Positions 1 to 44,752 of a DNA stretch of 44,752 nt are shown here, one piece after another. Numbering within the stretch: the first letter of the stretch is position 1; every line of letters starts with the position of its first letter. The notes under the pieces are model-generated. The model made no database searches, had not been told where the DNA came from, and saw only the letters and a list, made by a program, of their open reading frames with translations. This DNA is from a virus. Location: IMG/VR virus record IMGVR_UViG_3300017971_000410, positions 1 through 44,752 of that record; one strand, written 5' to 3'. The position numbers and the translations under genes were made by a program.

Positions 1-246
1 AGATGAAGATGATGAACTACTACTTGACGATTCAGATGAAGATGAAGATGAAGAGCTACTCGACGATTCAGACGAAGATGATGAACTACTACTGCTGCTT
101 GATTCAGAAGATGATGACGATTCTGATGAAGATGAAGAACTACTACTGGATGATTCAGATGAACTTGAACTTGAACTACTACTCGACTCAGACGAAGATG
201 ATGAACTCGAACTTGATGACTCAGACGATGATGATGAAGATGAGCT
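1..246 (-). repeat. Ser/Glu low-complexity coding repeat
   Basis: On the minus strand this stretch encodes runs of five to ten Ser separated by single Glu. The Ser codons are mixed (TCA, TCT, TCG, AGT, AGC), so the conserved unit is the protein sequence rather than an exact DNA repeat. The repeat runs off the left edge, so its full length is unknown. Confidence 0.8.
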
Positions 247-1149
247 TGCCGCCGCATACTCATCAAAGCCAATATCCCAAGCACTGCGGGTATCGCCATC
301 TATGTCATCATCAAATGCGAAATTCCCATCAGCCGAAAGATCGGTGCCGTTACCACGGCAAACCGTATCATCACTATCTAGATGATAATCGTCATTATCT
401 GAATCTACATAGGTTGGATTTCCCTCTCCTTCGTCTATGTTGGTCGTATCGGTTACTGTTCCGCTGATCCCAACTGTTGCTTTTAATACATTATTTGTTG
501 CATAAATAGTTCCAGTGGTTGTACCTGATTCGTTTATCCCTTTGTCTATAGTATGAATTGTATTGTTAAAAATATAAATATCGCCAGCTGGTTCTTGGCA
601 ACGTACACCCTCATTACTATCTAATAATAAATTATTGACAAAATATACTTCACCGGAATCAGGTCGGCCATATATACATCTATTGTCCACTCCTGCATTC
701 GTACTTTCGTAAACCAGGCAACCAACAACAGCCGAATAACCAGAGTTAGAATCAAATTGTATGGTATTAATATAATTATTACCCGAAGTTGTTTTTGCTA
801 CAAGGTCTTGAATATACTGATATTCTTCGTCACAATTAATGACATAATTTTCTGGTGCCGATCTATGAAATTCGGCGCAACTGCCATCACTTTTCGGAAT
901 ACCGGAGTGTTTTGCCCCAGATGCAGGGCGGACAATACGGCAATAAGCAGCAGAATAAGTACCGCCACCCAGGATGACTCTATCATCATGCGCCCCGGCA
1001 TAAACCTCTAAAACCTCTGAAACCTCAGAAGAAGTTAAATCATTATCAGTAGCCGCCTCCCATGTAGCAACAGACGAGTAGTCCTTACCACCACCAGAAT
1101 CATAGCTACTGACATTTTCGTTTGTACCGGTTCTGCGACTGCTTGCCAT
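1..1149 (-). CDS. Ser-rich beta-helix-like adhesin or tail fibre protein, C-terminus cut by window edge
   Basis: The frame is open for 383 codons from an ATG at 1149 to the left edge without a stop. Its ATG overlaps the stop of the upstream gene (TAATG), so it belongs to the same operon. The first ~300 residues are Asn/Gly/Thr-rich with short repeated strands (YIFNNTIH, YATNNVL, YFVNNLLLDS), as in right-handed parallel beta-helix proteins, and end with DIGFDEY, a motif common at the end of such domains. After that come at least 80 residues that are nearly all Ser with Glu about every ten residues. No signal peptide is visible, unlike its neighbours. It is probably a virion fibre or adhesin with a flexible Ser/Glu stalk; the function is inferred. 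Confidence 0.7.
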   Translation of the reverse strand, partial: MASSRRTGTNENVSSYDSGGGKDYSSVATWEAATDNDLTSSEVSEVLEVYAGAHDDRVILGGGTYSAAYCRIVRPASGAKHSGIPKSDGSCAEFHRSAPENYVINCDEEYQYIQDLVAKTTSGNNYINTIQFDSNSGYSAVVGCLVYESTNAGVDNRCIYGRPDSGEVYFVNNLLLDSNEGVRCQEPAGDIYIFNNTIHTIDKGINESGTTTGTIYATNNVLKATVGISGTVTDTTNIDEGEGNPTYVDSDNDDYHLDSDDTVCRGNGTDLSADGNFAFDDDIDGDTRSAWDIGFDEYAAASSSSSSSSESSSSSSSSSSESSSSSSSSSSESSSSSSSSSSESSSSSESSSSSSSSSSSESSSSSSSSSSSESSSSSSSSSS

Positions 1150-1619
1150 TACAGGTAATTTCCAGTGACCTTATCAAACACAAGCCCTTCAACTCGAAAA
1201 GGCTTTCGAGGTGCAAGATAAGTTAGATTATCTTCATCCAAAATCATAAATGGTTGATAGATATCATTCGGGTTTTTTGCTCGATCAATATCAAAATCAG
1301 GAAAGTATTCTTTTAAGGTTCTTAACGGAATACAATAACGGCGCTTTTCATATCTTTTCCGCTTTTCCTCAAACCATCCTAAATATAGAGTTTTATCGTC
1401 AAATGCAGGCCCATCAAGTTTCCACAAATCTGTTTCTTCAAGCCCCTCAATTCTTAACCATATATAATCTTTTGTTTCCTTTGTACCGATCACATAATGA
1501 GGGTTGCGGACCGCAATAATATCTCCCACACAAGCCCTTTCGCTCGCTGGTATGTCGGGGCGATTAACAGTCAACACCGCCACTTCTACAACCGGCCATT
1601 TTCTCCAACGATAACCCAT
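1149..1619 (-). CDS. Hypothetical protein of the fibre operon
   Basis: About 156 residues, starting MGYRWRKWPVVEV. It has a mixed beta-rich sequence with many charged and aromatic residues (DYIWLRIEG, LYLGWFEEKRKRYEKRRY) and no signal peptide or membrane segment. I chose the ATG at 1619; a TTG at 1625 is an in-frame alternative that overlaps the upstream stop. Its stop overlaps the ATG of the Ser-rich protein and its start follows the preceding gene by 2 bp, which indicates translational coupling. The position between an ATTVLYR-family protein and the Ser-rich fibre suggests a virion accessory protein or chaperone. The family is not recognised. Confidence 0.6.
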   Translation of the reverse strand: MGYRWRKWPVVEVAVLTVNRPDIPASERACVGDIIAVRNPHYVIGTKETKDYIWLRIEGLEETDLWKLDGPAFDDKTLYLGWFEEKRKRYEKRRYCIPLRTLKEYFPDFDIDRAKNPNDIYQPFMILDEDNLTYLAPRKPFRVEGLVFDKVTGNYL

Positions 1620-1621
1620 GA

Positions 1622-2146
1622 TCAATCATCCTTTGATATTCGATTAACTACCGCATCCTTTAAATCCTGCAATGTTTTATTCGGCAGATTTGGCAAGGCC
1701 GCAACACCCGTTTTTACATCAGCGAGATTGTTCGCATTTGCTATGACCGTCTTATAGTCCATCAGCCATTCACGGACTGCGTTAAACTGATGCTCGATTA
1801 AAACATCAAATGTAGCTACCAGCAATCGCCGCATCGCAGGGTTTATATTGATCATATTACGAGCGCTATCAGCCTCTTGCTCTTTTTCATCATCATCTTC
1901 ATACGCCTGATAGCCGTCTATTTCCTGCTGAGTAGAGTTGCGCACCGTGGTATCGTCCCATTTTTTAGATATGCCGAGTATGCGACGTTCACCAGTTTCA
2001 ATATCAATGTAATTTGTTCCGTCAGTAAATGTAGGGTCAGTCAGCACTCCCCAGTATTTTGGGTCTGAATCAGCAAAGGTCTGCCCTTTTGTGGATATTT
2101 TGATTACTTCTCCAGATGACTTTCTATATAATACGGTTGTTGCCAT
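1622..2146 (-). CDS. ATTVLYR-family protein, cytoplasmic paralogue
   Basis: 174 residues without a signal peptide. It is clearly homologous to the product of 4107-4604. Both begin with TTVLYRxSSGEV, share GVLTDPxFxDG and VRNxTQQEIDG, and end NRISxDD. The N-terminal ~85 residues look like a small beta domain and the C-terminal half is helical and charged. The type is typical of phage fibre regions but no function is known to me. The start is an ATG at 2146. What is odd is that the paralogue carries the same domain behind a Sec signal peptide, so the two copies appear targeted to different compartments. Confidence 0.65.
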   Translation of the reverse strand: MATTVLYRKSSGEVIKISTKGQTFADSDPKYWGVLTDPTFTDGTNYIDIETGERRILGISKKWDDTTVRNSTQQEIDGYQAYEDDDEKEQEADSARNMININPAMRRLLVATFDVLIEHQFNAVREWLMDYKTVIANANNLADVKTGVAALPNLPNKTLQDLKDAVVNRISKDD

Positions 2147-2188
2147 TTTACTTTCCTTCTGTTACAAATTTATATACAATTTTAGTGC

Positions 2189-2530
2189 TCATGGAACCGC
2201 GTGCATATTTTTCGGTCCTAATGGTTTCACGAGCAATAGACAAGGGTCCGAATGCTCGCTTGTCCTCCCGTATTTATCCGTATATGTCGCAGTATAGACA
2301 TGTTCCTCATTTGGTAGACCTGATATATCATACCTGATTGACAAATCGTTTTCCAGTGCAATGTTATCAGCCACGATGATACCATCAGCGTATATGGTTG
2401 CCGATACGGGGCATTCAGTCAATTCCTCATCCCCACAAGGTCCATAAGGATCACTAATTAGATACGGTCCAGCCTGGCATATACTTACCATCACCAATAC
2501 TGCCAAAATTGCTAAGAATAGTTTTTTCAT
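2189..2530 (-). CDS. Small exported protein with Sec signal peptide
   Basis: 113 residues. The N-terminus MKKLFLAILAVLVMVSICQA is a textbook Sec signal peptide with likely cleavage before GPYLIS. The mature part (~93 residues) contains paired Cys (GPCGDEELTEC, then DPC) that could form disulfides, and an Ig-like beta pattern (SATIYADGIIV, EHVYTATYTDKYGR). Nine bases separate it from the upstream beta-helix gene, so the two are probably co-transcribed. It is likely periplasmic or surface exposed; the function is unknown. Confidence 0.65.
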   Translation of the reverse strand: MKKLFLAILAVLVMVSICQAGPYLISDPYGPCGDEELTECPVSATIYADGIIVADNIALENDLSIRYDISGLPNEEHVYTATYTDKYGRTSEHSDPCLLLVKPLGPKNMHAVP

Positions 2531-2539
2531 TTCTTCTCC

Positions 2540-4114
2540 TTAGTTTATCGAAACTCCCTGAAAAGATACGCCTTGGATGTTTGCATTTGTGCCATCTCCT
2601 TCCAACCCATAAGCCCCGATAATCCAAGTTGGATGCTGGTCTTCTTGAGCTTCGATTGTTACTGACGGTGGCGATGCTGTGTGATTTGTAATGTCGGGGT
2701 CAAGTAAATCATCGTAAGAATCTCCAAGGTCGTAGCCAGCATTAGCCACTACCCCATCAGCCGTACTTGTCGGCCAAAACTCGTCCGAAGCTGGATTTTT
2801 AAAGTCGGGATTATCGTCATAATTGTCGCCAGCATAGGACTGGCTGTTTAATTGAGTCGCAGTATAGTTTGATCCCTCAATTTCTGCAAAAGTATGTCCA
2901 TCTGCATCTTGATTGTAGTCATCACAAATATTATTATAAAACTCATAGCCAGACACAAGACCCTCAGTATCTACTACAAATATACATTCTCCACCGACCT
3001 TTTTGATAGCGTTATTATATATCTTATTTCCTATTACATCCCCAAGTCCACCGTCTATAGCACTAAGTTTTATGCCATGATTGTTTGAGTTGTTATCGTT
3101 ATCATAGATAGTATTATTATAGATCAAATTATTTGAGCTGTCATACGATGCATCTGTATACGATAGTATATCTATGCAGCCTTGATCTGATCTTGGGTGT
3201 TTAGCATTATTGCAAGACAAAACATTACCATAAATTTCGTTACTGTCGCCGCCGTATATTTCGATACCTTGCCCGTGATTTTTGCAGTAGTTAAATCTTA
3301 TAATATTGCTATCAGAATTATAGTTAAACCCAATGCAAAAATCCTCATGAGTAGATGACTCGTAAAAATAATTGTATTGTGTTGTATTATTCGTTCCATT
3401 TTGGTGCTGAACGCCCCCGTGGTCACTACCTGTACAATGGTTATATTGAAAAGTGTTGCTATCACCACATACCTGAAAACAATCACCACCAGAGGGAGCG
3501 GTTTCATCATCTTGGTCATCCAAATCAATTAAATTATATTCTATTAAATTGCTGTCTCCCCCATTGTCGCCATAACAACCGGCCTCTATACCTTCGCTGA
3601 CATAGAAAATATAGTTATACCTTGCCTTGTTATTATTAGACCTAAACCGTATCCCATATTCTGCTGTATCCAATTTTAGAGAATTTATCTCTATATAAGT
3701 TGAAGTAGCACTATCGGGAGTTACAATAAGGTCGGTCGAATCATAAGTCCCATAGAATCGGGGCTTTGTTAGTCCCCCCGAACAGTTTTGCCCAAAAGTT
3801 TCGTTTCCGCCATCCTCGTGACTGCCGTCTGCGTTATAAGCGCCAATTATTATATAATCCCCGGAAGTACCGCTGTTCGAAATGGAGATGTTTCCGTTAT
3901 AAGCCGTTCCGCATAATTGGCGGTAATCGTTACCAGTAGTGATAGTTAGGTCGGACCACTCATCAACAGGACCATCAGCCCCACCATCACATACATGAGT
4001 AGTGCCATCACCAGGAGTACCGCAATCAGGATTGATATAGTAATCCGCTCCCCACCCAGGCAAAGCGAAAGCTAAAATAAGAAGTATATATATGTAAAGA
4101 AGTCTTTTAATCAT
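2540..4114 (-). CDS. Exported right-handed beta-helix protein
   Basis: 524 residues. Residues 1-22 (MKRLLY-type basic start, hydrophobic core, PGWGA end) form a Sec signal peptide. The body is a right-handed parallel beta-helix of the pectate-lyase/NosD type, with many N-rich turns such as YNYIFYVSEG, IRFNYCKNHG, NLIYNNTIYDN and YEFYNNICDD. Such folds serve as tailspikes, polysaccharide lyases or surface adhesins. A tailspike would normally stay in the cytoplasm for assembly, so a signal peptide is unusual. No catalytic site was identified. Its start overlaps the end of the 4107-4604 gene by 8 bp. The fold call is good; the role is open. Confidence 0.75.
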   Translation of the reverse strand: MIKRLLYIYILLILAFALPGWGADYYINPDCGTPGDGTTHVCDGGADGPVDEWSDLTITTGNDYRQLCGTAYNGNISISNSGTSGDYIIIGAYNADGSHEDGGNETFGQNCSGGLTKPRFYGTYDSTDLIVTPDSATSTYIEINSLKLDTAEYGIRFRSNNNKARYNYIFYVSEGIEAGCYGDNGGDSNLIEYNLIDLDDQDDETAPSGGDCFQVCGDSNTFQYNHCTGSDHGGVQHQNGTNNTTQYNYFYESSTHEDFCIGFNYNSDSNIIRFNYCKNHGQGIEIYGGDSNEIYGNVLSCNNAKHPRSDQGCIDILSYTDASYDSSNNLIYNNTIYDNDNNSNNHGIKLSAIDGGLGDVIGNKIYNNAIKKVGGECIFVVDTEGLVSGYEFYNNICDDYNQDADGHTFAEIEGSNYTATQLNSQSYAGDNYDDNPDFKNPASDEFWPTSTADGVVANAGYDLGDSYDDLLDPDITNHTASPPSVTIEAQEDQHPTWIIGAYGLEGDGTNANIQGVSFQGVSIN

Positions 4115-4604
4115 CCGCGCTTATCCTGTTTCTAATTGCATTAAAAGCCTGTGAATAGTCTATTTGCGGCAGACCATGTTGCGCTCGTAAAACGTTTAGT
4201 TGATCGACAAGCTCTTTTATTAAAGCGATAAAAATTCTTCTATACTTCGGGTCGTTTTGCATTAAGCTTTTTGCATTTTCAGCTATTCGCGCGTTTTCAT
4301 CGCTTTCAACATATAAATCGAATCCATCAATCTCTTGCTGAGTTGCGTTTCTAACTGTTCCATTGTCATTTATTTTAGTATACCCAAGCCCTCTCGTTCC
4401 CTGTGGTGTTCTCCATTCATTTCCATCAGGGAAAGGAGGATCGGTTAGCACCCCAAAATAAGTAGCATCGAACTCTAAAAATTGACTATCGGACACACTT
4501 ATATCACAAACCTCCCCGCTTGAAATGCGATATAAGACAGTCGTTGCACTTGCGAAGTTAAACGATAAGAAAATAAAGATTGCAGCTAAAATTGTTTTTT
4601 TCAT
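4107..4604 (-). CDS. ATTVLYR-family protein, exported paralogue
   Basis: 165 residues starting at the ATG at 4604. I preferred this start because it creates the signal peptide MKKTILAAIFIFLSFNFASA, directly followed by TTVLYRISSGEV; a longer frame to 4664 would overlap the upstream gene and bury the signal. The mature protein matches the 1622-2146 product along most of its length (GVLTDPPF, VRNATQQEIDGF, RNRIS). The C-terminal half is helical. Presumably periplasmic. The function is unknown. Confidence 0.65.
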   Translation of the reverse strand: MKKTILAAIFIFLSFNFASATTVLYRISSGEVCDISVSDSQFLEFDATYFGVLTDPPFPDGNEWRTPQGTRGLGYTKINDNGTVRNATQQEIDGFDLYVESDENARIAENAKSLMQNDPKYRRIFIALIKELVDQLNVLRAQHGLPQIDYSQAFNAIRNRISADD

Positions 4605-4615
4605 AGTATAAATCC

Positions 4616-5572
4616 TTATGGAGTATAACAAGTCCAGGTTCCCTGGTTTTCCCACACTACCCATGTGCCATCAGTACGGCCGCGTAGTACAACAAAATCC
4701 CCAGCGGCTTTAGCGCTGTTATTTGTGATACCTTGCCCCTGTGTACAAGTAGTTCCATTAGGCAAAATAATGTAATCCGTTGCATTTGGCTTTATCTGTA
4801 ATGCATAGGTATTATTTCTATCCATTGCTCGTAATGTGCTTCCAACATCTGTATCACATAAACCAGAATCAGGGGCGGTTATAGTCTGGACTGCTCCCGA
4901 TCCAGTTGCATAAACCTCCTCATAGCAAACAGTGGACGAAGACAGATCATAATCGCCTGTTTGTGCTGTGCTCTTTATACCTGCATCGATATACATTGCC
5001 TCAATCCCGGCAGAAGAGTCGATCTTTCTATCTGTCTCCCAGGCATTATCACTTGCATCAAAACGAATTACTTCGGTATGAGTACCATTGATAACACATT
5101 CTATCCAAAAGTCACCGTACTCGGCATCCTCGGTAGTGGTAGTAAGATTAGAATATAGAGTGCAGGAAACCTCATCCGCATCATCGGCTCCTGCAGCATC
5201 ACTATCTCGAAATGGTAATTGAGGATCAGTATTACCCTCTGAATCTATACTTCCAACATTATTCAAATCATAGGTATTAACATCAAGATCCTGCCCAAGG
5301 GTGTGGAGAGCTTTAACGAGATTAGATACCTGGATCTTCTTAGATACCCCACCATCATTAATATAGATCTCATCCGAATCAGCAGGGATAGCAGCTAATT
5401 CCGTAAGATCAGAAAGCTTAGAGCTTGCTCCTACTCCAGCCGCAGCATCCAAATCCTCCTCAAGTTTGCTATCTTCTAAAGCCTCAATCCTGCGGTCAAG
5501 ATCAACAATCATCTTAGGAGTAGCACAACCTGCCAATAACAAAATTAAAAATAATAAAAATAGTCTTTTCAT
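4616..5572 (-). CDS. Lipoprotein with coiled-coil stem and beta-rich head
   Basis: 318 residues. The start MKRLFLLFLILLLAGC has a clear lipobox (LLAGC), so signal peptidase II processing and lipid anchoring are expected. Residues ~20-45 (IVDLDRRIEALEDSKLEEDLD) form a short coiled coil. The C-terminal ~100 residues are beta-rich (TYALQIKPNATDYIILPNGT, FVVLRGRTDGTWVVWENQG), similar in style to distal domains of phage fibres. Its ATG overlaps the stop of the transglutaminase-like gene. A lipid-anchored fibre-like protein would sit on the host surface or in the periplasm rather than on the virion. The role is inferred only. Confidence 0.65.
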   Translation of the reverse strand: MKRLFLLFLILLLAGCATPKMIVDLDRRIEALEDSKLEEDLDAAAGVGASSKLSDLTELAAIPADSDEIYINDGGVSKKIQVSNLVKALHTLGQDLDVNTYDLNNVGSIDSEGNTDPQLPFRDSDAAGADDADEVSCTLYSNLTTTTEDAEYGDFWIECVINGTHTEVIRFDASDNAWETDRKIDSSAGIEAMYIDAGIKSTAQTGDYDLSSSTVCYEEVYATGSGAVQTITAPDSGLCDTDVGSTLRAMDRNNTYALQIKPNATDYIILPNGTTCTQGQGITNNSAKAAGDFVVLRGRTDGTWVVWENQGTWTCYTP

Positions 5573-5991
5573 GCTGGTATCCCCACAAAGAATATTTTAT
5601 CGACTACACCGTCCGCTTCCCTGATAAGGTCAGTCTGTGGCTCAATGATCAGAATCTTCTCCTCCAATAAACAAATATTGCAGACATGAGCCCCTTGTTG
5701 ATGTTTGAATGAATGCCCTTTCACCTGCCCGAAAGGAATAGGATTATTAAATTTTAGCTTTACATTCTGCCCTACTTCTCTACTCACAGAGGCGCATAGC
5801 TGAAGTGCGAAATCATCACAATCAAATCTATAGCCCCTGAATTTAATTCTTTCTGTTTTATCATGCTTAACCAACCATCGCACATCATCCTCAGTCGGAT
5901 ATTCATATTCGTAATCATTCAGCCAGATATTCTTGCAGTCTGGCCAAAGTTTCCTTATCCTATTTCTAATCTCTTTATACGATATTCCCAT
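5569..5991 (-). CDS. Transglutaminase-like cysteine peptidase-fold protein
   Basis: 140 residues. The motif FDCDDFALQL (Cys58), then GAHVCN (His102) and IIEPQTD (acidic residue ~117-121) reproduce the Cys-His-Asp/Glu order of small transglutaminase-like proteins found in phages and bacteria. There is no signal peptide. It is the first gene of the leftmost operon; a 39-bp promoter-like repeat lies 35 bp upstream. The family includes peptidases and amidases, but this small version could also be inactive or structural. The fold is fairly likely; the substrate is unknown. Confidence 0.55.
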   Translation of the reverse strand: MGISYKEIRNRIRKLWPDCKNIWLNDYEYEYPTEDDVRWLVKHDKTERIKFRGYRFDCDDFALQLCASVSREVGQNVKLKFNNPIPFGQVKGHSFKHQQGAHVCNICLLEEKILIIEPQTDLIREADGVVDKIFFVGIPA

Positions 5992-6026
5992 ATTATAATA
6001 TACCTTAGTACTAATTTAAAAAGAAA

Positions 6027-6065
6027 GTTTAATATAGGCTAAATGAGGCTGTTTAAAGCTATGTT
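6027..6065 (-). promoter_or_regulatory. 39-bp promoter-like repeat, copy 1
   Basis: This segment matches 16779-16817 at 38 of 39 positions. Read on the minus strand it contains AGCCTCATTTAGCCTATATT, with TATATT as a possible -10. It ends 35 bp before the ATG at 5991; the other copy ends 30 bp before its gene. The conserved position, orientation and intergenic location argue for a phage promoter or regulator site. Confidence 0.55.
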
Positions 6066-6078
6066 CTAAAGCTTTCTA

Positions 6079-7143
6079 TTACCTCACATATATCCTATTT
6101 ACAGATGTGATCCCTCTCTTACTGTCAATCAGTAGAAGGGATTGCTGAGGGCGTTCAAACCCGACCTTAGATGCAATCGAGTAAGCACTATAACCGATCA
6201 CTGACCCATTCGCTAAGAATAGATCAGGGTTCATAAATTTATGCCAATGCCCCATTACATCCAAATCTGCTTTACGTCCTTTATTCCATTCCAAGATGGC
6301 TTTATTAGCAGGAATCGTCACACCACCTATACCTCCATAATAACGGATTTTATCACCATGATGGAATCGCAACATCACATCATAAATCTGTTTATAAAGG
6401 TGGTAGCCCTGCGCGATATCAAAACTAACATTATCATCACCGGCATACCATAGCTCAAGGAATTTATACATTAGCCACTCATAGCTATGCTTCACCCTAG
6501 TAGATGCCCGGCTATAACCTTCCTTGCTGTCCCTGCCATGGTTACCATCACAGCCGATAATTATAATTTTATCAAACATCCCTTCTTCTTTCAAAAGACG
6601 GATACCTGATATAATCCTATCCAGGCAAAACAGGATCTCTTCCTGAGGACTGCCTTCATTAGTCTCCTTCGCATCATCATAAAACATATTAGTAATTAGA
6701 TCTCCAAGGAAAGCTAACACGAATGTATTTATTTCAATTCTTGATCGAAGGACATCCACCCATGCTAAACATCCCTGAAAAAATCTCTCTATACTCTCCC
6801 TTGCAATCTTACTGTTATAAACATTCAAGCCGCTGACTGTGGCAGGATCAACCACCTCCAGTGAATGCCAATCAGATGCAATCCCAATAATAGTTCCTTC
6901 TGCCGTACCAGTCTTCTTAGATCTTGTAATAGGTTTTGGCTCGACATATGATCTTGCCAGTAAATCAAGCCACGAGCTTGACTGCTTAAACTGTTCAAAA
7001 TCATCCCTTAGCAAATTGTAATCATTATCCTTACGTCTTAATTGGCGCCTAAGGTTTTCAATCGCGGCATCTACCTCATGTTGTTTTGCGGCATCTACCT
7101 CTTCTTTAAATTTCTCAATAGGAGTCTTTTTTTCATCAGTCAT
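6079..7143 (-). CDS. Calcineurin-like metallophosphoesterase
   Basis: 354 residues. Residues ~10-60 are a charged coiled coil. The catalytic core has the metallophosphoesterase motifs in order: SDWH (Asp91, His93), LGDLI, GCDGNHGR, RFHHGD and GHWH, so the two-metal site looks complete. Enzymes of this fold hydrolyse phosphomonoesters, phosphodiesters or DNA. I chose the ATG at 7143 because GGAGGT sits 7 bp upstream; a GTG at 7158 is in frame but would use that Shine-Dalgarno as coding sequence. It directly follows an HTH gene, a pairing that suggests action on DNA, which is inferred. Confidence 0.75.
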   Translation of the reverse strand: MTDEKKTPIEKFKEEVDAAKQHEVDAAIENLRRQLRRKDNDYNLLRDDFEQFKQSSSWLDLLARSYVEPKPITRSKKTGTAEGTIIGIASDWHSLEVVDPATVSGLNVYNSKIARESIERFFQGCLAWVDVLRSRIEINTFVLAFLGDLITNMFYDDAKETNEGSPQEEILFCLDRIISGIRLLKEEGMFDKIIIIGCDGNHGRDSKEGYSRASTRVKHSYEWLMYKFLELWYAGDDNVSFDIAQGYHLYKQIYDVMLRFHHGDKIRYYGGIGGVTIPANKAILEWNKGRKADLDVMGHWHKFMNPDLFLANGSVIGYSAYSIASKVGFERPQQSLLLIDSKRGITSVNRIYVR

Positions 7144-7148
7144 ATGGA

Positions 7149-7610
7149 TTACCTCCACCCATTAATTATTTCTCTCATTTTATCAATTATATCAGGATGG
7201 CCCCATATAATAACTCCATCCTTGCGGACTTGAAGATGCTTATACTCCTCGGCATATCGCCTCCACTTACCAATCGAGACACCGCATTTAATCCTGAAAT
7301 CTTTATCCTCCATGTAGCCAGGTTCATCATTGATTACCAAGCACTTATCAATTCCTTCCTCTATCTTTTTAGGTATAATGTAGCCATCATCATACTTGCT
7401 TCTAAACTCATTTAGGGTTCCAGCTGAAATATCTCCCTTCTTAATAGTAGATTGAATAATTGATCCTTTCCTGAATTTATTGATCACTTTTCTAATTGTT
7501 GCCCTATGGACACCTAATCTTTTAGCTAATTCGGTTTTATTGAGTGTTGGCCCATATTCATCATACTCGTCTAATATTTGATCTTTAATCTCATCCGGCA
7601 ATGGTTTCAT
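7149..7610 (-). CDS. Helix-turn-helix DNA-binding protein
   Basis: 153 residues. Residues ~22-45 (LNKTELAKRLGVHRATIRKV) form a homeodomain-like/resolvase-type HTH. The C-terminal half has a second basic helical segment (KCGVSIGKWRRYAEEYKH), which might be another winged or HTH element. It ends 5 bp before the phosphoesterase start and its own ATG overlaps the upstream stop. It may guide the neighbouring phosphoesterase to DNA or act as a regulator. Confidence 0.6.
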   Translation of the reverse strand: MKPLPDEIKDQILDEYDEYGPTLNKTELAKRLGVHRATIRKVINKFRKGSIIQSTIKKGDISAGTLNEFRSKYDDGYIIPKKIEEGIDKCLVINDEPGYMEDKDFRIKCGVSIGKWRRYAEEYKHLQVRKDGVIIWGHPDIIDKMREIINGWR

Positions 7611-7864
7611 TCTTCAGCCTCCATGAATTCTATCAGGTAATCCATGATGTCTCTCTTACTAAGCTCAAGCAAGAAAAATAAATCACTGATTTTTATTTCT
7701 CTATCTCGAGAGCCCATCTTTATTACTCTATGAGATTCACCTTGAGCCATCAGTACAAAGTCATCAAACTTGTCATCGGAAATTATATCTTCAACCTCGG
7801 ATAGGAACTCCTTGGCATTGTACATTCTGTGGTAATTTCTATAATCCGATAATTTTTCTACCAT
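7607..7864 (-). CDS. Small acidic hypothetical protein
   Basis: 85 residues, helical and acidic (EVEDIISDDKFDDFVLM, DIMDYLIEFMEAEE). No membrane segment or metal-binding motif is visible. Its stop overlaps the ATG of the HTH gene and its start is 3 bp from the upstream stop, so it is part of the operon. Not recognised. Confidence 0.5.
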   Translation of the reverse strand: MVEKLSDYRNYHRMYNAKEFLSEVEDIISDDKFDDFVLMAQGESHRVIKMGSRDREIKISDLFFLLELSKRDIMDYLIEFMEAEE

Positions 7865-7867
7865 TAT

Positions 7868-8104
7868 TTAATCACATGGAAACTGGAGCTTGGAGCTATA
7901 TAAATCATCAATTACATACTCTGTATCATAATCATAATCAATTTTATGTGATACAGAGATATTACCATAAAACCAATCTAACCAATCAGCAAAAGCCTCA
8001 CTCTGTTTACAATCCTCGCAGGGTGGATACCTTTTATCAAGATCCTTGTGCTGGCAGGTCTTGCACGGGCACCGTATCTCTTCCACAACTCGAAACAACT
8101 TCAC
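7868..8104 (-). CDS. Small zinc-finger-like protein, GTG start
   Basis: 78 residues. Residues 12-32 contain C-x-C-x2-C-x11-C-x2-C with the core HKDLDK, which matches the N-terminus of the 36924-37415 product (C-x2-C-x2-FKDIDK-x5-C-x2-C). This suggests a shared zinc-binding module. The rest is acidic and aromatic. The start is a GTG with AAGGAG about 7 bp upstream, which decides it despite a 68-bp overlap with the end of the preceding gene. The function is unknown. Confidence 0.5.
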   Translation of the reverse strand: MKLFRVVEEIRCPCKTCQHKDLDKRYPPCEDCKQSEAFADWLDWFYGNISVSHKIDYDYDTEYVIDDLYSSKLQFPCD

Positions 8105-8834
8105 TCGATAGCTCCTTTGCCAGATTCGGATAATACTTTCTAAGGAGATTCTCCAGCCTTTCAGAAACCGCTATCTCACCCAGTCGATTTCTATCTAGCC
8201 CATGCGTTTCCCAACTGATTTTATTCATTGGATTGAAATGTAGGACCTTGACCGGTTTCTCAGATCGATTATATCTCTTGACGAACCCACTGCAACCGAC
8301 ATTATACGTATTATCGACTACGGTAACCCTATCCCTAAATTTCTTCGATTTTAAAACTCTATTAATCGTTGGTTCTTCTTTCTCTTCCCCTTCCGATAAT
8401 AAAAATTCTATTACATTAACTATATCCCTTGCCGAATACCTCCAAAAAATACTCCCTCCGTTAAACTTAGAGGTTGAGTATGTTGTAATACCAACATCCT
8501 TAATATCAGGTGGGCAATCGATTTGGTTATTCTCCCAACAATCCAAATCATGTGACCATATGATTTCTCCCGCTAATCGGAACTCATTCTTATTAGAGAA
8601 TATATGATCGACGCCAAACATCTTACTCCCAGTCCAGCAATGCTTGTTTGGTTGCCATTTTACAGTCTTTACACCCATAAATTCAAAATCAAAATTAGCG
8701 AGAATAAGGATAGAATCTGGATTCCATTCAAGGTCAAGACTATTTTCTATTTGAGCTTTCAGGATAGTTTCAACACTTTCCTGCCCGTACTTGTGGTGTC
8801 CTTTGCGGGCATTGGCAACCATGAAATTAATCAT
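8037..8834 (-). CDS. Putative GT-A-fold glycosyltransferase
   Basis: 265 residues. Features that fit a phage GT-A-like enzyme are a long N-terminal alpha/beta part ending in LILANFDFEF, the acidic HDLD motif (DxD-like) and the FNGGSIFWRYSARDI segment, which resembles the acceptor-side G-x-I/F-x-R motif. It lies at the downstream end of a block of glycosyltransferases. The start is an ATG at 8834; MVANARKG at 8822 is an alternative. Sugar donor and acceptor are unknown. The call is moderate because no single diagnostic motif is present. Confidence 0.45.
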   Translation of the reverse strand: MINFMVANARKGHHKYGQESVETILKAQIENSLDLEWNPDSILILANFDFEFMGVKTVKWQPNKHCWTGSKMFGVDHIFSNKNEFRLAGEIIWSHDLDCWENNQIDCPPDIKDVGITTYSTSKFNGGSIFWRYSARDIVNVIEFLLSEGEEKEEPTINRVLKSKKFRDRVTVVDNTYNVGCSGFVKRYNRSEKPVKVLHFNPMNKISWETHGLDRNRLGEIAVSERLENLLRKYYPNLAKELSSEVVSSCGRDTVPVQDLPAQGS

Positions 8835-8835
8835 A

Positions 8836-9066
8836 TTATTTATTACCCATCCCTTTAATTATTTTATCACCGACTACTCTCACACCTGCATAAAGGCCAA
8901 GCATTGTCACTATATCAGATAGCAAGGTTATGGCAGCTTCTGGAATATCTTTAACCCATATCGTAAGGCCACCTATAATAATCAATCCAGATATCGCCAA
9001 TGTTCTATCAAGCTTAAATAGAGACATTTGAACTGGCTTTAATTTTTCCATCTTTTCTTTTTCCAT
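8836..9066 (-). CDS. Small membrane protein, possible holin
   Basis: 76 residues. A charged N-terminus (MEKEKMEKLK) is followed by two hydrophobic segments, about residues 24-38 (LAISGLIIIGGLTIWV) and 44-60 (AAITLLSDIVTMLGLYAG), and a basic tail. Size and topology fit a two-TM phage holin, but no lysin is adjacent, so this is only a suggestion. It lies 2 bp from the glycosyltransferase-like gene and 6 bp from the preceding gene. Confidence 0.5.
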   Translation of the reverse strand: MEKEKMEKLKPVQMSLFKLDRTLAISGLIIIGGLTIWVKDIPEAAITLLSDIVTMLGLYAGVRVVGDKIIKGMGNK

Positions 9067-9072
9067 TTTATG

Positions 9073-9378
9073 TTAACCTAACCCTGTTAAATATATCTGA
9101 GGTAAATCAAGGAAGCCAATGAATTCTGGCTCCGTTGTTAGCGCTTTCCACCATGCATCATTCTTAGCGAATGGATGGCGACAGAAGTTCCCTTTCTTAT
9201 CTTTTATTATTAGCCAATATCTACAATCGTGGTCAAGGCATACAACAAAACCAATGACGTTACATTTTATCAGTCGATATATTGGTATCATGCCAATGCT
9301 CATCTGAAAAAATCTCTCAGGTGATATTGTATACGAGCTGCCTTTCATCTTAATTAAACCGAGTGAATTATTATCCAT
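9073..9378 (-). CDS. Hypothetical protein
   Basis: 101 residues with several aromatic and Cys residues (VVCLDHDCRYWLI, GNFCRHPFAKNDAWW). No recognisable domain. The ATG at 9378 lies 3 bp after the stop of the small Cys-rich gene at 9382-9543, so it is probably coupled to it. Confidence 0.5.
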   Translation of the reverse strand: MDNNSLGLIKMKGSSYTISPERFFQMSIGMIPIYRLIKCNVIGFVVCLDHDCRYWLIIKDKKGNFCRHPFAKNDAWWKALTTEPEFIGFLDLPQIYLTGLG

Positions 9379-9381
9379 ACA

Positions 9382-9543
9382 TTACTTCTCCTCTATGTCA
9401 AAAACAACCATCCAGACTGGGATGTATCTCTTGCAAAAACAATTCTTACTATCACTTAGACACTTACGGCAATCACCTGAATCATCAAACGGCTCCCTTG
9501 GCGGCCTTAATTGATGTATACAAACTTTCCTTGGCGCTTTCAT
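9382..9543 (-). CDS. 53-residue Cys-rich protein
   Basis: A short gene, MKAPRKVCIHQLRPP to FDIEEK. It contains Cys8/His10, then Cys25-x2-Cys28 and Cys35-x-Cys37, enough for a small zinc-binding knuckle. Its ATG overlaps the stop of the upstream glycosyltransferase (ATGA), and its stop is 3 bp before the next ATG, so it fills the gap between two coding genes exactly. This placement is the main support that it is real. Confidence 0.55.
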   Translation of the reverse strand: MKAPRKVCIHQLRPPREPFDDSGDCRKCLSDSKNCFCKRYIPVWMVVFDIEEK

Positions 9544-10370
9544 ATCTCAATGTGCTCTGTGAAGTTTTTAATTAATTTCGCCTTGCCCCAATGCTTACCT
9601 TTGTTAGCTTGATATCGCTTATATTTAAGATTCAGTAGGCTAATAAGAGTATTTTTCCTCTGCTGATATCTCCAATCCGTATGGGGGTAATTATCAGTAG
9701 GGTGTCTTTTATGATCATCAACATGAGAGAAGAATTTACCACCAAAGAATAAACAGGTAAAACCAGAGCAAAGGGCTCGATGGAGTAGATCAACGTCATC
9801 AAATCCATATCCTTCTATATCCTCATCATAACCGCCAAGCCACATAAAATCCTTCTTGAAAAATCCCAGCCTTCCTCTGTTCTTCTGTTTGCTTTTTAAA
9901 AAAACAGGTTTCTTTATCCCTTGGTTAGCTAAGAAATTAATATATGATACGAAATCTTTTTTCACAAAATGATCAGCATCAACACTGTTAACGATATCCC
10001 CTTGTGCAAGCTTGAAGGCAATATTACGGCTATGAGTCATACTATAATATTTTGGTTCCGTAGTATGGTAGTAATTAACGATGCCAGCATTGATAAGCAT
10101 CATCAACTCATCTTTAACCCATTCATCCATATCATCCTGGCTGTTATAATTAAGGAGGACGAACTCAGTCTTGCATTTGAAGCTATAGGAATCAGTAATG
10201 TTCTTCAGATAGGTCTTCTTCAGATTTTCGGTGCGACCCATACAGGTCGTACAGATAGATATCCGATAATACTTTTTAACTGGCTTATTATATGGACCGC
10301 GATCAAAACGCCTTGGTACAAAATCCCAAACATCATCCCTTAATATTTCCTGCATCAAATTATCAGGCAT
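9540..10370 (-). CDS. Family-2-like glycosyltransferase with GT7 C-terminal motif
   Basis: 276 residues from the ATG at 10370, which has GAGGAG just upstream; an in-frame GTG at 10388 overlaps the upstream gene. The N-terminal part is a GT-A Rossmann-like domain (ISICTTCMGRTENLKKTY) with SVDADHF as the DxD metal/sugar-nucleotide motif. The C-terminal WLGGYDEDIEGYGFDDVDLL is the galactosyltransferase-type (GT7C) signature. It probably transfers a hexose to a surface glycan or virion component. It is part of a long glycan-synthesis block. Confidence 0.75.
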   Translation of the reverse strand: MPDNLMQEILRDDVWDFVPRRFDRGPYNKPVKKYYRISICTTCMGRTENLKKTYLKNITDSYSFKCKTEFVLLNYNSQDDMDEWVKDELMMLINAGIVNYYHTTEPKYYSMTHSRNIAFKLAQGDIVNSVDADHFVKKDFVSYINFLANQGIKKPVFLKSKQKNRGRLGFFKKDFMWLGGYDEDIEGYGFDDVDLLHRALCSGFTCLFFGGKFFSHVDDHKRHPTDNYPHTDWRYQQRKNTLISLLNLKYKRYQANKGKHWGKAKLIKNFTEHIEI

Positions 10371-10933
10371 TATCTCCTCACAAAACACATCAATGTATTT
10401 CTAAACCAATCAAAGTCAGCCGACAAACGAAACATTCTCGTCCTCATAACATCATGCTCATAACATCTCTTCCGAAACTCATCAATGACATAGTCATTAG
10501 GCTGGCAATTGACATGCCCTGATGCACTATATTGCCCCGGCACTGCCCAGCTTAAAACAAGATATTTACGAGATAATTTGCATACATTCTCAATAAACTG
10601 CTGCTCGTGCTTCTTAGGGATATGTTCACCCACCTCAAGACACAACGAGAAATCAAAATAATAGATATCATGAATTGGTTTAGATAAATCTACCTGGACT
10701 ATATCCTCATAAATGCCAAGCATGGTGACATCAGCGGTGCCTTCCAGCCCAACAATATCCCATCCCTTATCTGCAAAGTACCTGCAATACATTCCAGAGC
10801 CACATCCAATATCCACCGCCTTCATTGGCAGCGAATACAAATTATGGATTGCAGCGGCAAGTGACTCATCAAACTTATGCCGCTTCTTAGCTATTTTCAG
10901 GGACCATATCCCGGTTTCAGGATCTACATTCAT
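10370..10933 (-). CDS. SAM-dependent class I methyltransferase
   Basis: 187 residues. AVDIGCGSGMYCRYF is motif I of Rossmann-fold methyltransferases; DIVGLEG follows as motif II and DFSLCLEVGEHI as the acidic post-motif region. The substrate is not evident. The gene sits among glycosyltransferases and two further methyltransferases, so sugar O-methylation is plausible but inferred. Its stop overlaps the ATG of the GT downstream (TAATG) and its start overlaps the upstream gene by 17 bp. Confidence 0.7.
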   Translation of the reverse strand: MNVDPETGIWSLKIAKKRHKFDESLAAAIHNLYSLPMKAVDIGCGSGMYCRYFADKGWDIVGLEGTADVTMLGIYEDIVQVDLSKPIHDIYYFDFSLCLEVGEHIPKKHEQQFIENVCKLSRKYLVLSWAVPGQYSASGHVNCQPNDYVIDEFRKRCYEHDVMRTRMFRLSADFDWFRNTLMCFVRR

Positions 10934-11450
10934 TTTTTACCAACCAAACATGCTCCTCAAATGTTTCTATATTTTCTTCGCCGAATACTTCATCAACCGC
11001 TTGCTTCACCCCACTCCAATGATTTCCATAGTCATGCCCTGTAAACAAACCGTTCTTTTTAACCTTCGAAAGCCAGGCTTTTATATCAGCCATTACATGG
11101 CGGTAATAGTGATTGGCATCGAGAAAAGAGAGATCAAAGTAGGCATCAGGAAATATATTAGCAGATATAACCGAATTCATCCTTAGGACGTGCAACTGAG
11201 GATAATATCTCATCAAACGGCAGCAGTAGAAATACATCTCTTCCCAGTGCTCGCTTGAACGGTTGGATTGTTTGCCATGCCCATCACTCATAACTTTCCA
11301 TTCATCCACCGCCCAGTATTCTTTTATACTCGGGCAGGTCTTAAGCAGGCGTTTAGTCGTATCGCTTTTCCAAATGCCTATCTCGATTACATTTTCACAT
11401 TTATGCTTATTTATAAGCTCTATGAGTGCATCTGAATGCCTAACTTTCAT
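10917..11450 (-). CDS. Methyltransf_24-like methyltransferase, tandem copy 2
   Basis: 177 residues. VIEIGIWKSDTTKRLL replaces the usual GxGxG motif, as in the Methyltransf_24 (class I SAM) family; DLSFLDANHYYRHVMADI and GLFTGHDYG complete the pattern. It is a tandem paralogue of the 11440-12009 product. A 65-nt stretch (11056-11120) encoding the YYRHVMADIKAWLSKVK region is identical to 11579-11643, while flanks have diverged. Probably modifies a glycan in this block. Confidence 0.65.
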   Translation of the reverse strand: MKVRHSDALIELINKHKCENVIEIGIWKSDTTKRLLKTCPSIKEYWAVDEWKVMSDGHGKQSNRSSEHWEEMYFYCCRLMRYYPQLHVLRMNSVISANIFPDAYFDLSFLDANHYYRHVMADIKAWLSKVKKNGLFTGHDYGNHWSGVKQAVDEVFGEENIETFEEHVWLVKNECRS

Positions 11451-12009
11451 TCTTCTTTATCCATATACTTGATGGTCTCAGAAAGGTAATGCCATCTTCA
11501 CTAAACATTTCATCCACCGCCTGCTTAACCCCTGTATGATTTGGTTCATTATAATCGTGGCCCATAAATAAACCGTTATTTTTAACCTTCGAAAGCCAGG
11601 CTTTTATATCAGCCATTACATGGCGGTAATAGTGATTGGCATCAATATAGATCAAATCAGCGTATCGGTCAGGAAAGATAGAGGCTGCTTTAGCTGAATC
11701 ACTCCTTATAACTCGTAGTTGAGGAAACCACTTAACCATCATCTCACAAGCATAAAGATGAATAAGATCCCAATTATCTTGGGATCTCTCGCCCATCCTA
11801 CCGTGACCGTCTCCAAGATACCGCCATTGATCCACTGCATAATATTCCTTAATAATATTATAGCATACAGGATGCTTGCTCATAATATGCTTTATCAAAC
11901 CACTTTTCCAGATGCCTACCTCGATTATCTTCTCACATTTATGATGTTTGATTATATTTGCGATCACAGAATGGTGGTGTTCGTTTGGCTTCCTAACTCT
12001 TGTACTCAT
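11440..12009 (-). CDS. Methyltransf_24-like methyltransferase, tandem copy 1
   Basis: 189 residues. IIEVGIWKSGLIKHIM, LIYIDANHYYRHVMAD and GLFMGHDYN match the neighbour downstream, with which it overlaps by 11 bp. The N-terminus carries an extra MSTRVRKPNEHHH segment. The substrate is unknown; the repeated gene suggests two related methylations or a recent duplication. Confidence 0.65.
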   Translation of the reverse strand: MSTRVRKPNEHHHSVIANIIKHHKCEKIIEVGIWKSGLIKHIMSKHPVCYNIIKEYYAVDQWRYLGDGHGRMGERSQDNWDLIHLYACEMMVKWFPQLRVIRSDSAKAASIFPDRYADLIYIDANHYYRHVMADIKAWLSKVKNNGLFMGHDYNEPNHTGVKQAVDEMFSEDGITFLRPSSIWIKKNES

Positions 12010-12029
12010 AACTTATACCTTATACCTTA

Positions 12030-12974
12030 TTATAAATTCTCTTCAACTAACTCTATAAATTTCTCTACCCGTTTCGTCATCGAGAACCTTTCTCTGACAA
12101 ATCTCATGCCCTCACTAGCAATTCTTTTTCTTTCGTCAGGATGGTTTAAATAAAAATTAATCTTATCTACAAAGTCATCAATATTATCAAAATCAACAAA
12201 GTGTTTCCCTGGCTCATATCCAAGGAATGAGTAATCTGGTGCAGTACTATCAGAAATTAATAATGTGCCACAAGCCATTACCTCATTTACACGATTATTC
12301 AGAATACCTAATTTAATAGATTCATTTATACAAATTTTAGATTGGTTAATCTTGACTACATAATCATCCCAACCCACCTTACTGGTAAAGGTCGTTATAT
12401 TCGGGAGGTCTTTAATAGCACATATCATACTTTTTCTATATCTATAAAAAGATTTTCGACTTGCATACATTGCAGAAACATCGAAAATCTTTTCAACATC
12501 TAACTTTCTAAATCTCTTTATCTCAACACCCGCTGGTAGTAAGAAAACCTTCTCTGATATACCTCGCTTTTTTAAATAGTCAACAGTAGGAATTACCTGT
12601 CCAAAAGCAATATCAAATTTATGGCTACTAAAAAAATACTCATGCTTTCGCCCATAACTACACTCAGGGTTAGCCTCAAAAAAGCCAGCGGAGATACATA
12701 CCTTAGGAATTTTCACCTCATTAAATCCTGGAACTATTATCTCAGAATACGACCATAAAATAATGTCTGGTTTAGGCCACATCATATCAATGATATCTTG
12801 TAATAGCATTTTTTTATTATAAAATGCTGTATATCCCTTGCCCCAAAAAGTTACATTATGATGGCGAGCTAATTCCTCACGAAATAATTCCTCATGCCAA
12901 TCAATTCTCCGACCCTTCCTCATTCGATCATAGACATCATATATACGTTTCGGGCCAATCAATAAAATATTCAC
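12030..12974 (-). CDS. CgeB-like GT-B glycosyltransferase
   Basis: 314 residues. The N-terminus MNILLIGPKRIYDVYDR is a Rossmann start, and the C-terminal half (ICINESIKLGILNNRVNEVM, ACGTLLISD, FLGYEPGKHFVDFDNIDDF, then the ERKRIASEGMRFVRERF helix) is the typical C-terminal domain of CgeB/DUF3880-type glycosyltransferases. Retaining sugar transfer from a nucleotide sugar is expected. It overlaps the epimerase gene by 4 bp. Confidence 0.75.
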   Translation of the reverse strand: MNILLIGPKRIYDVYDRMRKGRRIDWHEELFREELARHHNVTFWGKGYTAFYNKKMLLQDIIDMMWPKPDIILWSYSEIIVPGFNEVKIPKVCISAGFFEANPECSYGRKHEYFFSSHKFDIAFGQVIPTVDYLKKRGISEKVFLLPAGVEIKRFRKLDVEKIFDVSAMYASRKSFYRYRKSMICAIKDLPNITTFTSKVGWDDYVVKINQSKICINESIKLGILNNRVNEVMACGTLLISDSTAPDYSFLGYEPGKHFVDFDNIDDFVDKINFYLNHPDERKRIASEGMRFVRERFSMTKRVEKFIELVEENL

Positions 12975-13876
12975 TGATACATCTCTTTTTTAATTCTTTT
13001 AATAACTCTATTAATACCAGACCAAACATCAATAGATGGAGTAAATTTTAAAATATTCTCTTGGAAAAACAAATCAGGTATTTTAGTAAGTGTCATCCTA
13101 TCTGGCAACTTCTTAAATTTTATCAGATCATTATCAATACCCAATCCATGGGCTATAAATTTTGCTACTGTACTCATTTTAACAACTTTTGGATGCCCTA
13201 TATTAATGACATTATATTTTATCAAAGAAAAATCAGTATTAAGTAAACGGCTAAATGCAACCATCGCATCATCAATATGCATCCAACTTCTTCTTGATCC
13301 ACTATGAACTTTTATATCTCTTCCTGCATATAAATCTGAAACAAATCTAATAATAGCGCTTCTATGATTACCAATAACTTCATTTCCCCCATAAATCATA
13401 AATGGTCTAACCGTAACACAACTCAAACCATAATTCTTAATTTCATAATCTACTAACTGTTCAGCAAGATATTTGCTAATACCATAACGATTATTAGGAT
13501 TAGGAGTTAATTTTTCTGACATAATTTCATTAGTATTACCATAAACTTCAGATGTAGAAAAATTAATTAAAGAAGCACCATACTTTTTACAGATTTGAAT
13601 AACATTATTTGTACCAGTAACATTAGTATCAATGGCTAACTGAGCCTCTTTTTCACACGTAACCCTGCTAACAAATCCAGCCATATGATAAACGAATTCA
13701 GGTTTAAAACTATCAATAATAGAACTAGAACAAGGATATTTAATATCCCATTGAATATAATCATCTTCATGCAAAGATACGATATCTACCCTCAATACAT
13801 CATGTGAAAGAGATCTTAAATAAGGAACAAGTTCGCAACCAATATTACCCTCACTGCCAGTTACTAATATCCTCAT
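12971..13876 (-). CDS. NAD-dependent nucleotide-sugar epimerase/dehydratase (extended SDR)
   Basis: 301 residues. TGSEGNIG is the GxxGxxG NAD-binding loop, followed by HMAGFVS, FSTSEVYGN and YGISK (the catalytic Tyr-x3-Lys), all in the order seen in extended SDR sugar epimerases and dehydratases. It likely makes a nucleotide sugar for the neighbouring transferases. The start is an ATG at 13876, 3 bp after a 32-codon membrane microprotein gene. Base composition is more AT-rich than the flanking genes, which may hint at separate acquisition. Confidence 0.8.
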   Translation of the reverse strand: MRILVTGSEGNIGCELVPYLRSLSHDVLRVDIVSLHEDDYIQWDIKYPCSSSIIDSFKPEFVYHMAGFVSRVTCEKEAQLAIDTNVTGTNNVIQICKKYGASLINFSTSEVYGNTNEIMSEKLTPNPNNRYGISKYLAEQLVDYEIKNYGLSCVTVRPFMIYGGNEVIGNHRSAIIRFVSDLYAGRDIKVHSGSRRSWMHIDDAMVAFSRLLNTDFSLIKYNVINIGHPKVVKMSTVAKFIAHGLGIDNDLIKFKKLPDRMTLTKIPDLFFQENILKFTPSIDVWSGINRVIKRIKKEMYQ

Positions 13877-13879
13877 TGC

Positions 13880-13978
13880 CTACAAAATTATCCAAATCTT
13901 ATACAGTATATATCCACCAATTCCGAATATAACCATAAGCAACAAAACGATTATCAAAAGGGTAAATTCAACACTCAT
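13880..13978 (-). CDS. 32-residue single-TM microprotein
   Basis: The sequence runs MSVEFTLLIIVLLLMVIFGI and ends YKIWIIL: one hydrophobic helix with almost no soluble part. Its ATG overlaps the upstream stop (ATGA) and the stop is 3 bp before the epimerase ATG, so it exactly fills the gap. No homologue is known to me. A membrane microprotein that partners with the 13975-14136 product is possible. Confidence 0.4.
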   Translation of the reverse strand: MSVEFTLLIIVLLLMVIFGIGGYILYKIWIIL

Positions 13979-14136
13979 ATCATCCAACATAGCCAAATAA
14001 AGAAGGCGACTGCCATCAGGCAAGCCGCTACCCTGCAAAACCCTGCCATCCACTTAATAAAGTATTCTAACCCTCCACCTTTCCCATAATAGTCAGACAG
14101 ATCAGGATCAGGTTCTGGCAAATTAGTAATCAACAT
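13975..14136 (-). CDS. 53-residue C-terminal-TM protein
   Basis: From the ATG at 14136, chosen because AGAGGAG lies just upstream; a longer frame reaches a GTG at 14163. The N-terminal half (LPEPDPDLSDYYGKGGGLEY) is polar and proline-rich. The last ~20 residues (CLMAVAFFIWLCWMI) form one membrane helix. It overlaps the large glycosyltransferase by 7 bp. The function is unknown. Confidence 0.45.
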   Translation of the reverse strand: MLITNLPEPDPDLSDYYGKGGGLEYFIKWMAGFCRVAACLMAVAFFIWLCWMI

Positions 14137-16748
14137 AATAACTCCTCTAATATTGATACCCACCTGGTGGGATCGAGGTTATCCTTTGCCCACTGCTTAG
14201 CGTTCATCCCCATTGCCAAGCGGTATGTTTCTTTCCTTTCCATCAGCTTCAAAGCATACTGAAAACCGTCATAATCTATGCATTGGAATCCGGTATCACC
14301 ATGAACCACGCGATCGGCTGTTCCATCCCTTGGCTCAGTAAGTACTGGTAATCCGGCGGCCAGAGCCTCCGCCACAACTCTTGGATATTGATCTCTCCAC
14401 CGGTTGCTAGTTCGATAGAGATACACATGGCCTCTTGAAAGGAAATCTGTGATGGGCATTGCGTTCCATTCGTAAAACTGCATCCTTTTATTTCCTCGGA
14501 AATGATTAACCAGTTCAGATGGTGCGGCCATAAATTCAAATCTTGCTGACTTGACATTCTTCAATAACCTCTCATAGAATTTCGTATCAAGATCTTTATC
14601 AAGGCATTTCTGCCATACATGGATTTTATCGCCCCCTGTGGATTCTGTGGTGACAAACTTTCGCTTATCGGGTTTACAGTGCTTAAGGACTACAAGCTCA
14701 TCATCCTTACTTCTCTTCGACGGTTCAATATCAAGGAATTTATTCAGATCTATTGCGCCGAAAAGGACAATCTGCTTTGTACTGTCAAATCCAATCTGAT
14801 CCCTTGCCCATTCCTGCTGCTTCTCTTTATTCTGAAAGATGACGGCTTTCAACTTTCCAGACTCACTCAACCAATCACATTTTGGTAATGGACCGTTGAC
14901 ATAATTTATACCAACTATCAGCGAGCGACATCTATCAACTAGTTGCCTCGATATCGGGTTCTTGACGAAATCCCATACTCTATCATTGGCATAAAATAGG
15001 ATAGGCGAATTATCGATATGATTGATCATTCCTTCTTTAAAACTGCATGGCTCAGGTTTAAATAACGAGGCATTACGTTCATTCACTTTTCCCCAAGGGT
15101 ATAGCTTAACTTGCCACCCAGCTTGCCTCAGCAAATTTGCAATCATACAAAAGGACTGCTCCCCACCACCATCAGTATTCATATTGCCAAGTAGATTAAT
15201 CCTTTTATCTGTATAACTATTTATCTGCCTAGCTTTATCTCGGTCATAAATATAATCCTGCTTATCCTTGTCATATCCAACTGCATCATATTTATCACGA
15301 TTATAAACATATGGTTCATTTGGACGACGTTGCCCAGGTTTAAGACTAATATCATTCTTTTGAGAAGTAGGAAGATATTCCGTATCTTCTTTATATAAAT
15401 CTTCCGTCATAAAATCATGGTCTTTAGTCTCAGGCAGTGGAGTTATAGGGGCATCTTTTAATTCTTCCATCTCATCTTTTAATTCTACGACGGATTCCTT
15501 GACTTCTTTCATTTTATTTTTCAGCTCACTAGTGCCACTCCCAAGTGCACCATATCTATAAATCATCTTTAGTCTCCCACTTGTTCCATCTTGATATCGA
15601 TACATATCTCCCTCATAGTATCGTTCTATAGCACGGATGACGTCATCCGCTTTTATTGTGTCCATACATGCCTGCACCTTTTTACCATCAACATCATGGG
15701 TTCTATAGCATAGACTCTTATTATGTTTCTCGTCCTTTTCAACTGGCTCAATCCTTGCTCTCCAGCACGCAGGCTGGCAGCAGCTATGAGCTCCATTCGT
15801 ATGAAGGATCTGGTGATTGCAATACCAAGACCATGTCGTAGGCTCCCGACCACCAAATATTGATACACAAGGCTTACGGCCCTTACCTATCTTGGAGGGA
15901 ATGGCGGCGGTAAGATGCATGAGAAATGATGGCACGCAAACGGTGCCAGTAGCATGATAAACAAGGGGTATCAGCCCTCGAATATCATCGTTGAAATAAT
16001 CAATAAGGTTAATTGTATTCTTAAGATCAAATTGAATGTGTTCACTCTTGCCAATTACGACGAATTTTATTTTCCCTTCAAAATAATCAATAACATCTTG
16101 AAACCGCCGCCAATCCCACAGCTTAGCCGTAAAGTCCCACTTACCTCCTGGCGCGATGACCCAGTATTCCTTCACTCCATAATCACGTTCAATAAGATTG
16201 TTTTCTTTCTCTTCTGATGTTAGATGAATATCACCTCTCTGCCTGGCAAACTCTTTACAATGTTTTTTATATCTCTCCCTCAGAGAGATGAATGGCTCTC
16301 TGGCGTTTTGGTTCTTCCCGGGGTTCCCCAAAGACGGATCACCTACTGACCCGTTGGCAAAGGACGCGCAAAACTCTCCGAGGGAGATTGGAAGAGGCTG
16401 GTGTAAGTCAGCGACGGCAATCATATCAAGCAAAAACATAGTAGTAAAATGAATAGCAGCATTATTCGCATTACCTACCGCTGGGTAACCAACCTCGTAA
16501 AACTCAACTCCTGGCTGATTCTTGTTTAATCCACGTTCAAGATATGGATTGTTTTCCCATAAGAAATTATGATTCGATTCAGCATTAATCAAGATATCGG
16601 GGAAGAGTAATTTAAAATCCCTGATACCTGCTGTGAACATCAACGCATCGCCAATACAACGATCATGTTTGAAGACGATCCTACGTTTCTTAGTATCGAT
16701 ATCTGACTGCTTAATATTGGCTGTTTTTGGTACGATTTCTATCTGCAT
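14130..16748 (-). CDS. Bifunctional glycosyltransferase: GT9 (heptosyltransferase-like) plus GT4
   Basis: About 872 residues. Residues ~20-370 resemble ADP-heptose:LPS transferases: CIGDALMFTAGIRDFKLLFP, WENNPYLERG, FLMHLTAAIPSK and a Cys-rich tail (HSCCQPACW, LCYRT, ACMDTI). Then comes a charged coiled-coil linker (KMKEVKESVVELKDEMEELK). Residues ~530-872 are a GT-B domain (LLGNMNTDGGGEQSF, YPRVVAEALAAGLPVL, HGDTGFQC), the GT4 signature. I chose the ATG at 16748; a TTG at 16769 is upstream. The 39-bp promoter-like repeat lies 30 bp before it, so this gene probably opens the glycan operon. Confidence 0.75.
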   Translation of the reverse strand: MQIEIVPKTANIKQSDIDTKKRRIVFKHDRCIGDALMFTAGIRDFKLLFPDILINAESNHNFLWENNPYLERGLNKNQPGVEFYEVGYPAVGNANNAAIHFTTMFLLDMIAVADLHQPLPISLGEFCASFANGSVGDPSLGNPGKNQNAREPFISLRERYKKHCKEFARQRGDIHLTSEEKENNLIERDYGVKEYWVIAPGGKWDFTAKLWDWRRFQDVIDYFEGKIKFVVIGKSEHIQFDLKNTINLIDYFNDDIRGLIPLVYHATGTVCVPSFLMHLTAAIPSKIGKGRKPCVSIFGGREPTTWSWYCNHQILHTNGAHSCCQPACWRARIEPVEKDEKHNKSLCYRTHDVDGKKVQACMDTIKADDVIRAIERYYEGDMYRYQDGTSGRLKMIYRYGALGSGTSELKNKMKEVKESVVELKDEMEELKDAPITPLPETKDHDFMTEDLYKEDTEYLPTSQKNDISLKPGQRRPNEPYVYNRDKYDAVGYDKDKQDYIYDRDKARQINSYTDKRINLLGNMNTDGGGEQSFCMIANLLRQAGWQVKLYPWGKVNERNASLFKPEPCSFKEGMINHIDNSPILFYANDRVWDFVKNPISRQLVDRCRSLIVGINYVNGPLPKCDWLSESGKLKAVIFQNKEKQQEWARDQIGFDSTKQIVLFGAIDLNKFLDIEPSKRSKDDELVVLKHCKPDKRKFVTTESTGGDKIHVWQKCLDKDLDTKFYERLLKNVKSARFEFMAAPSELVNHFRGNKRMQFYEWNAMPITDFLSRGHVYLYRTSNRWRDQYPRVVAEALAAGLPVLTEPRDGTADRVVHGDTGFQCIDYDGFQYALKLMERKETYRLAMGMNAKQWAKDNLDPTRWVSILEELLC

Positions 16749-16778
16749 ATACTTCTTAATATTACCCAATAGGAGAAC

Positions 16779-16817
16779 GTTTAATATAGGCTAAATCAGG
16801 CTGTTTAAAGCTATGTT
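16779..16817 (-). promoter_or_regulatory. 39-bp promoter-like repeat, copy 2
   Basis: Identical to 6027-6065 except for one base. It is intergenic, oriented toward the 16748 start and 30 bp from it. The possible -10 TATATT lies near the gene-proximal end. A third, diverged copy stands at 36397-36428 before queD. Confidence 0.55.
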
Positions 16818-16824
16818 TTAACCA

Positions 16825-17289
16825 TTAATAAAGACTTAATTCACTAACCTCTTCTTGCAAATAATCAATCAATGCTAAGACCAGCTCGACATCTTTTGGC
16901 AAAAATAATCCTTGTTCATCAAATAGAAAAATATCGCTGCTGATGATTAGGAATACTCCACCCACTCTTCTATTCAGTTTAGCAACCTCAACAAGTATGA
17001 GGTCTTGAAAATCAGAATAGGTTACATTGCCTTGAACGAATTCCTCCACTTTTGTCGACCACTCATTAAATTTTTCAACATAATCATCGTCAAACAAAGC
17101 TGGGCTTTTAGCCGCCACAGTTATAAGTCTTAATGCACGACATGGATTCTCGATCTTTTCAGCAATCAATGAATTCCAAGGATTAGCATCATACTTGTCA
17201 TAAAGATCACAATCACGATCATTATATATAAACGATGATCCACATGATGATAGCAACAATATACTCAAAATAACAGCTAGTGTTTTCAT
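16825..17289 (-). CDS. Lipoprotein, last gene of the envelope operon
   Basis: 154 residues from the ATG at 17289, which gives MKTLAVILSILLLSSC with a clean lipobox; a longer frame to 17328 would spoil the signal and overlap the 17300-17458 gene. The mature protein is helical and acidic (VEKFNEWSTKVEEFVQ, LVLALIDYLQEEVSEL). An outer-membrane or periplasm-facing lipid anchor is likely. An o-spanin-like role is conceivable but the protein is larger than usual. Confidence 0.6.
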   Translation of the reverse strand: MKTLAVILSILLLSSCGSSFIYNDRDCDLYDKYDANPWNSLIAEKIENPCRALRLITVAAKSPALFDDDYVEKFNEWSTKVEEFVQGNVTYSDFQDLILVEVAKLNRRVGGVFLIISSDIFLFDEQGLFLPKDVELVLALIDYLQEEVSELSLY

Positions 17290-17299
17290 ATCCTTCGCC

Positions 17300-17458
17300 T
17301 TATCCTTTAATATTATCAATCCTTCCATCTACAAAACATCCTAATATTCTTCTACCAACTTTGGTGAATATAATAAATCCAAATAAGAATCCGCCGACCG
17401 GAACAGCAAAGCAGACCAAAAAATTCCACCAACTTCTTCTTATCCATTCTTTAATCAT
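17300..17458 (-). CDS. 52-residue single-TM protein
   Basis: MIKEWIRRSWWNFLVCFAVP begins it; one hydrophobic helix spans about residues 12-31 and a basic tail follows. Its ATG overlaps the upstream stop (ATGA) and it ends 10 bp before the lipoprotein start. It fits the envelope operon as a small subunit or linker; the function is not known. Confidence 0.5.
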   Translation of the reverse strand: MIKEWIRRSWWNFLVCFAVPVGGFLFGFIIFTKVGRRILGCFVDGRIDNIKG

Positions 17459-18021
17459 TTTGGTTTAGGCAGCATCTCATGAGGCGTTAATATTTTAAAA
17501 GGTGGCAACTTATCATCCATATCTGTACCATCACCTCTTCTGGATGATTTTTTAATACCCTCTTTGCCTGTCATCATAGCGGAGCCACCGCGTTCTCCTT
17601 TTTTCTTCATAGCCTCAATTATTTTCCTATGCATCTCCTCCGAATATTCTATCTCGTACGCACGTGGTCGTCTGGAACCAGAATAGACGAAAGCCTTTTT
17701 AGGATTCATTAAATTGGACAGATCCTGCCAGTGATTGGGCTCCGTATTAATCCAAAAGTAAATCGCACCGTCATTGCTTGGAGAAGGTTCAACGATAAGA
17801 GGAGGACTGATGACTTTCGCATTCGGTGGGATATCTTCTTTAACTGGCCAACCCATCATATTCGGCAGGGCAAGGAACAATATGAGGCTATAATAGATCA
17901 TCATCAAAATAATTGGTACTCGAATTATATAGCTCCCTTTTGTTTTAATAAGATCCCAAATCAACACCGTAGCAAGCAGTATATATCCAACTATTAAACT
18001 CCAAGTTATATCAAACATCAA
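17455..18021 (-). CDS. Membrane protein with two TM helices and soluble tail
   Basis: 188 residues. TM helices span about residues 5-25 (TWSLIVGYILLATVLIW) and 34-53 (VPIILMMIYYSLILFLALP). The soluble ~130-residue tail contains IPPNAKVISPPLIVEPSPSN and a basic, Lys/Arg-rich segment (MKKKGERGG). Its start overlaps the ExbD-like gene by 4 bp and its stop overlaps the 52-residue gene. Probably a third subunit of the ExbB/ExbD-like complex, inferred from context. Confidence 0.5.
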   Translation of the reverse strand: MMFDITWSLIVGYILLATVLIWDLIKTKGSYIIRVPIILMMIYYSLILFLALPNMMGWPVKEDIPPNAKVISPPLIVEPSPSNDGAIYFWINTEPNHWQDLSNLMNPKKAFVYSGSRRPRAYEIEYSEEMHRKIIEAMKKKGERGGSAMMTGKEGIKKSSRRGDGTDMDDKLPPFKILTPHEMLPKPK

Positions 18022-18605
18022 TTCACCAACCCTTTCGGAAGATCACTGATAGACATAATCTTACCTTGAGCAGTCATCTCCAATCGAGCAACGGTCGCCT
18101 CTTCCCATGATTCACTAAGAATGATCTTCTTGTTAAATATTGGTGTGAGTTTAGGATTCAGCTTATCCATCACCACACTCACCTCTGTCGGCTTATTGGT
18201 ATTATCCATATAGCGGTGAATATTGATAATCCATTCACCTTTGATAAATCCCCTTATTGTCACAATCTCTTGATTATATGGATATACCACCGTGTCACCA
18301 CTTGGCAGAAAGACGATATCGTTTATATGCCCTTTATCATCACGATCAATATGGATCAACCCCTTCTCTTTATTTCTGAATGATGCCACATTACCTGCGG
18401 GATCGCTTATCCATATATCAATGTCGTCTGACTTCTCATCACTCTCAGGCCAAGTCATCTTGATAACAAACTCAGCTTTTGTTGACAAATCATGCTGTTT
18501 TTCTATGATAGGCCGGATCAAAAGAAATGAAATAATAAATAGAAAACCAAACCCCAGTAGAAGGTTGAAAAGAAGATCTGTGAATGCGACATTATCGGTT
18601 TTCAT
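18018..18605 (-). CDS. ExbD/TolR-like membrane protein with YfaP-like domain
   Basis: 195 residues from the ATG at 18605. Residues 7-30 (AFTDLLFNLLLGFGFLFII) form a single TM helix with Asp10 near its start, the place of the proton-carrying Asp of ExbD/TolR/MotB. The rest (DDIDIWISDPAGNVASF, GLIHIDRDDKG, GEWIINIHRY) resembles the YfaP/DUF2135 beta domain and is predicted to lie in the periplasm. It overlaps the ExbB-like gene by 14 bp. The pairing with an ExbB-like gene is the best argument for the call. Confidence 0.5.
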   Translation of the reverse strand: MKTDNVAFTDLLFNLLLGFGFLFIISFLLIRPIIEKQHDLSTKAEFVIKMTWPESDEKSDDIDIWISDPAGNVASFRNKEKGLIHIDRDDKGHINDIVFLPSGDTVVYPYNQEIVTIRGFIKGEWIINIHRYMDNTNKPTEVSVVMDKLNPKLTPIFNKKIILSESWEEATVARLEMTAQGKIMSISDLPKGLVN

Positions 18606-19020
18606 TGTTATAAACCTGTATCTGTAATAGAATACTTGCAATCAAGCCAGCAGCCGTGGTGACCAATGCTGTTGACATACCGTGGCTCATTTGACTCAAT
18701 ACAGACTGCATACATTTGACATCCTGGACGTTCACATCCGATAAAGCCACCGATAACATTTTCATAAAACCAAGCACTGTTCCAGTCATACCAAGTTTAG
18801 TCATCAACCCGGTACAAAACTTAGGAAAGGTATCATCACCATATTTACGATAGGTAATCGCTCCCATCTGTATCGAGCAGTAAATAAATATGCCAAGGAT
18901 TAGGAACGATATCTTTGTGAAGTCAGCTTGGTTGACATATTTAAACCCACCATTGATTGCAAAGAATGTCAATCCAACACTTGTCAGAACAACGATTAAC
19001 CACCATCTTAAAAATTTCAT
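18592..19020 (-). CDS. MotA/TolQ/ExbB-like proton-channel protein
   Basis: 142 residues from the ATG at 19020, with AGGAAG upstream; an in-frame GTG at 19044 lies inside the protease gene. There are three hydrophobic helices: ~6-24, ~37-55 and ~113-135. The segment KLGMTGTVLGFMKML followed by MSHGMSTALVTTAAGLIASI matches the conserved ExbB/TolQ pattern (GLLGTVxGM, then ALxTTAAGLxxAI). It is shorter than bacterial ExbB. With its partner it could use proton motive force to move or energise an envelope component. Confidence 0.6.
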   Translation of the reverse strand: MKFLRWWLIVVLTSVGLTFFAINGGFKYVNQADFTKISFLILGIFIYCSIQMGAITYRKYGDDTFPKFCTGLMTKLGMTGTVLGFMKMLSVALSDVNVQDVKCMQSVLSQMSHGMSTALVTTAAGLIASILLQIQVYNNENR

Positions 19021-19679
19021 TTTTCTTCCTTTATCAGGCCCCACTCAATCGCTTCATGGGTCCAAAAGTAAGTTGTATCCTCAATCATATCGCTCCATTT
19101 CTGCCGTGGTAGATTTGAGTTTCTGCAAAGGACATCAAGGTAGCGTTCTGTCATTAGATCAAACATTCGATCCAAACTCTTAACATCGCCTGCTGACAAC
19201 TTCGAAGATTCAGAGGATGGGTTGAGCCCAATCTCATGTACCATGAACATTGTATTAGGCAGGGCTGATCTTTTTTCCACTGATAGGAAGATCATCATAG
19301 CTGCCGACGCCACAATCCCCGACGCCTCAACCTCCACATTATATTCCTTCTGTAATGCTGCCAGCATATCCCCTACCGCAAACCCACTCTTTGCCACCCC
19401 ACCGTAGCAGTCAAGGTATATTTTGTAGTCTGTCACATTAGGGTAAAGCTCTCGAATTAATTGGATATCTGACCAAAGGTATACTTCATCCGTTCCTGCT
19501 AATGTATAGATTATCTTCACATATGCCGTATTGTTGATGACCTTTGTAATCGAAGAAAGGGTGGGCTCATTGTAAGGAACTTCCATTGTTTTTGTCACTA
19601 TTTCATCGGCTTTTATTACTGATGGAAAGCTGACAAAAAGAATAATTAATAATGATGGAATAATATTTTTTAATTTCAT
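19017..19679 (-). CDS. Exported ClpP-like serine protease
   Basis: 220 residues. Residues 1-24 (KNIIPSLLIILFVSFPSVIKA) form a Sec signal peptide. The mature part is ClpP/crotonase fold: YLDCYGGVAKSGF, GIVASAAMMIF (nucleophile Ser125), MFMVHEIG (His148), Asp197 and THEAIEWGLI near the end. The His-to-Asp spacing of 49 is the same as in ClpP, so the triad looks intact. Phage ClpP-like proteins are usually cytoplasmic prohead proteases; a signal peptide points to the periplasm here. It overlaps the ExbB-like gene by 4 bp. Confidence 0.75.
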   Translation of the reverse strand: MKLKNIIPSLLIILFVSFPSVIKADEIVTKTMEVPYNEPTLSSITKVINNTAYVKIIYTLAGTDEVYLWSDIQLIRELYPNVTDYKIYLDCYGGVAKSGFAVGDMLAALQKEYNVEVEASGIVASAAMMIFLSVEKRSALPNTMFMVHEIGLNPSSESSKLSAGDVKSLDRMFDLMTERYLDVLCRNSNLPRQKWSDMIEDTTYFWTHEAIEWGLIKEEK

Positions 19680-19731
19680 TTTATTTACCTTTATCTATCT
19701 TTATGGTTTAGGTATTATTTGCTTGATTCAA

Positions 19732-20106
19732 TTAATACAAACCTATCCCTGGATAATAACCACCAGGGCCTTTTTTCTTTTTCTTATTACATTTTGTATC
19801 ATCTTCTGAATCGCTTGATTTAACTTCTGGATTCATACTCCCTTGATCCTTTTGGGCTTCCATATCATTCCCTTTTTCGTCTTTGAAGGACAGCCCGATA
19901 TCAGTCTCTGAACAGATCGCGCGGAGCATCTCTATTATAATTGGTTCATTCTTAATGGGACCGTGGACGTGGATATGCCCATCGGCTCTTTTGAATACAG
20001 TCATATGATCCATGATCCCACGGCTACTGAGGAACTCCTTGCCTTCCTCTGAACAGTACCAGCAGTCACCAAATGGTTTAACGTTTAGATTTAATTTCTC
20101 TCCCAT
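19732..20106 (-). CDS. Hypothetical protein with Lys-rich tail
   Basis: 124 residues. I chose the ATG at 20106, with GGGAGAGAAG upstream; in-frame ATGs at 20121 and further up overlap the preceding gene. It has a small alpha/beta N-terminal part (DCWYCSEEGKEFLSSRGI, HIHVHGPIKNEPIII), then an acidic segment and a Lys run before GPGGYYPG. Not recognised. It precedes the envelope operon by 52 bp. Confidence 0.5.
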   Translation of the reverse strand: MGEKLNLNVKPFGDCWYCSEEGKEFLSSRGIMDHMTVFKRADGHIHVHGPIKNEPIIIEMLRAICSETDIGLSFKDEKGNDMEAQKDQGSMNPEVKSSDSEDDTKCNKKKKKGPGGYYPGIGLY

Positions 20107-20125
20107 TTTCTTCTCTCCCATTTCT

Positions 20126-20461
20126 TTAGTTATGGTTTTTGATATACTGATCAAATGAGCCGATCAGGTTACTGAGCCTTGAATTGGTTATGGATAAGGA
20201 GTTGACGGCGGAATCAAGCCTTATCCTCACCGCCTCTTGCTCTTTCCTTAGCTGTTCTATCTTGTCCCTGTTTGTTCTATCCATCGATTCTATCTTACCA
20301 CAGATCATTTTATTACAGGCGGTTTGGGTAGCTTTACAGTGCTCTTTAAAATCATCCTTTCTGACGAAGACATTACCAGACCAGACCTTCAATATACCGC
20401 CTACGGCAAGGGCGACCGCTCCGAGTGTCCAGCCCCACAAATTCAATATCTTCTCTGGCAT
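20126..20461 (-). CDS. TM plus coiled-coil protein (XhlA/i-spanin-like architecture)
   Basis: 111 residues from the ATG at 20461, with GGAAGGAGAG upstream. One TM helix spans about residues 8-27 (WGWTLGAVALAVGGILKVW). A long heptad-rich helix follows (KIEQLRKEQEAVRIRLDSAV, ITNSRLSNLIGSF). The architecture is like hemolysin XhlA or inner-membrane spanins, but sequence homology is not evident. Its ATG overlaps the stop of the Cys-rich gene (TAATG). Confidence 0.5.
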   Translation of the reverse strand: MPEKILNLWGWTLGAVALAVGGILKVWSGNVFVRKDDFKEHCKATQTACNKMICGKIESMDRTNRDKIEQLRKEQEAVRIRLDSAVNSLSITNSRLSNLIGSFDQYIKNHN

Positions 20462-20676
20462 TATTTCTCTCCTTCCAATTTCAACTTGTGTTTCCAAACA
20501 TTATTTCGCTCACCGGGATAGTCACAGCGGTCACCATATTGACGACAGAAATAAAGACAACAATCACCATGCAGCGATTTAACGGCAGCAGGGCAGGTCT
20601 TTTGCCCATCTTCCCAATTCTTCTTATTGCATCTCCATATGCCATCGTAATGACATATCAGCTCTCTATCGTCCAT
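20461..20676 (-). CDS. Cys-rich small protein
   Basis: 71 residues with nine Cys (CHYDGIWRC, TCPAAVKSLHGDCCLYFC, DRC). There is no signal peptide, so metal binding is more likely than disulfides. Its stop overlaps the next ATG. A function is not known; it belongs to a scattered set of Cys-rich small proteins in this genome (7868, 9382, 25509). Confidence 0.5.
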   Translation of the reverse strand: MDDRELICHYDGIWRCNKKNWEDGQKTCPAAVKSLHGDCCLYFCRQYGDRCDYPGERNNVWKHKLKLEGEK

Positions 20677-20691
20677 TATTTTTGTTGAATC

Positions 20692-21213
20692 CTAAACATC
20701 AATGACTTCCTGTTCTTGATTCTTTCTCTCGATAATTGACTTCTGACTCAAGTAAGTAGTCCGCTTAAGCCCCAATCGCCTTGCTTTTTCAGCATTGGAA
20801 CGCCCCCGTCTCTCCACGATCTCAAAACACTTCCGATGGACTAATTCATCGATTTCTTTTAACTCCAATAACCGCCTGAATAAAAGCTGTTCAAGCGCCT
20901 TTTCAAGCATATCCTCATCACCAGTAAGCCTCGACTGTTCACTATTATGCCGCATCTCAATGTCATTGAGGTACTTCAGGGCTTTGGCTGAATTTCTTAC
21001 AACTTGATTGTTAATCTGGGCTGCTTGGACGAGAACCACATTCCCTGAAATGCTGTTAGAGAGTTTAGATAGGACATCAGCCCCTTCTTGGTCGACGATC
21101 ATGCTTTGGGTAATATTGCTGTTACGAGAATGGCAAGGGTTATCAAGGATATTATTCAGACATGCCCTCAGGCAATCGATGCTATCCTTGACCGGAACTA
21201 ATTGTTTTGTCAT
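20692..21213 (-). CDS. Fis-type helix-turn-helix protein
   Basis: 173 residues from the ATG at 21213, set by AGGAGG 6 bp upstream. The N-terminal two thirds are helical (LVQAAQINNQVVRNSAKAL). The C-terminus SNAEKARRLGLKRTTYLSQK is a Fis/NtrC-type HTH (compare EAARxLGIxRxTLYxK). It is likely a DNA-binding regulator or a packaging accessory given its place after the terminase genes. A 17-bp promoter-like motif shared with the queD promoter region lies 38 bp upstream. Confidence 0.6.
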   Translation of the reverse strand: MTKQLVPVKDSIDCLRACLNNILDNPCHSRNSNITQSMIVDQEGADVLSKLSNSISGNVVLVQAAQINNQVVRNSAKALKYLNDIEMRHNSEQSRLTGDEDMLEKALEQLLFRRLLELKEIDELVHRKCFEIVERRGRSNAEKARRLGLKRTTYLSQKSIIERKNQEQEVIDV

Positions 21214-21251
21214 TTTCTTCCTCCTCATAATAAATTATTTTGCTCCTAACT

Positions 21252-21268
21252 TATTATAAGGATTTATA
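21252..21268 (-). promoter_or_regulatory. 17-bp promoter-like motif TATAAATCCTTATAATA
   Basis: On the minus strand this is TATAAATCCTTATAATA, identical to 36504-36520 on the plus strand. It contains TATAAT as a -10 and the dyad TTATAA-ATCC-TTATAA. It lies 38 bp before the Fis-type gene, in a 79-bp gap. No convincing -35 is visible. Confidence 0.45.
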
Positions 21269-21292
21269 ACAATATTTCTTTGATGCATAGGA

Positions 21293-21682
21293 TTACCTCG
21301 CCGCTGTCGCAGCCCACCCCGTAACAATCAGCGCCCATAGATTATCCGTGATGCAGGAAATCTGAATCTGATCACCACTTGTGAAAATCATCTTACAAGC
21401 TGACGGCGACCAGCGATACCAAACAGAATTACTCAAAGCATAACTCAAAAACTGCATATCAAACGTGGTTGCAGTTGAGCCACTTTCAATCGCATCCAAA
21501 GTGGCCCGTAGATAGATATCCGCAGAGCATACCCCAGAAAAATTAACCATTATAGTCCCAAGTTCAAATGGTCCATCTATATCAACGGTCTCATCCATAT
21601 TGCCAACCGCACCGTCACCATTAGCAAAAAAAGCAAACTGTTTATAGGTCCTATTGTCCAGCCATCGTTCTGTAAATGTCAT
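21293..21682 (-). CDS. Hypothetical beta-rich protein
   Basis: 129 residues, beta-rich with many aromatic and small residues (FELGTIMVNFSGVCSADIYL, WYRWSPSACKM). It resembles a small virion decoration or head protein in composition, but no family is recognised. It sits 21 bp after terL. Confidence 0.5.
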   Translation of the reverse strand: MTFTERWLDNRTYKQFAFFANGDGAVGNMDETVDIDGPFELGTIMVNFSGVCSADIYLRATLDAIESGSTATTFDMQFLSYALSNSVWYRWSPSACKMIFTSGDQIQISCITDNLWALIVTGWAATAAR

Positions 21683-21703
21683 TTTTTATTGTCCTTTCAT
21701 GAT

Positions 21704-23092
21704 TTATACTGAAACTATCCTCACCGTAGCGCCTGTCCCTATCCCTGACAGCTTCTCTAATGCACCACTCGCCGCATCAGCTTGATCAACAAAAGGACCA
21801 TCAGGGGCTATATCAATCTCATCTAAGAATGCTTCATTCCAAGGACCGCGGACAAGTAAGACATTTCCCGCCTCTGCCTGACTTGCCAACGGCCCCCATC
21901 GCTGTGTTTTAGCAATATGCACAGCATTCCCTCGAAATTCAAATCCTCTTAAAATATTCCTGCGGTAATAATCAATGACTGTCTTTCCAGATGACCCTGG
22001 CTCCTGCTCCATCCATATCGGTACCCCGGGGCCATCCATATCCGCCACTTGCCGCACGAGAGTTTCAACTCTCCTTGGGGTCAAACGGTCTCTTACCATT
22101 GATGTTATAAAAAATAAACCATCTGATGTCATTGTCATCTTACAGCCAACGGTATAAGCAGGCTGATCACCTTCATCATCTGCTTTTTTGGGGTCTGCTT
22201 CAGTCGCTGCCATATCCCAATATCTAATAGTTTTAACTGACCTCTTTGGAGCTTCATCAACAATCGGAAACCAACTGCGGCTGAACATCCGCCCTTGTGC
22301 TCGTATTTCCCAGTCGCCTTTTTCAAGCTGCTGCCTTGTTATAGGATCAATACCACTTTCAGAAAACGTCGTTTTATATTCGTCAGTATCAAGATACGGA
22401 TTATCATCCATATTAGCAGGGATGAATACACGACTCCCTCTTGTGTATGGATTAACATATCTATCCTTTACCCATGCCCCTCTTGCCACTTGTTCTCTTA
22501 AAGGAGGATTAGAGGCGCAACGGAATCTAATCGGAACCGGGCTATTCTCCAACCTCCTCATACGAGAAAACATATATAGAGCTTGATTCTCCCGTATGCC
22601 GACGACCTCATCGATGCCGACATACTGGAAAGCTGATGACATATAATTAAAATGATCTTGGGGGCCGCTGAGATAACCGAATGTTAAGGTGGCTGGAAAT
22701 GAATTGGTAGGAAATTCCCAGTAAGAACCATCCCTCCATCTGGCATCAGTGCCTTGAAGCCATTCATGTGATCTGGGGATTAGCCCTTCTGGCTTACTTA
22801 AATTGGTATAGGTATCTCTAATTAGGATAGCATTGTAGCCTGGAATATCAACATACTGGAGGGCTGCCATTAATAAGGCATCACTTTTGCCACCACCTAC
22901 CGCTCCGCCGTAGAATGCATCACGACAATTGAGTAACAAAAAGGCCTGCTGCTTTGGAGTAGGTGCGTGTGCAATGTACTTAGTGAATCGAGGTATTAGC
23001 AGGCTTTTGAGCTTCGGCTGAGAGGACACCAGATTCAACCAGTATTCGGATGACCTCTGCGGTATGTTCTGAGCTACTCCTTGCAATCTCAT
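21704..23092 (-). CDS. terL: Terminase large subunit
   Basis: 462 residues. The ATPase domain has PTPKQQAFL (adenine/Q motif), GGAVGGGKS (Walker A, residues 62-70) and QYVGIDEV (Walker B, Asp161/Glu162). The C-terminal nuclease part has RYWDMAATEADP as the first RNase H-like acidic motif, then IWMEQEPGSSGK and VDQADAASGALEKL. It packages DNA into proheads. The ATG at 23092 overlaps terS by 113 bp; a GTG or TTG around 23030-23040 would shorten the overlap and still keep all motifs, so the start is uncertain. Confidence 0.9.
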   Translation of the reverse strand: MRLQGVAQNIPQRSSEYWLNLVSSQPKLKSLLIPRFTKYIAHAPTPKQQAFLLLNCRDAFYGGAVGGGKSDALLMAALQYVDIPGYNAILIRDTYTNLSKPEGLIPRSHEWLQGTDARWRDGSYWEFPTNSFPATLTFGYLSGPQDHFNYMSSAFQYVGIDEVVGIRENQALYMFSRMRRLENSPVPIRFRCASNPPLREQVARGAWVKDRYVNPYTRGSRVFIPANMDDNPYLDTDEYKTTFSESGIDPITRQQLEKGDWEIRAQGRMFSRSWFPIVDEAPKRSVKTIRYWDMAATEADPKKADDEGDQPAYTVGCKMTMTSDGLFFITSMVRDRLTPRRVETLVRQVADMDGPGVPIWMEQEPGSSGKTVIDYYRRNILRGFEFRGNAVHIAKTQRWGPLASQAEAGNVLLVRGPWNEAFLDEIDIAPDGPFVDQADAASGALEKLSGIGTGATVRIVSV

Positions 23093-23723
23093 CCACCACG
23101 TGTGTATGGGTATGCTCTTTTGTACCCTTTACGGTCTCAGTCCGCTCATCTTTCCTAACCCAATTAAAGCGGTTAGTCATATTCATCATCCACTGGACTG
23201 AATTAAAATTATTTTTTCCAAGACCTAGTGCATTTCTCCCCATATCCAACCACCATGTCTCAGAGAGGGTCTGCCCTATCTGAACAGCCACCGCGAACTC
23301 TGGATGCTTATTCATCCAGGCTTCCATCGTGTCTTTAACAACACCTATTTCACCAGCTACCTCAGTCAACCCTCTGCCAGTTGACATCAACTGGATAACT
23401 TGAATGCAGGTCTGATCGCCTTTATATTTCGTAGGGGCGCCATAATTGTTTCTACGGCGTCTTGGCGGTGGTGAAGTTCCATTAGCTGCGGCAGCGGTAA
23501 CTTCTTTTTGATACTTTTCTTCTTCTATTGTATCGAATTCTCTTCTTTTTTCTTCTATCTCTCGTTGATGGGATTCGAATAGAAAACGAGCTTTATGAGC
23601 CGACATAAATTCAAAAGGATTACCGTTACCGTCACCGTTCTTTTTATTCTTTGAACCAGGTGGACGGCCTCGACCTCTTTTTTGCCCATTTATTGGAGCT
23701 TTACGCTGTCTTTTAAAAGCCAT
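22980..23723 (-). CDS. terS: Terminase small subunit with AT-hook-like N-terminus
   Basis: 247 residues. The N-terminus KRGRGRPPGSKNKK has the GRP core of an AT-hook flanked by basic residues. Residues ~95-150 (GAPTKYKGDQTCIQVIQLMS, LTEVAGEIGVVKDTMEAWM) match the HTH of phage terminase small subunits that start with an xPTKY motif. The tail is acidic/polar. It recognises packaging DNA together with terL. It is the first gene of the minus-strand arm. Confidence 0.8.
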   Translation of the reverse strand: MAFKRQRKAPINGQKRGRGRPPGSKNKKNGDGNGNPFEFMSAHKARFLFESHQREIEEKRREFDTIEEEKYQKEVTAAAANGTSPPPRRRRNNYGAPTKYKGDQTCIQVIQLMSTGRGLTEVAGEIGVVKDTMEAWMNKHPEFAVAVQIGQTLSETWWLDMGRNALGLGKNNFNSVQWMMNMTNRFNWVRKDERTETVKGTKEHTHTHVVDEIARSSSEHTAEVIRILVESGVLSAEAQKPANTSIH

Positions 23724-23951
23724 TTTCTAAGAATTTCCAATCAGGTTACTTTAAATTATAATATAGTACCTAAAATAATTAAATAAATTTCTATAAAAAA
23801 ATTAAAAATCAAAGGAAATCGTAGAAAATAGCTAAAAATATATAAAAAAAATTAATTTGGGGCAATATATCCTGATAATTATTTATAATCTAATCTAATT
23901 AGATCGTACAAGATTAGGAAATTTTTATTTTATATATTATATTAAGGGCAA

Positions 23952-24071
23952 ATGAAAACAAAACCAAATAAAAAACGGCAGGGGGCGAAACAAGGACCCA
24001 TTAAAAACGATCAGATCACCGGCTGTTTTTTAGACTGCGCAAATAGCGCGGTATCCGTCATCGAAAGATAA
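23952..24071 (+). CDS. Possible 39-codon microgene
   Basis: ATG to TAA, encoding a basic then neutral peptide (MKTKPNKKRQGAKQGP, then DQITGCFLDCANSAVSVIER). The upstream AAGGGC is a weak ribosome site very close to the ATG. GC content rises compared with the flanks. It may be a leader peptide or chance. Low confidence. Confidence 0.2.
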   Translation: MKTKPNKKRQGAKQGPIKNDQITGCFLDCANSAVSVIER

Positions 24072-24201
24072 GTGAACGGAATCAAGACACTTTAGGGCGG
24101 AAATTGAGGACAATCCCTTAATTGGCTGAATCGAATCAACGATCAGGGTTCAGTAAGCCAGTTTAAATTGCTAATTGATTAACCGAGCGAAAAATACGTG
24201 G

Positions 24202-24230
24202 TTGATATGGATGAGCTATCCTTTTATATA
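24202..24230 (+). promoter_or_regulatory. Early sigma70-like promoter TTGATA-17-TATATA
   Basis: TTGATA at 24202-24207 and TATATA at 24225-24230 are separated by exactly 17 bp. The first plus-strand gene begins at 24282 with AGGAGG in front. This is the best -35/-10 pair in the window and probably starts the early operon using the host polymerase. Confidence 0.6.
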
Positions 24231-24238
24231 TAAAGGAT
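24218..24238. promoter_or_regulatory. Palindromic operator candidate over the -10
   Basis: ATCCTTT and AAAGGAT form a perfect 7-bp inverted repeat around TATATAT. It covers the -10 of the 24202 promoter, the place expected for a repressor operator. In RNA it would be at or near the transcript start, so a DNA site is more likely than an RNA hairpin. Confidence 0.4.
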
Positions 24239-24281
24239 GTCTGATCGATATTAACCATAATAAATAGATAGGAGGTAAAAA

Positions 24282-24698
24282 ATGAAGCACTCTACGGATA
24301 TCTATTCATTCTTTCAAATATGGAAGGATGGAAAGATAAAACCAACTCCCTATGAGGGCGGTGATTCAACCCTTCCTAAAGGCGAAAGCGTTATTTTCGC
24401 CTTTAGGGATAGAAGGGTTTTAGGAGCAGAGGTCGTGATTACTATACCAGATAATATCCCCCATGAGGTTGGGGGTTATTATGCGTATGGTTACGATAAT
24501 GCTCTTCACATCAAAGAGGAGCTTTATATCAGGCAAGAAGTTCCTCTGTCAATCTGCGATGTAGAAATAGATGAAATCCCAGAAATAGATGATTTCGTCT
24601 ACGATTGCCCTGAAAAAATTACAGGCAATCCTTTTACGGTTAGTTTTCGTAAAAAATCGCTTGCCTTTTTATCAACATATCAAAGGAGGGAAAAATGA
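24282..24698 (+). CDS. Early protein of unknown function
   Basis: 138 residues beginning MKHSTDIYSFFQIW, with AGGAGG 7 bp upstream. It is beta-rich and acidic (EVVITIPDNIPHEVGGYY, CDVEIDEIPEIDDFVYDC) with a basic tail. As the first gene after the strong promoter it should be expressed very early, as are host-takeover proteins. No homology recognised. It overlaps the next gene by 4 bp. Confidence 0.55.
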   Translation: MKHSTDIYSFFQIWKDGKIKPTPYEGGDSTLPKGESVIFAFRDRRVLGAEVVITIPDNIPHEVGGYYAYGYDNALHIKEELYIRQEVPLSICDVEIDEIPEIDDFVYDCPEKITGNPFTVSFRKKSLAFLSTYQRREK

Positions 24699-25396
24699 AA
24701 ACTATTAGTAGCATCAAATTAGAAGGGCTAACGACCGAGGTAGGGTGCCATGACGACGTTCCCCTACCGTGGGGAACTGTAAACGTCGAAACCTGCCGAA
24801 TTAGCGGTAGGTTGCATTCTACTCGTGGAGGCGCGTGGTATTGGCGTCTTCCGGAAGATGCCATAATCGGCTATGGAGAATTTTGCCCGTATGTCGATTT
24901 CTATTTCTCCGGACGGGTAGAGAGGACCTCTCGCCGAGATGACATCCCCGAAGATGGATGGGGGATGCGAATCGGCGACAGGTGCTGGCTTTATTTGGAA
25001 GGCGAGATCTCGCCGTGCTGGTTGAAAAGGTTAGAGAACCTGCTCGTGTGCGATCAATTCGGAGTAAATTCCGAAAAAGCTCAACGGCAAGGGCATCTAA
25101 CAGTGGAGGATATTAGCATGACACCTGCCCGGTTGGTAGCCCAGAACTTTCCGCTATGGAAAGACACCGGTCATCAAATGGACCTGCTAACCAGGCGAAA
25201 AATATACAATCACCAGTTTTTCGGGGATTGTAGGATTTTCTTCGTCGATGATCGCAGATACAGAGTTGAACCGTGGGTTTGGCTCGTCTATTGCGTGGAT
25301 TCGACATGGGTGGTTAGCCCGGACCACCCTGATGATCCAATCTTATTGTCACCGGGATGGTACAGAGCAGAGCATCCGGTTAAATCTTACAGATAA
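24695..25396 (+). CDS. Early protein of unknown function, Trp/Arg-rich
   Basis: 233 residues. It has many Trp, Tyr and Arg (GGAWYWRLPEDAIIGYGEF, WVWLVYCVDSTWVVSP) and scattered Cys, with no TM helix. The composition differs from neighbours and GC is higher than average. The ATG lies in the stop of the preceding gene (ATGA). Not recognised. Confidence 0.55.
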   Translation: MKTISSIKLEGLTTEVGCHDDVPLPWGTVNVETCRISGRLHSTRGGAWYWRLPEDAIIGYGEFCPYVDFYFSGRVERTSRRDDIPEDGWGMRIGDRCWLYLEGEISPCWLKRLENLLVCDQFGVNSEKAQRQGHLTVEDISMTPARLVAQNFPLWKDTGHQMDLLTRRKIYNHQFFGDCRIFFVDDRRYRVEPWVWLVYCVDSTWVVSPDHPDDPILLSPGWYRAEHPVKSYR

Positions 25397-25415
25397 TGAT
25401 GGAATCCTTTTGGAC

Positions 25416-25481
25416 CAGCAAGATAGCCATTAAGACTTGTGCGTTGCTGGTCGGCTTGGAGGACCGATCAGCAGGTTGGCT
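25416..25481 (+). ncRNA. Type A structured RNA element, copy 1
   Basis: 66 nt starting CAGCAAGATAGCCATTAAGA. A 9-bp stem forms between GCTGGTCGG (25446-25454) and CCGATCAGC (25464-25472), with loop CTTGGAGGA; AGCCA and TGGCT can close an outer helix. Copies at 26125 and 27871 keep the first 30 nt unchanged while the stem of copy 3 differs and remains paired. It sits in the leader of the 25509 gene. Confidence 0.65.
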
Positions 25482-25508
25482 TTTAACTTTTAACAAGGGA
25501 GGTACAAA

Positions 25509-25766
25509 ATGGCATGGACACCAACAAAGTGGGCATGTGGTCACGAGGGCCACATGCAATTATACGGAAAACATTCAGCTCGGGAATCGAAGGTGGCATA
25601 TGAAGCCGGCAGGGTTTGCATGGTATGCTGGCTGATTGACGAGTGGGCCGAATCAAATGACCCGCGTTCGAAACGAGATGACCGCATGCAACTAGCGGAG
25701 AAGATAGCTGGAGGAAAAGGTATTCGGATTGATATCACAAAAGATTGCTCATATATGAGCACCTAA
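25509..25766 (+). CDS. Small zinc-ribbon-like early protein
   Basis: 85 residues. WACGHEGHMQ (C-x-H) and later GRVCMVCWL (C-x2-C) suggest a treble-clef or zinc-ribbon site. The remainder is helical and charged (DDRMQLAEKIAGGKG). AGGGAGG lies 7 bp before the ATG. It is flanked by RNA element A upstream and B downstream. Confidence 0.55.
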   Translation: MAWTPTKWACGHEGHMQLYGKHSARESKVAYEAGRVCMVCWLIDEWAESNDPRSKRDDRMQLAEKIAGGKGIRIDITKDCSYMST

Positions 25767-25773
25767 AGGTTAA

Positions 25774-25829
25774 CCTCAGTTTAAGCCCTATGGAAACATA
25801 GGGCTTATGCGGATGTTAACTCAAAACAA
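25774..25829 (+). ncRNA. Type B structured RNA element, copy 1
   Basis: CCTCAGTTTAAG precedes a 10-bp perfect stem AAGCCCTATG/CATAGGGCTT (25783-25792 with 25797-25806) capped by a GAAA tetraloop; ATGCGGATGTTAACTCAAAA follows. Copy 2 at 26479 keeps both flanks and changes the stem with pairing kept. It lies immediately after the 25766 stop and ends before the GGGGAGG of the next gene. Confidence 0.65.
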
Positions 25830-25844
25830 GGGGAGGTAGGAAAA

Positions 25845-26111
25845 ATGAAATACAAATCAAAATGCTTACAACATTTAAATGCAACGCCAAAACCTTTAGT
25901 TGAAGGATTAATTACAATTAATGCAAAATTTGAAGTAAATACAAAACAAAAACAGAGAATCATATTATTCGAAACAAAAAAAGGCGGGTACGTTCTCCCT
26001 AATGAATTTTCTGTCGTAATTTACTACCATACAAACACAATTGGATTCAATAATCTTACATATGCTAAGGCATCGGCAATTTTCTGGGCATTGGCTTCTA
26101 ATTTAGATTAA
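25845..26111 (+). CDS. Small early hypothetical protein
   Basis: 88 residues, Lys/Asn-rich with beta strands (QRIILFETKKGGYVLP, FSVVIYYHTNTIGF). GGGGAGG is upstream. More AT-rich than the preceding genes. Not recognised. Confidence 0.5.
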   Translation: MKYKSKCLQHLNATPKPLVEGLITINAKFEVNTKQKQRIILFETKKGGYVLPNEFSVVIYYHTNTIGFNNLTYAKASAIFWALASNLD

Positions 26112-26124
26112 TCTGAATCTCTAA

Positions 26125-26190
26125 CAGCAAGATAGCCATTAAGACTTGTGCGTTGCTGGTCGGCTTGGAGGACCGATCAGCGGGTTGGCT
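26125..26190 (+). ncRNA. Type A structured RNA element, copy 2
   Basis: Differs from copy 1 by one base (A to G just after the stem). The stem is 26155-26163 with 26173-26181. It begins 14 bp after the stop of the preceding gene and ends 30 bp before the next ATG. Confidence 0.65.
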
Positions 26191-26220
26191 AAAACATTTA
26201 AATAGATAGGAGGTAGGAAA

Positions 26221-26478
26221 ATGACAAATTTGCATGAATTACAAAAATCTGGAATTAACATAGAATTTGGCAGGTGGTCCGGACAACACCCAGGCCTAAA
26301 CAAATCATTTCTGGTTCATAATTCCACTGCAAAAAAAATAATGGAATATCATAATTCTGGCTACAAAATTATAGTCGGTAACTCGCCATATGGACCTGGA
26401 ATTATGATATCTCAATTCAATTCCCGATATCATGGGCATTCAATCAGAACTATCAGAGCAGTCAAAAAATCAAGCTAG
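26221..26478 (+). CDS. Small early hypothetical protein
   Basis: 85 residues (MTNLHELQKSGINIEFGRW start), with GTAGGAAA-AGGAGG leader identical in style to its neighbours. Gly/Ser/His-rich with a basic C-terminus (HGHSIRTIRAVKKSS). Not recognised. Confidence 0.5.
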   Translation: MTNLHELQKSGINIEFGRWSGQHPGLNKSFLVHNSTAKKIMEYHNSGYKIIVGNSPYGPGIMISQFNSRYHGHSIRTIRAVKKSS

Positions 26479-26536
26479 CCTCAGTTTAAGCGCCATGCTC
26501 AGGTATGGCGCTTATGCGGATGTTAACTCAAAACAA
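26479..26536 (+). ncRNA. Type B structured RNA element, copy 2
   Basis: Same flanks as copy 1 (CCTCAGTTTAAG before, ATGCGGATGTTAACTCAAAA after). The stem is AAGCGCCATGC/GTATGGCGCTT with loop TCAG: 11 pairs including one G-U. Several stem bases differ from copy 1 on both sides, so pairing is conserved while sequence is not. Confidence 0.65.
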
Positions 26537-26550
26537 AGGGAGGTAGGAAA

Positions 26551-26772
26551 ATGACAAATTCAGAAAGACTCGAACTGGCAGAAAGAGTCAGAAAAGCAAT
26601 TGAATCAAAAAGCCTCGATCATGCCCTATTAAAAGAACGAGATGAAATCGAGCGATTCTTGAACGTTAAAGCTGATGAATTACCCATTAATGTTTTGGTT
26701 GATTGCCATGTGGCAGTAGCAAGTGACGATATGATGGAATTACATCATATCGGATATGGGGTGAGAAGATGA
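26551..26772 (+). CDS. Small helical early protein
   Basis: 73 residues, amphipathic helices (ERLELAERVRKAIESKS, LLKERDEIERFL). No domain recognised. Its stop overlaps the ATG of the 39-residue gene downstream (ATGA). Confidence 0.5.
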   Translation: MTNSERLELAERVRKAIESKSLDHALLKERDEIERFLNVKADELPINVLVDCHVAVASDDMMELHHIGYGVRR

Positions 26773-26888
26773 AAGGGGCGATCACAAAAAAGAACTTTTT
26801 CGGGATTTGGAGGGCTTTTGGATTGAAGAAAGCCATTAAGGTTCTTTTTTCCAGAAGCCCAGTGGCATTGAATTTACTGATGTTATAA
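26769..26888 (+). CDS. 39-residue basic protein, coupled
   Basis: MKGAITKKNFFGIWRAFGLK begins it, followed by KAIKVLFSRSPVALNLL. Basic and amphipathic. Its start overlaps the upstream stop, which supports translation by coupling. The function is unknown. Confidence 0.4.
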   Translation: MKGAITKKNFFGIWRAFGLKKAIKVLFSRSPVALNLLML

Positions 26889-26902
26889 GGAGGTAAAAGA
26901 AG

Positions 26903-27142
26903 ATGAAAAAAGGTCAAATGGTAAGAATTATAAGTGTACCAACCTCAACCGACGAATACTTAATAGGTCAGGCCGGTAAGATTATGAAGGTCGAAAAAGG
27001 CAAATGCACGCTTTTTCATGTCAGCATCCCAGGGCAGCATCGTAACCTGAGAATGTTTGAGGATGAAATCGAACCGGTCAGAGAAGATAGATATTTGCCA
27101 CCAAATATGCTATCAGCAATAGCTGAAATAAACGGAGGTTAA
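26903..27142 (+). CDS. Small SH3-like barrel protein
   Basis: 79 residues. The pattern GQMVRIISVP, LIGQAGKIMKVEKGKCTLFH and RMFEDEIEPV looks like a KOW/SH3-type small barrel. AAGGAGG lies 9 bp before the ATG. Nucleic-acid binding is plausible but not shown. Confidence 0.5.
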   Translation: MKKGQMVRIISVPTSTDEYLIGQAGKIMKVEKGKCTLFHVSIPGQHRNLRMFEDEIEPVREDRYLPPNMLSAIAEINGG

Positions 27143-27144
27143 AA

Positions 27145-27282
27145 ATGCGATCCTTTTTGTATGCGTTACTTAGGATTTTAAATGATCTGAATGCAGTCAA
27201 AAAAAACAAGGTAGGTCGGCGGATCGGTAGACGAGCCGCTGGCAAGGTTACACAGAAAATGATGAATAAAATTTTTAAATGA
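27145..27282 (+). CDS. 45-residue very basic protein
   Basis: MRSFLYALLRILNDLNAVKK, then KVGRRIGRRAAGKVTQKMM. It resembles short Lys/Arg-rich genes found in early or replication regions of many phages (LNAVxxGKVGRRIxRRxxGK pattern), which remain without assigned function. GGAGG is directly upstream and the next gene follows after 12 bp. Confidence 0.5.
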   Translation: MRSFLYALLRILNDLNAVKKNKVGRRIGRRAAGKVTQKMMNKIFK

Positions 27283-27294
27283 AGGGAGGTAAAT

Positions 27295-27567
27295 ATGAAA
27301 TCTGACCTACAAAGAGTATTAGAAAGCGAAGGATGGGTTGATGAATCATGGAAAACCGAGTTCATCTGTGACTACCTCGAAGAAAGAGGCCACTATGTTA
27401 ATTATTCTGATCTGTCAGAACCCGTCATCGAATTCCTGATGGGTGAAATCGGGCTTGAAAGCTATATGTATGTATCGGTCCGATATGGTTTAGAACCACT
27501 GACAGCAAAGGCAATGATCAGAGATATGCTGAAAGCCGAAAAACTAATGGAGGATAAAAATGTCTAA
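27295..27567 (+). CDS. Small acidic hypothetical protein
   Basis: 90 residues, helical (LQRVLESEGWVDESWKTEF, AKAMIRDMLKAEKLMED). No domain recognised. It overlaps the next gene by 8 bp. Confidence 0.5.
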   Translation: MKSDLQRVLESEGWVDESWKTEFICDYLEERGHYVNYSDLSEPVIEFLMGEIGLESYMYVSVRYGLEPLTAKAMIRDMLKAEKLMEDKNV

Positions 27568-27862
27568 ACCTACTTTCACCTTTAAAAAAATGATTCATAC
27601 CGGCAGGTACAAAGGCTTCGAAAAAGACTTTACCGATATAAAACTTAAAAGAAAAATCGTCGGCTACATTCGTGAAGTTGAATTTCGTAAATATAAAATT
27701 AGTTTTGCTGTTAAAAAAGAACCAACAAAAGAAGATCCTGCACCTTTCAGATGGGTCAGATTAGTTATTCAGTTTAAAACAGAAAAAGAAGCAAGAGAAT
27801 TCCTAAAAGAAAGAGCAGAAGATATCATCAATAAATATGATCTTTATTCTTTTGATGACTAA
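27560..27862 (+). CDS. Small basic hypothetical protein
   Basis: 100 residues, Lys/Arg/Phe-rich N-terminal half and a charged helix near the end (EKEAREFLKERAEDIINK). Beta strands in the middle (KYKISFAVKKE, WVRLVIQFKT). Not recognised. RNA element A copy 3 starts 8 bp after its stop. Confidence 0.5.
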   Translation: MSKPTFTFKKMIHTGRYKGFEKDFTDIKLKRKIVGYIREVEFRKYKISFAVKKEPTKEDPAPFRWVRLVIQFKTEKEAREFLKERAEDIINKYDLYSFDD

Positions 27863-27870
27863 AAATCAAA

Positions 27871-27937
27871 CAGCAAGATAGCCATTAAGACTTGTGCGTT
27901 GCCAGTGAGCTTAGGAGGACTTACTGGCGGGTTGGCT
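27871..27937 (+). ncRNA. Type A structured RNA element, copy 3 (covarying stem)
   Basis: The first 30 nt equal copies 1 and 2. The stem is GCCAGTGAG (27901-27909) with CTTACTGGC (27920-27928), different from the others at several positions yet fully paired counting G-U. The loop CTTAGGAGGA keeps the GGAGGA core. This is the copy that demonstrates compensatory change. The next gene begins 41 bp later. Confidence 0.7.
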
Positions 27938-27978
27938 GTTAAACTTTTAATTATTAAATAATAGGAGGTTGCACAACT

Positions 27979-28509
27979 ATGGATATGAATAAGTTATGGG
28001 AAGAAAACGAAAAAACAATCAATTACCTATCAGGTTCTTTTTGGAACAGCTACCCAAAGATAGATAAAGAAGAGTATCGGGATAATGCTATTGACTGCTT
28101 CATCAGATGCTGTGAAAGATATCAAGAAGAAAGCAATAATGGAGCCTGTTTCAATACCTACCTACACACCAGCATTAAGCAGTATTTCAAAGGGATGATC
28201 GTCAACCACAGCCAGCAGCAGCATGATATAACAGAGTACAGTGAAGAACAGGCAATAAACAAGCTATCGCCAGAAAAAATGGTAGCTTTTAAGAATCAAC
28301 TTGAATGCCTGAGCCAAGATGCTATCAACGTCATTAACCACATCCTTTTCGCCGCAGATGAAGTGAATAATACCGGCCGCTATGCAGCGACTCATGCCAG
28401 CATAACGAAAGGAGAGCTTAGAAAGAAGCTTCAAAAGAAGTGGTTCGGCAGAGGTGGGCAAAAAAGGGTAAATAAAGCATTTAAGGAAATCAAATCAGCA
28501 ATGGCTTAA
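27979..28509 (+). CDS. Sigma-70-like protein (region 2-like)
   Basis: 176 residues. The segment AIDCFIRCCERYQEESNNGA then CFNTYLHTSIKQYFKGMI resembles sigma70 region 2 (core binding, F-x-TYxxxxI motif). LECLSQDAINVINHIL recalls the start of region 4, but no clear region 4 HTH is complete. AGGAGG is upstream. It could redirect host RNA polymerase to phage promoters such as the shared motifs in this window, or be a sigma-derived anti-factor. Moderate confidence. Confidence 0.5.
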   Translation: MDMNKLWEENEKTINYLSGSFWNSYPKIDKEEYRDNAIDCFIRCCERYQEESNNGACFNTYLHTSIKQYFKGMIVNHSQQQHDITEYSEEQAINKLSPEKMVAFKNQLECLSQDAINVINHILFAADEVNNTGRYAATHASITKGELRKKLQKKWFGRGGQKRVNKAFKEIKSAMA

Positions 28510-28557
28510 TAATTTTTCCTATTAGATAGTTATAATATTTAAAGGAGGTTTAAAAAA

Positions 28558-30591
28558 ATGTCTGATAAAAGACAAATATATCAGATGATCGATGAAAGTG
28601 ATGAATTCACCATTGGCTGTCTTCTTGAGCTTCATTCAAGGCAGACATGGGATGAGCAGTACAGTCGATCAACCGATGAAGCAAACAGTGTAGGATTTAA
28701 TAAAATCGATGCTTCCCCAATGTCTAACATCGCAGAATTCTATATTCAAAAAGAATTCATAACTCCAAAACAGATCGCCTTTGTAAAGAAGATAATCAAG
28801 AAGTATCATGGGCAATTAAGCACTAACATCACACCAAGACCAATCAAAAGATTACCGCAGCAGCCCCAAGCAGACGAGGAATACAAAAAAGTCGAAAAGA
28901 TGAATGGAAATAAATTGGCCATCATCTTCCGTTTCCCTCGTGGTGATAAGAGATTCAGGGAAACGGTTGCAGATATCAAAAGCAAGGTTGCAGGTCGACG
29001 GTGGGAGCCGGAGCTACCAGGCAAACCCTGGACTTGCCCTCTATCTATTGAAAATATTGAGGCTCTTAATAATCTGGGATTTGAGATCCCAAATGACCTT
29101 AAAGAATGGCAGCAGCAGATGACCGCACCAATCGATGATATCCCAGAGGTCGATATCCCAGGTTTAAAAGGAGAGTTATATCCCTTTCAGAAGAAGGGGG
29201 TTGAGTGGATTGAAAGCAGAAACGGCCGGGCACTAATTGCAGACGAGATGGGTCTGGGGAAAACAGTTCAAGCTCTGGCTTGGCTACAACTCCACCCTGA
29301 AGCTCGCCCTGCCCTTATTATCTGCCCTGCATCAGTAAAGCTGAATTGGCATAGGGAGGCACATCGTTGGCTTGATAAACCAAATGTCACCGTCTTATAC
29401 GGTAGATATGATAAAGATAAACCTCTCAAAATAGATGATGATTCAATCATCATCTGCAATTACGATATACTACCTAACCAAACAATCCGCGAAAAAAGAA
29501 CCGGTATGAAAGATAGAATCGTTGAGCTGCCAAACACAGGCTGGGCTGATGCGCTAAAGAAAGTAGGTTTAAAAGTAATCGTGACGGATGAATCTCACTA
29601 TACCAAAAACAGCAAAGCCCTAAGAACAAAGGCGGTAAAAAAGCTTGCTAAATATGCAGACAATATGATCGCCTTATCAGGGACGCCAATCACGAATCGA
29701 CCAGTTGAATTCTTCAATACGATCAATATGGTCAACCCTAGGATATTCCCTAAATTCTGGGATTACGCTAAGCGATATTGCGATGCAAAGAATAATGGAT
29801 TCGGTTGGGATTTTAGCGGAGCAACTAATACAAAGGAGCTACATGATAAACTAACAAAAACTTGCATGATCCGCCGCAAAAAGGCTGAGGTCTTGCCTGA
29901 TCTACCAAAAAAGGTTAGATCAGTAGTGCCGCTTGAGATTGATAACAGAGAGGAATATAACAGAGCAGCTGCAAATATTATCAGATGGATCGAAGAAAAT
30001 GAAGGCTTGGAGCAAGCAAAAAAGGCGAAGCAAGCCGAGGTATTGGTTGAATTTGAAAAACTGAAACAGCTTGCTGTGAAAGGCAAACTTGATCAGGCCA
30101 TCAAGTGGATTGAGGACTTTATTGACATAGATGGTAAATTAGTTGTATTCGCCGATCACCAATTCACAATCAATGCCCTGATGAAAAAGTTCGGCAAAAA
30201 GGCAGTGAAGATTGATGGCTCCACCCCTCAGAAAGAAAGGCAAAATGTAGTTGATCGATTTCAGAATGATGACAGCATCCGCCTATTTATTGGAAGTAAG
30301 GCCGCGAAGGAAGGGATCACATTAACTGCATCGAGCAATACTTGTTTTCTTGAACTTTGGTGGGTCCCCGGCGATCACAGCCAAGCTGAAGACAGAGTCC
30401 ATAGAATCGGCCAGGAAGCTGATTCCGTTAATGCATGGTACCTAATCGCAGAGAGAACAATCGAGGAAGGGCTTGCCACTATCCTCGATGAAAAGCAAAA
30501 GGTATTATCGTCGGTTCTTGACGGAGAAGATACTGACGATTCATCAGTTTTAATCGAACTTTTAAATCATTACAAGAAAGGAGGTTATTAA
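28558..30591 (+). CDS. SNF2-family helicase with HARP-like N-terminus
   Basis: 677 residues. Residues ~120-190 (LAIIFRFPRGDKRFRETVAD, WTCPLSIENIEALNNLGF) look like the HARP domain of SMARCAL1-type annealing helicases. The helicase core has ADEMGLGKT (~228-236, motif I), TDESH (~343, DExx box), LSGTPITN (III), VVFADHQFTINAL (IV) and EDRVHRIGQ (VI), all intact. It likely remodels replication forks or recombination intermediates. The AAAGGAGG ribosome site and a TATAAT at 28531 precede it. Confidence 0.85.
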   Translation: MSDKRQIYQMIDESDEFTIGCLLELHSRQTWDEQYSRSTDEANSVGFNKIDASPMSNIAEFYIQKEFITPKQIAFVKKIIKKYHGQLSTNITPRPIKRLPQQPQADEEYKKVEKMNGNKLAIIFRFPRGDKRFRETVADIKSKVAGRRWEPELPGKPWTCPLSIENIEALNNLGFEIPNDLKEWQQQMTAPIDDIPEVDIPGLKGELYPFQKKGVEWIESRNGRALIADEMGLGKTVQALAWLQLHPEARPALIICPASVKLNWHREAHRWLDKPNVTVLYGRYDKDKPLKIDDDSIIICNYDILPNQTIREKRTGMKDRIVELPNTGWADALKKVGLKVIVTDESHYTKNSKALRTKAVKKLAKYADNMIALSGTPITNRPVEFFNTINMVNPRIFPKFWDYAKRYCDAKNNGFGWDFSGATNTKELHDKLTKTCMIRRKKAEVLPDLPKKVRSVVPLEIDNREEYNRAAANIIRWIEENEGLEQAKKAKQAEVLVEFEKLKQLAVKGKLDQAIKWIEDFIDIDGKLVVFADHQFTINALMKKFGKKAVKIDGSTPQKERQNVVDRFQNDDSIRLFIGSKAAKEGITLTASSNTCFLELWWVPGDHSQAEDRVHRIGQEADSVNAWYLIAERTIEEGLATILDEKQKVLSSVLDGEDTDDSSVLIELLNHYKKGGY

Positions 30592-30812
30592 TGGCCAAAA
30601 AGCAGATGGTAATAACATTAATGAAAGAAAAGGGTTTGGTGCAGATCGAAGGATTCAAAACACCCATAGAAATCAAAAAGCCAGAAGGTTGCATTGGCAT
30701 CATGTACGCATGGGAATCAAAAGCAGCTGCATATCATTGGTATGGGAAAAAGGTACCAACAGTTAGGATTGAATATGATAAGAGTAAGAAAGGCAGCAAT
30801 AAAGAGAATTAG
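30591..30812 (+). CDS. Small hypothetical protein after helicase
   Basis: 73 residues, basic with beta strands (MVITLMKEKGLVQIEGF, GIMYAWESKAAAYHWYGKK). Its ATG overlaps the helicase stop (TAATG), so it is coupled. Not recognised. Confidence 0.5.
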   Translation: MAKKQMVITLMKEKGLVQIEGFKTPIEIKKPEGCIGIMYAWESKAAAYHWYGKKVPTVRIEYDKSKKGSNKEN

Positions 30813-30981
30813 AAAAGCACCAGTTAAGCAAAAAATAAACCGCTGGTGGCATTATAATCTAACAAGAGACAATCTATTAGAGTTCGGGATATATAGGGAT
30901 TGGATGATACCCTATATATCCTTTGATAAAGCGATGAAGTTAGCTGGAGAAAAATTTACAGACAAAAGGAGCAACCAATGA
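30775..30981 (+). CDS. Small basic protein overlapping its neighbours
   Basis: 68 residues, MIRVRKAAIKRIRKAPVKQK start, then WWHYNLTRDNLLEFGIYRDW. I used the ATG at 30775 rather than earlier in-frame codons because those lie deep in the previous gene. It overlaps that gene by 38 bp and the pentapeptide gene by 4 bp (ATGA). Unknown. Confidence 0.45.
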   Translation: MIRVRKAAIKRIRKAPVKQKINRWWHYNLTRDNLLEFGIYRDWMIPYISFDKAMKLAGEKFTDKRSNQ

Positions 30982-32165
30982 AAATATTCAGTGTAAAAAA
31001 TGATCTTATTTTTATTTATCAAGATAATGAACCAACCCTGAAAAGGACAATTGAAAATGCTGTCAAATCTGGCATTAGCTTAAATTATGCCGAGCTGAAT
31101 AATGCCGAGCTGAATGGTGCCAAGCTGAATGGTGCCAAGCTGAATAATGCCGAGCTGAGTAATGCCAAGCTGAATGGTGCCAAGCTGAATAATGCCAAGC
31201 TGAATGATGCCGATCTGAATGATGCCGAGCTGAATTATGCCGATCTGAATGATGCCGAGCTGAATGATGCCGATCTGAATGATGCCGATCTGAATGGTGC
31301 CGATCTGAATGGTGCCGAGCTGAATGGTGCCAATCTGAATTATGCCAAGCTGAATTATGCCAAGATGAATGGTGCCAAGCTGAATTATGCCAATCTGAAT
31401 TATGCCAAGCTGAATGATGCCAAGCTGAATGATGCCAAGCTGAACGGTGCCAAGCTGAATGGTGCCAAGATGAATAATGCCAAGCTGAATGATGCCGAGC
31501 TGAATGATGCCGAGCTGAATGATGCCAAGCTGAATGGTGCCTGGATGAATGATGCCAAGATGAATAATGCCAAGCTGAATGATGCCGAGCTGAATGGTGC
31601 CGAGCTGAATGATGCCAAGCTGAATGGTGCCAAGATGAATGATGCCAAGATGAATGATGCCGAGCTGAATTATGCCGAGCTGAATGGTGCCGAGCTGAAT
31701 GATGCCAAGCTGAATTATGCCAAGCTGAATGATGCCAAGCTGAATTATGCCAAGCTGAATTATGCCAAGATGAATGATGCCGAGCTGAATGGTGCCGAGC
31801 TGAATGGTGCCAATCTGAATGGTGCCGAGGGGTTATTAGATCCATCTAAATGGCTGGAAGAAAACTTCAGATATATTTCAGATGGATTAATCACCTACAA
31901 AGATGTTCAATCCACTTTTCACAAAAAACCTGAATCATGGAAGATTGAACCTGGAAGCTATTTAGCAGAAATATGCAATCCAAACAGAACAACTGATTGT
32001 GGCAGTGGCGTTAATTTTGCAACATTGGATTGGCTGAGGAAATACTCACACCATGAAATATGGGAATGCATTATCGAATGGAAAGACCTCCCTGGAATCA
32101 TTGTACCGTATAATACAGATGGAAAGGCAAGATGTCATCGCCTTAGATTAATTAGAAAAATATAA
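30978..32165 (+). CDS. Pentapeptide-repeat protein
   Basis: 395 residues. An N-terminal ~36-residue segment is followed by 49 tandem A(K/E/D/N)LN(G/N/D/Y) pentapeptides (~residues 38-282), which fold as a right-handed quadrilateral beta-helix. The C-terminal ~110 residues (GLLDPSKWLEENFRYI, SYLAEICNPNRTTDCGSG, RCHRLRLIRKI) form a separate domain. DNA-mimic pentapeptide proteins inhibit gyrase, but this one has a variable mix of Lys and acidic residues, so charge mimicry is uncertain. The gene lies directly before primase. Confidence 0.75.
   Translation: MKIFSVKNDLIFIYQDNEPTLKRTIENAVKSGISLNYAELNNAELNGAKLNGAKLNNAELSNAKLNGAKLNNAKLNDADLNDAELNYADLNDAELNDADLNDADLNGADLNGAELNGANLNYAKLNYAKMNGAKLNYANLNYAKLNDAKLNDAKLNGAKLNGAKMNNAKLNDAELNDAELNDAKLNGAWMNDAKMNNAKLNDAELNGAELNDAKLNGAKMNDAKMNDAELNYAELNGAELNDAKLNYAKLNDAKLNYAKLNYAKMNDAELNGAELNGANLNGAEGLLDPSKWLEENFRYISDGLITYKDVQSTFHKKPESWKIEPGSYLAEICNPNRTTDCGSGVNFATLDWLRKYSHHEIWECIIEWKDLPGIIVPYNTDGKARCHRLRLIRKI
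31089..31823 (+). repeat. 49 tandem 15-bp units (pentapeptide minisatellite)
   Basis: Exactly 49 units without a single indel, consensus GCCRAKCTGAATDRT. Nearly all variation is in codon 2 (AAG, GAG, GAT, AAT) and codon 5 (GGT, GAT, AAT, TAT), plus CTG to ATG changes. The near identity of units predicts frequent repeat-number change by slippage or recombination. Confidence 0.9.
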
Positions 32166-33070
32166 TGCTATTTAACGCTAAAAAATTCTGTCAAGATCAT
32201 CATATCGAGATGAGCCCTCCAGGGCATAAACATACCCGCCCTGGCTGGGTTCATATTCGATGCCCTTTTTGCAGTGGAAACCCAGGGTGGCATGGCGGGT
32301 TCAATATTAAAGAGGGATACTACAACTGCTGGCGTTGTGGGTATCACTGGATTGTTAAGGTAGTAGTAAATCTACTTAGTATATCCTATCAAGAGGCAAA
32401 ATTAATCATCTATAATAAGGGGTATTCATCCGAGCAATTCAGATTTCAAAAAAGTAAAACATCAACCAGAATAAATTTTAAAAAAGAAATATCCCTCCCA
32501 CCGATGACCCAATACAATCTCACAAAACAGCATATCGATTATCTACTATCACGCCGCTTTGATCCAATAGAATTAAAAACCAAATGGAATCTAATGTCAA
32601 CAGGTAACATAGGTGCATATAGTCATAGGATACTTGCGCCTATTTATTTTAGAGGCCATATGGTTAGCTATCAATGCAGGGCTACAAAAATAGGCCAGAA
32701 CCCACCTTATTTAGCCTGTGCTGGTCATGATGAGCTTATAAAGCATAAAGATATTATATATGGGTTTGACGCCGCTATAAGGCTAAATCAGTGCATTGTG
32801 GTTGAAGGGATAACAGATGTATGGAGATTAGGATATGGAGCGGTGGCTACATTCGGGAAGTCTTTCACTAAAGCACAACTGCTGCTGATTGCAAACAATT
32901 TTAAACATATTTTTATTTTACCAGATAGCGATGTTAAAGAAGAAGAAACAATGACAGAACCCTTAGCCGGGCTTGGAAAGGAGGTTGAAGAAATAAGATT
33001 GGATAAAGGTGACCCTGGTGATATGCGCCAGGGTGATGCAGACTATTTAATGAAGACATTAGGATTTTAA
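32165..33070 (+). CDS. DnaG-type primase (zinc finger plus TOPRIM)
   Basis: 301 residues. Zinc-binding Cys33, Cys36, Cys55 and Cys58 (RCPFCSG, YNCWRCGY) are followed by TOPRIM motifs CIVVEGITDVWRLG (catalytic Glu) and FILPDSD (DxD). It synthesises RNA primers for phage replication. It is shorter than bacterial DnaG and lacks a C-terminal helicase-binding domain. The ATG overlaps the upstream stop (TAATG). Confidence 0.8.
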   Translation: MLFNAKKFCQDHHIEMSPPGHKHTRPGWVHIRCPFCSGNPGWHGGFNIKEGYYNCWRCGYHWIVKVVVNLLSISYQEAKLIIYNKGYSSEQFRFQKSKTSTRINFKKEISLPPMTQYNLTKQHIDYLLSRRFDPIELKTKWNLMSTGNIGAYSHRILAPIYFRGHMVSYQCRATKIGQNPPYLACAGHDELIKHKDIIYGFDAAIRLNQCIVVEGITDVWRLGYGAVATFGKSFTKAQLLLIANNFKHIFILPDSDVKEEETMTEPLAGLGKEVEEIRLDKGDPGDMRQGDADYLMKTLGF

Positions 33071-33084
33071 GAGAGGAAACAATT

Positions 33085-33711
33085 ATGGAAGAAATAAATT
33101 TAAATTGGTTTAAAAAAAATAGAAAGGGGCTCGATAACTATATCAAATCTACAATTCAAGAATGTGATCTCGATCAACTTACATTCAGTGATATCCACGA
33201 TGCGGTTCTTAATAACATAGGAGTGATAAATTACAATAATCAAGGCCCCGGCTTTCCGAAGTGGATTACAAGAAGAGTCAAGAAGCATGCTGCCGATCTT
33301 GGCATAGCTGTCCCGTATTACAGTGGGGAGAAAGGGACAAGAGCGGTCGGGATAAAGTTTATCAAACCGCCACCACCTTCCGAACAGACGCTACCTGAGA
33401 AAGAAACAACAGAACCCATTCACCAAGAACCAACGAATGATGAGCTCGATCTGCTGACAATCGGGAAAGCGATTGACCGTTATATCGATGAGCTAAAGAC
33501 AAGAATCAAATTAGTAGAAGAGGAAGCAGAAATATCAAGGAATAAATTCAATCGCACTGTTAATGATCTCACTCAGGCCAATAAAGATAAAGATAGAACG
33601 ATTGAAAAGCTAAACCAAAGGATCGCTAATCTTAATAATCTTGTTAAGAGTGATTCTCAAAAAAATAGATCGGCAACTTTTAAGTTTTCTGAGCTGGCAA
33701 ATTTTAAATAG
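33085..33711 (+). CDS. Hypothetical protein with C-terminal coiled coil
   Basis: 208 residues. The N-terminal ~100 residues include a possible winged-helix-like part (GFPKWITRRVKKHAADLGI). A Pro/Glu-rich linker (PPPPSEQTLPEKETTEP) and a long coiled coil (IKLVEEEAEISRNKFNRTV, IEKLNQRIANLNNLV) follow. It lies between primase and initiator, so a replication accessory is plausible. Confidence 0.5.
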   Translation: MEEINLNWFKKNRKGLDNYIKSTIQECDLDQLTFSDIHDAVLNNIGVINYNNQGPGFPKWITRRVKKHAADLGIAVPYYSGEKGTRAVGIKFIKPPPPSEQTLPEKETTEPIHQEPTNDELDLLTIGKAIDRYIDELKTRIKLVEEEAEISRNKFNRTVNDLTQANKDKDRTIEKLNQRIANLNNLVKSDSQKNRSATFKFSELANFK

Positions 33712-33760
33712 TAAAAAATTTTCTTTAAAATTAAAATTAAATAATATATAATTCTTTTAC

Positions 33761-33842
33761 CTGATTGAGCTTGGCCTCTCGATCAGCTTCCACCAGGGCG
33801 ATTCCACGGTAGGGTGCCGTTAACACCCTACCAAGCCCAATC
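33761..33842 (+). ncRNA. Structured leader (type C) with mutually exclusive helices
   Basis: Stem 1 pairs CTGATTGAG (33761-33769) with CTCGATCAG (33778-33786). Stem 2 pairs GGTAGGGTG (33808-33816) with CACCCTACC (33824-33832). Alternatively GATTGAGCTTGG (33763-33774) pairs with CCAAGCCCAATC (33831-33842) at 11 of 12 positions, which breaks stem 1. This is the architecture of a switch or attenuator. It is 86 bp upstream of the initiator gene; a GGGAGG at 33860 lacks a following ATG. Confidence 0.5.
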
Positions 33843-33927
33843 TAATTGATACCTTTTAACGGGAGGTTAAAAATCACAATTCAAAAAGCCAACCAGAACG
33901 TATTCAATTCAAGGAGAGGTCTCTCTT

Positions 33928-35064
33928 ATGGAAACAGAAAAGCATGGATTGTACATCCCACCAGAAGCATGGCATTCCCAAATCCCAAACTCTGCAAAAA
34001 TCCTATACGGACGATTATGCACATTACCTTCTTTTAGCGTTGATGGCTCCTTTGCATCCCGAGAATGGATGGCAAGTGAGATCGGAGTCAGCAAACAGCG
34101 GATCACACAATTAATCCGAGTATTAATTGATGCAGAATTGATACTGGATAATGGTTGGCATATCGGAAAAAATAGACAGAAAACGAGAATCTTGAAGCGG
34201 AATTCATTAGAGATAACCAATAGAAAATTGATGGATAACGACACAGCGACAGGTAATAATAAATTATTAGGTGTCATGACAGGTAATAAAAAATTATTAG
34301 GGGGGTGTAATAATAAATTATTAGGTGTCAAGGAAGAAAATGATAAGAAAGTAGAAGAAAATCAAGAAGTTATAGGCGAAAGCGGGCGATCTAATAATAA
34401 GAGTATTAATAATAAGAGTATATATTCCTTTGCCTCGCCTGACGGCGAGGGACAAAGGGACATAAATCCTTCCCTTCCTTCCTATTATCAGAACAGGAAT
34501 GGAGTCCGTCCTCATATCATCCGATTCACGAAATCTATCCAAAAAGAAATCATAAAAAACCATCCTGATAAATTTAGGCAATATTCCTCAGAACAAATTG
34601 ATAATAAGATCAAGGATGGCTCCTCCGTAATCGATAAACTCATTCGTATAAACAACTTCGATTTTCAGACAGAAATAAAACCATGCCTACACTGGGCAAT
34701 CAATGATGATTTTTGGACAGATCAGATCCGTTCCTTGGTTCCATTAAGAAATAAATCATCAAATGGGGAGATGAAGTTTACAAATATATTTGACTCCTGG
34801 AAATCAGATCTAAAGAAGAAAAAGAAAAAACGGAATGATGATAATCAACCTCCGACCATAGGTAAACCTTGGACGGTTGAAGAAATCAACAGATACAATG
34901 AAGAGCAAGACAAAATACTCAAGATTGAACGTGAAGAAAAACTTAAAAAGATTGCCAAGATGTCCTATGGTGAAATAGTTAGGCATAATCAGTCATGCAG
35001 GAGAGGGCATAAGATAACTGAATATGAAATGAAGGAAGCGGAAAAATATGGATATAGCGGATAA
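33928..35064 (+). CDS. Phage replication initiator, winged-helix (O-like)
   Basis: 378 residues. Residues ~5-75 (GLYIPPEAWHSQIPNSAKIL, REWMASEIGVSKQRITQLIR) form a winged HTH as in phage replication initiators. The middle contains a repeated NNKLLGV encoded by three DNA direct repeats, followed by an acidic AT-rich stretch. The C-terminal half is basic and helical. As in lambda O, the gene probably contains its own origin. The ATG has AAGGAGAGG upstream. It overlaps the helicase gene by 17 bp. Confidence 0.65.
   Translation: METEKHGLYIPPEAWHSQIPNSAKILYGRLCTLPSFSVDGSFASREWMASEIGVSKQRITQLIRVLIDAELILDNGWHIGKNRQKTRILKRNSLEITNRKLMDNDTATGNNKLLGVMTGNKKLLGGCNNKLLGVKEENDKKVEENQEVIGESGRSNNKSINNKSIYSFASPDGEGQRDINPSLPSYYQNRNGVRPHIIRFTKSIQKEIIKNHPDKFRQYSSEQIDNKIKDGSSVIDKLIRINNFDFQTEIKPCLHWAINDDFWTDQIRSLVPLRNKSSNGEMKFTNIFDSWKSDLKKKKKKRNDDNQPPTIGKPWTVEEINRYNEEQDKILKIEREEKLKKIAKMSYGEIVRHNQSCRRGHKITEYEMKEAEKYGYSG
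34254..34325. other. Candidate replication origin: three direct repeats inside the initiator gene
   Basis: TAATAATAAATTATTAGG occurs at 34254-34271 and 34308-34325, and with one change at 34284-34301. Each copy has dyad symmetry (TAATAA/TTATTA). An AT-rich stretch rich in TAATAATAAGAG follows to 34430. Iterons with dyads plus an AT-rich unwinding region inside the initiator gene are the layout of lambda-type origins. Confidence 0.55.
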
Positions 35065-36385
35065 AGTATGGCGTCGTAGGAAGAGGGTCAATCTTACTCC
35101 ATTAAAACGAATAGTCATCTTGATGGCAATCAATGACGAATTCCTTCTTTCCATTACCCCTCTATTTCAAGATACCTCATTTTTCCCCAATACTCCATAT
35201 CTCCTAACAGTAGCAAAATGGATTATAAAGCATGGCAAAGAATACGGTCGAGCTCCAAGAGAATACCTTGATACCAAATTCAATGATTATCAGGCGGAGA
35301 TTGGCAGTGATGAACCAGATGTAGAGCTGATTGCAAAGTTCCTAAAACAACTGAATGATGAATACCATAGAGGTGATTTCAACGATGTTAATGTTAAGTA
35401 TGAATTGGAAGTGGCTGAGGAGCTTCTCCAATCCTACGCATTGATGAAGAATTCAAATGATGTTATTGAAGCCATTAAAGCTAACGCAATCAAAGAGGCG
35501 ATTGAAATTAGAAAAACGTTCACCCTTCCCGCTATTAAAATAATCGAACGTCCTCCATCTGAAATAATCGAAAAGAAAGCCATCACATCCACCGACCTCA
35601 TTAAAGCTGACATCAGTGAGCCAAGTCCAATCATAACCCCATGGCTGCATGATGGCAGCATTACGATGATATACGGTAAGAGAGGGGTTGGGAAGACATG
35701 GATATCCTCAATCATCGCCGTATGTGTTACAAGAGATAATAATGTCGATGTGCCAAAGATAGGAAATTGGAATGTAAAGAGGCAAGCGGGGGTATTATAT
35801 ATTGACGGTGAGATGGATGAATATCATTCCCAGAAAAGACTGCGACTGCTGACAGGTCGAAGGATGAGGGATGAACATCCGGGTAACCGCCTCACCATAC
35901 TTTCCTCATCAAGGATTGCGACCGATTACAGGCAGCAAATAAAAATCAGTGATAAGCTATGGAGAGAGGCTATTTACGATTATCTTGCCGCCGACGATAG
36001 CTACCAGCTGATCATCCTTGATAACATTGCCAGCTTGACCCCAGGAGTTGATGAGAACGATAAAAGCAGTTGGGACCCAATCAATGAGTGGATGCTGTCA
36101 CTGAGGCATCTTGGTGTCGCTGTAATTTTCATACATCATGCAGGCAAAGGGGGTGGACAGAGAGGTACATCAGGAAGGGAGGATAATGTAGATAATATCA
36201 TTAAGTTAGGGAAAGGGTATGCGGAAGGCAATTATGATTCAAGTGCTATTTTCATCGATATCAATTTTGAAAAAGCAAGAAATGTCGAATCCTCTAAAAT
36301 AAGTCCTTTTGGTTTGAAGATATTTGAAAACAGAAGATTAAGAGGATTTGACTGGGAAATATATGATATTAAGAAAGATGATTAG
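35048..36385 (+). CDS. RepA/DnaB-like replicative helicase (AAA_25 RecA-fold)
   Basis: 445 residues. The N-terminal ~120 residues (DEFLLSITPLFQDTSFFPN, ILMAINDEF) are helical like a DnaB N-terminal domain. The C-terminal RecA-fold ATPase has GKRGVGKT (210-217, Walker A), VLYIDGEM, LIILDNIASL (Walker B) and VIFIHHAGKGG, as in RepA-type hexameric helicases. It should unwind DNA at the fork with the primase. It overlaps the initiator by 17 bp and ends the replication operon. Confidence 0.75.
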   Translation: MDIADKVWRRRKRVNLTPLKRIVILMAINDEFLLSITPLFQDTSFFPNTPYLLTVAKWIIKHGKEYGRAPREYLDTKFNDYQAEIGSDEPDVELIAKFLKQLNDEYHRGDFNDVNVKYELEVAEELLQSYALMKNSNDVIEAIKANAIKEAIEIRKTFTLPAIKIIERPPSEIIEKKAITSTDLIKADISEPSPIITPWLHDGSITMIYGKRGVGKTWISSIIAVCVTRDNNVDVPKIGNWNVKRQAGVLYIDGEMDEYHSQKRLRLLTGRRMRDEHPGNRLTILSSSRIATDYRQQIKISDKLWREAIYDYLAADDSYQLIILDNIASLTPGVDENDKSSWDPINEWMLSLRHLGVAVIFIHHAGKGGGQRGTSGREDNVDNIIKLGKGYAEGNYDSSAIFIDINFEKARNVESSKISPFGLKIFENRRLRGFDWEIYDIKKDD

Positions 36386-36396
36386 TAAAAAACTAA

Positions 36397-36428
36397 TTTT
36401 AACAGCTCTCATTTAGCTGAGATTAAAC
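36397..36428 (+). promoter_or_regulatory. Diverged third copy of the 39-bp promoter-like element
   Basis: The sequence TTTTAACAGCTCTCATTTAG and the following CTGAGATTAAAC align with the minus-strand reading of 6027-6065 and 16779-16817 with one inserted base and a few changes. It points toward queD, 120 bp upstream of it. GAGAT/ATCTC and AATAC/GTATT inverted repeats follow. Confidence 0.4.
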
Positions 36429-36503
36429 GATCTCTATCTAAGTAATACCTTAGTATTAACTGATTAGAAAACAACCTTTAAAAGCTGAATAAATAAAAAA
36501 TAA

Positions 36504-36520
36504 TATAAATCCTTATAATA
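36504..36520 (+). promoter_or_regulatory. 17-bp promoter-like motif TATAAATCCTTATAATA before queD
   Basis: Identical to the minus-strand sequence 21252-21268. It contains TATAAT and ends 28 bp before the queD ATG, so it is well placed as a -10 region for the modification operon. An AT-rich stretch lies upstream in place of a recognisable -35. Confidence 0.45.
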
Positions 36521-36548
36521 TAACAAAAGGTGAAAGGAAAAAAATCAG

Positions 36549-36917
36549 ATGCTATCAATCACAAAACTATTTCGATTCTCAGCCAGCCATCAACTCTATA
36601 ACCATAACGGGAAGTGCCATAGGTTGCATGGTCACTCATACCTGCTTGAGATAACGATTGAAGGAAGACGGAAGATAAATGATACAAGAGCTCCCGACTA
36701 TGGCATGATTATGGATTTTGGTAAGCTGAAAAAAATTGTAAATGATCATGTGATAGACAAGCTGGATCATTCACATCTCAATGACTTCGTATTCACTCCA
36801 ACCGCAGAAAATCTTACTTTTTGGATCGCTAATCAACTGTATGCACATATCGACGGATTAAAAAGAGTGAGGCTATGGGAAGAGATGGGATCGGCTTGCT
36901 GCACATGGGAAAGCTAA
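36549..36917 (+). CDS. queD: 6-carboxy-5,6,7,8-tetrahydropterin synthase QueD
   Basis: 122 residues, the usual QueD length. FSASHQL (His14), LHGHSY (His27, His29) give the zinc site; Cys23 in NGKCHR is the catalytic Cys; MIMDFGKLK, LDHSHLND and PTAENL complete the family pattern, and the conserved Glu is in RLWEEMGSACC. It converts 7,8-dihydroneopterin triphosphate to 6-carboxytetrahydropterin, step two of 7-deazaguanine synthesis. First gene of the modification operon. Confidence 0.9.
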   Translation: MLSITKLFRFSASHQLYNHNGKCHRLHGHSYLLEITIEGRRKINDTRAPDYGMIMDFGKLKKIVNDHVIDKLDHSHLNDFVFTPTAENLTFWIANQLYAHIDGLKRVRLWEEMGSACCTWES

Positions 36918-36923
36918 AATATT

Positions 36924-37415
36924 ATGGTTGCTGAGAAGAAATATAAAGTGATCAAATTAGAAAGTGATAGATCACCATGCAATCATTGTAGATTCAAGGA
37001 TATCGATAAGAATATAACTACATGCCTCTCATGTAAGAAGAGAGAGAAATATGCAGGAACCATAGATCCTGAAAACATCTGCCGCCGTTGGGTATCGTCC
37101 TATAGTGGAAGATGGGAAAAAGAAGAGGAAGAAAATAGAAAAATAGGGCGAAAGAAGATAGTGGTTGATCGGATATTAAAAGGTAGAGTGATTGATTTTT
37201 CAAGCGAGTATTGTGATGAGAAGTTTGATATGGAATTGAGCATTATCATTGACGATACAAGATTTAAGGGTAGAAAAATAGCCTCTTATCGCTACCAATT
37301 GATAAGAGCAATTAAATCTCGCCTCCGTCTTAATCACGCAACAATTGCCAGGTGCTTAGGGATGAAGTATCATACCGTGAATAATATAATGGCAAGGGAT
37401 AGGATTACTAAGTGA
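36924..37415 (+). CDS. Zinc-finger plus DnaA-type HTH protein
   Basis: 163 residues. The N-terminal module Cys19, Cys22, Cys34, Cys37 (PCNHCRFKDIDK) matches the 7868-8104 protein. A charged middle (GRWEKEEEENRKIGRKK) leads to a C-terminal helical domain (YQLIRAIKSRLRLNHATIAR, LGMKYHTVNNIMAR) that resembles the DnaA domain IV HTH. A DNA-binding regulator or a factor tying modification to DNA is possible. It lies between queD and queE. Confidence 0.55.
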   Translation: MVAEKKYKVIKLESDRSPCNHCRFKDIDKNITTCLSCKKREKYAGTIDPENICRRWVSSYSGRWEKEEEENRKIGRKKIVVDRILKGRVIDFSSEYCDEKFDMELSIIIDDTRFKGRKIASYRYQLIRAIKSRLRLNHATIARCLGMKYHTVNNIMARDRITK

Positions 37416-37609
37416 AAATCTATTTTGCGGGCAATCTTGCTGATAATACAAGAATTAAAAAAGCCCATCTATTAGTTAAGTATAGATTATTGAGTTATTA
37501 CTTCATTAAATATGACCAATTCAAAGTTAAAGAAGAATTTGAATTGATTTCAAAAAGGAATCAAAAATGCAGCAAAAAATCGCAATCAACGAAATCTTCA
37601 CCAGCATAG
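37412..37609 (+). CDS. Small MKIYxAG-type protein 1, GTG start
   Basis: 65 residues starting MKIYFAGNLADNTRIKKAHL and containing YRLLSYYFIKY. The same pattern (MxIYxAG then LxSxYY) occurs in the products of 43409 and 43603. The N-terminus looks like the first strand of a nucleoside-2-deoxyribosyltransferase-like Rossmann fold, but the protein is too short for a full domain. The GTG overlaps the upstream stop. Its tail overlaps queE by 43 bp. Confidence 0.45.
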   Translation: MKIYFAGNLADNTRIKKAHLLVKYRLLSYYFIKYDQFKVKEEFELISKRNQKCSKKSQSTKSSPA

Positions 37610-38256
37610 ACGGTGAAGTGAATAGATATGGTCAGGGTGGGTTGACAACCTTCATCCGTTTTTCTGGCTGTAGCCTCCGCTGCCCGTATTGCGACACAAA
37701 GCAGGCGCAGAACAAATTGTCTGGCGCCCTGATGACAATTGATGAAATAATTCAGCAAATCAAAACGCCAAGGGTGACGATAACGGGTGGGGAGCCGCTT
37801 GAGCAGATTGAAGGTTTTAAAACTCTGATGTACCACCTCCTATCTCCTTTTGATTCGGAATACCTTGTATCAATAGAAACCAATGGTACAATTGAAATCC
37901 CTTTTGATGAATTTCTGTATGCAGGAAGACGGATTGGTTGGGTAATCGATTACAAGCTTGATTATGATACCATTTCACCATATCGGAATTTTAAGAATGC
38001 TGGTAAGGGTGATTGGATTAAGATTATTATTGGTAATAACGATAGAAAAGATCCAATTCCTAAAACAGTCAAGGATTATCAGCTTGCCAAAGATGCTTTC
38101 AATAACTTTAGAAAGCTTGGTACGAAGGCCAGATTCGCCATCGGTTTCGTTAATCCTAAAAGAGACGCAAAGCATGTGGTTAAATGGTTAGTGGATGATC
38201 AGATATTTGATATCCATTTAAACATCCAGCTTCATAAATTTATTGATATGAAGTGA
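37567..38256 (+). CDS. queE: 7-carboxy-7-deazaguanine synthase QueE
   Basis: 229 residues. SGCSLRCPYCDT carries the radical SAM cluster Cys35, Cys39 and Cys42; VTITGGEPL binds SAM; the N-terminal INEIFTSIDGE and the terminal IQLHKFID are family marks. It rearranges 6-carboxytetrahydropterin into 7-carboxy-7-deazaguanine (CDG). The length and Cys spacing are normal, so it should be active. Confidence 0.9.
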   Translation: MQQKIAINEIFTSIDGEVNRYGQGGLTTFIRFSGCSLRCPYCDTKQAQNKLSGALMTIDEIIQQIKTPRVTITGGEPLEQIEGFKTLMYHLLSPFDSEYLVSIETNGTIEIPFDEFLYAGRRIGWVIDYKLDYDTISPYRNFKNAGKGDWIKIIIGNNDRKDPIPKTVKDYQLAKDAFNNFRKLGTKARFAIGFVNPKRDAKHVVKWLVDDQIFDIHLNIQLHKFIDMK

Positions 38257-38296
38257 AAAAAGTGAAAAAAGTCAAATAAAAAATGGACAAAACTCT

Positions 38297-38302
38297 TATA
38301 AT
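38297..38302 (+). promoter_or_regulatory. Possible -10 box before the folE part of the operon
   Basis: CTCTTATAATATATC contains TATAAT at 38297-38302 in the 100-bp gap after queE. It resembles the 36504 motif in its CTTATAATA core. No convincing -35 was found. Confidence 0.3.
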
Positions 38303-38356
38303 ATATCAAATGGCAAACAAACAAGGCCAAAAATTTTAAACAAAGGGAGAAAGAAA

Positions 38357-38893
38357 ATGAAAAAGAAAGACGTAACAAAGGAAAAACTGGTAAAGGTGGT
38401 TGAAGAAATGAATACCATACTTGAGCTTGAACCGCCTATCGAAACTGAAGGTAAAGGGATCACAAAAGCCAAGCTGATTGACGAAATCGAAGAAACCGCT
38501 GAACACTGCTTCAAGCCCGGTGATGTGATCAGCCCCGAAACCCAGGAAGTTTTGAAGGCCCTTGAAATCCCGTTTCCTGATCAAGCTGATGAAGTGGACG
38601 AATCCCAGGATGAAGAAGCCGCCGAACCACCCAAAACTGAGAAAAAGGAAAAGGTGAAGAAAGAGAAGAAAGAGAAGGTAAAGAAAACAAACAGACTGAT
38701 GGCGACCATCGATGCCGTAGCTGTCCTTGGGCTGGACGCCGAAGATGATGAACTTGCAAAAAAAGCCAGTGAGATCTATCTCAAAAACGGCGGTAAGGAT
38801 GTCGGTGATAAGGAAACTAAGCAAGCCATGTGGTGGGTGAAGAACTTCCGTCAAGTCACCGCCGCAATGAAGGAGCGTGGAGTAACTGTTTAG
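38357..38893 (+). CDS. Hypothetical protein with Lys/Glu linker
   Basis: 178 residues. An N-terminal helical domain (KLVKVVEEMNTILELEPPI, KAKLIDEIEETAEHC) is joined by a Lys/Glu-rich linker (KTEKKEKVKKEKKEKVKKT) to a C-terminal domain (MATIDAVAVLGLDAEDDEL, MWWVKNFRQVTAAMKERGV). Such two-domain proteins with basic linkers occur near phage replication and recombination genes. Function unknown. GGGAG precedes the ATG. Confidence 0.55.
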   Translation: MKKKDVTKEKLVKVVEEMNTILELEPPIETEGKGITKAKLIDEIEETAEHCFKPGDVISPETQEVLKALEIPFPDQADEVDESQDEEAAEPPKTEKKEKVKKEKKEKVKKTNRLMATIDAVAVLGLDAEDDELAKKASEIYLKNGGKDVGDKETKQAMWWVKNFRQVTAAMKERGVTV

Positions 38894-38907
38894 CAAAGGT
38901 TGATAAA

Positions 38908-39465
38908 TTGAATTTGATTAAAATAGAAAGTATGTGGAAAGATCTTCTCTCGGAAATCGGTGACGATCCTTCGAGAGAAGGTCTTATTCGTACCCCTTAT
39001 CGTATTGCGAAAGCATGGTGGGAATTGTTTTCAGGGTACCGCGATAAGCCCCCAAAGATTACCACTTTCAAAGAACAGTGCAAAGGTTTGATCATAGACA
39101 GAGGGTACTTCTTTTCATTCTGTGAACATCATGTCTTACCATTCTTCGGCGATTATTATTTTGGTTACATACCAAGAAATAACATGATAATCGGCGCGAG
39201 TAAGATAGGTAGAACTATTGATCATTTTTCTGCCAGACTTCAAGTGGCCGAGAGGATATGCTGTCAAGTCGCCGATTATATAGATAGTGAGGCAGATACG
39301 AACGGTATAATATTGATTATGACTGGGCGGCATCTTTGTAAAGAAATGCGCGGTATCAAAAAATACGATTCTATATTTGAAGCTAGTGAAGCTAGAGGTT
39401 GTTTTCTGAAAAATACCAATGGATGTAAAGACGAGTTCCTCCTTAGAATTAATTCAAAACTATAA
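38908..39465 (+). CDS. folE: GTP cyclohydrolase I FolE
   Basis: 185 residues from a TTG with AAAGG 8 bp upstream; an ATG at 38932 is the alternative. Zinc ligands are Cys72 and His75 in FCEHHVLPF and Cys144 in GRHLCKEMRG. IIGASKIGR and FSARLQVAER are the conserved core. It converts GTP to dihydroneopterin triphosphate, the first step of the queD-queE pathway. A phage copy boosts precursor supply for DNA modification. The preceding gene ends 14 bp upstream. Confidence 0.9.
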   Translation: MNLIKIESMWKDLLSEIGDDPSREGLIRTPYRIAKAWWELFSGYRDKPPKITTFKEQCKGLIIDRGYFFSFCEHHVLPFFGDYYFGYIPRNNMIIGASKIGRTIDHFSARLQVAERICCQVADYIDSEADTNGIILIMTGRHLCKEMRGIKKYDSIFEASEARGCFLKNTNGCKDEFLLRINSKL

Positions 39466-39470
39466 CCACT

Positions 39471-39809
39471 ATGCCATTTAAAACATTCATCGTCATAAAG
39501 ACACAATTTGAAGCCATACACAATTGGCCTGATTGTGGTATTGAATCTGTAAGCTACCTGCGGAATCCACATAGACACATTTTTCATGTTGAGATGAAGT
39601 GGATTGTTGAGGGTTTAAATCGTGATATTGAATTCATCGACCAAAAGCATAAAGTTGATGATTTTATCCATAAAAAATTGGCATATAAAAATATTGGTGC
39701 AATGAGTTGTGAGATGATCGCGTCAAGATTGATGACAAAATTCAATGCTCGCTTCGTGAGTGTTTTTGAAGATGGCGAAAATGGTGCAGAGATATGTATG
39801 ACTACATAA
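39471..39809 (+). CDS. Second PTPS/QueD-fold protein
   Basis: 112 residues. FEAIHNW (His17) and NPHRHIFHVE (His34, His36) match the three zinc-binding His of the 6-pyruvoyl-tetrahydropterin-synthase fold. SCEMIAS and FEDGENGAEI replace the catalytic region of QueD, and no Cys sits at the QueD catalytic position. A function different from QueD is therefore likely: another pterin or deazaguanine step, for example decarboxylation or hydrolysis of an intermediate. Follows folE by 5 bp. Confidence 0.6.
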   Translation: MPFKTFIVIKTQFEAIHNWPDCGIESVSYLRNPHRHIFHVEMKWIVEGLNRDIEFIDQKHKVDDFIHKKLAYKNIGAMSCEMIASRLMTKFNARFVSVFEDGENGAEICMTT

Positions 39810-41089
39810 TTATCGACCCTGCCTCAACTGAATTCAATCGAGGTAGTTTTTGTTACCTTCCATATATACTGTACTCTGCACTTACTAAGAGTGGTGCAAA
39901 GGTAGCAATATATGAAAATTTTACTGCCGCAGACATTGATTGCCTCCCTAAAGCAAGCCGTTATCTTATATCAATATGGTCTTATCCACAGATCGATACC
40001 GCACTTGTCATAGATCGTTTCCTGGAAGGAAATAAATCATTTTTTGGTTACTTTCCCTTGATAGATCATTTGAAGTTGGATGAATTTATTTTCCCAGATC
40101 ATATGATACTGTCTGGAATAGAAAACTACCCACTATATTATAGCGACTTCAACTTCATCCTACTCTCAGATTGCGACATGCACTTGAAAAAATATAGTGG
40201 ACAAGTCTATCCTTTGTTTACATCATACGGATGCCCTAATGGTTGTTCGTTCTGCCCCAGTACAGTCAATTGTGAAAAGCGCCGTATCATCATACCGCTT
40301 GAAAAGGTAGAAAAAATCATCTACTACTGCAATGGAATAGGAATCCATAACATTCATTTTACTGATGAGGATTTCTTCTTCAATATCGACAGGGCGCATT
40401 CGATACTTAAAATATTTGAAAAGCTGGATACTGATTTCCAGTTGATATCACTTGGTAGTGCTGTAAAGGTACGGTCATATATAAAAAAGTATGGCGAGAA
40501 TACGTTGGCAGCATCAGGTATGAAACTGATTGAGGTTGGCCTCGAGACAGCCGATTCAGATTTGGCCACCTCCATGCATAAACCTGGGCATAAGAGTTGT
40601 ACATGGCTTGCCGAAAATGCTAAGACACCAATATTCTGGTTGACCATGACCTTCTTTCCTGGAGAGACGATACACTCACTCAATCTTACTGGAAGATTTC
40701 TAAAGAAATATGGCTATAAGCAAGACGAACTCTACGGTAGAATAAGAACGAATAGTACAGTTGGAGGGTTGGGACAATTTTTTCAGTTCTATCACGGTAC
40801 GCCATTTTATTCAGACAAGGATTTTCTAGGTATGTCTCTGAGTGATTGCCCTATTCGTCTTCTACCAAGCTTTGTTCCCTATTCTTTCCTTGGATCAAAA
40901 ATAGAGTCCATTGGTGATGCCAGTGATGCAATTGACTGGTTTAAGTTGTATAACCTCCACCCTGAGATGATAAAGCTCACAAAAGGGAATTGTATAGATG
41001 AATATGTCAACAAATATAAGGGCTATATGAGGGTAGCTGACATACTTACCTATCTTGCAATCTGCGCAAGGCTTGGAGTTATAATATGA
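39794..41089 (+). CDS. Radical SAM enzyme of the DNA-modification locus
   Basis: 431 residues. Residues 1-130 form an alpha/beta domain where B12-binding radical SAM proteins carry cobalamin, but no DxHxxG motif is present. The cluster motif is GCPNGCSFCPS (Cys147, Cys151, Cys154). IHFTDEDFFFNIDRA, LIEVGLETADSDLA and FWLTMTFFPGET follow as in the B12-type radical SAM/elongator fold. It probably performs a C-C, C-S or methyl-transfer type step on the modified base or sugar. Overlaps its neighbours by 16 and 4 bp. Confidence 0.75.
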   Translation: MYDYIIIDPASTEFNRGSFCYLPYILYSALTKSGAKVAIYENFTAADIDCLPKASRYLISIWSYPQIDTALVIDRFLEGNKSFFGYFPLIDHLKLDEFIFPDHMILSGIENYPLYYSDFNFILLSDCDMHLKKYSGQVYPLFTSYGCPNGCSFCPSTVNCEKRRIIIPLEKVEKIIYYCNGIGIHNIHFTDEDFFFNIDRAHSILKIFEKLDTDFQLISLGSAVKVRSYIKKYGENTLAASGMKLIEVGLETADSDLATSMHKPGHKSCTWLAENAKTPIFWLTMTFFPGETIHSLNLTGRFLKKYGYKQDELYGRIRTNSTVGGLGQFFQFYHGTPFYSDKDFLGMSLSDCPIRLLPSFVPYSFLGSKIESIGDASDAIDWFKLYNLHPEMIKLTKGNCIDEYVNKYKGYMRVADILTYLAICARLGVII

Positions 41090-42117
41090 CCATTTGGAAT
41101 GTCCCAATAGAAAGTCTTGAGGAAAGGTACAGCTCGCAATGGGGACGCTGGTTTCATATTGAATTCACAAGGCTTGGCATCGAATATAGAGCCATTCCTG
41201 GCATTCGTCTGACAGACAAAATAACCAAAGGTTCATTTCTTGATATATGTGGAACAAATTATTTCAAAGCGAACCAACTCAAGGTAATATCTTCATTGAT
41301 GTTTGAAGGGCAAGTAAAAGACGGTGATATTTTTCTGTTTCATGACCTATGGTTCCCAGGCATTGAGATGTTGGCTTATATGAGAGATGGGCTTGGAATC
41401 GATTTCAAGATATGCGGAATACTTCATGCAGGCACTTATGATCCGTATGATTTTCTTTCAAAGAAAGGAATGGCGAAGTGGGGGGAGAAATTAGAGGAAT
41501 CATGGTTCAGAATAGCTGATATGATATTTGTTGCTACTCAATGGCACCGACATCTATTATACAGTAACCGGATCGTAGAATGGGATAAAATAAAAGTGAC
41601 AGGCTTACCTATTTATTTCGACTTTGCCCCTAATGAATTACCAGAAAAAGAAAATATTATCGTGTTCCCGCATAGGTTAGATGAAGAAAAAAATCCTCAA
41701 TTGTTCGATTTATTTCAGACAAGATTTCAAGAAGACAAATCAATCAAGGACTCATGGCAATTTTTAAAAACAATGGAGCATTGGAAGGGCAAAAAAGGTT
41801 ATTATGATATGCTATCAAGATCGAAAATAGTTGTCAGCTTCGCCGACCAGGAAACGTGGGGAATAGCTATGCAAGAAGCCCTCTTTCTTGGTTGCTTCCC
41901 AGTCATCCCAGATCGCCTGAGTTACACTGAAATGTATGAGCCTATGTTTAGATACTCTTCCTATGCTGAAGCCATGACTCTGATTAAATATGGCATGGAG
42001 AAGTATGAATCAAAAGAGGTACAAGATACAATAAGGCTAAATAAAGAAAAGCTTATAGGCGAAGGAAAAGATGCAATAAGGAGGATGATATGCGAGATGG
42101 AAATGATGAGAAAATAG
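41086..42117 (+). CDS. GT4-like glycosyltransferase of the DNA-modification locus
   Basis: 343 residues. The N-terminal half (VPIESLEERYSSQWGRWF, FLFHDLWFPG, GILHAGTYDPYDFL) and the C-terminal GT-B half (FPHRLDEEKNPQLF, SFADQETWGIAMQEALFLG) fit retaining GT4 enzymes; the E-x7-E motif is in ETWGIAMQEA. It lies between the radical SAM gene and dpdA with overlaps on both sides, so glycosylation of the modified DNA base is the favoured, but unproven, role. Confidence 0.7.
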   Translation: MTIWNVPIESLEERYSSQWGRWFHIEFTRLGIEYRAIPGIRLTDKITKGSFLDICGTNYFKANQLKVISSLMFEGQVKDGDIFLFHDLWFPGIEMLAYMRDGLGIDFKICGILHAGTYDPYDFLSKKGMAKWGEKLEESWFRIADMIFVATQWHRHLLYSNRIVEWDKIKVTGLPIYFDFAPNELPEKENIIVFPHRLDEEKNPQLFDLFQTRFQEDKSIKDSWQFLKTMEHWKGKKGYYDMLSRSKIVVSFADQETWGIAMQEALFLGCFPVIPDRLSYTEMYEPMFRYSSYAEAMTLIKYGMEKYESKEVQDTIRLNKEKLIGEGKDAIRRMICEMEMMRK

Positions 42118-43199
42118 ACCTGTTTCTCGACTGCGGAGCGGTGTCAATTTATAACAAGTTGGTGCGGAAAGGTGGTAGAACAGAAAGTGGCGTCCATACA
42201 GGCGCATATTTCAAAGACCGCAAGCATGATGATTTCAGCTACATACACACCAAAGAGTACCAGGAGTATAGAGACAGTTACATTGAATTTATCAAGAAAA
42301 ATAAGAAACACCTAACCGTATACTCCAACCTTGATGTGATCAATAATGCAGAGCTGACATGGGAAAATCAAAAGATAATGGAAGGCGAAGGATTATCGCC
42401 TATTCCAGTCTACCACATCAGCAACAAGCCTGGTGATACTAAGTGGTTAAAAAAGTACATTGACAAAGGGTATGATTACATCGCACTTGGCGGTGGTTAT
42501 CCAAACCCGCCAAAGGAGACATTCACAATCTATGATCGAATATGGAACGATATACTGACCGATGACAAAGGTATGCCAATCGTCAAAGTTCACGGCTATG
42601 CAGTCACTAGCCTTAAAACTATGTTAAGATACCCTTGGTATTCGGTTGACTCAACCAGTTGGGTTATGACTGCAAGAATGGGAAGTATTTATATTCCAAA
42701 ATCTAAAAATGGAAAATATATCTATGATATTGATCCATTTAAAATATTAGTTTCTAATCGCAGCCCAAGACTATGTGACAGCCAATGGCATATTGCACAC
42801 ATAAGCCGGCAGAATAAAGAACTTCATAAATATATATTGGATTATTTTGACTTCAAAGGATTCATACTAGGTGAAAGCGATTTTAAGGTCGTTGACGACA
42901 GTTACAAGCCAGACAAGAATGAAAGATTGATGCCAAACGATGTCATAAAAAAATGGAGGATGATGGGAGACAAATCAAATGAGATCATAAAAGATAAATT
43001 CAATGTTCTCCCTAGCGATGGAGAAAAAATGGTTGAAATAATAAAAAGCCCAGGGCTCTGCAATAGTTATATATCAAGAGATGAGGCTTGTATCATATAC
43101 TTCACCAATCTTCAAAATGCACTGCCTGAATGGCCCACTCCATTTAAACTAAAAAAGAAAACAAAATCAAAAGGATTATTTAAGGTATACAAGACATGA
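42090..43199 (+). CDS. dpdA: DpdA-like DNA 7-deazaguanine transglycosylase
   Basis: 369 residues. FLDCGAVSIYNKL, YIEFIKKN, TVYSNLDVINNAELTW and YDYIALGGGYPNP follow the TIM-barrel pattern of tRNA-guanine transglycosylase relatives, of the kind found in phage DpdA proteins. DpdA exchanges guanine in DNA for a 7-deazaguanine base. The catalytic Asp is probably within the SNLDVI strand or a later one; I cannot assign it firmly. Overlaps the glycosyltransferase by 28 bp. Confidence 0.7.
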   Translation: MRDGNDEKIDLFLDCGAVSIYNKLVRKGGRTESGVHTGAYFKDRKHDDFSYIHTKEYQEYRDSYIEFIKKNKKHLTVYSNLDVINNAELTWENQKIMEGEGLSPIPVYHISNKPGDTKWLKKYIDKGYDYIALGGGYPNPPKETFTIYDRIWNDILTDDKGMPIVKVHGYAVTSLKTMLRYPWYSVDSTSWVMTARMGSIYIPKSKNGKYIYDIDPFKILVSNRSPRLCDSQWHIAHISRQNKELHKYILDYFDFKGFILGESDFKVVDDSYKPDKNERLMPNDVIKKWRMMGDKSNEIIKDKFNVLPSDGEKMVEIIKSPGLCNSYISRDEACIIYFTNLQNALPEWPTPFKLKKKTKSKGLFKVYKT

Positions 43200-43402
43200 A
43201 AATGAAAATGTATTGGAAAGATCAGAAAACTGGAGGGCATGGTAGCGCTGGAATCGGGAAAAAGGTGCATGAATTAAGCGGCGGCAAACTTGGGATTGGG
43301 CTTTCATTTAATTATGATCGTAAAAGAATCGATGCTATCGATAGGGCTATGCAGACTGACTCAACCAGCTATCAGGCTAAATCAAGAAATATGAAAAGGT
43401 GA
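43196..43402 (+). CDS. Small basic hypothetical protein
   Basis: 68 residues, Gly/Lys-rich (WKDQKTGGHGSAGIGKKVHE, DAIDRAMQTDSTSYQAKSR). The ATG overlaps the dpdA stop (ATGA). Not recognised; possibly an accessory to modification. Confidence 0.45.
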   Translation: MKMKMYWKDQKTGGHGSAGIGKKVHELSGGKLGIGLSFNYDRKRIDAIDRAMQTDSTSYQAKSRNMKR

Positions 43403-43408
43403 GAACAA

Positions 43409-43603
43409 TTGAAGATATATCTTGCTGGTTACGGGCACCAGATAGAAAAAACCCCATTTGTGAAGGAGCTTGAAAAGGATTGGCACTGCCTTTTGTCATA
43501 TTATTTCTTTAGCCCCAAGAATGTTGACAAAGGGATGATGAATAGGTTTGATTACATATGCAAAAAGAAAAAGCAGATTAGAGAACAAAAAGGCAGAAGT
43601 TAA
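43409..43603 (+). CDS. Small MKIYxAG-type protein 2, TTG start
   Basis: 64 residues: MKIYLAGYGHQIEKTPFVKE, then CLLSYYFFSPK and a basic tail. The TTG has AAGGTGAG about 8 bp upstream. Homologous in pattern to 37412-37609. Its stop overlaps the next ATG (TAATG). Confidence 0.45.
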   Translation: MKIYLAGYGHQIEKTPFVKELEKDWHCLLSYYFFSPKNVDKGMMNRFDYICKKKKQIREQKGRS

Positions 43604-43794
43604 TGATTATATACATAGCTGGACCAAGACCTGACACCATTAATATGATGATGAAGAGAACTGATTACATCCTCACTTCTTTCTACTACCAAAGCATAGC
43701 AACATCAGAAATAAAACCTCTACAAATAATCAAGCAGCACAACGAAAGGATAAAAAATGAAGCTAAAAAGAACCGCGCTCATCCAAGCACTTGA
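43603..43794 (+). CDS. Small MKIYxAG-type protein 3
   Basis: 63 residues: MIIYIAGPRPDTINMMMKRT, then YILTSFYYQ and a basic tail. Third member of the small family in this locus. Its 3' end overlaps the sliding-clamp gene by 38 bp. Confidence 0.45.
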   Translation: MIIYIAGPRPDTINMMMKRTDYILTSFYYQSIATSEIKPLQIIKQHNERIKNEAKKNRAHPST

Positions 43795-44752
43795 AAAAGT
43801 CAAACCAGGCCTTGCCAACAGTGAAATCGTTGAGCAATCAACCCACTTCATCTTCGATAACGATACGATTAAGACATACAATGATCAGATCGCTATCACT
43901 CAACCCTTTGAATCGGGGCTGATAGGGGCAATACCAGCGAAGGAATTCCACAACCTCTTTAAAAAGATCCCAGATGATGAGATCACTTCAAGCCAGAAAG
44001 AGAACAAGTGGATATTCAAAGGACAGAAGAAACAGGCAACTTTTAATGCGAGCGAGGAGATTAAGATTCCTCCGATCACCGTCCCTGCTTTCAGATCAAA
44101 AGAATGGCATCCACTGCCAGACAATTTTAAAGAAGCAGCAAGGAATTGTATCTTCTCCGCAAGCCGTAACATGACAATGGTCGCCCTGACCGGAATCCTG
44201 TTTACAGATGGTTATGCTTATAGTTCTGACAACTTCCGTGCGACAAGGATGAAGCTTGATTCAAAGGTAAAAGAGAAGTCCTTGCTGCCAGCCTCTGCCG
44301 CCAAAAGCCTCATCAACTACAATCCTACAAAGTACTTTAGCGATACCAATTGGCTCCATTTTGTCAACAATGAAAAGACCTCCTTTAGTTGCAGGCTCTT
44401 AGATGAGGAATACCCGGAGGAGATATTCGGCGTATTTGATGCAAAAGGAAAGAAGCTATCCTTGCCTGCCGAATTAAAACAAGTGGCGGGGAGGTCGGCT
44501 GAGCTTGCAAGTGGTGAGTTCGAGTATGATAAGTCAATTCGCCTCTGTTTCAGCAAAGGCACTCTGAAGTGCATAGGTGAAGGAGAGATCGGGAACTACA
44601 GTGAGGAACTGGATATGAAGTATACAGGCAAGGAGATGGAGACATCCATCCAGCCTAACCTGTTGATTGAAATCATCGATAAGCTGCAAGATGCCACTAT
44701 CACCGATAATACAATTATATTTAGAGGTGATACATTTGATCATTTAATTCTA
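43757..44752 (+). CDS. dnaN: DNA polymerase III beta (sliding clamp)-like protein, C-terminus cut by window edge
   Basis: The frame is open for 332 codons from the ATG at 43757 (GAAAGGA upstream) to the right edge. RTALIQALEKVKPGLAN, ALTGILFTDGYAYSSDNFRA and IQPNLLIEIIDKLQDATIT correspond to the repeated clamp domains of DnaN (FxxxLxxxxxxL, atDgxRl, FnxxyLldal). A phage-encoded clamp implies a DNA polymerase nearby, probably beyond the edge. The call is by pattern only. Confidence 0.65.
   Translation, partial: MKLKRTALIQALEKVKPGLANSEIVEQSTHFIFDNDTIKTYNDQIAITQPFESGLIGAIPAKEFHNLFKKIPDDEITSSQKENKWIFKGQKKQATFNASEEIKIPPITVPAFRSKEWHPLPDNFKEAARNCIFSASRNMTMVALTGILFTDGYAYSSDNFRATRMKLDSKVKEKSLLPASAAKSLINYNPTKYFSDTNWLHFVNNEKTSFSCRLLDEEYPEEIFGVFDAKGKKLSLPAELKQVAGRSAELASGEFEYDKSIRLCFSKGTLKCIGEGEIGNYSEELDMKYTGKEMETSIQPNLLIEIIDKLQDATITDNTIIFRGDTFDHLIL

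Follow-up and report, generated by a model that had tools for sequence, protein, structure and literature searches.

Three intergenic copies of a candidate pistol-class ribozyme without the P1 hairpin in the putative early region of a phage

To our knowledge, the biological role of the pistol and hammerhead ribozymes associated with phages is poorly understood. The closest described relative of the intergenic element reported here, which we call type A, is the pistol ribozyme (RF02679; Weinberg et al., 2015; Harris et al., 2015, PMC4604425), numbered below after Ren et al. as summarised in PMC6154101. The length of the G53-U54 junction is strictly conserved in the pistol, and disruption of P1 greatly cuts the activity of the Lysinibacillus sphaericus representative (PMC4604425). 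Crystal work on the pistol and the pseudoknot-containing hammerhead revealed that the A-rich linker docks on the P1 helix via A-minor contacts (PMC11300833). The pseudoknot-containing hammerhead has the same helix connectivity as the pistol (PMC11300833) but requires a CUGANGA/GAA core, which type A does not contain. Type A shares with the pistol the helices P2 and P3, the UUA-purine-G and GCGU segments, the G33-C41 pair, G40, the strict GU junction and a location near phage genes, and has a candidate pseudoknot to the strand joining P2 and P3. It differs by having no P1 hairpin, a linker cut to AU(A), a candidate pseudoknot of 5 rather than 6 bp, a longer P3 (11 bp), a GGAGGA loop, and A34 and U39, the latter also found in L210 and L235. 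Judging from its sequence, type A is quite probably a pistol-class self-cleaving ribozyme that has lost P1 and all but a remnant of the A-rich linker, with predicted cleavage at a G/U step. Because these two parts are absent, it is a variant of the class and not a standard member.

The window, by which we mean the whole stretch of DNA that was analysed, consists of the 44,752 bases of IMG/VR virus record IMGVR_UViG_3300017971_000410; its left arm, on the minus strand, encodes terminase and structural proteins and its right arm, on the plus strand, helicase, primase and others. The run of small ORFs that opens the right arm gave no Pfam match at family cut-offs. An earlier note on this DNA had described a 66-67-nt intergenic element in three copies, standing before three different early genes, and we located these copies on the plus strand at 25416-25482, 26125-26191 and 27871-27937. 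They lie 27, 30 and 42 nt upstream of plus-strand ORFs of 85, 85 and 176 aa, respectively (25509-25766, 26221-26478 and 27979-28509), each having a Shine-Dalgarno sequence of its own. The three copies agree in strand and in lying between a stop and a start, every one being found 9-20 nt past a stop codon and 27-42 nt ahead of an ORF start. We take the downstream genes to be early from where they lie: they diverge from the terminase and structural arm and closely precede the helicase and primase genes. The 176-aa ORF separates copy 3 from a gene for an SNF2-type helicase (28558-30591, plus strand), which served as the anchor for finding related phages, and it has a distant homologue in one of them, L005, at the same place upstream of the helicase (24% identity, E 2e-6).

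Copies 1 and 2 differ by a single base over 66 nt (98% identity), whereas copy 3 is identical to them over the first 32 nt and then carries a different stem, its divergence being confined to P3, including one additional loop base, and the P3 flanks. A 26-nt type A probe had exactly three matches in the window against none expected in shuffles, even with three mismatches, so the identity of the first 32 nt is not due to chance. The earlier note had put this invariant 5' part at 30 nt and the stem at 9 bp. The first is present in all copies and slightly longer than stated, and the second, P3, has two sequence versions, both paired as claimed (33 of 33 stem cells across the three copies), with a length of 11 bp owing to two further closing pairs (U.G, and U.G or U-A). 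The GGAGGA-containing loop, also described there, is the same over both versions of P3 and is not a pistol feature. In copy 1, the P3 strands are at 25444-25454 and 25464-25474 and the GGAGGA-bearing loop at 25455-25463; copy 2 has the same anatomy. P3 contains four double-compensatory pairs and two one-sided changes, and this signal is lost when the partner strand is slid by 1-3 columns. In a shuffle control limited by having three sequences, 8 of 500 shuffles reached the observed value. The note called such compensatory change strong evidence for a selected RNA structure; three copies alone would be weak covariation evidence, and the case rests on cross-detection with the pistols of unrelated phages.

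Our analysis added two further helices to this picture, together with the pistol identity. The invariant 5-bp helix AGCCA/UGGCU (P2; 25425-25429 with 25477-25481 in copy 1) spans from the invariant core to the end of the element. A candidate pseudoknot GCAAG/CUUGU (25418-25422 and 25436-25440 in copy 1), with 5 bp including one G.U, is in the right place and invariant among copies, the chance of a 5-bp partner within 12 nt being about 13%. GCAAG joins P2 via a 2-nt linker (AU), and its partner sits between P2 and P3. Nearest-neighbour folding, from which the pseudoknot is excluded, favours alternatives about 3 kcal/mol below P2 plus P3.

Several other identities were considered and rejected. 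Type A has no CUGANGA ... GAA hammerhead core, and in the window a hammerhead descriptor found nothing and no Rfam hammerhead match was obtained. A tRNA-like reading was likewise discarded. A terminator scan flagged 25464-25479, which overlaps copy 1, but the flagged stem, different and weaker, is internal to the element, and the other two copies were left unflagged.

In an Rfam search at relaxed thresholds, Pistol was the top family for all three copies, with 25.3, 24.0 and 20.6 bits (E 3e-4 to 3.5e-3 for the record). These scores are below the gathering cut-off of 34.5 bits, for a model that includes the P1 and linker absent from the copies; for calibration, ordinary phage pistols reach 49-76 bits and divergent ones 30-38. 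The alignment reads AUA-GCCA-UUAAG-N6-GCGU-P3-GU-UGGC, so that UUA, A32, G33, G40-C41-G42-U43, P2 and P3 all have their counterparts. The catalytic and active-site nucleotides (purine 32, the G33-C41 pair, G40 and G42) are present within UUAAG-N6-GCGU in every copy, and the strict 2-nt G53-U54 junction between P3 and P2 is likewise kept in all three. A descriptor of this core (P2/UUARG/N6/GCGU/P3/2-nt junction) retrieved the window copies only from 1.06 Mb of phage DNA and gave no match in three equally large sets made by first-order Markov shuffling.

The earlier note had proposed a covariance-model search of phage metagenomes. Run on phage contigs, with ordinary pistols for comparison gathered by pattern scans of viral contigs, such models cross-detect type A and pistols. 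A core model built from 10 canonical phage pistols without their P1 and run on 0.84 Mb scored the window copies at 23.9, 21.4 and 20.6 bits, directly after the true pistols of L187 and L186 and ahead of a next match at 14.2. Conversely, a model trained on the window copies recovered the pistols of L217, L234, L235 and L233 (E 0.0016-0.018). The idea of a selected RNA structure, possibly a processing site, thus finds support in a pistol core, which suggests that type A is probably itself the processing activity. An exact 28-nt type A search of viral contigs returned nothing, blastn of type A and of the L238a pistol described below against named phages gave no match, a first gapped pattern had one match (L008) in which P2 and P3 are unpaired, and a scan of genome contigs had six, none with the P2/P3 fold. 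We consider the matches of these two pattern scans to be chance.

Upstream of CAGCAAG, the three copies have nothing in common that could form P1. An ATC/GAT mini-P1, using an upstream ATC found in all copies, was rejected, since it would consume a G needed for the pseudoknot. The intact pistols that we compared carry a P1 whose loop forms the pseudoknot, mostly followed by an A-rich linker, the exceptions without P1 being the window copies and one unrelated case, L238a. Between the pseudoknot strand and CCA (or its equivalent), most pistols have 13-15 nt, L232 has 11 and L238b has 8, against 4 in the window copies and 2 in L238a. A joint loss of P1 and linker would be structurally coherent, because the linker makes A-minor contacts with P1. 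Other departures from the standard architecture were seen among the collected pistols. Those at L233:7070-7166 and L234:11555-11653 have weak P1 pairing and an extra hairpin between pseudoknot strand and P2, with the pseudoknot partner 36-38 nt upstream, and a pistol-like RNA at L218:4085-4165, missed by Rfam in its own record, has P1 but essentially no A-rich linker.

L238a lies at 8391-8446 of IMGVR_UViG_3300042988_001027 (L238) and begins three bases past the stop codon of a 232-aa ORF ending at 8387. Its sequence, G-GCCCGG-G-GCCA-UUAGG-CCGGGC-GCGU, includes no P1-forming segment, and its Rfam score of 29.9 bits, over model positions 24-68 and hence without P1, is also under the 34.5-bit cut-off. 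Like type A, it has a short linker (1 nt), a pseudoknot strand adjoining P2 and a place just after a stop codon; unlike type A, it has a perfect 6-bp, all-G-C pseudoknot, UUAGG, an 8-bp P3 and no GGAGGA. Of the five pseudoknot pairs that it shares with the window copies, two are A-U there and C-G in L238a, a two-sided change that speaks for the pseudoknot in the P1-less subtype, two families being too few for statistics. The evidence for this subtype thus comes from one virus plus one unrelated case. A second pistol in the same contig, L238b, 2.3 kb downstream, scores above the cut-off (35.8 bits) and follows a stop codon and precedes the start of ORF 10781. Tandem pistols also occur in L190 (3360-3425 and 3817-3882) and L210; the L190 copies and L238b each lie between a stop and the next start codon, a placement like that of type A.

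On our analysis, the chief doubt about type A would concern its activity, given the harm done by P1 disruption in the L. sphaericus pistol. The element could be a decayed pistol, dead or very slow after the loss of P1 and retained as a stable hairpin or protein-binding site, a history that would also fit its sub-threshold Rfam scores and the retention of a GGAGGA loop foreign to pistols. We judge this unlikely, since all three copies keep the checked catalytic positions and the 2-nt GU junction intact while their P3 varies with compensation, and since the independent P1-less pistol, L238a, retains the same core. Considerably less probable is a non-ribozyme cis-regulatory leader, in which the GGAGGA hairpin might, for instance, recruit ribosomes or be bound by a CsrA-like protein. 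Every copy does present GGAGGA in the loop of a strong stem despite the differing stem sequence, and a GGAGGA segment with complementary arms also occurs just after hammerheads in L017 and L023, but such a leader leaves unexplained both the match to the pistol core, which is outside the hairpin, and the cross-detection of pistols, and the downstream genes already have Shine-Dalgarno sequences of their own. A recently copied repeat with no role as RNA, for instance a site of recombination or of protein binding to DNA, would account for the near-identity of copies 1 and 2 but is hardly credible for an element whose third copy has diverged only in P3 and flanks, with compensation, whose core matches pistols, and whose strand and stop-to-start placement never vary.

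The reading of type A as a pistol variant can be set beside the ribozymes found when contigs encoding relatives of the 28558-30591 helicase, a comparison set picked via this gene, were searched. Type III hammerheads are present in L005, L007, L028 (two), L036, L017 (two), L023 (two) and L049, a hammerhead descriptor giving clean type III structures in L005, L007, L028 and L036. Type II hammerheads exceed the Rfam cut-off in L010 and L025, as does twister-P5 in L009. All counted ribozymes are upstream of the helicase and on its strand, with downstream and opposite-strand space searched in only part of the records and loci. They mostly stand between a stop and a start codon, shortly ahead of the latter; for the second L017 copy and those of L023 and L049, the start codon that follows is 44-55 nt away or less clear. 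Weaker hammerhead matches in L038 and L042 (E 0.004-0.026), those of L042 on the other strand, were left uncounted. Like type A, the type III hammerheads lie in intergenic gaps ahead of the helicase and on its strand, with a gene immediately following, and some contigs have two copies; but they have the CUGANGA/GAA core, belong to another ribozyme class and have no sequence in common with type A. No type A homologue was found in 38 terminase-relative records and 66 helicase-relative loci, nor did Rfam report a pistol at E <= 0.05 in any of 50 helicase-relative records. The ribozymes upstream of the helicase, set beside type A, suggest that these phages use interchangeable ribozymes to divide their early transcripts. 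By eye, a probable second type III hammerhead with extra pairing is visible at L005:1078-1146 (GUGUC...CUGAAGA...GAAACACU), where Rfam reported none. In the hammerheads at L017:7337-7410 and L023:4953-5030, the 3' strand of stem III can alternatively pair with a downstream repeat, forming a hairpin with GGAGGA in its loop that is reminiscent of type A.

Other elements occupy similar gaps. A different intergenic hairpin, type B, is interleaved with type A at 25768-25823 and 26472-26530 (plus strand) and also occurs at L005:1602-1660 and at about L004:100-160. It is a long hairpin in which covarying stems flank an internal-loop motif, CUCA(R)U/(Y)GGAU, it folds strongly (z -7.3, -4.9 and -2.9), and it lies just ahead of a ribosome-binding site. 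Type B had no Rfam match worth the name and was found only in the window and L004/L005, three further matches in a viral scan lacking its fold and looking like chance; it is a candidate new ribozyme or processing site. L007, which also has a hammerhead, contains a repeated intergenic sequence, type C, at 3993-4055 and 5093-5147 (UUAAYCCCUGAACCAA-stem-GAAGUUGAGUGGUUAA). Elsewhere in the window, a 48-nt repeat (94% identical) falls between genes at two places on the late, minus-strand arm (6022-6069 and 16774-16821) and may mark late regulatory sites. PTPS/QueD-like, radical SAM and queuine tRNA-ribosyltransferase-like genes at 36549-43199 suggest a 7-deazaguanine modification pathway for DNA or tRNA, and a long array of 15-nt repeats at 30978-32165 encodes a pentapeptide-repeat protein.

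A model based on these data is that the type A copies, once transcribed, would cut their own RNA between the G and U of the P3/P2 junction, at 25475/25476, 26184/26185 and 27931/27932 in copies 1, 2 and 3. Intercistronic self-cleavage would split a polycistronic early mRNA into units: the 5' piece, with the 11-bp P3 hairpin at its end, would carry a terminal 2',3'-cyclic phosphate, and the 3' piece would start with a 5'-OH at UUGGC..., just ahead of the ribosome-binding site of the next gene. Its purpose would probably be to uncouple the stability and translation of adjacent early genes. That this region of related phages holds several ribozyme classes, each lying after a stop codon and before the ribosome-binding site that follows, argues that cleavage itself is selected. 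A bolder extension, which we hold only tentatively and consider doubtful, is that the gaps of early operons are slots for exchangeable pistol, type III hammerhead, type II hammerhead and twister ribozymes, that type B (window and L005) and type C (L007) are new self-cleaving classes, and that the P1-less pistol is a minimal subclass. A pistol without P1 and linker would be a smaller catalytic unit than the crystallised pistols, and Rfam's pistol model misses such members. The intercistronic slot is a rational place to seek new ribozyme classes.

Follow-up and report, generated by a model that had tools for sequence, protein, structure and literature searches.

We found, in a stretch of viral DNA of 44,752 nucleotides (hereafter, the window), an operon that fairly probably serves to place a glycosylated 7-deazaguanine in phage DNA, with the sugar being tailored by radical chemistry. 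The key members are a glycosyltransferase (GT) and a radical SAM protein (rSAM), encoded among genes for 7-deazaguanine synthesis and a DpdA-family transglycosylase. The GT module is widespread, and the rSAM of the window is one branch of it. If correct, a sugar on 7-deazaguanine would unite two separate disguises, base transglycosylation and glycosylation, and would represent a new kind of DNA disguise. As the GT module also occurs in culturable phages, the prediction is directly testable, and its enzymes are candidate tools, comprising a glycosyltransferase for DNA bases together with radical enzymes of possible use on nucleoside sugars.

Operon organization

The genes of the operon and its surroundings are listed in Table 1. 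Both open reading frames singled out by the initial annotation, for a radical SAM enzyme and a glycosyltransferase, are present at the positions it gave, and their placement before dpdA holds. The gene overlapped upstream by rSAM, which was said to be folE, is instead that of P17812, a 112-aa protein of the QueD/PTPS fold. The reported overlaps with the neighboring genes were recovered, with 16 nt between the P17812 gene and rSAM, 4 nt (ATGA) between rSAM and GT, and 28 nt between GT and dpdA, whose strong Shine-Dalgarno sequence (aaggagg) sits within the GT gene; the co-translation claimed for these genes would follow from the overlaps. The listed GTG start of folE overlaps the 178-aa ORF, and the real start may be downstream. 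The sliding clamp gene is a marker of the replication module that adjoins the operon.

Table 1. Genes of the operon and its flanks in the window.
Gene or product	Position	Strand	Evidence
queD (6-carboxytetrahydropterin synthase)	36549..36917	+	Pfam PTPS 1.5e-31; NCBIfam QueD 92.5 bits, cut-off 89.25
163-aa ORF, weak HTH-like C-terminus	36924..37415	+	No relative among the loci tested
queE (7-carboxy-7-deazaguanine synthase, radical SAM)	37567..38256	+	PHROG QueE-like 1.2e-24; Pfam Radical_SAM
178-aa ORF, rich in lysine/glutamate	38357..38893	+	No weighty family match in Pfam, PHROG or NCBIfam
folE (GTP cyclohydrolase I)	38830..39465	+	Pfam GTP_cyclohydroI 9e-46
P17812, 112 aa, QueD/PTPS fold (phrog_17812)	39471..39809	+	PHROG 2.5e-24
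rSAM, radical SAM protein	39794..41089	+	Pfam Radical_SAM; CxxxCxxC; nearest fold AprD4
GT, predicted GT4-type retaining glycosyltransferase, GT-B fold	41086..42117	+	Predicted fold; R197/K202, E256-x7-E264
dpdA (DNA guanine transglycosylase family)	42090..43199	+	PHROG queuine tRNA-ribosyltransferase 1.3e-33
Sliding clamp, incomplete at contig end	43757..44752	+	PHROG DNA polymerase processivity factor 2.4e-30

Genomic linkage of GT and rSAM

Single-protein scans of IMG/VR with the window rSAM or GT gave no matches, nor did a tblastn of rSAM against phages; relatives of both were recovered by alignment-based scans. The 26 rSAM relatives obtained (L173-L197 plus L010) rule out that the protein is unique to the window. 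GT was the next recognized gene in all of them, within operons ordered QueD-QueE-FolE-P17812-rSAM-GT-DpdA. P17812 stood directly before rSAM in 24 of the 25 loci L173-L197 by ORF calls, with the last one (L183) recovered by a whole-record search, and DpdA was recognized in 22/25. This set holds copies (L174 is the L008 contig and L176 the L011 contig) and groups of look-alike loci (L181, L182, and L184; L185, L186, and L189; L179 and L197). The distances of rSAM and GT correlate (r 0.82, calculated without L182, L184, L186, L189, L193, and L197), which shared phage descent alone could explain.

GT relatives were counted on at least 524 viral contigs and on none of the plasmids searched. All of the 80 best GT-selected viral loci (among these at least 524 relatives) contained FolE, QueE, QueD, or DpdA, and P17812 was found in 76 of them. 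Among 50,697 phage records, 20 had GT and 21 had P17812; 16 of the 20 had both and four had GT without P17812. The overlap involves 5 of 6 lineages by our count (hypergeometric p 1e-54, ignoring kinship). The genomic evidence comes largely from uncultured contigs, many of them fragmentary and some near-copies. The co-occurrence with the DpdA pathway that the initial annotation proposed to search for is borne out for GT (80/80) and rSAM (26/26). The opposite pattern, in which most homologs would lie in surface-glycan clusters and apart from DpdA, was looked for in the same loci and did not appear. As for the rSAM-GT pair itself, the adjacency is constant in the 26 relatives, which exceeds chance, but the pair is not the unit, as the GT module with P17812 and DpdA is far wider than this rSAM. 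Culturable phages that carry the module include PA5oct, Paride, ACP17, Phosso, X1, and BUCT-ZZ01, and their genes for GT and P17812 are mostly annotated as hypothetical. In other phages, an NAD epimerase gene (sugar-nucleotide) adjoins GT, within 2 kb in 17 of 19 cases and with a median gap of 3 bp; such sugar genes next to GT are seen only in other phages and not in the window.

Elsewhere, rSAM is missing beside the GT module or swapped for a second radical SAM family, unrelated to that of the window, whose closest PDB sequence is BtrN (profile 1.8e-23). Orthologs of this BtrN-like protein, from the best 80 of 225 relatives, had GT in 13/13 loci, DpdA in 13/13, and P17812 in 11/13. A strict model was used for them, as the iterated HMM had drifted into QueE. 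In the control, formed by loci of remote SPASM radical SAM proteins, GT, P17812, FolE, or DpdA appeared in 0/67, QueD in 1/67, and the window-rSAM model in 2/67; the QueE matches (37/67) are apparent cross-matches between radical SAM proteins and were excluded. In the GT tree, built without L013, near-copies, and proteins with lengths beyond the chosen ranges, 34 rows group as one clade (support 97), of which 21 have AprD4-like rSAM (the window type), 10 have the BtrN-like protein, and 3 have neither; within it, a subclade of 27 rows (support 86) mixes the 21 AprD4-like with 6 BtrN-like. Because of this mixing, both types seem to replace each other in the same slot. The c83/c6 family had no PDB relative among the best 50 PDB matches.

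Predicted functions of the enzymes

(i) Glycosyltransferase. By sequence, GT gives only subthreshold matches to glycosyltransferases (Pfam Glycos_transf_1, 25.1 bits versus a cut-off of 26.4). Its AlphaFold model (pLDDT 95.9) has a GT-B/GT4 fold with two Rossmann domains, and the best folds among the 50 best PDB matches are MshA (Z 26.9) and BshA (Z 26.3), over 301-323 residues. GT shares with these two enzymes the GT-B fold and the retaining-type catalytic residues, at an identity of just about 11-14%. An Arg/Lys pair together with E-x7-E is the retaining motif of GT4 enzymes; R197, K202, and E264 are invariant in our alignment (n=73), and E256 is present in at least 90%. Fold and catalytic residues together make GT a predicted GT4-type retaining glycosyltransferase.

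(ii) Radical SAM protein. rSAM belongs to the radical SAM superfamily, with a Pfam Radical_SAM match (E 2.7e-11, 44.4 bits versus a cut-off of 29.5) and the cysteines C147, C151, and C154 (CxxxCxxC) invariant among 22 aligned members. The model (pLDDT 93.4) has a reduced Rossmann-like N-terminal domain with a four-stranded sheet. Among the best 50 PDB matches, the nearest fold is AprD4 (Z 23.9, rmsd 3.3, 354 residues aligned), followed by MgmA (Z 19.8), CysS (19.5), and TsrM (19.2); AprD4 also leads by E-value in Foldseek, and CysS ranks second in the profile search (5.4e-07). The NCBIfam models for AprD4 and for PhpK, a cobalamin-dependent P-methyltransferase, match 10/22 (best 9e-14) and 19/22 members (best 1e-14), respectively, all far under the cut-offs; the window rSAM reaches 30.3 bits for AprD4 (NF033070, cut-off 500) and 37.2 bits for PhpK (TIGR04479, cut-off 600), so that the likeness to AprD4 is proposed for its mode of action and not as family membership. 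As the nearest fold in the modeled structure is that of a sugar diol dehydratase, rSAM probably tailors the sugar and not the base. In methylthiotransferases of the MiaB/RimO type, three N-terminal cysteines bind a second cluster; we discarded this assignment, since the sole conserved cysteines ahead of C147 are C127 and, nearly so, C20.

(iii) DpdA. The homology of the window protein to phage DpdA is visible in a tblastn match with that of phage 9g (3e-23, residues 52-258) and in the match to phrog_887 (Table 1). Two catalytic aspartates are a feature of Tgt, and D14 and D187 are invariant in an alignment of 15 relatives. The NCBIfam DpdA model gave 12.9 bits versus a cut-off of 200, and among the best 50 PDB matches to the profile there was no clear relative, with the DNA-guanine transglycosylase 7ui4 at an E of 0.79.

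(iv) P17812 and the absence of QueC. P17812 has an invariant histidine triad (H17, H34, and H36) and an SCE motif, with an invariant Cys beside Glu. Profile comparison relates it to QueD (88.5% probability) and to the PTPS structure PH0634 (E 0.006). QueC was searched in 41 records (L010 and L192 are outside this set) and was found neither in the window nor in the 23 viral rSAM-bearing records; matches came from the control PSTCR4, D479 (partial), and a MAG and, weakly, from the records of L027 and X1. QueC was also absent from phage PAC2, which is related to Paride or PA5oct. P17812 was present in 40 of the 41, missing only from the QueC control, and probably replaces QueC. We rejected the idea of a mere QueD duplicate, as both proteins are encoded in the window, in ACP17, and in BUCT-ZZ01, and the presence of P17812 tracks the absence of QueC. 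Among its relatives (the best 80 of at least 587), 34 loci lack GT, and 21 of these contain DpdA3-like proteins. The phiST protein CGPG_00067 also matches the P17812 HMM (1.7e-34); work by Cui in 2023 reportedly found phiST DNA to be fully dDG and is said to describe DpdL as a predicted decarboxylase of 7-carboxy-7-deazaguanine (CDG). P17812 is presumably DpdL. Its occurrence without GT, alongside DpdA3-like proteins and in phiST, points to a decarboxylase, so that P17812 is likely to be one, predicted to act on CDG.

Proposed pathway, alternatives, and known systems

In the pathway that we favor, FolE, QueD, and QueE would produce CDG by the established route, which, in the absence of QueC, no phage enzyme would take to preQ0. 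P17812 would probably strip the carboxylate to give 7-deazaguanine, and DpdA, judging from its family, would exchange it for guanine in the phage DNA. From its linkage and fold, we expect GT to move a sugar from a host NDP-sugar onto the base, and rSAM, before or after this transfer, may tailor the sugar in a radical reaction; dehydration or oxidation, as carried out by AprD4 and BtrN, is the most likely in view of its fold and of the swap with the BtrN-like protein. Such a bulky final base could shield the phage DNA from restriction.

A decarboxylase would leave a base without an obvious hydroxyl for GT, which counts against this pathway, as do the four phage records with GT but no P17812, the 3 of 34 rows of the GT clade with neither radical SAM type, and the lack of sugar genes next to GT in the window. 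In one variant, which we think rather improbable, P17812 frees C7, DpdA installs 7-deazaguanine, GT links the sugar to C7 as a C-glycoside, and rSAM dehydrates or oxidizes it, either on the base or within the DNA. If true, interchangeable radical SAM modules (AprD4-like and BtrN-like) would create differing decorations among phages and, to our knowledge, this would be the first radical-SAM-tailored DNA sugar and the first natural C-C-linked DNA sugar. Alternatively, GT could act on the carboxylate of CDG (forming a glycosyl ester) or on another C7 handle, with P17812 being, for example, a reductase toward a 7-hydroxymethyl group glycosylated as in T4 hmC. We regard this as possible, if unlikely: CDG is the last recognized intermediate in the absence of QueC, and the Cys beside Glu lies in a PTPS-like fold of non-fixed chemistry, while the 34 P17812 loci without GT (21 with DpdA3-like proteins) and the reported dDG DNA of phiST speak against it.

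A similarly doubtful alternative leaves the role of GT unchanged and makes rSAM a cobalamin-dependent methylase of the PhpK/CysS type, acting on C7 of the base or on a sugar carbon. PhpK scores at least as well as AprD4 by sequence, so methylation has to be considered, and in the ranking of folds AprD4 is followed by CysS, TsrM, MgmA, and OxsB (Z 18-20). AprD4, however, is ahead by about 4 Z units over a full-length alignment, and the stretch before the first cluster cysteine has just 146 residues, which, with a four-stranded sheet, is short for a cobalamin domain. DxHxxG was not seen in the 22-member alignment, and the folds of CysS and TsrM still match at Z 19. The BtrN-like dehydrogenase in the same slot also fits oxidation or dehydration better. 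Very unlikely, finally, is that rSAM and GT are a passenger glycan or host-surface gene set within the operon. GT4 enzymes are mostly surface-glycan enzymes, and the PhiXhv-15 GT adjoins GFAT and a deacetylase instead of deazaguanine genes, but the constant linkage of both proteins, the association of the same GT with different DpdA types, and, with the caveat of shared descent, the correlated distances argue against it.

On the 7-deazaguanine bases known from phages, the groups at C7 are small (cyano, amide, amidino, aminomethyl, and simple derivatives). The glucosylated hydroxymethylcytosine of T4-type phages and related glycosylated pyrimidines are analogous in that a phage GT decorates a modified DNA base; the window would instead have a purine analogue introduced by transglycosylation, plus rSAM, and a hydroxymethylase was not seen. 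Neither a glycosylated 7-deazaguanine in DNA nor the rSAM-GT pair is described in the available portions of the literature searched (including PMC13216743, PMC12783734, PMC12707154, PMC12619734, PMC13329287, and PMC11515303, but neither the MMBR review of 2024 nor Cui 2023). The phage DpdA pathways of Hutinet 2019 (PMC6884629), as far as its main text covers them, have in common with the window FolE, QueD, QueE, and a DpdA-family transglycosylase; the window differs by lacking QueC and adding P17812, the predicted GT4-type GT, and rSAM, and that main text contains neither the word "glycosyl" nor the word "radical". AprD4 (PMC5461906) is a radical SAM diol dehydratase of apramycin biosynthesis; it matches the fold of the window rSAM over its full length at 14% identity, and none of the annotated genes of the operon was recognized as an AprD3-like partner. 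BtrN, presented in PMC9012708 as a twitch-domain dehydrogenase of butirosin biosynthesis, is the counterpart of the second radical SAM protein in the same slot, which is an enzyme of other phages and not of the window and has a SPASM-type C terminus (Pfam SPASM).

Layout of the operon

The window, which takes in an entire IMG/VR virus record, derives from a tailed phage, as indicated by its terminase, helicase and primase genes, and it is probably a fragment of the phage genome, since its 44,752 bases contain no terminal repeat and the clamp gene is truncated by its end. The overlaps among P17812 (the QueD-like gene of 112 aa, phrog_17812), the radical SAM gene (rSAM), the glycosyltransferase gene (GT) and dpdA are of 16, 4 and 28 nt. 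Three small ORFs (63 to 65 aa) flank the operon, and their proteins start alike (KIYFAG, KIYLAG and IIYIAG).

Coordinates of the features discussed, in the window and in related loci (L numbers)
Feature	Location	Position	Strand
Operon: queD, 163-aa ORF, queE, 178-aa ORF, folE, P17812, rSAM, GT, dpdA, clamp	window		+
rSAM	window	39794-41089	+
GT	window	41086-42117	+
Flanking small ORFs	window	37412-37609; 43409-43603; 43603-43794	
Distant GT relative with sugar genes	L006, Xanthomonas phage PhiXhv-15	7621-10855	
Three GT-family genes	L013	996-4753	
GT-neighbor family (~130-200 aa)	L083	3605-4045	
GT-neighbor family	L089	7339-7779	
GT-neighbor family	L001	10323-10721	
GT-neighbor family	L004	9504-9935	
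GT-neighbor family	L030	5237-5758	
P17812 domain in longer protein	L171, Chryseobacterium phage MA9V-3	6428-7309	
P17812 domain in longer protein	L169, Vibrio phage Bakedbeans	6212-7363	
P17812 relative	L281, Faecalibacterium phage Roos	7004-7312	

Association of GT with 7-deazaguanine genes

A tblastn search of 50,697 phage records matched GT in 20, and it lies amid folE and/or queE in five of the lineages: ACP17; PA5oct/Paride, for which PAC2 was examined; Phosso; X1; and BUCT-ZZ01. The exception is PhiXhv-15, in which a distant GT relative adjoins genes for a deacetylase and for glutamine-fructose-6-phosphate aminotransferase; this may be a further cluster for sugar modification. P17812 was found in 21 phage records, which include 16 of the 20 GT-bearing ones. 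In IMG/VR, all of the best 80 of at least 524 GT relatives have FolE, QueE, QueD or DpdA nearby, with P17812 in 76 loci, one of three DpdA types in 71, FolE in 60, QueE in 50 and QueD in 22. When selected by P17812 (best 80 of at least 587 relatives), 46 loci carry GT; GT is missing from all 21 loci with a phiST-like DpdA3 protein, and 44 of the 46 code for the other DpdA types. GT thus partners particular DpdA types and not P17812 alone.

One viral contig (L013) has three GT-family genes ahead of DpdA, which perhaps build a longer glycan, and another, represented by both L097 and L034, has two, which lie far apart in the tree (one on a long branch). In large phages, genes of NDP-sugar metabolism come after GT or flank it. 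They encode an NAD epimerase (19 loci with GT, 17 within 2 kb, median gap of 3 bp), a DegT aminotransferase (within 2 kb in 12 of 18) and an alcohol dehydrogenase (within 2 kb in 13 of 16). These neighbors fit a sugar of varying identity.

Two radical SAM families beside GT

An alignment of four rSAMs, used as the search seed, recovered 25 viral loci and one in a Bacillota MAG. The gene order is QueD-QueE-(x)-FolE-P17812-rSAM-GT-DpdA, and GT is the next recognized gene after rSAM in all 25 loci L173-L197 and in L010, with small unrecognized ORFs between them in some. Loci L173-L197 contain GT (25), P17812 (24), FolE (23), DpdA (22), QueE (20) and QueD (19), and many of the absences fall at contig ends. 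Identity to the rSAM of the window is 40 to 55% for the 21 other sequences in the alignment.

A different radical SAM protein, with a SPASM domain, sits between P17812 and GT in L009, L018, L048 and others, and 3' of GT in several loci. Its closest PDB sequence is BtrN (1.8e-23). Among the best 80 of 225 relatives there are 13 orthologs, after which similarity falls from ~1e-42 to 2e-13; their loci have GT (13/13), DpdA (13/13) and P17812 (11/13). In 67 remote SPASM loci, a control chosen without regard to deazaguanine genes, GT, P17812, FolE and DpdA were each absent. In a rapidly built tree that includes 116 GTs, those with AprD4-like partners (the type of the window) and BtrN-like ones are intermixed within one clade, several inner branches of which have modest support. 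A family of ~130 to 200 aa occurs near GT in 71 loci, 70 of them with GT and none with the AprD4-like rSAM; two members tried had no Pfam match, and the family had no PDB match. It is possibly another GT partner.

That rSAM and GT are surface-glycan passengers is disfavored because of this linkage of both genes to 7-deazaguanine genes.

Predicted pathway and comparison with known enzymes

P17812 is a QueD/PTPS-type protein (hhalign 88.5%; PH0634 structure) with an invariant His triad and an SCE motif. A search for QueC (PF06508) found none in the window or in 23 viral records with rSAM. Of the 41 records searched for QueC, 40 contain P17812, which is missing solely from the QueC-bearing control PSTCR4; as most were picked for carrying P17812 and there was one QueC control, the comparison shows a lack of QueC and is not a full exclusion test. 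Against strict exclusion, D479 has a partial QueC match over the cut-off and the L027 record a weak one. The P17812 domain is C-terminal in longer proteins of MA9V-3 and Bakedbeans. Phage Roos also encodes a relative, and its record has no match to the GT and rSAM of the window. PhiST carries P17812 (1.7e-34), and work by Cui from 2023 reportedly found 2'-deoxy-7-deazaguanosine in such phages and predicted a 7-carboxy-7-deazaguanine decarboxylase, DpdL.

Gene content suggests, as the initial annotation had proposed, a 7-deazaguanine DNA pathway extended by predicted glycosylation and radical tailoring. The weak point of the glycosylated-base reading is the acceptor atom. On a bare 7-deazaguanine the sugar would have to be joined to C7, to N2 or to a handle made by some enzyme not seen here, or else be added before the base is inserted. 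The GT model (pLDDT 95.9) has a GT-B fold nearest to retaining GT4 enzymes, and its catalytic residues are conserved.

The rSAM model (pLDDT 93.4, from 22 sequences) best matches AprD4 (Z 23.9, rmsd 3.3, 354 aligned), followed by MgmA (Z 19.8), CysS (19.5), TsrM (19.2), OxsB (18.2) and MiaB (17.7); AprD4 is also top in Foldseek. By sequence the resemblance is less clear: 19 of 22 members hit the PhpK model and 10 of 22 the AprD4 model, in every case far below cut-offs. AprD4 is a radical SAM diol dehydratase whose substrate is paromamine and whose partner is the reductase AprD3 (PMC5461906), and BtrN oxidizes 2-deoxy-scyllo-inosamine (PMC9012708). Because both substrates are sugars or sugar-like, analogy with these enzymes suggests that the rSAM reaction would take place on the sugar.
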